A DNA stretch of 39,624 nt, from NCBI GenBank assembly GCA_003154775.1, contig PMES01000091.1:1-39624 (forward strand), written 5' to 3'. The notes below the pieces were generated by a model that was not told the origin of the DNA, ran no database searches, and saw only the letters and a program-made list of their open reading frames with translations. Positions within the stretch are counted from its first letter, which is position 1. Every line of letters starts with the position of its first letter. The DNA is from Acidobacteriota bacterium (GTDB lineage Bacteria; Acidobacteriota; Terriglobia; Acidiferrales; UBA7541). The position numbers and the translations under genes were made by a program. Below are positions 1-39,624 of the stretch, in pieces.

Positions 1-32
1 AAATGCTGGACAGTGCCAGTTTTACTCCGCCC

Positions 33-63
33 TTGACAGTCAGGTATATTGTTATTTTAGAAT
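33..63 (+). promoter_or_regulatory. candidate sigma-70-type promoter
   Basis: A perfect TTGACA lies at 33-38 and TAGAAT (5 of 6 to TATAAT) at 58-63. The spacer is 19 bases, longer than ideal. It sits just before the hairpin series that starts at 71, so it could drive a non-coding or leader transcript. This is pattern matching only. Confidence 0.3.
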
Positions 64-70
64 AGTTATA

Positions 71-479
71 TTGCCTTTCGAGAAGGCAACCCAACCCCAT
101 GAAAACAAGGGACATCGAGGGGCGTTCGCCTTGGAGGGGAACTCTTGCCCAAGGCAGACGAGAACGAGGGCAAGTTCCGGCGCTGGGAGTCACCGAGCCG
201 GAATGAGACCAACAAATGTACGGAGCCTGTCGAGCATCCCAAGACAGGGTGCAGGTCCTCGAAGGATTCCGTCAATTGCTGGTGAGTGAAGAGATACGAC
301 TTGGTGTGAAAGTGCCCGCGGGGTGGCTTGCTATCGCGGCAGGAGGGTGCTGGCTTGCAGTAGACTCAACTGGAGCTAGAAGGGGCCGTGACCTTTTGAG
401 ATGTGCCTTGAAGACGACATGATGCGAAGGCTAAACATGATGTGTGCGCCGCGACGGAAGAATCCGCCGATGGGCGCAC
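71..479 (+). other. hairpin-rich non-coding stretch, possible structured RNA
   Basis: No credible protein is encoded in 1-1070; open frames there are short and look like no family I know. The stretch instead holds a series of perfect stems: TTGCCTT/AAGGCAA (71-77 with 83-89, five-base loop), GGCG/CGCC (121-130), CTTGCCC/GGGCAAG (144-150 with 168-174), CCGGC/GCCGG (177-181 with 197-201) and GTGCGCC/GGCGCAC (444-450 with 473-479). The last has a CGG/CCG pair nested inside. I compared it by memory with RNase P RNA, tmRNA, 6S RNA, group II intron ends and HEARO/omega RNA and recognised none of their core motifs. Strand is inferred from the promoter-like sequence upstream. It could equally be decayed mobile-element DNA. 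Bases 480-1070 show only a short direct repeat (GAGTAATGGC twice, around 758-776). Confidence 0.25.
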
Positions 480-1070
480 TCCGTTCACGACGTGTCCGCA
501 GGGCGGTTCGACGGATTTTCGTATGGAGGTAGGGGTGGATTATACATATAGTTTGCAAAGCGCGAATCAATCAATATCACTCGACCTGATTAATTGAGAT
601 GGTGATTGCTGGTGTCAGCGAAACTTCAATTTGGGTATTTCGCACTTGCCTGACCGATTCCGCCAGTGCCGTTACCCTCTCTTTGGAAACCGGGTGTCGG
701 CGCTTTTCGTTTTCATGGCCGTTCGTGCGACACAACACCCTAATCGGAGAAAGTCGAGTAATGGCGAGTAATGGCACGGCAGATGTCCGGTAACTTATCG
801 GGAGTTATCCGGCCAGTCCGCTCAGCATACCGTTTTCGACGGTATAGCTGGGGTGGTAGAGTCTGTATCGGCATCGGTTTTACCGAAGCCTGGGCGAGGA
901 GGAGTGTTGCAAAAGTGGGCGGAATCTGGGGCCATTTCGGGAGGTGCTGGTGCGGATGGCAGACCGTCGGGAATGCTCCCGATGAAAATCGTTTCACCGT
1001 GCCGCGAACGGGCGAGACGCGTGTACTATGGTGCTGTTTTCGAGATCAAAAAGGAAATTCCGGCCATCGC

Positions 1071-1661
1071 ATGAAACTAGGCCTCGGGCTGTTTCTTTCG
1101 CTCATCATTCTGAGCTCGCCCCTCCGCGCGCAGGATTACCCCGCGAAGTCGATGCCCCAAGGCGCCTGGGATCTAGGTCTATTCGGAGGCGGGGGCACCG
1201 GGCTGCTCGCCGCGAAGCAAACGCACTACGCGATTGCCGGATTCCACGTGGGCCGGATCATCACCGGAGAGCATCTCCGCGGATGGGCGCGCGGAAATTT
1301 CGAGTACGCAGGCGACTACATGCCGCTTTGGGAGGTCTACCAGGGTGGGCACGCAGTGTACGGCGGGAATTTCACGCCCATTATTCTGCAATGGAATTTC
1401 ACATCGAATAAGCGCATCGCCCCGTACATGTCGCTCACCGGCGGCGGCCTGGTCACCCGAGACAACGTGCCGCCGGGAAACACGTCCACGTTCAACTTCG
1501 TCGCTGGCGGCTCCATCGGCTTCCACGTGTTCGTCCAGAAGCGCCGCGCCATCTCGCTCGAAACACGCTGGGTTCACATTTCAAACGCCAACCTCGGCAC
1601 CGACAATCCTCAGCTCGTCTCCAACTTTGCCTTCACCGCCGGCTACAACTGGTACAAGTAA
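1071..1661 (+). CDS. PagL-like lipid A 3-O-deacylase (acyloxyacyl hydrolase family)
   Basis: A 196-residue outer-membrane protein. Residues 1-21 are a signal peptide ending RAQ/D. The rest alternates like a small beta-barrel and ends in an aromatic-rich strand (AGYNWYK). The signature WVHISNANLGTDNP near the C terminus supplies the His (about 169) and Ser (about 171) that form the PagL catalytic pair. I see no glutamate at the usual distance after them, so the third triad member is uncertain. PagL enzymes remove the 3-O-linked acyl chain from lipid A in the outer membrane. The ATG at 1071 was chosen because the signal peptide begins there; the frame stays open further upstream but encodes nothing membrane-like. 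An AAGGA lies 15 bases upstream, which is far. The gene stands alone on the plus strand and converges on the next gene. Confidence 0.8.
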   Translation: MKLGLGLFLSLIILSSPLRAQDYPAKSMPQGAWDLGLFGGGGTGLLAAKQTHYAIAGFHVGRIITGEHLRGWARGNFEYAGDYMPLWEVYQGGHAVYGGNFTPIILQWNFTSNKRIAPYMSLTGGGLVTRDNVPPGNTSTFNFVAGGSIGFHVFVQKRRAISLETRWVHISNANLGTDNPQLVSNFAFTAGYNWYK

Positions 1662-1917
1662 TTTTCGCGGCGCGGCGCGCGCTTCGATCCAGCTAACCAC
1701 ACACGATTGTGACCACCCCCGATAGAAGGCCTTGGCGGCGGTCAGAGCGATGTTTATCTGGCCCGGAATCCAGCGAGGGCCGCCGAACGCGCAATGTCCC
1801 TAAGCTGGAAAAGGCCGTTTGGTCGATCAGGAGCCGTCTGCCTACTTGAGATGAATCGGGGTTGTCGATTTATTGCTGTCGGTGCAAGATTGGGCCGTGA
1901 GGAGTTCGGCGCAATCA

Positions 1918-2988
1918 TCATGGAGCCCGGACTTTAGAGGCACGGCGGACAGGCCGGCTGTCACGATACCAAGGGGCCTTAAAGCGCAAAAGATTGGAAA
2001 AGCCGCGACAGGGATTCAGGAATTGAATACTGAAAAGATAGAGAGGATTCTTGCTCTTCCTCTCGAGGCGCACAATCACGTGCTCGTCCATGACGTCCTC
2101 GGCCATGCTCCAAATCCACCCTCCAACCGGCGTCACGACCAGGCCGACGGTGCCTGTCTCGGTCGTCAATCTGTTATCTGATTTATTGAGGATCAGGAAA
2201 CGCCCAGTATTGCCGATTGAAGCTTCGCTGATCGGGCCCAATTTCCACTCTGCACTATAGAGCGCAGACCATAAAAGCGCCCGAAGCCTGCTGTGCCAAT
2301 ATGCTCTTGTGTTTTGAAGTTCGAGAGATTTCCCGCGCGGATCATTCTGGATGTAAATGTCCATGGCAATCGCGCCCATCATGGGGTGACCCACATAGTC
2401 ATCGATGAAAGGGTTCTGGTCGTTCCAACGAGAAAAGCCAAAGCCCCCGACTGCGTCGAAGTAATCCTGAAAAAAGGGACCGTGAAAGGTCTCATATCTT
2501 ATCCAATAGTTAGTGGCGAGATTCCATCCAGTCTCGATTGCGAGGAATTCACCTAACTGGCCCAATGCTGGTCCCCAATGAAACTTGCACGTCTTTTTGT
2601 CCAGTTTCCCCTGTGAGCATCTCTGACTGATTTGAAAATCTTCAGAGGTGTCTAGAGCAGAAGCCTGAGTAGGCGCAATCCTCTTCGCAATAGGTTCATC
2701 TTGACCAGGTGCAGTTTGAGAACCGATGCGGTTCTGGATCTCCTTTCCCCTTTGATTTTCCTGGTTTGCCGAGCCACCGGAGAGTACCGCCCCAGACTGA
2801 GCGCTGGCGGATACTGCAAAGAAAATGGCCAAGCAAAAGGGGACGATAGAAAGAATGCGCCAGGGTCCATGAGCCTGGAATTGTCTCCCCTCTGGGATGA
2901 AGGTCTGCGCGCCGCTTTGAGCACTGCGCCTTGAGAGTATCCCGATAACTGCTCGACCCAAAAGGTTATGCGACGGGTTTGCTCTCAC
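1918..2988 (-). CDS. secreted or outer-membrane protein of unknown function, DUF3943-like pattern
   Basis: A 356-residue protein that I cannot name with certainty. It probably starts at GTG (2988), nine bases after a GGAG. A hydrophobic signal segment ending SASAQS follows at about residues 44-65, so the N-region before it is unusually long. No in-frame ATG lies nearer; a later start remains possible. The second half holds NPFIDDYVGHPMMGAIAMDI, then a WSALYSAEW segment and a TPVGGWIWSMAED segment. GHP...G, W...S..E and TP.GG in that order recall DUF3943 membrane-associated proteins. It faces pagL tail to tail and is separated from the polysaccharide locus by 500 bases, so it is probably a separate unit. 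Confidence 0.6.
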   Translation of the reverse strand: MRANPSHNLLGRAVIGILSRRSAQSGAQTFIPEGRQFQAHGPWRILSIVPFCLAIFFAVSASAQSGAVLSGGSANQENQRGKEIQNRIGSQTAPGQDEPIAKRIAPTQASALDTSEDFQISQRCSQGKLDKKTCKFHWGPALGQLGEFLAIETGWNLATNYWIRYETFHGPFFQDYFDAVGGFGFSRWNDQNPFIDDYVGHPMMGAIAMDIYIQNDPRGKSLELQNTRAYWHSRLRALLWSALYSAEWKLGPISEASIGNTGRFLILNKSDNRLTTETGTVGLVVTPVGGWIWSMAEDVMDEHVIVRLERKSKNPLYLFSIQFLNPCRGFSNLLRFKAPWYRDSRPVRRASKVRAP

Positions 2989-3492
2989 TTGAGAAGTCTC
3001 CGTGAAGTTGATTGTGCTCTCAAAGCCGCGTGAATACTGCCATTGGCGCCCATCATACGACTACTAACTCTGCAATGCTCCCGTCCGGAGAATAGGCGAA
3101 TTCTGCCGGGCATTCCTGTCGAGGCGCACGGGTCGTAGCGGGGTCCCTGAGGGACTAAATTACTTTGGGGATATGAGCGGCGGGGAGGATACTCGAGGGA
3201 AATCTCCCATCACGGTAAGATGACGCTTGTCGGCAAAGGGCATCAGCCGGTCATTGAACCAACTAGGTCACTAGGCCTGTCCTAAGTACGGTGGAACATG
3301 GAGTTCTGATCGAAAGCTCTCTAGTCAAGATCGGCAACTCAGCCAAATAGTGAGGTGCCGGAAAGCAGTTTGACGCTATGAGTTTGTTGTCCACCACTGC
3401 GATTTCGGCCAAGATTTCTTCTGCCTCGTTTCTCGCAAGCTTGTCAAATGAATGCGCCTCCCAGGCGGAGTTTCAATGCACGCGTGTTCGCT
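2989..3492. other. 500-base gap before the last polysaccharide gene
   Basis: No gene is supported here. It should hold the promoter of the minus-strand gene starting at 2988 and the end of the polysaccharide transcript. The only clear structure is a 13-base dyad, GTCCCTGAGGGAC (3143-3155). It has no T-run on either side and is not a convincing terminator. Confidence 0.5.
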
Positions 3493-5025
3493 CTAGCGAC
3501 CTTCCGCACGCAACACCGCTGGAATTGTTTTGATCAGGATCTTAAAATCCAGCCCCAAGCTCCAGCTCTCAATGTACTCCAGGTCCAGCGCCATATTGGT
3601 CTCGAACGAAGGATCACTGCGCGCTGTCACCTGCCATAACCCTGTCAACCCCGGACTAACGTCCAGGCGACGCAGATGTTCAATCGAGTAAAGTTCATAA
3701 TCGTCGACGGGATGCGGTCGCGGCCCTACCAAGCTCATCTCGCCCCGAATCACATTGATGAGTTGAGGTAGTTCATCCAGGCTTGTCCTGCGCAACCATC
3801 GTCCCAGCCGGGTGACACGAGGATCATTCTCCAGCTTGAAGAAGGGTCCCTGACGCTCGTTAGCCCCCCGTAAGTCATCCTTCCGCAGATTTGCATCCAC
3901 AACCATCGTTCGGAACTTGTAGCATCGAAATCTTCTGCCTTTTCGCCCTACGCGATCACCCGCGTAGAACACAGGCCCGGGAGAATCGTATTTGATCAGG
4001 ATCGCAACCAAGATGAATAGCGGCGCTGCCAGCAACAGTGCGCCCGCTGCAAGAATCACGTCAAGGAACCGCTTTACCGCGAGCCCCACCGCCGGTATCG
4101 GCTGCCAGTGGAGGTCCATGACTGGAAACCCGCCGATCATGTGAAGCGGTGCCCTCCATCCGAGTCCATCGTACAGATCCGGCACCAGTTTCAGCCCAAT
4201 TCCCAGTGCGCGCGCCTCAGTGACTGTCTTCTTGACGAATTCCCTGTCGGCAGGCAATGTAATAAACAATTCGTCCACGAATTGTGTCAGCGCTACCTTC
4301 CGAAGATCACTTACCGTCCCGAGCACCTGAGGATCGGTTGACGGTTTCGAATCGAGGAAACCACAAACCAAATAGCCTAAGTGGCGATTCTCTTCGAGCC
4401 AATTGCTCAACGCTCTACCCATCCGTCCCGCTCCCACGATCAATATGCGGCATACTCCGATTCCCTCAACTGCACGGCGCAACACCAGGCGCCGTTTGAA
4501 ATATCGCCATCCAGATAGGCTAATCACATTAAGCACGCCTGCTGAAACTATGACCACACGGGAGATGTCCTTATGACCGGAGATAAAAATGAACAACACA
4601 AGGAGTACAGTGGCAGCCAGGACGGCCTTCGCGACCATCAAGCTTTCGTCGAAGACACTCCGATCGCGTGGGGTCCGGTAAAGACTTTGGTTTGCGCATC
4701 CAAGAACAACCAATGCGGCATATAAGAGAAAAAATCCTGCGTATGCTCGCCCTTCAAATTGATCAATGGCCAAAAGCCACGTCGCGAATGGCAGGCGTAA
4801 ACCAAATCGTAGCCATACAAGAAACGCGCCTGACAAACACACCAAGGTTGCGTCAATCGTGCTGTAGGCAATCTGAACGGGCAACCCTCGAACTAGATTC
4901 CTCCCCCGACGGTGCCCATTCGGGAGTAGCTGAACGGGCAGCACGCCCTCCGTGAATAGTTCCAGTGGGGGCGCACTCTCCGCTTGTGTAGCCCATCGCG
5001 AACGACGTGTGGCTGTGCCATTCAT
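3493..5025 (-). CDS. undecaprenyl-phosphate sugar phosphotransferase (WcaJ/EpsE type)
   Basis: A 510-residue polyprenyl glycosylphosphotransferase that should start repeat-unit synthesis by moving a sugar-1-phosphate onto undecaprenyl phosphate at the inner membrane. After a polar N terminus there are several membrane segments (about 50-190), then a cytosolic nucleotide-binding-like domain with ILIVGAGRMGRALSNW. A last membrane helix (KRFLDVILAAGALLL, about 320) leads into the bacterial sugar transferase domain. That domain shows SPGPVFYAGDRVGRKGRRF, KFRTM, RLGRWLRRTSLDELPQL, SLVGPRP and SPGLTGLWQV, all hallmarks of the family. The ATG at 5025 follows AGAGGA at good distance. It is the last gene of the locus, 109 bases after rfbD. 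The exact sugar cannot be read from sequence. Confidence 0.92.
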   Translation of the reverse strand: MNGTATRRSRWATQAESAPPLELFTEGVLPVQLLPNGHRRGRNLVRGLPVQIAYSTIDATLVCLSGAFLVWLRFGLRLPFATWLLAIDQFEGRAYAGFFLLYAALVVLGCANQSLYRTPRDRSVFDESLMVAKAVLAATVLLVLFIFISGHKDISRVVIVSAGVLNVISLSGWRYFKRRLVLRRAVEGIGVCRILIVGAGRMGRALSNWLEENRHLGYLVCGFLDSKPSTDPQVLGTVSDLRKVALTQFVDELFITLPADREFVKKTVTEARALGIGLKLVPDLYDGLGWRAPLHMIGGFPVMDLHWQPIPAVGLAVKRFLDVILAAGALLLAAPLFILVAILIKYDSPGPVFYAGDRVGRKGRRFRCYKFRTMVVDANLRKDDLRGANERQGPFFKLENDPRVTRLGRWLRRTSLDELPQLINVIRGEMSLVGPRPHPVDDYELYSIEHLRRLDVSPGLTGLWQVTARSDPSFETNMALDLEYIESWSLGLDFKILIKTIPAVLRAEGR

Positions 5026-5134
5026 TAAATGTTTCCTCTCTTAAACCCAAAATCTACGTCGGAATCCAACTTTTTCGGGAGCCTCGACCACATGAATGAC
5101 TTGCAAGGTTCTGGGATAAAGGATCGGAGGACAG

Positions 5135-6004
5135 CTAATTGAGCCGATGTTTCGATTTGAGATAAGTGCGGAGCCCGTCTTCCCAGGGCTGAAATGAATT
5201 CAAGCCTAAGGCTTTAAAAGCGTGGTTTTCCAGTACGGCGTACTTGGGACGCGGAACCTTCGAGGGAAATTCGTTTGCTGAGGCAACGCTTAGTTTCGTT
5301 TTCACGCCTTCAAGCTCAAATATTTCCCTCGCAAATTCGTACCAGCTGCAGCTTCCTTCCGCCGTGGCATGATACAAACCGTAGTGATTCGTTCGGCCCA
5401 GGATCACTATTTGTTTGGCCAGTTCTGCGGTTGAAGTCGGGCTGACGACTTCATCGTCCACAACTCGAACTTCGTCGCGTTCTGCCGCCAGTTTGAGCAT
5501 CAGGTCAACGAAGTTTCTGCCGCCCTTGGCGCGGCACGGACTTTTCCCATACAGGGCGGAGGTGCGCACAATGAAGTATTTCTCCGCCAATCCCTGAAGG
5601 AATGCTTCTCCCGCCAATTTGGTATTTCCATAAACATTGAGTGGCGCGGCGCGGTCCTCTTCCACGTACGGCTGGTGCTTTGCTCCATCAAACACATAAT
5701 CTGTACTCACGTGCACTAGCTTCGCATCCAACTCCCGCGCCACGATCGCCAGGTTCCGTGCCCCCAATGCATTCACTTCGTAAGCACGAAGTGGCTCCTT
5801 CTCGCAATTTTCGACATGATGCATTGCCGCTGTATTTACAATCACCCCAGGCCGGATGCCACTGAGCGCGCTACGCGTCGATTCCAACGAGGAAATATCT
5901 ATATCCGCATGAGTTAGCGCTGCCGTCTCCTCGCCTGCCTTCTGGTACTCCACGACGACGTCTGTCCCCAGCTGGCCGTTGGACCCGACGACCGCTATCT
6001 TCAT
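5135..6004 (-). CDS. rfbD: dTDP-4-dehydrorhamnose reductase
   Basis: A 289-residue short-chain dehydrogenase of normal RmlD length. It catalyses the last step of dTDP-L-rhamnose synthesis, NAD(P)H reduction of dTDP-4-keto-L-rhamnose. Visible motifs are the Rossmann loop GSNGQLGTDV at residues 8-17, VHVSTDYVFDG, and the catalytic YGNTK (YxxxK). NVYGNTKLAGE and FIVRTSALYG are typical of RmlD. The ATG overlaps the upstream epimerase stop as ATGA (6001-6004), so the two are translationally coupled. rfbC lies two genes upstream. rfbA and rfbB, needed to make the substrate, are not in this window. Confidence 0.92.
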   Translation of the reverse strand: MKIAVVGSNGQLGTDVVVEYQKAGEETAALTHADIDISSLESTRSALSGIRPGVIVNTAAMHHVENCEKEPLRAYEVNALGARNLAIVARELDAKLVHVSTDYVFDGAKHQPYVEEDRAAPLNVYGNTKLAGEAFLQGLAEKYFIVRTSALYGKSPCRAKGGRNFVDLMLKLAAERDEVRVVDDEVVSPTSTAELAKQIVILGRTNHYGLYHATAEGSCSWYEFAREIFELEGVKTKLSVASANEFPSKVPRPKYAVLENHAFKALGLNSFQPWEDGLRTYLKSKHRLN

Positions 6005-7002
6005 TGTCCGGCTCCAACTTGCTTTCCCAGAGCATGGTTGCTGATCCCGTTCTCCAGCTCCCGGAATATCTGGATGTTGTAGTACATCGGATTATTCCAG
6101 TCGGAAAACTTGTCCATTTCGTTCACGAGCTGCCGGACAATCGTGCGGACGTCATGCTGCGCATGGAAACTCAGCACGTTCTTCGCTTTTTCGAAGCTTA
6201 CCTTGTAATTTCGAAAGTCCTGCACATGCCGGATCACGAGGTTGACTTTCACCCCAAGCTGCTGCTCGATTTCCGCTTTCACTAAATCACCCACTTCGCC
6301 GACGGTGTAGTTTCCAGAGGCAATGTTGAAAATCCCGGAAATGCTCTCGTGCGCCTCGATCACGCGAATATAGGCGCTGATCGCGTCCTCCATCGCCAGA
6401 ATTGGCCGCCAGATCGACGGATTGTTGATCGTGATAGCGCCGTCTTGCATCGCCGTGCGGAACATTGTGTTCACGATCAGGTCCAGGCGCATCCGTGGGC
6501 TATATCCCGAAATGGTCCCCTTGCGTAAAGCCACTACTGAGAACCGGTCGTCCATCAGATTCATCACCGCTTGTTCGCCTTGAAGCTTGGAGATGCCGTA
6601 TGGATACGCCGAGGCGGCAGGTCGCGTCTCGTCATACAGTTCGTTCACCGTATAGCCATACACCGAGCACGAACTCGCATAGACGTACCTCTTCACTCCC
6701 GCCTTCTTGGCGGTGTACGCCAGATACGCCGGCGCCGCCGCGTTGTACACAAAATTCTTGTTGGGTGAGTACTCCGCCATCGGATCGTTTGAGAGTCCCG
6801 CCAGAAAAATCACCTGGTCGTAATCCTTCAAGTCCTCGACCGTCACGTCGAACAAATCCTTATTCAGCAACCCCGTCTCTGCTGGCAAATTGTTCCCGAA
6901 CCAGAATAGATCCACCACGTCCACCATGTACCCACGCTCCAGCAACCGCGGAATTAGCGCCGATCCGACGTATCCCGCCCCTCCTGCCACAAGCAATCGC
7001 AT
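6001..7002 (-). CDS. NAD-dependent nucleotide-sugar epimerase/dehydratase
   Basis: A 333-residue extended SDR. GGAGYVGSALI near the N terminus binds NAD(P), YASSCSVYG supplies the active-site Ser, and YPYGISK gives the catalytic Tyr and Lys. The later WRPILAMEDAISAYIRVIEAH is the usual C-terminal substrate-domain motif. The start at 7002 was chosen because the Rossmann strand begins there and a GAGGGGG lies upstream; the frame stays open for 38 further codons without family-like sequence. Sitting between rfbC and rfbD, it probably works on dTDP-sugars, for example as a 4-epimerase or ketoreductase. It is not a normal RfbB 4,6-dehydratase by motif. Its substrate is unknown. Confidence 0.85.
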   Translation of the reverse strand: MRLLVAGGAGYVGSALIPRLLERGYMVDVVDLFWFGNNLPAETGLLNKDLFDVTVEDLKDYDQVIFLAGLSNDPMAEYSPNKNFVYNAAAPAYLAYTAKKAGVKRYVYASSCSVYGYTVNELYDETRPAASAYPYGISKLQGEQAVMNLMDDRFSVVALRKGTISGYSPRMRLDLIVNTMFRTAMQDGAITINNPSIWRPILAMEDAISAYIRVIEAHESISGIFNIASGNYTVGEVGDLVKAEIEQQLGVKVNLVIRHVQDFRNYKVSFEKAKNVLSFHAQHDVRTIVRQLVNEMDKFSDWNNPMYYNIQIFRELENGISNHALGKQVGAGQ

Positions 7003-7036
7003 TTTCGCCCCCCTCGGTTTTCTCCCGTTTTTTCGA

Positions 7037-7624
7037 TCAAGCACCCGCGGCTTGTGCGGGATATGTGAAATGCCTCGCATCTGGCGAGGCGAGCCACTCT
7101 GCCAGCCCTGGCGCATTACGGTCCTTCTCCGAAATAATCACATCACGTATTGGCCACTCGATTCCGATCGCCGGATCATTCCACCGAATCGCTGATTCCG
7201 CCTTGCTGTTGTATATACCCGTGCACTTGTATTGCACCTCCGCGTCATCGGTGAGCGCGCAAAATCCCCGCGCAAAACTCGCTGGCGCCCACACCTGCTT
7301 CCGGTTTTCTGCGGTTGCTTCAATCCCAACCCATTTCCCCAGCGTCGGCGACCCCAACCGCAAATCCAGCGCCACCAGAAACGCCGCTCCGCGCGTCACC
7401 CTCATCAATTTCCCCATTGGCGGATCCCACTGGAAATGTAGCCCACGCACGACTCCCTTCTTCGAATACGAGTGGTTGTCCTGTACGAAAGTCCCCGGCA
7501 GCCCCAGCTCCAGGAACTGGTCTTCCCGGTACGTCTCCATGAAATAGCCCCGCTGATCTGCAAACGCCTTCCCTGCTAACACCACTACTTCCCCAAAATG
7601 ACGTGACTCCACCTCAAATGCCAT
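7037..7624 (-). CDS. rfbC: dTDP-4-dehydrorhamnose 3,5-epimerase, with an altered active-site motif
   Basis: A 195-residue cupin-fold epimerase that inverts C3 and C5 of dTDP-4-keto-6-deoxyglucose on the way to rhamnose. Typical motifs are DQRGYFMETYR, VVRGLHFQ with the catalytic His, and IRWNDPAIGIEWP. The motif normally written FAHGF reads FARGF here, so a conserved substrate-region His is Arg. The ATG at 7624 was chosen for a GGAGG about nine bases upstream and because the family N terminus begins there. It is 34 bases before the next gene. The partnership with rfbD supports the rhamnose role; the His-to-Arg change leaves some doubt whether it does the full 3,5-epimerisation. Confidence 0.85.
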   Translation of the reverse strand: MAFEVESRHFGEVVVLAGKAFADQRGYFMETYREDQFLELGLPGTFVQDNHSYSKKGVVRGLHFQWDPPMGKLMRVTRGAAFLVALDLRLGSPTLGKWVGIEATAENRKQVWAPASFARGFCALTDDAEVQYKCTGIYNSKAESAIRWNDPAIGIEWPIRDVIISEKDRNAPGLAEWLASPDARHFTYPAQAAGA

Positions 7625-7778
7625 GTGCCTTATCCTCCACTTAATTGGAAATTCTGGAGCGTACTTCCTCACGCAAGAACGAAAAGGTAGACGCACATTC
7701 GCGCCTAAAGTCCCTCCAAATTCATGCAAACTATTTAGTTGATTAATTTCCTGAGCGAGTGTTATTCGTAGAACCTGC

Positions 7779-9017
7779 TCAGTCTTCCGCGCTCATTGAA
7801 GAAACTGTTGTCACGTATTTCTCTTGCTGAGATAACTGCTGGGTAATCGTGGAATGCACTTTCGTGGGATCTTGTCCGTTTGCTAACTGCAAAAAGAGCT
7901 CTTCGTATTGGTCCGTAATGTTTCCCCACGTATAGGCTTCGCGTATCCTATGCGGCGCGCGTACCCTGTATTCCGCCGCGATCTCCGGATGGTCCTCGAT
8001 AGACTGCATCTTTCGCGTCAGATCCAGCGCGTCATTCTCAAACAGGATCCCGTAGTCCTTCAGCACTTCTTGATTGAACGCTGTCCCCAGCGCCAGCACG
8101 CAGTTCCCGCATCCGAGCGCCTTCAGCAACGCCGGATTTGTTCCACCCAGGCTGTGCCCGTGCACGTACGCATACGCGTTGCAATGCAGCTCTTTCACAT
8201 GCTCCGCGTTCCGCACGTGACCCAGAAACTTCACGCGCGTATCCTTCGTCTCTTTCAGCCGGTCCACAAACGCGCTTCGGTAATTTGCATTCCCTGCAAT
8301 CGCCAGTAAACGCGGCGTTTTTACCTTTTCAAAAGCCCGCACGACAAGATCCGCGTTGTTCTCCGGAACAAGCCTGCTCGCTACCAGGTAATACCCAGAC
8401 GGTTCCAGCCCGTATTGCCTCACGACCTCGGGGTTTGCTGACTTTTCGATGTTCGCCCCATAGGCGATGCTCACGCTTGGCGTCCCAAACTCCTCCAGAT
8501 AAATCCGCCGCATTTCCTGCGCGTCCGTCACCACACCCTTTGGACAAATCCTCCCCACCCATTTCGCATTCCAGTAAAAATACCACTTCCCCAGGCGCCC
8601 CCATTTCCCTCGTTTCCAGTCCAGCCCGTCCACGTTGATCGCAACATTCTTCCGCAGCAGTCTCGGAAGTATGCAGTGAAACGCGTTCACCACATTCACC
8701 ACGAAAATGACGTCCACCCCGCGGAACAACACGTCTCCCATGGACACCAGCGTGTGTGTCAGAGTCCCCATCGTCTTCGTTTCGAGGCCCGGCAAATAGA
8801 TTAGCCGCACCCCCTTGTACGTCTCCGGCCGCTCGCGGAACAAACTCCTTCGGCAATACACGATCACTTCATGCCCGCGCTCCACCAGCCGCGGTCCCAC
8901 CTGGCCGATAAACGCTTCGTACCCGCTGTAGGTGTGCGGTATCCCCCTAGACCCCAGCACCGCGATCTTTAGAGGTCTCCGCACTGCAGAACCCACTTGA
9001 TTGGCTGTTTCATCCAT
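7779..9017 (-). CDS. GT4 glycosyltransferase with DUF1972 N-terminal domain
   Basis: A 412-residue GT-B glycosyltransferase. The N-terminal half (KIAVLGSRGIPHTYSGYEAF, then NVDGLDWKRGKWG) is the DUF1972 type found in rhamnosyltransferases of polysaccharide loci. The C-terminal half carries the GT4 donor-binding region: SRLVPENNADLVVRAFE, then VHGHSLGGTNPALLKALGCG, where the acidic residue usually seen near the donor sugar is in the SLGGTNP context. It is cytosolic or membrane-associated and adds one sugar to the lipid-linked repeat unit. It lies 88 bases after the GT2 gene and 154 bases before rfbC. The neighbouring rhamnose genes make rhamnose a reasonable donor, but that is inference. Confidence 0.88.
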   Translation of the reverse strand: MDETANQVGSAVRRPLKIAVLGSRGIPHTYSGYEAFIGQVGPRLVERGHEVIVYCRRSLFRERPETYKGVRLIYLPGLETKTMGTLTHTLVSMGDVLFRGVDVIFVVNVVNAFHCILPRLLRKNVAINVDGLDWKRGKWGRLGKWYFYWNAKWVGRICPKGVVTDAQEMRRIYLEEFGTPSVSIAYGANIEKSANPEVVRQYGLEPSGYYLVASRLVPENNADLVVRAFEKVKTPRLLAIAGNANYRSAFVDRLKETKDTRVKFLGHVRNAEHVKELHCNAYAYVHGHSLGGTNPALLKALGCGNCVLALGTAFNQEVLKDYGILFENDALDLTRKMQSIEDHPEIAAEYRVRAPHRIREAYTWGNITDQYEELFLQLANGQDPTKVHSTITQQLSQQEKYVTTVSSMSAED

Positions 9018-9105
9018 GAGTTAGCTACACACTCGTTTCAATGAATTCAATTGCTGGTCAATCCGTCAGTGGACTTTTCGACCCTGGTCTCTCTGCGATC
9101 GGCCG

Positions 9106-10032
9106 CTATCCGTTCGGCCTAAATCGTATTCCCAGCTTTGCCTGATAACCGTCCCAGAACCCCTGCGCCATTTTTCTCAGGCACGCCGCTTTCTTCGCGC
9201 TAAAGAGCAGTACGGCACCCGCATGACGTGCCAGATGACCCAAGATAAATCGTTTTGTTCCACGGTTTGGGTATAGATACCAGCCCGCGTAAGCCAGATT
9301 TCGACTGTAGTAATACTCACGCCAGGGAGCGTAGCCTGGCCACAGCCGTGTACGGCCCGCCCACCAGACCTTTCGCGCATTTCCAATTTCGTGGTCCAGC
9401 TCAGCGCGTGGGATCACCGCGATCTTGTAGCCATGCGATCTGGCCCGCAACGAGTACTCAAAGTCGAAAAAATCCATGAAAAAATCTGCTCGCGGCAGAC
9501 CGATTCTTCCGACCACCTCTTGCCGAATCAAACATCCCGATGCAATCACCATGTCCGCAAACCACACCGGTTCGCGCATCTGCTCCACGCTTGGCTTCAT
9601 AAATCCGTCGCGCCAGAACAAAGGTGGATAATACGTTTTCGTTTCCTGGTGCACTGGCATCGGCGCGACCATCCCCACCTCGCCCTGCGTGCCATTCAAC
9701 AGGCCGATGCCCCCAAACATTCTGGCCAGCAAATCTGCCCCCGGCACGCTGTCATCGTCGAAAGTCCACACCCAATCGTGTCGCTTATCCAGTGCCGCGT
9801 AAGACAATCCCGCTGCCCACGCGCCGGCTGCCCCCAGGTTCTCCGCCATTCGCAGGACGGTCACTTGCGGGTACCGCTCCGCAAGCATTCTACTGGTGCC
9901 GTCCGTTGACCCGTTGTCCACCACAACGATTTCTTGCAGCGGCCGGGTCTGCCGCAAAAGAGCATCCAACTGTCGCGGCAACACGGACGCCGCGTTGTAT
10001 GCAATTGTCACACTCGCGATCGATAAATTCAT
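9106..10032 (-). CDS. GT2 glycosyltransferase, copy B of a tandem pair
   Basis: A 308-residue GT-A fold family 2 glycosyltransferase, rhamnosyltransferase-like. The N terminus VTIAYNAASVLPRQL and DNGSTDGT bind the nucleotide. WTFDDDSVPG holds the metal-binding DxD region (about residue 92). DFFMDFFDFEYSLRARSHGY is the acceptor-site segment usual in these enzymes. Its ATG overlaps the upstream gene's stop as ATGA (10029-10032). It is clearly a duplicate of that gene, with the first 45 residues almost identical and the remainder about half conserved. The two copies probably add different sugars or the same sugar at different positions. Confidence 0.9.
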   Translation of the reverse strand: MNLSIASVTIAYNAASVLPRQLDALLRQTRPLQEIVVVDNGSTDGTSRMLAERYPQVTVLRMAENLGAAGAWAAGLSYAALDKRHDWVWTFDDDSVPGADLLARMFGGIGLLNGTQGEVGMVAPMPVHQETKTYYPPLFWRDGFMKPSVEQMREPVWFADMVIASGCLIRQEVVGRIGLPRADFFMDFFDFEYSLRARSHGYKIAVIPRAELDHEIGNARKVWWAGRTRLWPGYAPWREYYYSRNLAYAGWYLYPNRGTKRFILGHLARHAGAVLLFSAKKAACLRKMAQGFWDGYQAKLGIRFRPNG

Positions 10033-11018
10033 GCTTCTCGGGCCTCCGTGTTTTCGGCAGCGTCCGCCCGGTCCTCTTCACTGCGGGGCGATGGGCCATC
10101 AGGGCGGAAACGGATTCCCAAAGTTGCCGAGCGTCCATCCCAAAATCCCTGGAACAGCCTTTTCAGGCAAGTCGGTTTGTTTGAACCGAAGAGAAGAAGA
10201 CCACAGGCATGACGAGCCAGATATCGGATGACGAACCGTTTGGCGCGAAGGCTCGGGTGAAGCCACCAAGCCGCGTAGGTGATGTTACGGCTTTTATAGT
10301 ACTCGCGCCACGGTTCATGCTCCGACCAAACGCGCAGCTGGCCAAGGAATCGCACTTTCCGGGCACTACCGATTTCGTGGGCTAATTGGGAACCAGTGAC
10401 GACGGCAATCTTGTATCCGTTGCGCCGGGCCCGGAGACAGTACTCAAAATCAATGAAGTCCAGGAAGAAATCCGCGCGCGGCAATCCGATTCTCTCCACC
10501 AGGTCGCAGCGCACCATGCAGCCAGAACTGATTACCAGATCAGCGAACCAGATCGGCTGGCTTAGTAGCTCTGCGGTCGGCCTTACGAAGCCGTCGTCCC
10601 AAAGCAATGGCGGATAATAGGTCCCAGTTTCCCGGTGCACGGGCAGCGGTGCAACCATTCCCAGCTCACCGTCCAGGTCACCTAAGGACGCAACTCCATC
10701 CAGCAATATTTCCAGTGCATCATCGCTTGGCACGCTGTCCTGATCAAACGTCCAGACCCAATCATGACGTTTTCCGGGCGCCGCGTAAGCTAAGCCAGTG
10801 GCCAACCCACCACCGACGCCGCAATTCTCAGATAATCGGAGAACTTTCACCTCCGGATATCGTTCGGCAAGTAATCTGCCGGTGCCGTCGGTTGACCCGT
10901 TGTCCACCACAACGATTTCTTGCAGCGGTCGGGTCTGTCGCAAGAGAGCGTCCAACTGTCGTGGCAGCACAGATGCAGCGTTGTACGCCACTGTCACACT
11001 AGCGACTGACAAGTTCAT
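10029..11018 (-). CDS. GT2 glycosyltransferase, copy A of a tandem pair
   Basis: A 329-residue family 2 glycosyltransferase with the same plan as its downstream neighbour: VTVAYNAASVLPRQL, DNGSTDGT, WTFDQDSVPS (DxD), DFFLDFIDFEYCLRARRNGY and a basic C-terminal segment ending in RFRPDG. About 20 polar residues follow that the other copy lacks. Both ends are coupled: the start overlaps the polymerase stop (11015-11018) and the stop overlaps the next start (10029-10032), each as ATGA. Donor and acceptor are unknown. A 38-base stretch near the 5' end (coding QEIVVVDNGST) is identical in the two copies, pointing to recent duplication or gene conversion. Confidence 0.9.
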   Translation of the reverse strand: MNLSVASVTVAYNAASVLPRQLDALLRQTRPLQEIVVVDNGSTDGTGRLLAERYPEVKVLRLSENCGVGGGLATGLAYAAPGKRHDWVWTFDQDSVPSDDALEILLDGVASLGDLDGELGMVAPLPVHRETGTYYPPLLWDDGFVRPTAELLSQPIWFADLVISSGCMVRCDLVERIGLPRADFFLDFIDFEYCLRARRNGYKIAVVTGSQLAHEIGSARKVRFLGQLRVWSEHEPWREYYKSRNITYAAWWLHPSLRAKRFVIRYLARHACGLLLFGSNKPTCLKRLFQGFWDGRSATLGIRFRPDGPSPRSEEDRADAAENTEAREA

Positions 11019-12538
11019 GCTTGTTCTCTCCTCAGCCCTTGCGGCCGTACAGCGACGCGACCCCTTCCCTCAGCGTTCAAATTGGTATTTCGCATTCGGT
11101 AGAACATCGCCATGAACAATCCGAAGGTGGCCCCCGCATAAGACGATGTTATGTGGGGGTTAAGGCAACTTTCGAGCAACCATAGGGCAAAAAGCAGAAG
11201 CGTCCATGGCCTCGCGGGATGCTTCGCCATGACCAAGTCACGCGTCGAGGCTGCGACCAGCAGCAGAATCCCAATCGTCCCCACAATTCCGAACTGCATC
11301 AACAAAGCCAGCCACTCTAGCTCATAAGAATACTTTTGCGTGGTGGTTCTGCTGTCTGTACTGAAATGCGCTCCCATTCCCTTCCCCAAGAAAGGTCGGG
11401 CCTTGATCTCCCCCATAAGGTCTCTCGCTTGTTCGATACGTCCGACATCCGACGGCTCCGCCTCGGCGACGAAGCGCTCTTCGAATACCACATTGAAAAC
11501 ATCGTAATACCATGCGCCGAGGACCAAGACAGCGAGAATCGTTACTGCCATCGTTTTCCAACTCCGCTGCACGATCATGGCCACGAAGATAGAGACCACA
11601 TAGATGAACCAGATAGCCCGAGAATACGTCAAGAATCCCGACCCCAACACCACAACGATGCAGATGAATAGTTTCGACATACGGCCAAACCGGACACCAC
11701 TGACGCTCGGAGCTAGAAGCGCGAACAGGGCGAAAGCTCCAACAATATCCTGCGGAAAGTCCAACCTGACCAACCCGAAGAGTATGGGATCCGCTCGAGT
11801 TGCTTCACCGAAGACTGACTGGGTGATTTGGATGGGGTCGATATTCGAGAAGAACGAGGCGGCCACGAGCGCCATCTTCACGGCCGACACGCAAAACATC
11901 CCGTAAATAATAACGGTAATCAGCCTCTCGGCCGTGAGCAGACCTCTGCGAATAGCAAAGATGCTCAACCATGCAACCGAGATGGCCGAGGCGATTTGCC
12001 GAAGTTCGGAAAAAATCTGGCCGGTATCCGCCTGCCCGTTAAACACCCCCACCAAACTCCAGAAGCAAAGGGACGCCGCGACCACGACCATGAAAATCAT
12101 CTCAGCGTGGGAGAAAAAGGGGCTGTTCGTGACCGCATAGACCACGAACGCCGCCAGGAATAATCCGGAACTAATCAGCTTGAGATGTAGGCCGAATAGT
12201 GAACCCCCCGGAAGACACACTGCCAGAAACAACTGGACCAGAAATAACCCCCAGGTGATGGACCGAACGTCAGATGAAAACGTACTGTCGGTCATTACGC
12301 GACCGGCCCCACCGTCTTCGCTGGCGGTGCGATTCAGCAGAAGCCACGCCAATACCACCGCAACTGTGCCAAGAGGCAGTATCCATGCCAATGCCGTCAC
12401 AACTTGGCCAAGAATTGGAATGCCCCCCAGGATTGGGGCAACGACAAACCACAAAACGGCGGCCGTCAACAGAGCAAAGACCACGATGCTGATTCCAAGT
12501 GGCGGCCCTAGCGGCCTTTCTAGCGGCTGGCCGTTCAT
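11015..12538 (-). CDS. O-antigen polymerase/ligase-family membrane protein (Wzy candidate)
   Basis: A 507-residue, strongly hydrophobic protein with about a dozen membrane helices. The signature region of the Wzy_C/O-antigen ligase family is visible in the second half: GSGFLTYSRAIWFIYVVSI (the TxSRxxW motif), then a large periplasmic loop with GRIEQARDLMGEIKARPFLGKGMGAHF, then further helices. In a Wzx/Wzy system this protein joins lipid-linked repeat units on the periplasmic side. No other polymerase is present, so Wzy is the likely role, though WaaL-type ligases share the fold. It sits inside the glycosyltransferase run with 4-base ATGA overlaps on both sides. Confidence 0.85.
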   Translation of the reverse strand: MNGQPLERPLGPPLGISIVVFALLTAAVLWFVVAPILGGIPILGQVVTALAWILPLGTVAVVLAWLLLNRTASEDGGAGRVMTDSTFSSDVRSITWGLFLVQLFLAVCLPGGSLFGLHLKLISSGLFLAAFVVYAVTNSPFFSHAEMIFMVVVAASLCFWSLVGVFNGQADTGQIFSELRQIASAISVAWLSIFAIRRGLLTAERLITVIIYGMFCVSAVKMALVAASFFSNIDPIQITQSVFGEATRADPILFGLVRLDFPQDIVGAFALFALLAPSVSGVRFGRMSKLFICIVVVLGSGFLTYSRAIWFIYVVSIFVAMIVQRSWKTMAVTILAVLVLGAWYYDVFNVVFEERFVAEAEPSDVGRIEQARDLMGEIKARPFLGKGMGAHFSTDSRTTTQKYSYELEWLALLMQFGIVGTIGILLLVAASTRDLVMAKHPARPWTLLLFALWLLESCLNPHITSSYAGATFGLFMAMFYRMRNTNLNAEGRGRVAVRPQGLRREQA

Positions 12539-13692
12539 GAAAAGATCTTCCTAGCCGAGCGCGAATCGTGAAGGCGGTGAGCGGCCCCACCATCTTCGCT
12601 AGCTCTGCACACGGCTGAAGGCAGATTCACTCTCGAGGCTGCTAGAGTGGATGCCCGCAGGAACCTCGAATACGCCCGGAATTCCCACAGCAGGCCGAGA
12701 TTGCGCATGATTTTTTCGCCGGTTCTCAAAGCAAACAGCGCACGCACAATAAAGGGGCTGCCGGGCAACATCCGGCTAACCGCCGTGGCCCAGCGAATGG
12801 ATCGCACGGCGCGCGATTGAGGAAATTCCCGCATCAAGATATCCGCTACTCTTTGTGCATTTGCCCATTCGCCGCGACTGATAGATTTCATTACGCCTAA
12901 CCTAAGAAGACCTTGCTTCAGCCACCTGGTCATTTTTTCAACGGCCTGCTGCCGGATCGCGGGCGGCAGGTCGGTATTTTGAGCAACCTTGTCGATGATC
13001 CGCGGCACGCAAGGCCAAACATGGTTGAGTCCTGCCGTAGCAGTGAACGCGCCGTGATGCATGACCTGGATGGCGCCTGGTTCTTTGGAAACGACGACCG
13101 GTAAGCGGGCCATCACGCGCAAATCAAAGTCGTACTCGCCGCTGGGATCGGTCGCTTCATCAAACCCGCCAAACTCGTCCCACACGGCTTTCCGAATCAG
13201 CATGGCCTGCAACCCTGGGTTCCCAAGGTGCAGGGTAGACAACATCCCGCCCGGAGGCAGGACCAACCCTTCGGGCCAGTGCAGGTTCGTCACATAAAGG
13301 ATGAGGCCGCTCGGACTCATGAGGAGCGTGGGAAGAATTGAGAGCGCCGCTTCGGGATGGCGTTGAAATCCCGACAAGGCGGTCTCGAGAAAATGCGGAA
13401 GCATCAGGTCATCGTCGGCCAGAAACGAGAAGAAGGGTGTTTCCACGCGATTGGCGCCATCCACGAAATTCGGTGTCATGCCGATGTTCTTTGGGCGGCA
13501 GAAGTATTCCACCCGGGAATCTTTTTTTCGGAACTCTTCGACCACCACCGCCGTCTCGTCGCCCGACGCGTTGTCGTAGACGCATAGGCGAAAATCGGGA
13601 AAGGTTTGGCTCAAAACGCTGCGAATCGCACGACGCAACATGGCTGGGCGCCTGTAAGTCGGTATGACTGTCGTGATAAGAGGTTCGGACAT
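12535..13692 (-). CDS. GT2 glycosyltransferase, second copy of another tandem pair
   Basis: A 385-residue family 2 glycosyltransferase. Motifs are TVIPTYRRPAMLRRAI, DNASGDET, and FFSFLADDDLMLP with the DDD metal site at about residue 96. GGFDEATDPSGEYDFDLRVM is the acceptor-region acidic motif. The C-terminal 120 residues are helical and of unknown role. It matches its upstream neighbour over its whole length, even to the closing SEDGGAA segment, so the pair arose by duplication. The start lies five bases after that neighbour's stop, and its own stop overlaps the Wzy-like start. Its sugar specificity cannot be read from sequence. Confidence 0.9.
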   Translation of the reverse strand: MSEPLITTVIPTYRRPAMLRRAIRSVLSQTFPDFRLCVYDNASGDETAVVVEEFRKKDSRVEYFCRPKNIGMTPNFVDGANRVETPFFSFLADDDLMLPHFLETALSGFQRHPEAALSILPTLLMSPSGLILYVTNLHWPEGLVLPPGGMLSTLHLGNPGLQAMLIRKAVWDEFGGFDEATDPSGEYDFDLRVMARLPVVVSKEPGAIQVMHHGAFTATAGLNHVWPCVPRIIDKVAQNTDLPPAIRQQAVEKMTRWLKQGLLRLGVMKSISRGEWANAQRVADILMREFPQSRAVRSIRWATAVSRMLPGSPFIVRALFALRTGEKIMRNLGLLWEFRAYSRFLRASTLAASRVNLPSAVCRASEDGGAAHRLHDSRSARKIFS

Positions 13693-13697
13693 CGGTG

Positions 13698-14858
13698 TCA
13701 GCTCGCGCTGATGTTTCGCTGGACGGCCGCGCCGCCGTCTTCGCTAGCGCTAGGCACGGCCGAAACCAAATTCGCGCTTGAGGCTGCCAGAGTTGATGCC
13801 CGCAGAAACCTGGAATAGGACCGGAACCGCCAGTGCATGCCGAGATTAAGCAACGCCTTCTCGGCAGCTCTTATGCCAAAAAGCGTCCGCAGAAGCAGAG
13901 TGGTGCCTGGCAACCTCCGGCAGATGGCGGTGGCCCCTCGAATGGTTCGCGCGGCGCGCGATTGCCGGCATTCCTGGACCAAGAGATCCGCTGCTCTTTT
14001 CGCATCCTCCCATTTACCGCGACTGATAGACTTCATTATGCCCTGCGTAATGAGAATTCTCTTCTTATGACTTACGATTATTGCAGTGGCCCGCTGCCGT
14101 ACATCGGGTGCGAGAGTTCTATTCTCGTTGAACCTGTCGGCAAACCAAAGCATGACGGGCCAGCCGCCCCAGGCAGTAGCGATCTCAGTCCTCACCGTCA
14201 CACTGTCGCTGTGAAAGATTCCGATTGCTCCAAACTTTCGGGAAACCACAATTGGTAAGCGCATGGTCACACGCAACTGGAAGTCTACTTCGGAGGACGG
14301 CTCTGTCAGTTCGTCAAAGCCTCCGAATTCCTCCCAGACTTCCTTACGAATGAGCAAAGCCTGCAGCCCTGGGTCGCCATAATGCAGGATGGAAAAAACG
14401 CCGTTTGGAGGCATAACCAAGCCTTCCGGCCACTGCAGAAGCGGCGCATTCACGAACATACCGTTCGGACGCATTCGAACCGTGGCGAGGGTGGACAGGG
14501 CTGCTTCTGGGTGGCGGTGAAATCCTTCGAGGGCACTTTCGAAGAAATTCGGCAGCATGAGGTCGTCGTCGGAAAGAAACGAGAAGAAAGGCGTTTCCAC
14601 GCGGTTGGCACCATCCGTGAAATTGGCAAACATGCCGACATTGTTCGGCCGGCAGACGTACTCCACCCGAGAGTCTTTTCTCCGAAATTCCTCGACCACC
14701 GCCGGTGTCTCGTCACCGGACGCGTTGTCGTAGACGCAGACTCGGAAATGCGGGTAGGTCTGAGCCAATATGCTCGCTATCGCACGCCGCAGGAGTATTG
14801 GCCGGCGGTAGGTGGGAACGACCGTTGTGATGATCGGCTGTGAGTCTGAGACACCCAT
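13698..14858 (-). CDS. GT2 glycosyltransferase, first copy of a tandem pair
   Basis: A 386-residue family 2 glycosyltransferase. It has TVVPTYRRPILLRRAI, DNASGDET, RVETPFFSFLSDDDLMLP (DDD metal site) and GGFDELTEPSSEVDFQLRV. Its ATG follows the flippase stop with no bases between (TGAATG around 14858). It is a full-length paralogue of the next gene. The N-terminal catalytic half is clearly more alike than the C-terminal half, which fits divergence in acceptor recognition. Confidence 0.9.
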   Translation of the reverse strand: MGVSDSQPIITTVVPTYRRPILLRRAIASILAQTYPHFRVCVYDNASGDETPAVVEEFRRKDSRVEYVCRPNNVGMFANFTDGANRVETPFFSFLSDDDLMLPNFFESALEGFHRHPEAALSTLATVRMRPNGMFVNAPLLQWPEGLVMPPNGVFSILHYGDPGLQALLIRKEVWEEFGGFDELTEPSSEVDFQLRVTMRLPIVVSRKFGAIGIFHSDSVTVRTEIATAWGGWPVMLWFADRFNENRTLAPDVRQRATAIIVSHKKRILITQGIMKSISRGKWEDAKRAADLLVQECRQSRAARTIRGATAICRRLPGTTLLLRTLFGIRAAEKALLNLGMHWRFRSYSRFLRASTLAASSANLVSAVPSASEDGGAAVQRNISAS

Positions 14859-16379
14859 TCAGAACACCTCGGCGTACTTCGTCCGACAATTCCGAACCAT
14901 GCCCTGGAGAGTATTCCGCAGATCAGTCCCAATTAGCAGAAAAGATCCGCACACAAAGACCAAAGAAGCCAGCGCATAGCCTACTGCCAAGGCCGAAATG
15001 GAACTGTGGCCGATGGTTCTGCAAAAAGTCCACGCCAAGCCATAAACGACGGCGGCAGGGCCAAGAAATCGGGAAACATGCCCGTACCACTGCGGCGCTG
15101 AGATTCCGAGTCCGCATTCGGCACAGATACGTGGGATCGCGTACACATAAGAGAACAGGTTGTAGACCACCCAGGAAAACCCGGCTCCTTTCAGGCCAAA
15201 AAAGTAGACGAGAAGGGTCGCTGCCGGCGGAACCACAAATAGGGCGTAGAGATTGAATCGCGCCGTAATATCGGGCCTCCCTACCGCAAGGGAGAACAGG
15301 TAGGGTGCATGTAATGTGCCGTTTAAATAGGATCCAAGGCATAGAAAAGTTGTCGGCAACAGGAGCAGGCGGGCGGCTTCGGCGTTCAACAGGAAAGTGA
15401 ATACGGGCAAGGCTGCAAAGGGGATAGCCGCGAAGACGGGTATGGTGACGAAACACAAGAAATCCTGCAGCTTGCTATACTGCGACAAGAGGGCCGTCTT
15501 GTTGCCCGTTCCGTGTAATTCGCAGAGGGATGGTAAAGCGGCCTGGGCAATCGCACCCGTAATCAGGGTTCCCTTCGAGACTGCTGCATACGCAATGCCA
15601 TAGTAGCCGAACATCCCGATCGGCATCAGCTTGCTGACGACCGCCTTGTCCGCCTGACTCTCGACAATGCTCAGAAAAGAAGCGGCAGCCATATTCGAAG
15701 CGAAGCTGAGATTTCTCTTGACCACGGATAGGGAAAAGCCCGGGACTAGCGCCCTCCATGACAAAAGCCTCGAGCAAATCACAACATACGCCGCGATGCT
15801 CGCAAAAAAACAAACCGCAAACCAATGCGCGACGCGAAGCAATCCTCCTCCCAAAAGCAGAATTGCAATCGTGCCAAATTGTTGCAGGCCGGAAGTGGCC
15901 ACATCAATCAAGTTGTTGAACTCCATGCGTTGTAGCCCGCGCAAAATACCGACGTACAAAGTCCGGGGCAATGCCGCCAAGGAAGCAATTCCTATAACTC
16001 TCAGAACGCGAATGGCAGTCTCGGAGTCCAGTGTTTTCAGCTTTATCCAGTGGCTGACGATGGCGGGGGCGGCTAGAAAGAGTGCCAGCGCCAACAATAT
16101 GTAGATACCCCAGAAGAACAGTGAGCCTGTGCGAACCAAGTCGGCAACATACTCGGGTTCGCTCGTCGCACAGCCTGAGATTTCCCGGATGGCGCTTGAC
16201 CCGATGCCCATATCCAGCATTGCAGAGAGCACGGTGCTTGCTGTGAGCGCGAAATAGATTATTCCGAGGGCGTCCTCTCCCAATCCTCGGTAGATATACC
16301 GAACGGCAACGAACCCGAGAACCAAAAGTATGCTTTGGCCTAGCAGGTTGAAGATGATGTTTCTGGAGAGCTTGGACAT
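14859..16379 (-). CDS. Wzx-type repeat-unit flippase
   Basis: A 506-residue polytopic membrane protein of the polysaccharide-synthesis branch of the MOP/MATE superfamily. It should flip undecaprenyl-linked repeat units to the periplasm. It begins MSKLSRNIIFNLLGQSILL, the usual first helix, and has about 12-14 helices. RYIYRGLGEDALGIIYFALT and the QADKAVVSKLMPIGMFGYYGIAYA segment are typical. The start at 16379 was chosen because the first helix begins there; no good ribosome site precedes it. A 1.1-kb insertion sequence now ends 65 bases upstream, splitting this gene from the epimerase gene it originally followed. Its expression may therefore depend on read-through from the element. Confidence 0.88.
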   Translation of the reverse strand: MSKLSRNIIFNLLGQSILLVLGFVAVRYIYRGLGEDALGIIYFALTASTVLSAMLDMGIGSSAIREISGCATSEPEYVADLVRTGSLFFWGIYILLALALFLAAPAIVSHWIKLKTLDSETAIRVLRVIGIASLAALPRTLYVGILRGLQRMEFNNLIDVATSGLQQFGTIAILLLGGGLLRVAHWFAVCFFASIAAYVVICSRLLSWRALVPGFSLSVVKRNLSFASNMAAASFLSIVESQADKAVVSKLMPIGMFGYYGIAYAAVSKGTLITGAIAQAALPSLCELHGTGNKTALLSQYSKLQDFLCFVTIPVFAAIPFAALPVFTFLLNAEAARLLLLPTTFLCLGSYLNGTLHAPYLFSLAVGRPDITARFNLYALFVVPPAATLLVYFFGLKGAGFSWVVYNLFSYVYAIPRICAECGLGISAPQWYGHVSRFLGPAAVVYGLAWTFCRTIGHSSISALAVGYALASLVFVCGSFLLIGTDLRNTLQGMVRNCRTKYAEVF

Positions 16380-16441
16380 GCGTGAACCGGGAATCAGATT
16401 ATCCTCGCGCTGCTTGGCCGGCAGCAGGAAGGTTGCTTCTA

Positions 16442-17500
16442 CTAGTGGCCTGTACCAACTGATTGTGTACTGATATGGCGCGATGGATCGGCATATTTCC
16501 ACTTCACGGTACGGGGCGATTTGTTGTACTGACGGATGTATCGCAAAAGCTTTCTCTTCAGATCAAAGACGGAAGTGAATACGCCTCGCGCGATGACGTC
16601 GCGCTCGATCTTGCCGAACCACAGCTCGATTTGATTCAGCCACGAAGAGTAGGTCGGTGTGAAGTGTAAGTGAACCTTAGGATGCACCGCCAGGAAGTCC
16701 GTGACCGGCCTGCTCTTGTGAGCAGAGAGGTTGTCGGCGATCACATGGATCTCTTTGCCGCGGGGCTGATCGATCACAATGTCGGTGAGGAACGCGACGA
16801 ACTCCGCCGAGGTGTGCCGCGCAGCCGTTTTGCCGAGTACCTCGCCGGTCTTGGTGTTGAAGGCGGCATACAGCGACAAGGTGCCGTGACGAAAGTACTC
16901 AAAGCCGTGCCGTTCTGCGCGTCCCGGGGACAGCGGCAGAACCGGATCCTTGCGATCCAGGGCCTGGATGGCGATCTTTTCGTCCACGCTGAACACCGCG
17001 GCATGCGCCGGCGGGTTCAGATACAACCCAATAATGTCGGCGGCCTTCTTTTCAAAATCCGGATCGTTCGAGGCCATGTAGCGCTCCATGCGATGCGGCT
17101 GGAGTCCGTGCTTACGCCACACCCTTGCCACCATCATGTGGCTGACGTCCAGATGCGCTGCGAGTTTGCGCGTGCTCCAGTGGGTTGCTCCACCGGTCGG
17201 CGCACGCCGTGTCGCCTCCAGAATCCGTGCTTCCAGTTCCGGGGTGAGCACGGTGGCGACTTGTCCCAAATGCCGGCTGTAGAGTCCGGCGATGCGCTGC
17301 TCGGTAAATCGTTTGCTCCAGCTGGCCACAAAACCCCGGCTGCAGTCGATGCGCTCGGACACTTCATCCCACGTATGGCCCTCGGCCAGGAGCAAGACCA
17401 GCCGCGCCCGTCGGGCATCTTCCGCCCGATCCGTCCGGCTATGGGCTCGCCGCGTCAGTTCCACAAGCTCCGAATTCGTCAACGTGATCGCGTCTCTCAT
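16442..17500 (-). CDS. IS630-family transposase
   Basis: A 352-residue DDE transposase. The N-terminal part holds helix-turn-helix segments for end binding (DEVSERIDCSRGFVASWSKR about 45-64, and TRKLAAHLDVSHMMVARVWR about 110-129). The catalytic core has SVDEK (Asp 173), VIADNLSAHK (Asp 256) and NQIELWFGKIE (Glu 292), giving the D...D-35-E spacing expected. The ATG at 17500 has no clear ribosome site; a TATAAT on the coding strand lies only seven bases upstream (17508-17513). The stop codon TAG (16442-16444) lies outside the element: its TA is the duplicated target and its G is the flanking CTAG base. The reading frame is unbroken, so the enzyme is likely functional. Confidence 0.93.
   Translation of the reverse strand: MRDAITLTNSELVELTRRAHSRTDRAEDARRARLVLLLAEGHTWDEVSERIDCSRGFVASWSKRFTEQRIAGLYSRHLGQVATVLTPELEARILEATRRAPTGGATHWSTRKLAAHLDVSHMMVARVWRKHGLQPHRMERYMASNDPDFEKKAADIIGLYLNPPAHAAVFSVDEKIAIQALDRKDPVLPLSPGRAERHGFEYFRHGTLSLYAAFNTKTGEVLGKTAARHTSAEFVAFLTDIVIDQPRGKEIHVIADNLSAHKSRPVTDFLAVHPKVHLHFTPTYSSWLNQIELWFGKIERDVIARGVFTSVFDLKRKLLRYIRQYNKSPRTVKWKYADPSRHISTQSVGTGH
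16443..16457. repeat. left terminal inverted repeat with TA target duplication
   Basis: TA (16443-16444) followed by GTGGCCTGTACCA. It pairs with the inverted right end at 17527-17539, with mismatches at positions 5 and 11 of 13. Confidence 0.88.
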
Positions 17501-17539
17501 GGACGCGATTATAGTCTATAAATGGCTGTTACAGTCCAC
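16445..17539 (-). mobile_element. IS630-family insertion sequence, 1095 bp, complete
   Basis: Both ends are visible. The left end GTGGCCTGTACCA (16445-16457) and the inverted right end GTGGACTGTAACA (17527-17539) match at 11 of 13 bases. The element is flanked by TA on both sides (16443-16444 and 17540-17541). The flanks read C-TA at left and TA-G at right, so the target was CTAG and TA was duplicated, as known for the IS630/Tc1 group. It carries one transposase gene read in the same direction as the locus. Everything needed for transposition looks intact. The insertion removes the last codons of the epimerase fusion gene and separates it from wzx. Confidence 0.92.
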
Positions 17540-17541
17540 TA
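17527..17541. repeat. right terminal inverted repeat with TA target duplication
   Basis: TGTTACAGTCCAC (17527-17539) followed by TA (17540-17541). It also supplies the present last two codons and stop of the neighbouring epimerase fusion gene. Confidence 0.88.
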
Positions 17542-18821
17542 GGCTCTATTTCGCTGTGACGGGAATTTCCCGATGGCGGAACCTGTCCATTAAGACCCAC
17601 TCTGATGATGTTTTCCAGCCCGCGCGCAAGGTCAATTTCCGGACGCCATCCGAGCATCTCGACTGCCCGGTTGATATCCATAACGATGTTGCCTGCGTAT
17701 CCTGAGATGTCATGGTGCCGGATGACGCTGCGTGATCCCACCCGCTCGACGATGCGCTGGGCAATCTCGGTCGTGGATGTTGCAATGCCAGTCCCCAGAT
17801 TGATTACGCCCTGGACGCGACGTTCGATTGCCGCCAGAATGGCCGCGCAAAGATCGTCCACGTATAAGAGGTCCAAGGATGGGAAACCGTTGAGGTACCG
17901 GTGCGCGACAATCTCCTCATTACGCAGGGCCTTCTGAAGAAAGTTCCAAATGAACTTGGGGCGGTCGCTCCCCGGTCCGTAAACCGGACTTGACCGCAGA
18001 AGAGCATAGGCGACTCCATAGTGCTGGTGATAGTGTCGGAGTAAGGTCTCGCACAGAAACTTTGTCTGTCCATAAGTCCCGCCGGGGCAAGGAGCAAGTG
18101 TTTCATCTGCCTTGAGTTCCCTGGTTTTGTAGCCAGAATAGATTTCCCAACCACTAAGATAGACAAGGAGCAACCCATTTTCCGCGCACACGTCCAACAC
18201 GTTTTTCAACATGACCAGCGACATGCCCATCGATTCATTCGATGTATAGACACTAGGGTTGCCCAAATGCAGAACGGTATCGATACCTCGTTCTCTCACC
18301 AGCAGGTCCAAAGCGACCGTGTCCCGAAGCAGGTCAATCTCTTGGCGTGTCGGCGCCATCACTTCGTAATTCCGTTGCAATTCGCCAATCACCGATGAAC
18401 CGATGAATCCCGATGCGCCGGTTACCAGGAGTCTGCGGCCAGCGCCTTGCCTTGCCGTCCCACTCTCGCTCTTCTCACCAAGTGCTTCGCGCACTGCAGA
18501 GAGCACCGCGATTTTGATCGCCTTTTCGCCTGTGGCCCCGATGACTCGCCGCACCGCCTGTTCGAAATCGACTGCTTCGTGCGCTGCGAGAATCCCAGCG
18601 GCGATGGCGTTGCTGCGCGACATCCCATAATCGCAGCAAACTATTACCTTTTGGCCACTTCGCAAATGATCGAGCGCCTCGTTGATCTTCGACTTCACCA
18701 ATGGCGGAGCGTTCCCTTCCTTGTCGAGGAGGTCGCGAGCGTCCAGAATATGAGTGTCCAGCGGCGCGTCGAGGCCGTCCCAGGCAGCGGTTCCCAAGCT
18801 GTCCGTAATCCAGCGGATCAT
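17529..18821 (-). CDS. phosphatase-like domain fused to a nucleotide-sugar epimerase; C terminus replaced by IS
   Basis: A 430-residue two-domain protein. Residues 1-115 look like a dual-specificity/tyrosine-phosphatase fold: VCCDYGMSRS at 61-70 gives the CX5R active site (Cys 63, Arg 69), and Asp 28 or Asp 30 could be the general acid. A short linker leads to an extended SDR with LLVTGASGFIGS (Rossmann loop, about 131-142), Ser 223 in YLSGWEIYSG, and the catalytic Tyr 250/Lys 254 in TYGQTK. The SDR part reaches EMLGWRPEIDLARGLENII, the normal near-end motif, so it should fold. The last two residues (GL) and the stop come from the insertion sequence. Joining the flanks gives an original tail of 13 residues, RSNLPAAGQAARG, in place of these two. 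Its ATG overlaps the ATP-grasp stop (18818-18821). The substrate of either domain is unknown. Confidence 0.82.
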   Translation of the reverse strand: MIRWITDSLGTAAWDGLDAPLDTHILDARDLLDKEGNAPPLVKSKINEALDHLRSGQKVIVCCDYGMSRSNAIAAGILAAHEAVDFEQAVRRVIGATGEKAIKIAVLSAVREALGEKSESGTARQGAGRRLLVTGASGFIGSSVIGELQRNYEVMAPTRQEIDLLRDTVALDLLVRERGIDTVLHLGNPSVYTSNESMGMSLVMLKNVLDVCAENGLLLVYLSGWEIYSGYKTRELKADETLAPCPGGTYGQTKFLCETLLRHYHQHYGVAYALLRSSPVYGPGSDRPKFIWNFLQKALRNEEIVAHRYLNGFPSLDLLYVDDLCAAILAAIERRVQGVINLGTGIATSTTEIAQRIVERVGSRSVIRHHDISGYAGNIVMDINRAVEMLGWRPEIDLARGLENIIRVGLNGQVPPSGNSRHSEIEPSGL

Positions 18822-19855
18822 GGCTTGATCTCCTCCTTACCTACGTAAAGCTCGGTCAAGCTGCGCAGGTAGTACCCGGGTCGAACCGGCGCAACCAGGG
18901 GAACACTCCCGTAAAGCACGTTTTGCAGGTACATGTCGATCTCATTAAACCCCGCCATGGCCCGCAAGTATGTCGAGGCCGAGAACCTTGGATTGATCTC
19001 GAAGGGAATCAGGATGCCCTTGCGCACTCGCCCCTGTATGTTCATGGGGCCGACGCTGCCCAGGGTTTTTGCGATCTTTTCAGCCTGTGCACGCACTTCT
19101 GCAAATTCGTCAATTAGTCCCTGGCTATAACCGCTTGAGATTAGTCCCGCCTGAGTGTTAAGCAAGACAGACAGTTTTGCGTTAAATAATCGTCGCATTG
19201 CTACTGATCCGACTAATCGCCCGTTGGGAAAGGAGAGGGTTCCCACTGTGAACTCTCCCTCATCCAAACCAATATATTCCTGAACCAGCGCGGTATGATC
19301 GTTATTGAGAAGGTGCTCGACATACATTTCCACTTCTGGGCGGTTCAAAGCCAGAAATACAAAACGGCTGCCGCCGGTCCCGGTGGACGGTTTGATTATG
19401 CATGGGCAAGGAATGTCCTTGAGGGTCTCCAACTCGTGCCGGTCCTGGACGGCAACTGTCCATGGTGCCGGCAGGCCGAGCGTTTGCATTCGCTCAAAAA
19501 AGTGCTTCTTGTTAGAGCAGGTGGCGACAACCTCCGGCGAGTTTGCCGCAACCTGAACCCCAGCGTTCAAAAAATCCGCCGCCGCCAACCCCAATAGCAC
19601 CGCCGGCTCGTCTCCACCTGGAATGAGTACGCGAATTCCTGTCGCAACACAGCGTTCCAGAACAGACTCCACGTATCGTTTTCGACTGACCACAAATGTT
19701 TCGGTAATATCCTTCTCATAATGCCCGTAAGCATAACCTGAGATGTCACAACCGTAGACCTGGTACCGACCTGCAGCTCTCAGACACTTGAGGATCTCAG
19801 TTCCTAGCGAGGCTCCCCCGATTCCCGCCACCATAACCTTCGGCATATCAGGCAT
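18818..19855 (-). CDS. ATP-grasp ligase-like protein
   Basis: A 345-residue member of the ATP-grasp superfamily, related to carbamoyl-phosphate-synthase-like proteins of polysaccharide loci. The N-terminal part (VMVAGIGGASLGTEILKCL) is a pre-ATP-grasp Rossmann-like domain. The ATP-binding part shows PCIIKPSTGTGGSRFV (Lys of the P-loop-like strand), LVQEYIGLDEGEFTVG, and the metal-binding PFEINPRFSAST near residue 290. Such enzymes join a carboxylate to an amine or thiol using ATP. Directly after the DegT aminotransferase and coupled to an epimerase, it may acylate an amino sugar with an amino acid or other carboxylate; that is inference. The ATG at 19855 follows GGAGAG at good spacing. It is the first gene after a 282-base gap. 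Confidence 0.82.
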   Translation of the reverse strand: MPDMPKVMVAGIGGASLGTEILKCLRAAGRYQVYGCDISGYAYGHYEKDITETFVVSRKRYVESVLERCVATGIRVLIPGGDEPAVLLGLAAADFLNAGVQVAANSPEVVATCSNKKHFFERMQTLGLPAPWTVAVQDRHELETLKDIPCPCIIKPSTGTGGSRFVFLALNRPEVEMYVEHLLNNDHTALVQEYIGLDEGEFTVGTLSFPNGRLVGSVAMRRLFNAKLSVLLNTQAGLISSGYSQGLIDEFAEVRAQAEKIAKTLGSVGPMNIQGRVRKGILIPFEINPRFSASTYLRAMAGFNEIDMYLQNVLYGSVPLVAPVRPGYYLRSLTELYVGKEEIKP

Positions 19856-20137
19856 GCAATCTCTCCGGCACTAGTAAGCTGAAAAGAAACGCGTTCGCTG
19901 GCAAGATACTGACTCATTCTAGAGGGCATCACATTGGGGAGGTTCTGACTGTTGCCTTGCCCCCTTGTGCCCACCCCAAGATCTCTTTCAGAACTTCACA
20001 GACGTTTGTTCACCTTTTTTCGTTGGATTAACCGCCGACGGAAGTTTGACGGCGAACGAGCTCAACGCAAATGTCAACAGACTATATTGCCAGACTGCTT
20101 ATTTCTGTTTTCCCCAAATCTCTCGGCGGAACCGGGA
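19856..20137. other. 282-base gap inside the polysaccharide locus
   Basis: The largest gap within the sugar-synthesis part. Read on the minus strand it has TTGACA (20072-20077) without a matching -10, and TAGAAT (19917-19922) without a good -35. An internal promoter is possible but not shown. No open frame of interest and no terminator-like hairpin with a T-run was seen. Confidence 0.35.
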
Positions 20138-21274
20138 CTAGCCGCGATCGAATGTCTGCAGGGCTTCGACCACGTAATCGACCTCACCGTCCGTCAGGTC
20201 AGGGAACAGCGGAAGCGTGATAATCGTCTCCCATACTCGCTCAGCAACAGGGACCTTACTTGCATACTTGCGGAATAACGGGTGCATCGTCAGCGGCATG
20301 TAATGCACACCGGTAGCAATGCCCTTCCGCTTCAGGTGCAGGATCAACCGATCGCGCTCGCCGCAACGCACGCCAAAGATCCAGTAAGCGTTCTCGACAA
20401 GCTGATATGGAAACAACGGCCGGATCCTCTCGCAGGAAGCTATCCCGTCCAGGTACCGCCGGATAATCTGCCGGCGGCGCTCGTTCATCTGGTCGAGCTT
20501 GCGTAACTGCGCCAGCCCGATCGCGGCCATCAGGTCGTTCATGTTGTACTTGTATCCAAGCACGTTGACTTCATAGTACCAGTGACGGGCGTCCATCTCG
20601 TCGGCACTGGTGTATTTTGCCGAACGCTTCCAGGTGTCCTTATCGATTCCTACCCAGCGGTACGCCCGCAAGGGTTCGATCAGTTCCGGCCGGTTGGAGG
20701 AGATCATGCCCCCGTCGCCGGTCGTCATACACTTCTTTTCCTCGAAGCTGAAGCAGCCGATGTCTCCCCAGGTACCTAGCTTCTTGCCCTTGTACACGCC
20801 TCCGGCACAATGGGCGCAATCCTCAATCACCGCGAGTTTATGGCGCTTGGCGATCTGGTTCAGGTCATCCATTGGGACGGGATGGCCGCCCATGTGGACG
20901 GGCATAACAATCGCGCAGTCGGAAGTCACCTTCCGCTCGAGATCTTCAAGACTGATGGAAAGGGTGTCTTCATCTACATCGACGAATACGGGCACGAGTT
21001 GGTTATACAGAGCTGCCGTCGCAGTGGACACGAAGGTGATGGCGGGCACGAGGACCTTACTCCCAGCAGGAACCCGCATCGCCGTGACAGCTAGATGAAG
21101 GGCAGCGGTGGCCGAATTGACGCCCACCGAGGCAGTAGCCCCTAGGTACTCGCTCCACTCCTTCTCAAACTGTTCGACGAGCGGTCCAAGGCCCAACCAG
21201 CCGCGCTCGAAGACGGAACGGATATTGGCAAGTTCTTCCTCCCCTACGCAAGGCTTAAAAAGTCGGACTTGCAA
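20138..21274 (-). CDS. DegT/DnrJ/EryC1/StrS sugar aminotransferase, TTG start
   Basis: A 378-residue PLP-dependent enzyme that transfers an amino group to a keto-sugar nucleotide. Motifs are GVNSATAALHLA (PLP phosphate pocket), VIEDCAHCAGG (Asp holding the pyridine N) and GCFSFEEKKCMTTGDGGM, in which Lys 181 is the PLP-binding lysine. That lysine separates it from RfbH-type dehydratases, which have His there. The start is TTG at 21274: a full AAGGAGG lies six bases upstream, and the family N terminus (VRLFKPCVGEEEL) begins there. No ATG is available, and an earlier start would overlap the upstream gene. It follows the RmlC-like epimerase by 11 bases. Substrate is probably a CDP-4-keto-6-deoxyhexose, by context. 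Confidence 0.9.
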   Translation of the reverse strand: MQVRLFKPCVGEEELANIRSVFERGWLGLGPLVEQFEKEWSEYLGATASVGVNSATAALHLAVTAMRVPAGSKVLVPAITFVSTATAALYNQLVPVFVDVDEDTLSISLEDLERKVTSDCAIVMPVHMGGHPVPMDDLNQIAKRHKLAVIEDCAHCAGGVYKGKKLGTWGDIGCFSFEEKKCMTTGDGGMISSNRPELIEPLRAYRWVGIDKDTWKRSAKYTSADEMDARHWYYEVNVLGYKYNMNDLMAAIGLAQLRKLDQMNERRRQIIRRYLDGIASCERIRPLFPYQLVENAYWIFGVRCGERDRLILHLKRKGIATGVHYMPLTMHPLFRKYASKVPVAERVWETIITLPLFPDLTDGEVDYVVEALQTFDRG

Positions 21275-21285
21275 GAATGGCCTCC

Positions 21286-21834
21286 TTAAGCAAATGGTGA
21301 AACAAAATTGTTCATGGTAGGCAAAGCTATATCTTTGGCCGAAAGCACCGGCTCTGTTACCGGCCAAGGGATGGCCAGCGCGCTGTCGTTCCAGCGCAGG
21401 CCACCCTCGGAGCCAGCGTTATAGAGCGCGTCCACCTTGTAGAGAACCAAAGAGATATCCGTCAAAGCGCAGTAACCGTGGGCGAATCCTTTTGGGATGT
21501 AGACGGCTCTATGGTTTTCCTCTGAAAGTTCTGCCATTTCCCACTGACCATATGTCGGCGAACTACGCCGAAGGTCGACAAACACGTCCAACACAGCCCC
21601 CTGGATGACGCGGACCAACTTGGTCTCGGCATGAGGAGGGCGCTGAAAATGGAGTCCGCGGATAATGCCCTTCCTCATAGAGAGCGCTTCGTTCTCCTGT
21701 ACCCAATGGTTAATGAGGCCATGTTGCGCAAAAATAGTTTCATCGTATGACCTCAGGAAGTAGCCACGCTGATCTCTCTTTGGCTCGAGAGTGATTCCAA
21801 ACGCGCCCGATAAGCGAAATGGTTTGATGTCCAT
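21286..21834 (-). CDS. RmlC-like nucleotide-sugar 3- or 3,5-epimerase
   Basis: A 182-residue cupin epimerase with DQRGYFLRSYD, IIRGLHFQRPP (catalytic His), YIPKGFAHGYCAL (normal FAHG) and LRWNDSALAIPWP. It resembles dTDP-4-dehydrorhamnose 3,5-epimerases. It stands between rfbG and a sugar aminotransferase, so the likely substrate is CDP-4-keto-6-deoxyglucose. It is a second, separate RmlC homologue in the window, distinct from the one beside rfbD. The ATG at 21834 was chosen because the family N terminus starts there and it lies 29 bases after the rfbG stop; the frame upstream merely overlaps rfbG. The ribosome site is weak. Confidence 0.85.
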   Translation of the reverse strand: MDIKPFRLSGAFGITLEPKRDQRGYFLRSYDETIFAQHGLINHWVQENEALSMRKGIIRGLHFQRPPHAETKLVRVIQGAVLDVFVDLRRSSPTYGQWEMAELSEENHRAVYIPKGFAHGYCALTDISLVLYKVDALYNAGSEGGLRWNDSALAIPWPVTEPVLSAKDIALPTMNNFVSPFA

Positions 21835-21863
21835 GGAATGCAGCCGAGGAGCGCCGCCTCGTA

Positions 21864-22904
21864 TTATCGCAACTGGGTCGCCGTTGCATGGCGAACTGAT
21901 TTGGGTTGGTGATCGTAGGAGGAAAAGAACTCTTGATACCAGCAAATAGTTTCTTGAAGACCTTCCTCCAAAGTGTATTGAGCTTTCCACCCGAGGAGTT
22001 GCGTTGCCTTGGCCGAGGAGAGGTATTGATTACGAATTTCCCCTTTTGCGGTGTTCAAGACGACAGGCTGAATATGATTGCATCCCATCTGTCTGCGGAT
22101 GTCGTCCACGATTTCGAGCACAGTTATGCGGGATTCTGAACTGAAATTGAAGCTCTGCCCCCGAACGCTCTCCGAATCAAGCCCTTCAGCCAGTGCAAGA
22201 TAAGCCCGTACCACATCATTTACGTAAATGTAATCACGTATGTATTTACCGTCGCTGCGCAAAAGCGGCTGTTGCTTATGGTAGAGAGCTTTGACAGTGC
22301 CTGGAACAATTCTGGTCCAATTCAAGTCTCCGCCACCGTACACATTCCCGCAACGAGCAATGCCAACCGGCAAATTATAGGTTTGGTGATAGCTCTGCGC
22401 GATCATATCGGCACAACTCTTGGAGACCTCGTAAGGATACCTCGGGCGCAGCGCCATATCCTCTGTGTAAGGTAGATCGTCCTGTTCCCCGTACGCTTTA
22501 TCGCTGGAGGCGACAACTATGCGTTCAACGAAGCTTCGGTGCTGACGGCAGACTTCAAGCACATTCCACGTTCCGCGAATGTTAGTCTCGAACGTGGCTA
22601 GGGGCGACATCGTAGCTACCTCCACGATTGCCTGCGCCCCAAGATGCAGGACGGTGTCAACGGAGTACGCAACGACAGCGCGATTTACCGTACTGAAGTC
22701 CTCCAAGCGTCCATTCACCACATGGACGCGGCCGATGGTGCCGCTCCGGTACAGCTCTGTTTGCGGGTTCGAATCCAGGACGAGCGCAACTACATCGGCA
22801 GAACGCGCGACCAACTCCTTTACTAACCACGAGCCGATAATGCCGGTCGCACCCGTGACGAGGACCTTCCGTCCACTCCAAAAACCGTTGCCGTTTTCGC
22901 TCAT
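21864..22904 (-). CDS. rfbG: CDP-glucose 4,6-dehydratase
   Basis: A 346-residue extended SDR that converts CDP-glucose to CDP-4-keto-6-deoxyglucose, the parent of CDP-dideoxy and branched sugars. It has VLVTGATGIIGSWLV, HLGAQAIVEVATMSPLATFE, VASSDKAYGEQ and YPYEVSK (Tyr/Lys). The HLGAQ..V, SSDKAYG and N.YGGGDLNW.RIVPG strings are characteristic of RfbG. The start at 22904 was chosen because its ATG overlaps the rfbF stop as ATGA and a GGAAGG lies seven bases upstream. Another in-frame ATG at 22919 lacks a ribosome site. Confidence 0.92.
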   Translation of the reverse strand: MSENGNGFWSGRKVLVTGATGIIGSWLVKELVARSADVVALVLDSNPQTELYRSGTIGRVHVVNGRLEDFSTVNRAVVAYSVDTVLHLGAQAIVEVATMSPLATFETNIRGTWNVLEVCRQHRSFVERIVVASSDKAYGEQDDLPYTEDMALRPRYPYEVSKSCADMIAQSYHQTYNLPVGIARCGNVYGGGDLNWTRIVPGTVKALYHKQQPLLRSDGKYIRDYIYVNDVVRAYLALAEGLDSESVRGQSFNFSSESRITVLEIVDDIRRQMGCNHIQPVVLNTAKGEIRNQYLSSAKATQLLGWKAQYTLEEGLQETICWYQEFFSSYDHQPKSVRHATATQLR

Positions 22905-23701
22905 TGCCACACCTTCCATTGTGCTGAGGTTTTCCACAACTCGTTCAACATCTGGAAGTCTCGGTAAGTATCCATGGCGTGCCAGAAACCGAGGTGGGGG
23001 TAGCACGCGAGTTGCCCTTCGCGAGCCAGACGCGCCAGCGGTTGTTGTTCAAGTACGCAGCGGTCTTCTTCCTGTAGGTATTCAAAGAACTCACGGCGAA
23101 AGACGAAAAACCCTCCACTAACGAGGCCATCCTGAATGGGTGGCTTCTCGTCGAACTGCTTGACGAGGTCGCCATTTACAGAGAGTTCGCCGTAGCGCGA
23201 AAATGGCCTCACCCCGGTCACAGTGCCGATTTTTCCATGCGATAAGTGGAAGTCCAACAATTTCGCCACATCAACGTTGCCGACACCATCGCCGTATGTG
23301 AGCATGAAGTGCTCACCCTTGATGTATGGTGCGACTCGCTTTACCCGGGCGCCGGTCATCGCTTCGCTGCCTGTATCTGCGAACGTGATGGTCCAATCTT
23401 CGTCCACGCTCGGTTGTCCATGAAGGGCCGGTTCGAGTGGTTCGTTGAGATGCAGAGTAAAGTCGACATTCATCATCCGATAGTCAAGGAAATACTGCTT
23501 AATCATGGAACCCTTGTAACCCAAACACAGGACAAAATCCTTGAAGCCATAATGCGCGTAGGTTTTCATGATGTGCCACAGGATGGGTTTTGCCCCAATT
23601 TCCAAGAGTGGCTTGGGACGGAATTCCGTTTCTTCCCGCAAGCGAGTCCCCATCCCACCGCATAAGATCACTACCTGTATAAGCTTAGAATTCTGAACCA
23701 T
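22901..23701 (-). CDS. rfbF: glucose-1-phosphate cytidylyltransferase
   Basis: A 266-residue nucleotidyltransferase (family length about 257) that makes CDP-glucose from CTP and glucose-1-phosphate. It begins VVILCGGMGTRLREET, then FRPKPLLEIGAKPILWHIMKTY, YGFKDFVLCLGYKGSMIKQYF and MLTYGDGVGNVD (metal-site Asp). VSGGFFVFRREFF and YPHLGFWHAMDTYRD close the protein. These are the expected RfbF motifs rather than RfbA ones. AGGAGACAAGGTGGG lies just before the ATG. It opens the CDP-sugar gene run, 242 bases after the NusG-like gene. Confidence 0.94.
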   Translation of the reverse strand: MVQNSKLIQVVILCGGMGTRLREETEFRPKPLLEIGAKPILWHIMKTYAHYGFKDFVLCLGYKGSMIKQYFLDYRMMNVDFTLHLNEPLEPALHGQPSVDEDWTITFADTGSEAMTGARVKRVAPYIKGEHFMLTYGDGVGNVDVAKLLDFHLSHGKIGTVTGVRPFSRYGELSVNGDLVKQFDEKPPIQDGLVSGGFFVFRREFFEYLQEEDRCVLEQQPLARLAREGQLACYPHLGFWHAMDTYRDFQMLNELWKTSAQWKVWQ

Positions 23702-23828
23702 CCCACCTTGTCTCCTGTCAACGAGCTCCGTGTAAGCTCGACCTAGATTCGCCCAGATTTCTTCAGAGACTCACGCTGCTACTTCTTCCAATCCTCTCTC
23801 AGTCTGTGGCGAAACTACGTGCTCTTGA

Positions 23829-23868
23829 CTGCCCGAGTTTGTATCCGAAATATCGCTCATTCGGGCAG
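23829..23868 (-). promoter_or_regulatory. inverted repeat in the leader ahead of rfbF
   Basis: A perfect 8-base inverted repeat, CTGCCCGA (23829-23836) with TCGGGCAG (23861-23868) and a 24-base loop. It lies in the 242-base untranslated stretch between the NusG-like gene and rfbF. No T-run follows on the minus strand, so it is not a standard terminator. It could be a pause or recruitment structure for the antiterminator encoded just upstream; this is inference. No match to the E. coli ops element was seen. Confidence 0.35.
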
Positions 23869-23943
23869 GTTCAGAGAAAGCAAGTTACTCGCGCTTACAA
23901 TACCAAATATCCAACTTTCACCACTGACCGTCAGGCTGACTTG

Positions 23944-24498
23944 TCAAACTGGGAAAAGTTCCGAAGCATCCACTTCGATGGCCACAGACCGCTGGATTTG
24001 GTCGACCGAAACCACCACGCGGAGCTTACCCTTGCGGCGCACCAGGATCCCCTCCATCCCCGTCATTGGCCCGCCCTTCACCCGCACCCGCCGCCCCACC
24101 CTCAAATAAGGATGCGGCTCCGCTTGCACCCCACTTCCAATGCAGGCACGCAGCGCCTCGATTTCTTCTTCCGGCAGCGCCGCTGGCGTCCCGTCAAACC
24201 CCACCAGTCGCGCCACTCCCGGAACCTGCTGCACACGCAGGCGGTCCTGTAGCGCCATGCGCACGAACACGTAGCCGGGAAACAGCGGCAACTGCAGCGT
24301 TACTCGCCGGTCTTTCCACCGCCGCACCGACGCATACACCGGAAGGAAGTGCTCCACGGATCGTACAACCAGTTGCTCCGCCACGCGCTTCTCGTGGTTC
24401 GCGCTGGTATAAGCGGCATACCATCGCGGCTCGCAATATGCCGCCGGCAGAGTGCTCAACTCGCTTCCGGAATTCAGTTGCGTCCAATGACTCGCCAT
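23944..24498 (-). CDS. NusG-paralogue antitermination factor (RfaH/UpxY type)
   Basis: A 184-residue specialised NusG homologue. The NGN domain (about 25-120) shows RWYAAYTSANHEKRVAEQL and LFPGYVFVRMALQDRLRV, which contact RNA polymerase. The KOW domain follows (LRVGRRVRVKGGPMTGMEGI, about 130-165). Family members bind RNA polymerase during early elongation and keep it from stopping in long polysaccharide operons. Its place between the export/length genes and the sugar-synthesis genes fits that role. The ATG at 24498 follows AAGGA. The N-terminal 24 residues have no housekeeping NusG counterpart. Neighbouring hairpins on both sides may be its targets. Confidence 0.88.
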   Translation of the reverse strand: MASHWTQLNSGSELSTLPAAYCEPRWYAAYTSANHEKRVAEQLVVRSVEHFLPVYASVRRWKDRRVTLQLPLFPGYVFVRMALQDRLRVQQVPGVARLVGFDGTPAALPEEEIEALRACIGSGVQAEPHPYLRVGRRVRVKGGPMTGMEGILVRRKGKLRVVVSVDQIQRSVAIEVDASELFPV

Positions 24499-24543
24499 AG
24501 TTCCTTCTTCAACTTCGCTGCCGTCCGTGCGTGCTCACAGCTT

Positions 24544-24565
24544 CGCCCCGTCACTTACAGGGGCG
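24544..24565 (-). promoter_or_regulatory. hairpin ahead of the NusG-like gene
   Basis: A perfect 6-base stem, CGCCCC (24544-24549) with GGGGCG (24560-24565) and a 10-base loop, in the 116-base gap between wzz and the NusG-like gene. No T-run follows. It may affect read-through or RNA stability; function is unproven. Confidence 0.3.
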
Positions 24566-24614
24566 ATTGTGACCTAACCCATGTACTACCAATTACTTAC
24601 GGCCACATCCGTCG

Positions 24615-26030
24615 CTATGGCTCGTCTCGCTCGGCGTCCTTGTCCTGGTCCTGCTCACTCATCGCGTCCGGCCTTTCCCGCCAACTCCATGCGCGGTGCC
24701 CGTTTGTTTCAGCACCTGTCCCGTTCCGCGAGAACTTCGGCATACGTGCTTGCACCGTCGTGAACACTTCCATCGCAAAAACTCTTCGCGGATCGCTCAC
24801 TTCCACCGCTTCCCACCACGTTTTTCCGACGATCCACGTCATCGCCAGTGTGATCCCTAGCATCGTTCCCAAAATTACGATCATCGTGCGCGGAGGATAG
24901 GATTTTTTCGTGGGCACGATCGGCGCATCCAGCACCTTGACGGTGGGAATCTCCTTGGCTTCTTGCACTTTCGCCAGTTCGTACTGCTGCGTCAGCAACT
25001 CGTACACGGTTTCCTGGAGCTTTGTCTGCCGGAACAGATCCGCGTACGTAACACCCAGCAACGGCAGCTTGCGGATGGAGGGGTACAGGGCGTTTGTGCT
25101 CTGGATTCCGCCCTGCGTTCCCGCACTACCGAGTTCGGTCAGTTTTCTTTGCAGCTCATCCACTCGAGCCTGCACCGAACGAACGCGCACGTTATTGTTG
25201 GTGTAGATCTGCTGCAATCCGCTCAGCTCGGCTTGCGCGGCGATCAACTGCCCTTGCAGCGTCGCGGCTGCTTCCACCATTGCCTTTCCCTGCGCCGGAA
25301 TATCGATGGCCGAGTTCTTGCTGGCATACTCACTGAAATTCTTCGCTGCCGAATCAAGATCCGTTTTCACTGTTTGCAGGCGTTCTTCAAGGAAGATGCG
25401 CTCGCGCCGCGCGGACGAAGTACTGACCTGCGCCACGAGTCGGTCCAATTCCGCCACATACGCCTGAGCCATCGCGGCGGCGCGTTTGGGATCGTGATCT
25501 GTCACACCAATCGAGATAATTCCGCTCTTGCGGTCTTCGGAAAGATCGGTTTGTTCCGCGAGGCCGTTTCTTGCGTCCTCGACCTTTGAGCTGTGATAGA
25601 CCTTCATGAGGTGGAACTCGTCGATCAGCCGGTCCTGGACCGTCTGGCTGCTGAGGATGCCCACAAAAAGCGCGCCGGAACTCTTCACTCCCAGGAGATC
25701 ACCCGCAAGGCCGCCAAGGCCACCGGCTCCGCTGCGGCCAGCCATGGCGGCCACCATCCCCAGCCCTGAAGTGGATTGGCTGTCGGGCGGCATAAGCCGC
25801 GTGACCGATTGGTATCGCACGGGGATCAGGAGAGCAATGAGGATGCTTGCAAGCAGCGCGTACGCTCCCGTGCGGAGCAGGAATCTGCGATGTTCCCATA
25901 ACAAGCGCAGGTAAGGAAGAAAGCTTTGCTGCGTCTCGACCGGCTCCATGAGGAGAGACGATTCCAACCCGTCGTTCTCCCGCTCGTTGTCCGGTGTCTC
26001 GCGGACCGGCACTCTCCCTGTCGCGCTCAA
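24615..26030 (-). CDS. Wzz-like polysaccharide chain-length regulator, TTG start
   Basis: A 471-residue polysaccharide co-polymerase. The cytosolic N terminus is followed by a first membrane helix (about 50-70, ALLASILIALLIPVRYQS). A long periplasmic coiled-coil part (about 190-305, with the GNVR-like segment TNNNVRVRSVQARVDELQRK) leads to a second helix (about 390-410, MIVILGTMLGITLAMTWIVG). The PPDSQSTSGLG segment after helix 1 is typical. There is no Walker motif or tyrosine cluster, so it is not a fused BY-kinase; the C-terminal tail is charged. The start is TTG at 26030, overlapping the upstream TGA, with GGGAG eight bases before. The alternative ATG at 25949 has no ribosome site. Confidence 0.87.
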   Translation of the reverse strand: MSATGRVPVRETPDNERENDGLESSLLMEPVETQQSFLPYLRLLWEHRRFLLRTGAYALLASILIALLIPVRYQSVTRLMPPDSQSTSGLGMVAAMAGRSGAGGLGGLAGDLLGVKSSGALFVGILSSQTVQDRLIDEFHLMKVYHSSKVEDARNGLAEQTDLSEDRKSGIISIGVTDHDPKRAAAMAQAYVAELDRLVAQVSTSSARRERIFLEERLQTVKTDLDSAAKNFSEYASKNSAIDIPAQGKAMVEAAATLQGQLIAAQAELSGLQQIYTNNNVRVRSVQARVDELQRKLTELGSAGTQGGIQSTNALYPSIRKLPLLGVTYADLFRQTKLQETVYELLTQQYELAKVQEAKEIPTVKVLDAPIVPTKKSYPPRTMIVILGTMLGITLAMTWIVGKTWWEAVEVSDPRRVFAMEVFTTVQARMPKFSRNGTGAETNGHRAWSWRERPDAMSEQDQDKDAERDEP

Positions 26031-28597
26031 TTGGAATCTCCCACGCTTGCGGCGTTTTGTGGCCCGTGATGGAATGTTGGCCGGAAAATTTTCTGTGGCT
26101 GAAATTCAATTCCTACGGACGTGGTTATGTCTCGCTCCGGCCCTGGCTGAATCACGGGCATAAGCCACCGCTCGTACTGCACTGAAGCGGTGATTCCCAG
26201 GCCATGGCGGAGCCCGATATCCCCGCGAGCGCCCACGTCGGTCAATGTGCCACCCCCGGGAATAAACTGCTGGCTTACCTTTTCATGCCGGAAATTGACC
26301 TGGATCCGATTTTGGGGCGTGAACCAGTAGTTGGTCCATGCCTGCGCACCCTGCCCGTCGCGCCCGATCCAACTGCCAATCAGATTTCCGCCGTTCGTGT
26401 AACCGTCCAGGTAAGGGCTGGAGCCACTCGAATAATAAAAGCCGTGACCGATGGCGCCCCCCGCGGGAACATCGGTGTACACACCCTCGACGCGGAAATC
26501 GAGTTTCGGAAGTTTCGGAAGGTGCGAAAAATACAGTCCTGCACTAATCCCGGAACGATCCCAGTAGGCGATGGGACTAAGTTGGTCCCAAGCAAAAGCA
26601 TCGCCATAAAACGAGACCCAACGCCGCAGCAGGGGCAGCCGGTAATTCCAATCCAGTCCGGAATCCTGTTTGCCCGGGTCATGTGCCGTGCCCTTCACAG
26701 CATTGTGCTCGCCCCTGTCGAATAGACTTCCCACGAAGTAACCCAGCGTCATTGGAATATCACCGCCGCCGAAGAGCACGGTGCGAGTCACTCCGAACTC
26801 GAAGTTACGTGTGGGCTTAAAGCTAATTCGCTCGCCATGGATGTAGGGCTGATTTTGCAGTGGATCCAGGTAATTACCGATGATTCCCGTGGGTGTCCTG
26901 AAGAAATACTGCCCCGACAGCCGGCCCATGAAAAACTCCAGCCACGCCGGCCCAAAGATTTTCGAAAGCAATGGCACTTTTAATGGGGAAGTCCGAGCGA
27001 TCCTTATCATGGGGATGGCCTGAGAGTTCGTGCTCAGGAGCATAGGCCCGCCCTCTGTCGGGCTGCCCCACATTTCCTGAGGCCCAAAACTCACTAGCCA
27101 GTTCGTGAGTTGCATACCTGCATAGGCCTCGATCAACTGAAACTGGCTCGTGGCTGCGAACGGCGTGGCCGGTGGAGTCCCCTCTCCCCCCAGGCCATCG
27201 GCATTCGCTATGAAGTTCCTTTCGGTCAACGGCAGCGGCGGTGCGGAGGGTGCGTACTGATATTCGCCGCGGACGTAACCCACCCAAGGCCCGGCAGTTG
27301 TATAAAAGGAGAAACCTGTAATCGCGTTCGTGCCTTCCTCATTGGGCCGGCCATAGTCATTGATGATGGTCTGCCCGATGTCAAAGCTCTCCCCGCCTCG
27401 TCCGAGCGGGGGTCCAGAGATTGTGGTGACGCGGGTGTAGACCGATTCGAGCTTAGCGTCTATACCACCCGTTGGGAGGTCCAGTTCGCTCTGGAACTCT
27501 TTCTGCAGCGCGGCGTAAATCCTGCCGGCTTCCGCATTAGAATCCACCCCATGATCGTCCGCCTCCGTGATCAATCGCGCACATTCCCATCGAGTCCAGG
27601 GACGATGTGCCAGAAAGCCACTGTCGATCAACCCGAGACCCATCAGGCGCTCGATCGCCGGATAGACCCAGCTATCCAACGGCACATACGGCGAGCCCAT
27701 ATTGTCTCGAGTGGGGTGCTCAAACAGCTCTCTTGCGTGACTGCTCCAACTTTCCCATGCAGATCCGCCCAATTCCGGATCGTGATGGCGCTTGTAAACT
27801 GTGTAGCCAGACAACTCTCCGATCAATGCGCCGACGAGTACGTCCGACGCAAAATGCTGCTGCGCTCTCACGCGCGAGTAGCTGATCATTCCAGCGGCGC
27901 CGTACGCAAGAATCTTGGTCAACGGTCCTGGATACTCGTGTGCGATCACCCCCGCCACCGACCACGCTGCCGCGGCATGCTCGGAAGGAAACGACGTGCC
28001 ACCGCTCTGAAAAAACGGCCCGCTGCCGTCTCCCTGAAAGGGTCGTTCACGTCCCAGCGAATACTTCAATCCTTCAACCATCACCAGACTGTTCAACGCT
28101 GCTTCACCCGCAAGGAACCCAGTCTCGCTCCAGTGTTCGTTGTGCTTGGCGCGGCCCACCAGCCACATTCCGCCCGCGCTGCCGATGAGTACTCCTGCGC
28201 CGGCGTTAGACAGATTCTTGTATCGGCTGATGGTGTTTGGATCGTGAGACAGGTGCTTGTTGGAATCGCGATCCGTCACGAAAAGTCCTGCCGTGATTCC
28301 ACTAAGCGGAAAAAGCCACTCTGTATCCGAGAACTGAAGCTGCGCAGGACTTGTCCAGATCCTTCGTTGATCGTCCATGAACCTTCCTACCAATCCCATC
28401 CGCGTTCCCTCAGACGTTTTCGCTACCTCGTCGATTTCTGGCGTGTCGCTGGTCTGTGAAGAAGATTTGTGCTTCGCAGATTCGCTTTCCGATGTGGAGG
28501 GCCCCGCTCCCTGCTCTTGCGCCGGGGACACGCGAGCAGTGCTAACACCAAACAGCAGCGCCGCTCCAAGAATCCCGATTTGGCGTCGTATCATCAT
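26027..28597 (-). CDS. PAP2 phosphatase fused to a Wzi-like outer-membrane barrel
   Basis: An 856-residue two-part exported protein. Residues 1-26 are a signal peptide. The first part is a PAP2 (type 2 phosphatidic acid phosphatase) domain with all three motifs: KYSLGRERP at 178-186, PSEH at 204-207 (normally PSGH) and SRVRAQQHFASD at 241-252. The second part (from about 300) matches the capsule-assembly Wzi family: DSWVYPAIERLMGLGLID, then GPWVGYVRGEYQYA and many amphipathic strands ending VGIEFQPQ. Wzi proteins hold or organise polysaccharide at the cell surface. PAP2 enzymes remove phosphate from lipid phosphates such as undecaprenyl pyrophosphate. The gene follows the exporter by six bases. 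A role in both carrier recycling and surface attachment is inference. Confidence 0.88.
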   Translation of the reverse strand: MMIRRQIGILGAALLFGVSTARVSPAQEQGAGPSTSESESAKHKSSSQTSDTPEIDEVAKTSEGTRMGLVGRFMDDQRRIWTSPAQLQFSDTEWLFPLSGITAGLFVTDRDSNKHLSHDPNTISRYKNLSNAGAGVLIGSAGGMWLVGRAKHNEHWSETGFLAGEAALNSLVMVEGLKYSLGRERPFQGDGSGPFFQSGGTSFPSEHAAAAWSVAGVIAHEYPGPLTKILAYGAAGMISYSRVRAQQHFASDVLVGALIGELSGYTVYKRHHDPELGGSAWESWSSHARELFEHPTRDNMGSPYVPLDSWVYPAIERLMGLGLIDSGFLAHRPWTRWECARLITEADDHGVDSNAEAGRIYAALQKEFQSELDLPTGGIDAKLESVYTRVTTISGPPLGRGGESFDIGQTIINDYGRPNEEGTNAITGFSFYTTAGPWVGYVRGEYQYAPSAPPLPLTERNFIANADGLGGEGTPPATPFAATSQFQLIEAYAGMQLTNWLVSFGPQEMWGSPTEGGPMLLSTNSQAIPMIRIARTSPLKVPLLSKIFGPAWLEFFMGRLSGQYFFRTPTGIIGNYLDPLQNQPYIHGERISFKPTRNFEFGVTRTVLFGGGDIPMTLGYFVGSLFDRGEHNAVKGTAHDPGKQDSGLDWNYRLPLLRRWVSFYGDAFAWDQLSPIAYWDRSGISAGLYFSHLPKLPKLDFRVEGVYTDVPAGGAIGHGFYYSSGSSPYLDGYTNGGNLIGSWIGRDGQGAQAWTNYWFTPQNRIQVNFRHEKVSQQFIPGGGTLTDVGARGDIGLRHGLGITASVQYERWLMPVIQPGPERDITTSVGIEFQPQKIFRPTFHHGPQNAASVGDSN

Positions 28598-28603
28598 GCG
28601 CGC

Positions 28604-31600
28604 TCAGGGAATAGCCACAGCCGCAACCAACGCGGCGGACGACGCGATTTGCGCGATCGTCAGGACGTTTTTCAATGTAGTGCTGCCAAGAACTGGCCTC
28701 TCCGGTACCACAATCGTGTCGCCCGGACCCATCGTCGCCGAGAGCACACCACCAGACCAAAGGCGGCCCTGACTGCCGCTCGTCACCGAACCGTCCGAGC
28801 GGACGATGAAGATTGCGCCTTTGTTTGCAAGCTGTGTTGCACCTCCCGCGCGGGAGAGATACCAGTTGGCATTCCTCCCTGGCGTATAGGTGAGGGCGTT
28901 GGCGTTGTACACCTGGCCGATAACCAGCACAGCTCCGGGTTGCTTCGGAATCATTAACGAATCGCCTGCGCGAAGCTCGATATCATCAGGAGACCCTTCA
29001 AAGCCTGTACGATTCGGGCGCAGATGTATCACCAAGCGTCCCGATATCGGGGCTTTGCGGAGCGCATCCAACACGCGTTGGCGCTGTTGCATGGCTGCCT
29101 GTTGCAGCGCAGCTTCTTCGGTTCCGGTCGTAGATGCCGCCGTCTTCACGACCGTGGACTCCTGCTCGAGCCTCTGGATCATTTCCTGGCGGTTCTTCTG
29201 CTGAAGTTCGCGTACTTCTTCCCGTTCAAACACGGCCGCTCGCGGATATGCTGTCGGCAACAACCCTCCCGCACGCTGTAGTAGCGAACTTAGCCGCTCG
29301 CCTGAGCGGATGCCGTACACACCAGGTTTGCGCACCTCTCCACGCAACGTAACCACCGCGCCGATGTCGTTCCAACCAGCCTGCTGCGGCACCGTTAAAA
29401 CATCGCCATCGTGCAGAGGTACATTCTGGTTTTCGGTTCCTGCAAGCGCGGCGGCTAGACTCAAGTCTTGATGTCCAGCTTGCACACGTTCCCCAGACGA
29501 ATCAGAGATCGCATAATGGGTCAGGTCGCCGCTGTCAGGGTTCGCGCTTCGCAGCAATCCGCCAGCAGAACGCACTAGATCGGAAACCCGCATATTGGCA
29601 ACGAGAGGATAGCGGCCCGGCTTCTCCACTTCCCCCTTGATATAAACGGTCGCCGGGTCCACCCTCGCCGGACTCTTGTGGATCAGCAAGCGATCCCGCG
29701 GCAACAGCAGGATGTTTTCTACCGGATTGCCTGCAATCGCTTCCTTCAGGTTGACGCTCAGAATCTTCATCGTTCCGTCGGCCTGCGTCCGGAAGACCTG
29801 CGCACTTCCTTGCGCTGCATCCGGCGTCAATCCACCCGCCAGGTAGATCACGTCGCGGAGATGCACCTGCCCGGGAGTGTCGTATTTCCCAGGCTGCCGC
29901 ACCTCGCCGCCCACCCAGATCGCCGGCGCCGCCTCAAAATCGTAGCGGCTGAAAACTCGCACCGTATCCAACGGTTGCAGCAGCGGAGCCGTAGTGGGAT
30001 CCTTCATGGCGGCAGCCAGGTCAAAACTCACGACGCTAGGGCGAAAATCAGGTGGATTCAGGCGAATGATTTCCCCGTAGTGCGCCGCCGGTTCCGGAAG
30101 GATTTCTTTATACGATGCAAGGAGATCGGTCAGCTTCATCCCATCGCGGTAGGAGTACCGCCCGGGCCTCAGAACGTGTCCCTGCAGGTAGATGGTGTCC
30201 TGGTTGTAGGGCGCGATCGGGAAAATATGAATTTCATCGCCGTCCTGAATCCGGAAGGAGGCGAGTTGCGATGGTGTGGAGTTGTCCGCCGACAGATCCA
30301 GACTCAACATGGTGCGCTTTTCGTGCGCTTCGAGGCGTTGCACTTCGACGTGGCGCAGAGCGGCCGCAGGCAGGATGCCTCCGGCAAGTTCGAGCACATC
30401 CGCGACCGTTTTTTCGCCATTCAGCTCGTAAATCGCCGGCCGCCTCACCATTCCCGCCACGGTAACCTGCGCGCCTACCGGCGGCACCAGCAAGGTGTCG
30501 CCGTTCTCGAGCCTCTTTGCGTCCGGCGTGACACCATGCAAAAGCAGATCGTACGCGTCGATCTCCTCAAGTTCCTGTCGCCCGCGCATGTGTTTCAGAG
30601 AACGCAAAGAACCGCGCGGCGTCGCTCCCCCGGCGGCCACAAGCGCGTTCAGCGCCGTGGAAAGCGAGCTGATATCGTAAGCTCCGGGCTCCTCGACTTC
30701 TCCCACAACGTACACGCGAACCGTCCGCAGACGGGATACGGACACATCGGCCGAGGTGTCGCGATACTGCGTCCCAATTGCTTTTTGGACGGCTTCTTGC
30801 ACTTCGCCGAGCGACCTGCCGCTTACGAGCACGGGACCTGCCTCCGGAAGGGTGACCCTCCCCTGGCGATCCACAACGCGCACCAGTTTTGTCGAAACTC
30901 CTCCCCAGAGATCAATGGATAGACTGTCACCTGGGCCAACCACATAGTCAGGTCCCACGGGCAAATCCATGGGGATGCTGCGGGGATCGCGCAAGCCGTC
31001 CTGAAAGACTTGTGTCCCAAAGCGTTGCGGTGGGAGGTCCCTGGAGGGAGCCTGCACGTAGAGGTCATACAGGGACGGAATATCCGCGTAGGGATTCGGC
31101 CGGTGCACCATGTTTCCGGGTTGGAGTTCACGCTCCTTGGCGAGCCTCGGTTCACGCCGCCAAATTGACCCTGCCCCCGTTTCCAGCTTTGCACCCGCCG
31201 AAAGGGTTGTTTCTCCGGAAGCCGCCTCCGCTGCCGAGCCTCGCCGCGCTTCGCCACGCGACTGTTCCAAGGGAGAAACGCTAAGTGAATCCGGAGATCC
31301 ATTGCCGTAGAGTGATGGATCACGAGGAGTTTTCATCGTGTCAGAGACATCCTGGAACGAAGAATTTCCTTCCGAGGCTCCGCCGAACGGCGCACCCTCT
31401 GGATTGACGTCGGTTTGCATGATGCGTGGAGATGGCGACAGCGGCTGCCCGTCGTTGGGATAATTGGAAGATGGCTCTTTCTGCGGACTGCTTTCGTCGG
31501 GAGTTGAGATGGCGCGCCTCGGCCGGGGCGCCGCTCCCTGCACGCATTCTCTGTCCTCATTCAAATCGCAGGGCGCCGCTTTCGCTTCGCTCGTCTGCGT

Positions 31601-32104
31601 AGGCGAAGGCTTGACCGACTCCAAGTCTTCCTGGGCTTCGATCTGCACGAGGCGCCTGACGCGCTCCTTAAGAAGAAGGTCCTGCTCTTTTCCGATTTCG
31701 GAGTCCGGGTTCACGCTTGGACGCAAGTAGCCATAGCGCTGCACCAACCGGGTAGCGACCGAGCGAAACGCCACATCGGTTTTCAACCGGTCAAAAATGG
31801 CGTTATCGGTAAGATCGTCGTCACTGACGATCTGCCCGTTATCACTCGCCTCCCTGGCAACCCATCGCTTCAACTCCACCAGGATTCCCGGTTCCTTCAG
31901 AAGCACTTCCTGAATTTGTGTAGGGGACGCGGCGACGCGCAAAAGATTCCCATTCTCGAGTTCAGAAACTTCCTGGTTGGCGATGCGCGATGCCTCGCTG
32001 GACGGGCGCGGTTGACGATTGGTTTCCTGTGCCTGGGTGGAGACACAAAAGGCCAAGACAACGAAGGGAGCGAACAACCTGGTGAACTTGCTGGCTCTGA
32101 GCAT
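28604..32104 (-). CDS. multi-SLBB polysaccharide export protein (Wza-like)
   Basis: A very long exporter of 1166 residues; E. coli Wza has 379. Residues 1-25 are a signal peptide (FVVLAFCVSTQAQ) without a lipobox Cys. A helical domain (about 45-160) and a low-complexity, Ser/Pro-rich stretch (about 165-330) precede the Poly_export motif DYVVGPGDSLSIDLWG (about 386-401). Seven SLBB-like repeats follow, each with the pattern G-x-V-x-x-P-G-x-Y and a later AGG: VVGEVEEPGAY, VAGMVRRPAIY, LQGHVLRPGRY, VGGEVRQPGKY, IKGEVEKPGRY, LRGEVRKPGVY and a weaker last one (VIGQVYNANAL). A hydrophobic segment ends the protein. It should form the outer-membrane/periplasmic export channel. The ATG at 32104 follows GAGGGGAG. 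It lies 15 bases after the receiver-like gene. Confidence 0.92.
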   Translation of the reverse strand: MLRASKFTRLFAPFVVLAFCVSTQAQETNRQPRPSSEASRIANQEVSELENGNLLRVAASPTQIQEVLLKEPGILVELKRWVAREASDNGQIVSDDDLTDNAIFDRLKTDVAFRSVATRLVQRYGYLRPSVNPDSEIGKEQDLLLKERVRRLVQIEAQEDLESVKPSPTQTSEAKAAPCDLNEDRECVQGAAPRPRRAISTPDESSPQKEPSSNYPNDGQPLSPSPRIMQTDVNPEGAPFGGASEGNSSFQDVSDTMKTPRDPSLYGNGSPDSLSVSPLEQSRGEARRGSAAEAASGETTLSAGAKLETGAGSIWRREPRLAKERELQPGNMVHRPNPYADIPSLYDLYVQAPSRDLPPQRFGTQVFQDGLRDPRSIPMDLPVGPDYVVGPGDSLSIDLWGGVSTKLVRVVDRQGRVTLPEAGPVLVSGRSLGEVQEAVQKAIGTQYRDTSADVSVSRLRTVRVYVVGEVEEPGAYDISSLSTALNALVAAGGATPRGSLRSLKHMRGRQELEEIDAYDLLLHGVTPDAKRLENGDTLLVPPVGAQVTVAGMVRRPAIYELNGEKTVADVLELAGGILPAAALRHVEVQRLEAHEKRTMLSLDLSADNSTPSQLASFRIQDGDEIHIFPIAPYNQDTIYLQGHVLRPGRYSYRDGMKLTDLLASYKEILPEPAAHYGEIIRLNPPDFRPSVVSFDLAAAMKDPTTAPLLQPLDTVRVFSRYDFEAAPAIWVGGEVRQPGKYDTPGQVHLRDVIYLAGGLTPDAAQGSAQVFRTQADGTMKILSVNLKEAIAGNPVENILLLPRDRLLIHKSPARVDPATVYIKGEVEKPGRYPLVANMRVSDLVRSAGGLLRSANPDSGDLTHYAISDSSGERVQAGHQDLSLAAALAGTENQNVPLHDGDVLTVPQQAGWNDIGAVVTLRGEVRKPGVYGIRSGERLSSLLQRAGGLLPTAYPRAAVFEREEVRELQQKNRQEMIQRLEQESTVVKTAASTTGTEEAALQQAAMQQRQRVLDALRKAPISGRLVIHLRPNRTGFEGSPDDIELRAGDSLMIPKQPGAVLVIGQVYNANALTYTPGRNANWYLSRAGGATQLANKGAIFIVRSDGSVTSGSQGRLWSGGVLSATMGPGDTIVVPERPVLGSTTLKNVLTIAQIASSAALVAAVAIP

Positions 32105-32119
32105 GTTGATAGACTCCCC

Positions 32120-32509
32120 TCAGTTAATCTCGGCGCTTTTGCTCACCGTCTCAGCAACGCTTTTCACGGCGCTAAGGAAACCCTGTTCCGACGATTCGAT
32201 ATCGGCGGCATGAATATCGAGGGACGCCCAATAACAGACGGTGTAATTTTCGTGCGGTGCGACCGCGATGATGTGTAGCGCGGGGTACTCGCGAAGCAGT
32301 TCGTCGCAGATTGCGGGCCGCTTGCCCGGTTTGTCTGCTGTAACCACCAGAAGGTCCGGCGCGGTTTTTTGCACCGACTCGCGAATTTCCGCTTCTTGTG
32401 CCACTTCGCCGACGATTTCGATCCAGGATTCTTCTGCGAGCATCTCCACAAGCAGCTCTCGCATCAGCTTCGGCTGGTTGGCCACGAGAATACGGAATGT
32501 ATTGACCAT
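32120..32509 (-). CDS. degenerate receiver-domain protein, first gene of the locus
   Basis: A 129-residue stand-alone domain with the fold pattern of response-regulator receivers: ILVANQPKLMRELLVEML, EIVGEV, then APDLLVVTAD. The residues needed for phosphorylation are missing. The acidic pair after the first strand is Asn-Gln (11-12), the phospho-acceptor position is Thr 57 with the nearest Asp at 59, and the C-terminal conserved Lys is absent. It is therefore probably a phosphorylation-independent protein-protein or sensor module. It has no DNA-binding domain. The ATG at 32509 follows AGAGGGG. It heads the export genes and is divergent from a LuxR-type regulator, so it may tune expression of the locus. 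That role is inference. Confidence 0.72.
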   Translation of the reverse strand: MVNTFRILVANQPKLMRELLVEMLAEESWIEIVGEVAQEAEIRESVQKTAPDLLVVTADKPGKRPAICDELLREYPALHIIAVAPHENYTVCYWASLDIHAADIESSEQGFLSAVKSVAETVSKSAEIN

Positions 32510-32666
32510 AGGTATCCCCTCTTAAACATTGAGTATTTATCGTTTGGGAAAAAGCGCTAGGTCCAATCAAGAATCAATTCGGCACTATGGTCGAAAGGTA
32601 GCCTGGGTCGTACTAAACCCAGTGCAGTGAAGACCCGAGGAGAGCTAAGGCACGTAGGTCCTACAA

Positions 32667-32680
32667 TAGTCCGCGGACTA
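32667..32680. promoter_or_regulatory. perfect 14-bp palindrome, candidate operator
   Basis: TAGTCCGCGGACTA reads the same on both strands. It lies three bases from another dyad (32654-32664), about 160 bases upstream of the polysaccharide locus and 230 upstream of the LuxR gene. Protein identity unknown. Confidence 0.45.
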
Positions 32681-32807
32681 AACCTGATTGGTACTCAGAG
32701 TAGGTGCTCGAATTGGCACATGAAGCCTGGACCGAGGCCGTTTCAAGCTAAGTAGGTTTCAAATTGGGCCAGCCAAGTCCATATTCTTCCGATATCTATG
32801 AAGTTAG

Positions 32808-32836
32808 TTGACATCCGCTCGACCGTCTATTAGATT
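32808..32836 (+). promoter_or_regulatory. promoter of the LuxR-type regulator
   Basis: TTGACA (32808-32813), a 17-base spacer, then TAGATT (32831-32836; 4 of 6 to TATAAT). The spacing is optimal, and the gene begins about 75 bases downstream. Confidence 0.55.
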
Positions 32837-32911
32837 GCTCTTGCCAGTTAGGTGAAGTGCCCTCTGCGCAGCCTCCCTCACGCCTGGTGTTTCTCCCTCT
32901 TGAAGGGATGA

Positions 32912-33625
32912 ATGGAACTGAGGGTGTATATGGGACAGACAGACGACATCAAGTTGTCCCTGCGGGTCAGCGTCTACCTTCTGGCCGAAAACAGGTTGCT
33001 GCGCGACACCCTGGCGCGGCTCCTGAGGAAGCGCTCGGAGATTAATGTTGTCGGAGTGAGCCGGAGTTCGGAAACCGCTAAGGCTGAACTAATCTCCTCG
33101 CAATGTGAAGTTGTCTTGACGGATTGCTTTGACGATACGGCCCGCGGGGACTTTCTGCAGGACCTCCTCGACCAAACGTCAGGGATCAAGGTGCTTCTTT
33201 TCGGCATGAACGAGGATCCAGACGTTTTTTTGAAGGCGGTCTTCCTGGGGATTTGCGGATTCCTGCTCAAGGACGCTTCAGCCGCGGAGATCGTTGCGGC
33301 GGTTCGCGCCGCTGCGCGCGGCGAAGCCACGTGCCCCCCGAGCCTTTGCATGTCTCTGATTCAGCATCTGAGCAAAAAGAGACAGGAGAAACTCGAAACG
33401 TCGGATCCGCAGAGTAGCGATCGGAAGACCCTCACTCCGCGGCAACTCCAACTCCTCCGGCTTGTTGCTGACGGCAAGACAAATAAGGAAATCGCGGCAA
33501 CTCTCAATTTATCTCAGTTCACAGTAAAGAATCATATGCGCCGAGTAATGCGACAGGTGGAAGCGGCAAGCCGTCACGACGCCGTTAGCCTGGTTCGTGC
33601 AACTGGGCAGCTCACAACGCTGTAG
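32912..33625 (+). CDS. LuxR/NarL-type response regulator
   Basis: A 237-residue two-domain regulator. The receiver domain (about 18-140) has the phospho-acceptor Asp 71 (VVLTD) and the conserved Lys 120 (GFLLKDAS). The usual acidic pair is Glu-Asn (26-27), and the Ser/Thr switch position appears to be Gly (LLFGM), so phosphorylation may be weak or absent. The C-terminal LuxR helix-turn-helix (about 170-230) shows LTPRQLQLLRLVADGKTNKEIAATL and LSQFTVKNHMRRVMRQ. Start is ATG 32912 (GAAGGG four bases upstream) or ATG 32930 (GAGGG upstream); both are possible. No histidine kinase gene is nearby. It is divergent from the polysaccharide locus and is its likely regulator. Confidence 0.87.
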   Translation: MELRVYMGQTDDIKLSLRVSVYLLAENRLLRDTLARLLRKRSEINVVGVSRSSETAKAELISSQCEVVLTDCFDDTARGDFLQDLLDQTSGIKVLLFGMNEDPDVFLKAVFLGICGFLLKDASAAEIVAAVRAAARGEATCPPSLCMSLIQHLSKKRQEKLETSDPQSSDRKTLTPRQLQLLRLVADGKTNKEIAATLNLSQFTVKNHMRRVMRQVEAASRHDAVSLVRATGQLTTL

Positions 33626-33653
33626 ACCATAGTCATTCAGCAATTCATCCCTC

Positions 33654-33967
33654 CTATGTTGACGTACGCGAGTGCCGCCTTTGCCAGTTCTTATCTGGAT
33701 GGGCGTGGCGCCAATTCCAGTATTGCGACTGCTCCTTCTTGTTCGCCTTCGAAAATTCCCTGAGGTCTCTTGTGGTTTTCCGTAAGGTACTGCCCCCCAG
33801 GCGCGATTTTCGTTGTCATCCCAGTTGTGATAATCCTTGTGGTCTTTGTCGTAGACTCGGTTCTGGTCGCGGGCCTCTTGAGGTACGGAGACAGCCATAA
33901 TTGCCACTGGCGCTGCGAGAGCAGCGGTCAGGAATAGTGAAGCGAAGCAAAGATGTACGCGGGGGAT
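33654..33967 (-). pseudogene. broken gene for a small secreted protein ('HKDYHNW...YWNWRH' family)
   Basis: Three pieces in three frames add up to one recognisable small secreted protein. Piece 1 (33967 to about 33799) reads as a signal peptide followed by VYDKDHKDYHNWDDNENRAW. Piece 2, one frame on after the C6 run at 33793-33798, reads GQYLTENHKRP. Piece 3, another frame on after 33762-33768, reads REFSKANKKEQSQYWNWRH, then AHPDKNW and a stop at 33654. The natural start position is ATC (33965-33967) eight bases after a good GGAGG (33977-33981), so the ATG has also been lost. The family is one I associate with Acidobacteriota; its function is unknown to me. Two +1 shifts and a lost start argue for real decay rather than one sequencing error. 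Confidence 0.75.
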
Positions 33968-34260
33968 GTTGTAAGTCCTCCAAATTCAAAATGTCCGCTT
34001 TCGGAGTCGCGGCAGTGATGAGTGTGCATCTGGAGCCGGTTGATTTATCTCTCATAAAGCACACACGCATTAGAGAGGGCTTGAGAAACGCGCTATACGT
34101 CTAAGCGTCGTTCGCGGCAGGCGCATTCCGGGCAGCTTCGTTCAAGTGGCGTCCGAGGAGATCGCAGCGTGAAGGCCATGTAGCCGCACCACGTTCCCCC
34201 CCCACCCGGACAGCGAAGAGAGGCTGCACCTGATTGCTGCGGTGTCGAGAGATTTTCAGG

Positions 34261-34791
34261 CTACTGCCCCGGAAGCTTGTCTTCCAGTTCACTAGCCAGC
34301 TTCTGGACGTCGGTAGTCTCGCTGAACCCTTGGACCTGATGTGTTGCCGACTTCACATCGACGCCTGTGTGTTGACACAGCTTTTGCAGCATCTGCAACA
34401 TCATGGTCAGTTCCTGCTCGGCGAGCATGCCGACTTGAAGGTCCAGATGAGAGCGCCGCTCCGACTGGCGAGCCATGCGATTCTGACTGATCAGCACGAA
34501 GATCGTCAGGAAAACGCTCTCTGAGGAGACAAAAAGCGCCAAAATGCCGAATGGGAAAGGATCGAAAGCTTTCACATTGGGGATCAAATTGAGATTCAGC
34601 GTACTCCAGACGGCAACCAAAACCACATGCACCACAAGGAATTTGAGACTGCCGATGAATTTTACGATGGCATCACTGTAGCGCTCGGTAGGCGTCCGGC
34701 GATCCAACGCTTGCTCTTCCAGCTTGGCAATGGCGGCAATATTGAATTGCGTAGGATTGTTCGCCACTTGGTCAGACACCGCTTTTTTCAT
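34261..34791 (-). CDS. DUF1003 membrane protein
   Basis: A 176-residue protein of the DUF1003 family. The core holds two membrane helices (about 47-65, FLVVHVVLVAVWSTLNL, and about 80-103, PFGILALFVSSESVFLTIFVLI) linked by NVKAFDPFPF. SQNRMARQSERRSHLDLQV follows and is the hallmark of the family. The C terminus is charged and may form a coiled coil. The function of the family is not established. It lies 74 bases after mlaD, same strand, and may be co-transcribed with the lipid-transport genes. Confidence 0.88.
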   Translation of the reverse strand: MKKAVSDQVANNPTQFNIAAIAKLEEQALDRRTPTERYSDAIVKFIGSLKFLVVHVVLVAVWSTLNLNLIPNVKAFDPFPFGILALFVSSESVFLTIFVLISQNRMARQSERRSHLDLQVGMLAEQELTMMLQMLQKLCQHTGVDVKSATHQVQGFSETTDVQKLASELEDKLPGQ

Positions 34792-34865
34792 GCACGGAAC
34801 TCCGGCTCATCGGCGATCGACATTCACGCACTCGATTGGCAAGCGGCTCACAGCTCCGAAATCTA

Positions 34866-35990
34866 CTACGGGCTGGTGGAACTGGTTTGTTGGAGCTCGG
34901 TGTCAACCGGATAGACAATAATCTCGACAGTGCCCCAACTGGAATCCGGATTCGCGCTTTTCCCTTTCCCGAGTCCCAGGGTCTTGAGTTGGGCGTCATC
35001 AAACGAGAAATTGCTGACGAGGTAGTCTCGTACCACCATGGCGCGAGCCTGTGTAAGCACCAAGTCCTTTTGCGCATCGCCCGTCGTGCCCGTTGAAACG
35101 ACAACAACGGCGACCCCGAACTCCGTGTCTGCCAAAAACTGGCCGGCAGCACGCAATGATTTCTGGTTCTTCGGTTTGGCGGTGTCCACTTTATCGAAGA
35201 GCAGCTTGGACTCGAAAGTGAAGGTTTTCAGCGGCGCCGTCTGGGGAAGCTGCGTGATTTCGTTTTTCGCCAGCTCGGAAGAGTCTTCATAGCCGCGATT
35301 TTTAAAGAACCCCCGCAACAGGAAATTCTGCTTCATCGCTTCCATGTTTTCCTGGAAGGCGACGACTCCTACCTGGGCATGGTTGACGGTGTCACGCAAA
35401 CCGGCGGTGGTCTGGTCCAGTTGAGTGTAAATCTTCTTATCGTTCACCAGAGCCCCTATTGTTCCCTGACCGTGGTTGATCTTCCCGCTAATGGAACTCA
35501 GGTTCGCGGTGACCACAGTGACGTTGTTCAGGGCCTCCTGGCTGGTGTCCAGAATGCCGTCGGCCTTCTTCATAAGATCGGCGATGACAAGGGGAGGTTC
35601 GCTGACGATCGTGTCGTCCTCCTTCACGTTCGGGGCCTGGGGGGAGCCAAAGGAGATGGAGACATATTCGTTGCCCAGGAGGCCCTCGGTCTCGATGGCA
35701 GCTACGGAGTCTCGTTTGATGATGTTGTGCGTCGATCGCTGGAGATCCATCAGCACGGTGATCTTACCGTCCGGCTTGTTCGGCAGCTCGATGCTGCGCA
35801 CGCTGCCGCTGTGCACACCACCTACGCGCACTTCGGCGCCAGGATCGAGGCCAACTACCGTAGCGAACTGCGCCTTCAATCGATAGGTGGGAGTGAAAAG
35901 ATACTGGTTGCTCCCGATGAGGAAGACTCCCGCCGCCAGAATCGCCAGCGTTGCAATGATAAATGCTCCGAGTCTCGCCGCTCTTGACAT
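34866..35990 (-). CDS. mlaD: MlaD-family MCE protein with OmpA-like C-terminal domain
   Basis: A 374-residue membrane-anchored periplasmic protein. One N-terminal helix (about 8-27) is followed by the MCE domain (about 35-115: YRLKAQFATVVGLDPGAEVRVGGV, TEGLLGNEYVSISFG), which forms the lipid-carrying ring in MlaFEDB complexes. A helical middle part (about 130-240) follows. The last 110 residues look like an OmpA/MotB peptidoglycan-binding domain: FTFESKLLFDKVD, TGDAQKDLVLTQARAMVVRDYL, LKTLGLGKGK. The ARA..V pattern and the preceding Asp match the diaminopimelate-binding region, though GHTD is not kept. The ATG at 35990 follows GGGAG. It lies nine bases after mlaF. Confidence 0.88.
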   Translation of the reverse strand: MSRAARLGAFIIATLAILAAGVFLIGSNQYLFTPTYRLKAQFATVVGLDPGAEVRVGGVHSGSVRSIELPNKPDGKITVLMDLQRSTHNIIKRDSVAAIETEGLLGNEYVSISFGSPQAPNVKEDDTIVSEPPLVIADLMKKADGILDTSQEALNNVTVVTANLSSISGKINHGQGTIGALVNDKKIYTQLDQTTAGLRDTVNHAQVGVVAFQENMEAMKQNFLLRGFFKNRGYEDSSELAKNEITQLPQTAPLKTFTFESKLLFDKVDTAKPKNQKSLRAAGQFLADTEFGVAVVVVSTGTTGDAQKDLVLTQARAMVVRDYLVSNFSFDDAQLKTLGLGKGKSANPDSSWGTVEIIVYPVDTELQQTSSTSP

Positions 35991-35999
35991 ATGCGCTCC

Positions 36000-36818
36000 C
36001 TAGGAATCCCGCTTCATAAATTCCGCGACAAATGCGTTGCCGCTCTTCTCCAGCTCCTCGAAACTGCCTTCGATCTGCACCTTCCCCTGGTGCAACAGTG
36101 CCAGGCGATTCGCGATAGTTTTTGCGCTATGCAAGTCATGAGTGACCACTATCGATGCCATGTCGTGTTCCTCCTGCAACTTGAGAATCAACTCATCGAT
36201 CTCACCGGAGGTGATGGGATCGAGTCCTGCAGTGGGTTCGTCGAGCAACAGGATCCCGGGCTCGAGAGCTAGCGCGCGCGCCAGCCCTACCCGCTTCTGC
36301 ATGCCACCGGAAAGATCGCTGGGCATTTTTTTGAGATCGCCTTCCATACCCACGCCGGCCAGCAGCTCTTTGACGCGATCTCCCTGCTCGGGCTCCGTCA
36401 TGTTTGTATGGCGCTTCAAGGGGAAGGCCACGTTCTGCTCGACCGTCAGGGAGTCGTACAGGGCCGCTTGCTGGAATAAGAACCCCATCTTTTTCCTGAT
36501 CTCATTCATGGCATCGAGGTGGAGAAGGGTGATCTCCTGCCCATGGATGCAAATCGAGCCGGAGTCGGGCTTTTGCAGGCCGATGATCAGCTTGAGCAGC
36601 ACGCTCTTTCCGGTACCGCTGCGACCCAACACGGCTAAAGTTTCGCCACTCTCCACGGTCAGAGCAATGCCGTCCAAGACAATCTGACTACCAAAGGACT
36701 TATGTAAGCCGCGCAGGATCACGGCTGGACCATCACTCTTCCCGCCGGAGCTAGCTATCGCCAGGGTGGCGGCGCTCTCCCCCACAGCAAGCAAGGCTTC
36801 TTGTTGAGGGTGCATCAT
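36000..36818 (-). CDS. mlaF: ABC transporter ATP-binding protein, MlaF type
   Basis: A 272-residue ATPase powering phospholipid transport across the inner membrane. GRSGTGKSVLLKLIIGL is Walker A, LSGGMQKRVGLARAL the ABC signature and ILLLDEPTAGLDP Walker B; VVTHDL supplies the switch His. LFQQAALYDSLTVEQNV is typical of the MlaF/Ttg2A group. The ATG at 36818 overlaps the permease stop (ATGA at 36815-36818); a second ATG follows directly. The frame extends 45 codons upstream but only inside the permease gene. About 30 residues before the ABC fold are poorly conserved. Confidence 0.93.
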   Translation of the reverse strand: MMHPQQEALLAVGESAATLAIASSGGKSDGPAVILRGLHKSFGSQIVLDGIALTVESGETLAVLGRSGTGKSVLLKLIIGLQKPDSGSICIHGQEITLLHLDAMNEIRKKMGFLFQQAALYDSLTVEQNVAFPLKRHTNMTEPEQGDRVKELLAGVGMEGDLKKMPSDLSGGMQKRVGLARALALEPGILLLDEPTAGLDPITSGEIDELILKLQEEHDMASIVVTHDLHSAKTIANRLALLHQGKVQIEGSFEELEKSGNAFVAEFMKRDS

Positions 36819-37666
36819 GGAAAGAACACCAGGATGAATTTCACCAAGATAACGTCGGCCAGAATGACGAAGAGTGAAGATAGGACGACCGAACTCGTTG
36901 CCGAAAAGCCCACACCCGCGGTGCCGCCCTTGGTGCGCATTCCCTGAAAACACCCAATCATCCCGATGATCAGGCCGAAGACAGCCGTCCTGAGAGTTGG
37001 CGCCAGAAAGTCGCTGAAGCTAGCGCCGGCAAATCCCTGATTGATGAATCGGAGGAAGGAAACCGGCTCGACTAGAGTCTCCGCGATCCAGCCGAATAGC
37101 ACGCCGCAGAAATCGGCGGCAAGGGTCAGCAGCGGGAGCATCAGGATGCAAGCCACAATGCGGGTGAAGGCCAAAAACTTGTAGGGATTTACGCCGGAGG
37201 CCTCGATGGCATCGATCTGCTCGGTTACTTTCATGGACCCCAATTCAGCGCCGATGCCGGCACCCACCCTGCCGCTGACGACCAGGCCGGTCACGATAGG
37301 ACCGGTTTCGTGGATGATCGAATACACGAGGGCGGCGGGAAGCATGGACTTGGCGCCGAATCGAACCAGACTGCTCCGGCTTTCCAGGGAGAGGACGGCG
37401 CCGATAGCGGCACCCGCCAAGGCGACCAACGGTAGTGATTTGGAACCTAGTTCATCGAGCTGTCGAATCAGTTCGCGACCTTCGAAGGGCCGTCGCACCG
37501 CCGCGCGCATCACCTGCCACGCAAAAAGGCCCAAATCCCCAAACCATTCGAGGAAGTGGTTGATCACGCTCCAAACGGAAACAAGAGTCGATGGCATGGG
37601 TAACGCAGCCTGGCCTGCATCCAGGCTGGTCCAGCGGCGCGGAATCCTGGTGTCGGGGCTCATCAT
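36815..37666 (-). CDS. mlaE: MlaE-type ABC transporter permease
   Basis: A 283-residue inner-membrane permease of the MlaE/YrbE family. After about 35 polar residues there is an amphipathic segment, then five or so membrane helices. Key strings are VYSIIHETGPIVTGLVVSGRVGAGIGAELGSMKVTEQIDAIEASGVNPYKFLAFTRIVA split over positions about 115-172 (GRVGAGIGAELGSM and EQIDAIEA are diagnostic), and GCFQGMRTKGGTAGVG near the end. The gene follows the unknown secreted protein by six bases and overlaps mlaF by four. Together with MlaF and MlaD it forms a lipid transporter that keeps the outer membrane asymmetric or moves other hydrophobic molecules. Confidence 0.93.
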   Translation of the reverse strand: MMSPDTRIPRRWTSLDAGQAALPMPSTLVSVWSVINHFLEWFGDLGLFAWQVMRAAVRRPFEGRELIRQLDELGSKSLPLVALAGAAIGAVLSLESRSSLVRFGAKSMLPAALVYSIIHETGPIVTGLVVSGRVGAGIGAELGSMKVTEQIDAIEASGVNPYKFLAFTRIVACILMLPLLTLAADFCGVLFGWIAETLVEPVSFLRFINQGFAGASFSDFLAPTLRTAVFGLIIGMIGCFQGMRTKGGTAGVGFSATSSVVLSSLFVILADVILVKFILVFFP

Positions 37667-37672
37667 GCTAGC

Positions 37673-38413
37673 CTAGCGGTTCGAGGCGCTGGTCGAGTCC
37701 GTTCCCGAAATAGCCGGGCGATGAATATGGCTGAATAGGGTATGCGGTCCTCCATAGATGAATTCAAGGGCGAGGTTTTCTCCCATGAACGCGAGGAGGT
37801 TATAGTTGCCCATGCGCAGGGCGTCTTCGGGACCGTAGCGGCTCGGATACCATCCATACACAGCGGTCATCGTGCCCGCATAGGGCGCAATGATCGCGGG
37901 GAGAGACAATTGCCGGTGGCCCTCCGCGCCACGGCGTGCCGTCACTGTCGAAATCATGGCATGCCGCAACCTGCGAAAGACATCTTGACACTCGCAGCGG
38001 TAATACACAGTGTCTTCCCGGAAGGCTTCCGCCAAACCGTACCGCGTCGTCGTTGTTACCCCCGCAATGGCAAGATTGGACCCGAATCGCTGGCCGTAGC
38101 CTCTGGCCCCTTGTCCCCATTCCGGCGGCGTTCCTTCTGATTGATTCACGGCCGCTATGATTGCGGCCCCTGCGATTGGATACGGAGCGAAGGCATCGAA
38201 TAAGTAGTTCTGGAGCTTTGTTTTCTCCGTCGGACGCTTGCACACCAGGTCCGGCTGGGGGTATTTGATGGCGGGTGCAGGTGCGGGTGGGGCATCGGCG
38301 ATGGAGGAAGAAGAGGTACGCGAGTCGCCGATAGATTGCGCTTTTTCGACGAGCGCTAGAACTCCTAGGCCTATGATCGCGAACAGCAAAGGAATAAACC
38401 AGAGCATCTTCAT
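37673..38413 (-). CDS. secreted or membrane-anchored protein of unknown function, first gene of the Mla operon
   Basis: A 246-residue protein I cannot name. It has an N-terminal hydrophobic segment (MLWFIPLLFAIIGLGVLALV), a Ser/Pro/Ala-rich linker and then a compact domain. Conserved-looking parts are LQNYLFDAFAPYPIAGAAI, WGQGARGYGQRFGSNLAI, EDTVYYRCECQDVFRRLRHAM and PYAGTMTAVYGWYP. The ATG at 38413 follows AAGGAG at about ten bases. The stop is six bases before mlaE, so it is almost surely part of the lipid-transport operon. It could be a periplasmic or outer-membrane partner of the MCE system; that is inference from position. Confidence 0.72.
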   Translation of the reverse strand: MKMLWFIPLLFAIIGLGVLALVEKAQSIGDSRTSSSSIADAPPAPAPAIKYPQPDLVCKRPTEKTKLQNYLFDAFAPYPIAGAAIIAAVNQSEGTPPEWGQGARGYGQRFGSNLAIAGVTTTTRYGLAEAFREDTVYYRCECQDVFRRLRHAMISTVTARRGAEGHRQLSLPAIIAPYAGTMTAVYGWYPSRYGPEDALRMGNYNLLAFMGENLALEFIYGGPHTLFSHIHRPAISGTDSTSASNR

Positions 38414-38803
38414 GTGAAATTCTCTCCTTGCCTGGAACTTCCATTTTGAGATCGAGGATGGCGGCAGCAACAGGCCTGAGAGGACCCAAGATCCTTAGAG
38501 TTATAGGTAGCACTTTGAGAATTCGACTGTCTGTACCAAAGGGGACACAAAAGCTACGAGATTCCCGTGTTCGCTATGTTCCAAAATCACAGAAGAATTG
38601 GGCGGTGGGTTTTCAGCGTCATTCGTGTGACGAGGATCATTGCCCTCCGTGACACGGCTTGGGCTGTTGGAGGCCCGGATGAGCGGGGCCTGGCGAACCC
38701 AGCCGTCGGTTGGTTTGCCGTCGTCGTTCGTGCTCCCCGCATGCCTCGCCGGATCCCCGTTCTGTGCCGACGGGTGCTGCGCGCCGATCAGTTCTTTGGA
38801 GCT
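38414..38803. other. 390-base gap upstream of the Mla operon
   Basis: No gene is supported. On the minus strand a TATAAC (5 of 6 to TATAAT) lies near 38503-38508 without a good -35, so the operon promoter is only suggested. At 38529-38546 two half-sites, TGTCT and GGACA, resemble the dyad seen at 39553-39568. Confidence 0.35.
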
Positions 38804-39223
38804 TCAGTCAGTCAACTTCGTGAGAAGAGGCTGAACTGCTTCCGGTCCATTGACAGAATAGTTTTGGTAATCGATCGTCAAAGTCTCCTTGCGGAATATC
38901 CTGAGGGCTGAAACTGCTTCTTCTCTCGAGAGAAGCCGGAATCCATCGATCTTCCGATAGTCCCGCACAAAATCCACCTGCTTGATCCAAAACGACGGGC
39001 TTTTGGCAAGGTGGCCGGTGATTCTCACGATTGAAAAGTTCTGGTTATCGATCCACATCTTCCCTTCGAAGAGATCCGTCTCCTTGCGCTTCGGAACGGC
39101 GCGAACAACTGAGCACATAGACCCGCCGATTTTATCCGTCCCAACCACTTCAAGCGTGTAGTTTTTGGGAGCGATCAAGCTGTCTGGGTCTTTGTTGACT
39201 CGTATCCTCGATTTCCTTGTCAA
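38804..39223 (-). pseudogene. 5'-truncated remnant of an outer-membrane lipoprotein-sorting-like protein
   Basis: The 139 residues match only the C-terminal part of a periplasmic family related to outer-membrane lipoprotein-sorting proteins: LIAPKNYTLEVVGTDKIGG, then VPKRKETDLFEGKMWIDNQN, SPSFWIKQVDFVRDYRKIDGF and LTIDYQNYSVNGPEAVQPLL. These form the closing strands of the usual LolA-like fold. The N-terminal half and a signal peptide are missing. The frame begins with a TTG at 39223 and is stopped four codons further upstream. The next upstream bases encode nothing like the family in any frame. A real but unusual short gene is less likely than a remnant. Confidence 0.6.
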
Positions 39224-39624
39224 AGTTTTTCTCTACTTGCCCCCAGAAGTAGAAAACCACAGCAGAAGCGGCCAGCAACACGGTGTGCGTGTGCGGTGAG
39301 TTCATGGAATTCGGCGGCTCTTTGGTGCGATTCGTTTGGCATGGTGTTTTCCATCCCTAAGGGACACCCCAACATAGAACCATTGCATTTTACAGACTAT
39401 CTAAATTGAGGACACTCGCGCCGAAGCCACCCGATTGTTCTCGGGCGTCAAAAGCGCGCAAACGGAGCTCGAACTGAAAACAAATGGGAACGTCACCGTT
39501 GGAAGGAAAAGATAAGGAAGGACAAGTTGTCTCCCCGCTCTACGCTGGTGAGTGTCCCAAAGTGGACAGACGAAGGCCAGAGAATAAGATACTTATCCTA
39601 ATGACGGATAAAGCGAGTGAAGCC
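39224..39624. other. 400 bases at the right edge without a supported gene
   Basis: A 51-codon minus-strand frame (ATG near 39304, with a hydrophobic segment VLLAASAVVFYFW) overlaps the start of the remnant but resembles no family I know. A dyad, TGTCC-N6-GGACA (39553-39568), is the only clear regulatory-type signal; its protein is unknown. Confidence 0.4.

What the first reader, a model, noticed from the sequence alone, without database searches (positions are those of the whole stretch)
18818..23701. Gene set for an unusual CDP-linked, possibly N-acylated amino sugar
In order: RfbF (CDP-glucose), RfbG (4-keto-6-deoxy), an RmlC-like epimerase, a DegT aminotransferase with the PLP lysine intact, an ATP-grasp ligase and a phosphatase-SDR fusion. 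Known CDP routes (abequose, paratose, tyvelose, yersiniose) use RfbH-type dehydratases, which are absent. Aminotransferase plus ATP-grasp suggests an amino sugar carrying an amide-linked carboxylate. I know of no characterised pathway with this exact set.
Basis: partly seen in the sequence, partly recalled or inferred. Interest (0 to 1): 0.6.

Follow-up and report, generated by a model that had tools for sequence, protein, structure and literature searches.

The report
CDP amino-sugar cassette, methylation-free form
Six neighbouring genes in a capsule-type locus look like a pared-down form of a widely shared but uncharacterised gene cassette, found from mycobacteria to archaea, that probably builds an unusual nitrogen-containing sugar carrying a small acid, the kind of sugar seen on Mycobacterium kansasii.

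Summary
The six genes are real and open. They are not a one-off. Of 80 ATP-grasp relatives kept from a genome scan, the 50 closest (39% identity or more; bacteria and archaea) all have the phosphatase-SDR fusion as next gene. In the 32 with ample flanks, RfbF is near in 27, RfbG in 26, RmlC in 29, DegT in 30; 27 also carry a sugar C-methyltransferase and 30 an O-methyltransferase. In Mycobacterium persicum the cassette and its neighbours parallel the published gene order of the M. kansasii LOS locus; M. kansasii makes N-acylkansosamine, whose structure, as I recall it, calls for these activities. The window and one deltaproteobacterium (L028) have the same order without methyltransferases, share a distinctive aminotransferase, and give no C-methyltransferase (PF08484) match genome-wide. 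My reading: a CDP-linked, N-acylated 4-amino-4,6-dideoxy-L-hexose, a 'des-methyl' relative of kansosamine. Product, stereochemistry and acyl group are inferred. A further result: the ATP-grasp is paired with phosphatases of unrelated folds (DSP in 50 of 50 close loci; calcineurin-like or HAD in 21 of 30 distant ones; PHP in three rhizobial loci), which hints at an undescribed phosphate-bearing step in the acylation.

The parts
22901..23701 (-). RfbF, glucose-1-phosphate cytidylyltransferase (makes CDP-glucose)
   Evidence: TIGR02623 314 bits, over cut-off 300
21864..22904 (-). RfbG-like CDP-glucose 4,6-dehydratase (first ATG of the domain at 22904); SSDKAY at 22491-22508
   Evidence: best NCBIfam model TIGR02622 196 bits, under cut-off 278; aligns with the CDP-glucose dehydratases 1rkx and 1wvg through S-D-K and Y-x3-K, though 2hun, named a dTDP-glucose dehydratase, scores slightly higher; the same RfbG type stands beside a gene with an RfbH-like His motif in L019
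21286..21834 (-). RmlC-like 3,5-epimerase
   Evidence: TIGR01221 188 bits, over cut-off 156; best match among solved structures 3ryk
20138..21277 (-). DegT/ArnB/PseC-like sugar 4-aminotransferase, subtype SFEEKK; PLP lysine codon 20732-20734 (start codon not settled)
   Evidence: PF01041 350 bits; lysine present; 62% identical to the gene of L028 and apart from the main cassette aminotransferases in the tree
18818..19855 (-). ATP-grasp ligase (predicted N-acyl ligase); FEINPR motif at 18986-19003
   Evidence: NF009402 291 bits over cut-off 218; model pLDDT 95.2, nearest fold 2pn1, then PurT; PurK and L-amino-acid ligases further down
17529..18821 (-). fusion of a DSP-type phosphatase domain (N-terminal about 120 aa; C-x5-R at 18615-18635) and an extended SDR domain (YGQTK at 18060-18074)
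   Evidence: model pLDDT 93.8; SDR part nearest to UDP-sugar 4-epimerases
16442..17500 (-). IS630-family transposase lying directly 3' of the fusion, where most close loci have an O-methyltransferase gene
   Evidence: NF033545 250 bits; no inverted repeats of 14 bp or more found in 16250-17650; slot in relatives:
3493..16502 (-). rest of the same polysaccharide locus (apart from the transposase): Wzx-like, glycosyltransferases, Wzy_C, second RmlC (about 7037-7561), SDR, RmlD, initiating sugar transferase
23944..32104 (-). upstream export genes: NusG/RfaH-like regulator, Wzz/GNVR, PAP2-Wzi fusion, SLBB/Wza-like

Best explanation
The six genes make a CDP-activated, N-acylated 4-amino-4,6-dideoxy-L-hexose for a Wzx/Wzy-type surface polysaccharide. 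Steps: RfbF makes CDP-glucose; RfbG makes CDP-4-keto-6-deoxyglucose; RmlC epimerises C3 and C5 to the L-series 4-keto sugar; the DegT enzyme puts an amino group on C4; the ATP-grasp enzyme activates a small carboxylic acid as an acyl phosphate and joins it to that amine; the phosphatase-SDR fusion finishes or prepares the acyl part. It is the methylation-free branch of a widespread cassette whose full form (with C- and O-methyltransferases) is the likely N-acylkansosamine route of the Mycobacterium kansasii complex. Shown: gene identity, co-conservation, conserved active-site residues, no C-methyltransferase (PF08484) match in the window's genome (98% complete) or in that of L028. Inferred: every reaction, the L configuration, the nature of the acid (a lactate-like C3 acid is my first guess, from N-acylkansosamine as I recall it), and the order of the last steps. 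For the fusion I propose that the acid is joined or carried as a phosphate ester or enol phosphate, that the DSP domain removes the phosphate, and that the SDR then reduces the acyl carbonyl; this last part I hold at about 0.2.
For: Curated models name RfbF and RmlC over cut-off, and TIGR02622 is the best for RfbG. 50 of 50 close ATP-grasp loci have the fusion next door as one ORF; in the 32 with at least 9 kb upstream and 4 kb downstream: RfbF 27, RfbG 26, RmlC 29, DegT 30, C-methyltransferase 27, first O-methyltransferase slot 30, CmcI-type 24. RfbF-RfbG-RmlC-CMT-DegT-ATPgrasp-fusion is colinear in 15 of the 50 (patterns). 43 of 43 aminotransferases of the two main cassette clades read SFHG[TS]K, lysine kept. 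Among the 51 loci compared (window + 50) only the window and L028 show RfbF-RfbG-RmlC-DegT-ATPgrasp-fusion without the C-methyltransferase, only they have the SFEEKK aminotransferase, and both genomes give 0 matches to PF08484. M. persicum L061 (GT, epimerase, GT, RfbF, RfbG, RmlC, C-MT, DegT, ATP-grasp, fusion, O-MT, PKS) runs parallel to MKAN27425-27485 in Table 1 of PMC4403928, where the tags between 27450 (epimerase) and 27475 (methyltransferase) are unlisted; at steps of five that is four genes, the number found in L061.
Against: I found no assay of any enzyme of this set. The RfbG score is under the curated cut-off. The SDR tyrosine is kept in only 34 of 51 fusions (lysine 48 of 51), so a classical redox step cannot be universal. 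Only two genomes show the methyltransferase-free form, both metagenome bins, and L028's genome is of untold completeness. The kansosamine link rests on gene order and on a structure I recall; M. kansasii DNA itself was not in hand, and the strand of one glycosyltransferase differs (minus in L061, no 'c' in MKAN27435). Of 32 well-flanked loci, L030, L033 and L062 lack RfbF, RfbG and RmlC in the held stretch, L035 and L070 lack RfbF and RfbG, L058 lacks RfbG, and L030 and L062 lack DegT. In S. meliloti L015 the related ATP-grasp has a PHP phosphatase and an SDR but no annotated aminotransferase within 8 kb, so N-acylation of an amine need not hold for the whole family; R. sullae L022 does have a DegT match nearby.
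Confidence: 0.6

Rival explanations
1. The sugar part is as above, but the ATP-grasp and the fusion act on the sugar skeleton rather than on an acyl group: the SDR is a C4-epimerase or 4-ketoreductase giving a second sugar from the same 4-keto intermediate, and the ATP-grasp makes some other bond (for example a carbamate or an amino-acid amide).
For: The SDR domain's nearest folds are sugar-nucleotide 4-epimerases and the ATP-grasp's nearest is a carbamoyl-phosphate-synthase-like protein.
Against: An aminotransferase is near the ATP-grasp in 30 of 32 well-flanked close loci and in 20 of the 22 distant loci given to that part (the other 8 of the 30 distant loci were not given; no DegT match is listed for them). 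The SDR tyrosine is missing in 17 of 51, which does not suit an obligatory epimerase or reductase.
Confidence: 0.2
2. The DSP domain is a regulatory protein-tyrosine phosphatase of capsule assembly (as Wzb is for Wzc, recalled) that became fused to an SDR.
For: The locus is a Wzx/Wzy locus with a Wzz/GNVR protein and the domain carries C-x5-R.
Against: The phosphatase goes with the ATP-grasp: DSP in 50 of 50 close loci including archaea and mycobacteria, and calcineurin-like or HAD phosphatases within about 2.2 kb of the distant ATP-grasp in 21 of 30 loci. Swapping unrelated folds suits a small-molecule phosphatase.
Confidence: 0.07
3. The route is a CDP-3,6-dideoxyhexose route (abequose/paratose type) whose dehydrase has drifted.
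For: RfbF-RfbG head; a gene with the RfbH-like His motif follows the same RfbG type in L019, another genome of the same family.
Against: The window DegT has lysine, not histidine, at the PLP position and scores only 159 against the RfbH model (cut-off 423).
Confidence: 0.04
4. The cassette is a decayed kansosamine cassette: an IS630 insertion removed the methyltransferases and the locus is on its way out.
For: IS630 transposase directly 3' of the fusion, where most relatives have O-methyltransferases; a 282-bp gap between DegT and ATP-grasp.
Against: All six ORFs are open and the motifs checked are conserved; the C-methyltransferase is missing from the 5' part of the set, away from the insertion, and L028 shows the same order and the same aminotransferase subtype.
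Confidence: 0.09

Closest known systems
Mycobacterium kansasii LOS locus MKAN27425-27485 (N-acylkansosamine-bearing lipooligosaccharides; PMC4403928: passages, and the whole section on MKAN27435 with Table 1)
   Same: RfbF, RfbG-type dehydratase and RmlC-type epimerase in the same order in the table; ATP-grasp and fusion follow in the M. persicum and M. attenuatum loci L061 and L065
   Different: The mycobacterial loci have a C-methyltransferase and an O-methyltransferase and a different aminotransferase subtype, and L061 a PKS neighbour; the window has none of these. The section read does not assign these genes to kansosamine
RfbF-RfbG-RfbH CDP-3,6-dideoxyhexose pathways (abequose, paratose, tyvelose; recalled)
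   Same: First two steps
   Different: No RfbH-type gene in the set; RmlC and a lysine-bearing aminotransferase follow instead
PseC/ArnB/LegC nucleotide-sugar aminotransferases
   Same: Family PF01041, PLP lysine, best solved match ArnB 1mdo; 4-keto sugar substrates (recalled)
   Different: Not over any NCBIfam cut-off; nucleotide expected to be CDP rather than UDP
ATP-grasp + calcineurin-like/HAD/PHP phosphatase neighbourhoods, often with SDR and DegT (Bradyrhizobium, Arcobacter, Bacteroides, Sinorhizobium and others; I know of no characterised one)
   Same: Related ATP-grasp (28-37% identity) with a phosphatase beside or near it
   Different: Phosphatase of another fold, as a separate gene; no RfbF, RmlC or DSP match in the 30 distant loci

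Membership tests
CDP-3,6-dideoxyhexose pathway (RfbFGH) | RfbF glucose-1-phosphate cytidylyltransferase | tested here: met
   TIGR02623 314 bits over 300
CDP-3,6-dideoxyhexose pathway (RfbFGH) | RfbH dehydrase with His in place of the PLP lysine | tested here: not met
   Lys182 in SFEEKK; NF011936 159 bits against 423. A whole-genome search for RfbH was not run
CDP-glucose 4,6-dehydratase (TIGR02622) | score over curated cut-off | tested here: not met
   196 bits against 278.45, though it is the best NCBIfam model
CDP-glucose 4,6-dehydratase (TIGR02622) | S/T-D-K and Y-x3-K active site (recalled as catalytic) | tested here: met
   aligned with 1rkx and 1wvg
RmlC 3,5-epimerase | TIGR01221 over cut-off | tested here: met
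   188 bits over 156
RmlC 3,5-epimerase | acts at both C3 and C5 | not testable with these tools
   needs an assay
DegT aminotransferase (not dehydrase) | PLP lysine | tested here: met
kansosamine-type cassette (defined here) | ATP-grasp immediately followed by DSP-SDR fusion | tested here: met
kansosamine-type cassette (defined here) | RfbF, RfbG, RmlC, DegT in the same locus | tested here: met
kansosamine-type cassette (defined here) | C-methyltransferase (PF08421/PF08484) | tested here: not met
   none in window; PF08484 0 matches in own genome. Usual but not universal: 27 of 32 well-flanked loci
kansosamine-type cassette (defined here) | O-methyltransferase(s) | tested here: not met
   no match in the window to three O-methyltransferase queries; the rest of the genome was not searched for them
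N-acylkansosamine biosynthesis | product is N-acylkansosamine | not testable with these tools
   needs sugar analysis; expected not to be met because the methyltransferases are missing
dual-specificity (cysteine) phosphatase | C-x5-R-S signature and conserved Asp | tested here: met
   C63, D64, G66, S68, R69, S70 and D27, R29, D33, N37 are invariant columns of 51 fusions
dual-specificity (cysteine) phosphatase | Pfam DSPc over cut-off | tested here: not met
   17.7 bits against 33.5
extended SDR | GxxGxxG, Ser, Tyr-x3-Lys | tested here: met
   present in the window; PF01370 over cut-off. Tyr not conserved across the family, 34 of 51

The most novel reading that the evidence does not exclude
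There is an undescribed way of acylating amino sugars in which an ATP-grasp ligase works obligatorily with a small-molecule phosphatase and often an SDR: a phosphorylated acid (for example an enol phosphate or phospho-hydroxy acid) is joined to the amine, dephosphorylated and reduced. The phosphatase has been replaced by unrelated folds (DSP, calcineurin-like, HAD, PHP) in different lineages, and the window shows this chemistry on an unmethylated CDP sugar, with the same cassette making N-acylkansosamine in mycobacteria.
Probability: 0.25. Interest if true: 0.75.

Novelty: new variant of a known kind. Interest (0 to 1): 0.55.

Why it matters
N-acylkansosamine has been known since 1984 (title of Hunter et al. 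seen in a reference list) and is found on lipooligosaccharides of an opportunistic pathogen, yet I found no assigned pathway for it (searches; open-licence papers only). This cassette gives a candidate gene for each main step, predicts that the nucleotide is CDP, and extends the sugar type to environmental bacteria, cyanobacteria and archaea. The natural methylation-free variant makes stepwise enzymology simpler, and the recurring ATP-grasp plus phosphatase pairing poses a clear biochemical question.

Tried and rejected
Fusion protein against 94 relatives of the window's order at E<=1e-40: 0 hits besides the window's own genome. ATP-grasp against 395 other genomes of the phylum at 1e-30: 0. 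Single-protein scan of genome contigs with the ATP-grasp: none; the allowed second scan, with a three-sequence alignment, succeeded. ATP-grasp in 394 other genomes of L028's phylum at 1e-60: 0. Window aminotransferase in 395 genomes of that phylum at 1e-90: 14 genomes; only L028's own has the SFEEKK motif. Plasmids with the fusion: 901 records, all under 60% identity and, in the 25 rows shown, matching mainly the SDR part; 0 records with a place covering 80% of the query. Plasmid search with the L032 fusion at 1e-30 and E. coli search with L032 DNA: no match. Phage search with the ATP-grasp: three weak hits, two of them annotated carB.

Considered and set aside: RfbH-type route (lysine present); a dTDP sugar (RfbF is over the cytidylyltransferase cut-off; an RmlB over cut-off lies elsewhere, on contig C8, so a dTDP route may exist outside the window); tyrosine-phosphatase regulation (see rivals). 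The first motif script for DegT relatives used a wrong pattern and returned nothing for them (motif part); it was redone. For L018 no motif could be read in either script.

Counting rules: the 'close' group is L024-L071, L081 and L094 (50 of the 80 loci kept; best-segment identity 39% or more; chosen by identity, not by gene content). The 'distant' group is the other 30. The 32 'well-flanked' loci have at least 9 kb upstream and 4 kb downstream; genes were counted on either strand anywhere in the held stretch, with bit-score thresholds written in the script. Four further DegT genes in close loci (L025, L027, L036, L040, away from the main clades) were left out of the 43; three read SFFPSKN, the fourth (L036) reads otherwise.

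Full report
The observation. The window is contig C75 of a 4.63-Mb genome bin, 98% complete. On its minus strand, in a locus with Wza-, Wzz-, Wzi-, Wzx- and Wzy-type genes, stand RfbF, an RfbG-like dehydratase, RmlC, a DegT aminotransferase, an ATP-grasp protein and a phosphatase-SDR fusion. All six are open, and the motifs I checked (DegT lysine, RfbG S-D-K, ATP-grasp FEINPR, phosphatase C-x5-R, SDR Y-x3-K) are present; RmlC was judged by its model score only.

Which enzymes these are. RfbF and RmlC pass NCBI's curated cut-offs. The RfbG-like protein does not, but CDP-glucose 4,6-dehydratase is its best NCBIfam model, it aligns with the CDP-glucose dehydratases 1rkx and 1wvg through the S-D-K and Y-x3-K residues (a protein named dTDP-glucose dehydratase, 2hun, scores slightly higher), and the same RfbG type is followed by a gene with an RfbH-like His motif (SFYPAHH) in L019, from another genome of the same family. 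Within the cassette described below, this RfbG type (also in L024, L025, L027, L069; 44-62% identity) and the canonical one (L028: 500 bits, L032: 484 bits) replace each other, which supports the same reaction. The aminotransferase has its PLP lysine, so it is not an RfbH-type dehydrase.

The set is conserved. A scan of 84,980 species genomes with a three-sequence ATP-grasp alignment kept 80 loci. In the 50 closest (39% identity or more) the DSP-SDR fusion follows the ATP-grasp as one ORF in 50 of 50; in 48 of 50 the DSP match begins within 3 bp of the end of the ATP-grasp gene. In the 32 with ample flanks, RfbF is near in 27, RfbG in 26, RmlC in 29 and DegT in 30. Records come, by their titles, from Thaumarchaeota, Methanocorpusculum, Mycobacterium, Pseudomonas viridiflava, Oscillatoria, Methylocapsa, Gallionella, Chloroflexi and others. 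In the other 30 loci, with 28-37% ATP-grasp identity, one search shows no DSP, RfbF or RmlC match. So the CDP genes go with this ATP-grasp/fusion type.

The full cassette has methyltransferases. A gene of about 410-430 aa with C-methyltransferase domains (PF08421, PF13489, PF08484) is present in 27 of the 32; a first O-methyltransferase slot, filled by one of two different families, in 30; a CmcI-type one in 24. In the patterns, RfbF-RfbG-RmlC-CMT-DegT-ATPgrasp-fusion is colinear in 15 of 50 loci, and a second arrangement (RfbF-RfbG-CMT-RmlC-ATPgrasp-fusion-MT-CmcI-DegT) is seen in five, with variants.

What it probably makes. In M. persicum (L061) the cassette lies beside glycosyltransferases, an epimerase and a large PKS; M. 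attenuatum (L065) has the same cassette order. Both species belong to the M. kansasii group (abstract of PMC7916490 seen in a listing). Table 1 of PMC4403928 lists, in M. kansasii, MKAN27425 GT, 27430c epimerase, 27435 GT, 27440 glucose-1-phosphate cytidyltransferase, 27445 epimerase/dehydratase, 27450 rhamnose epimerase, 27475 methyltransferase and 27485 polyketide synthase; PMC8422904 calls MKAN_27485 pks5 (passage). If tags run in steps of five, four genes lie unlisted between 27450 and 27475, the number of cassette genes found there in L061 (C-MT, DegT, ATP-grasp, fusion). The parallel is one of order: I had no M. kansasii DNA, and one glycosyltransferase is on the minus strand in L061 but bears no 'c' in the table. 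The same paper says that LOS IV to VII of M. kansasii carry N-acylkansosamine. From memory, that sugar is 4,6-dideoxy-2-O-methyl-3-C-methyl-4-(2-methoxypropionamido)-L-mannose; L configuration, C-methyl, amino, amide and O-methyl groups all find a candidate enzyme in the cassette. I found no paper that assigns the pathway (searches; open-licence library only).

The window's variant. The window and L028, a deltaproteobacterial bin, show the same order without C-methyltransferase and without any O-methyltransferase match; PF08484 has 0 matches in either genome. L028 is the only one of the 32 well-flanked loci that lacks all three kinds. These two share an aminotransferase subtype (62% identical; SFEEKK[CA]MTTGDGG); of 49 DegT genes read in the window and the close loci, 2 are SFEEKK, 43 are SFHG[TS]K and 4 are others outside the main clades. 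Aminotransferase type and lack of C-methylation thus go together, though in two cases only. The predicted product is a CDP-4-acylamido-4,6-dideoxy-L-hexose without methyl groups. An IS630 transposase lies directly 3' of the fusion, which may have displaced genes, but the C-methyltransferase slot is on the other side.

The phosphatase. In the fusion, C63-D-x-G-x-S-R69-S and D27, R29, D33, N37 are invariant in 51 of 51, while the SDR's tyrosine is kept in 34 of 51 and its lysine in 48 of 51. So the phosphatase is under the stricter constraint. Among the 30 distant loci, 21 have a match to a calcineurin-like or HAD phosphatase within about 2.2 kb of the ATP-grasp, 17 of them within 300 bp; in L092 the match is in fragments. 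The nine without are L082 and the eight loci L095, L096 and L098-L103, mostly thaumarchaeal by title. The three rhizobial plasmid loci that I fetched have a PHP phosphatase 3 bp from the ATP-grasp, followed by an SDR. None of the 50 close loci has a match to these calcineurin-like, HAD or PHP queries. Unrelated phosphatase folds that stand in for one another beside one ATP-grasp family suggest that a phosphate must be removed from a small molecule in this pathway. That is the most unexpected result here. The idea of a phosphorylated acyl donor is my own and untested.

Structure models. The fusion (pLDDT 93.8) matches sugar-nucleotide 4-epimerases over the SDR part; the DSP part drew no match of its own among the 50 rows shown. 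The ATP-grasp (pLDDT 95.2) matches 2pn1, PurT, PurK and L-amino-acid ligases. Both are consistent with, but do not prove, the roles proposed.

Verdict. The finding is real and its main idea is sound. It is a new variant of a known kind (nucleotide-linked amino sugar pathway), belonging to a widespread uncharacterised cassette that probably includes the route to N-acylkansosamine.

Noticed in passing
L072-L080, L083-L093 and L097; L015, L022, L023: Distant ATP-grasp relatives have a phosphatase of an unrelated fold (calcineurin-like, HAD, PHP) beside or near them, usually with an aminotransferase and often an SDR.
   Followed up: partly
window 26027-28597 (-): One 856-aa ORF joins a PAP2 phosphatase domain to a Wzi-type capsule assembly domain.
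   Followed up: no
window 28604-32104 (-): A 1166-aa polysaccharide export protein with five SLBB stretches, much longer than the usual Wza as I recall it.
   Followed up: no
window about 5135-7561 (-): A second RmlC, an SDR and RmlD stand together; RmlB over cut-off is on contig C8 and no RmlA model (TIGR01207, TIGR01208) passes its cut-off in the genome.
   Followed up: partly
L025:5101-6459 and L027:3863-5215: A further DegT gene (SFFPSKN motif) stands just before RfbF in these two cassettes and groups apart from the cassette aminotransferases.
   Followed up: no
L041, L044, L045, L047, L051 fusion genes: These alphaproteobacterial fusions have leucine in place of the SDR tyrosine while the phosphatase signature stays intact.
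   Followed up: no
window 32912-33625 (+) and 32120-32509 (-): A LuxR-type response regulator and a receiver-like protein (weak match) lie beside the export genes.
   Followed up: no
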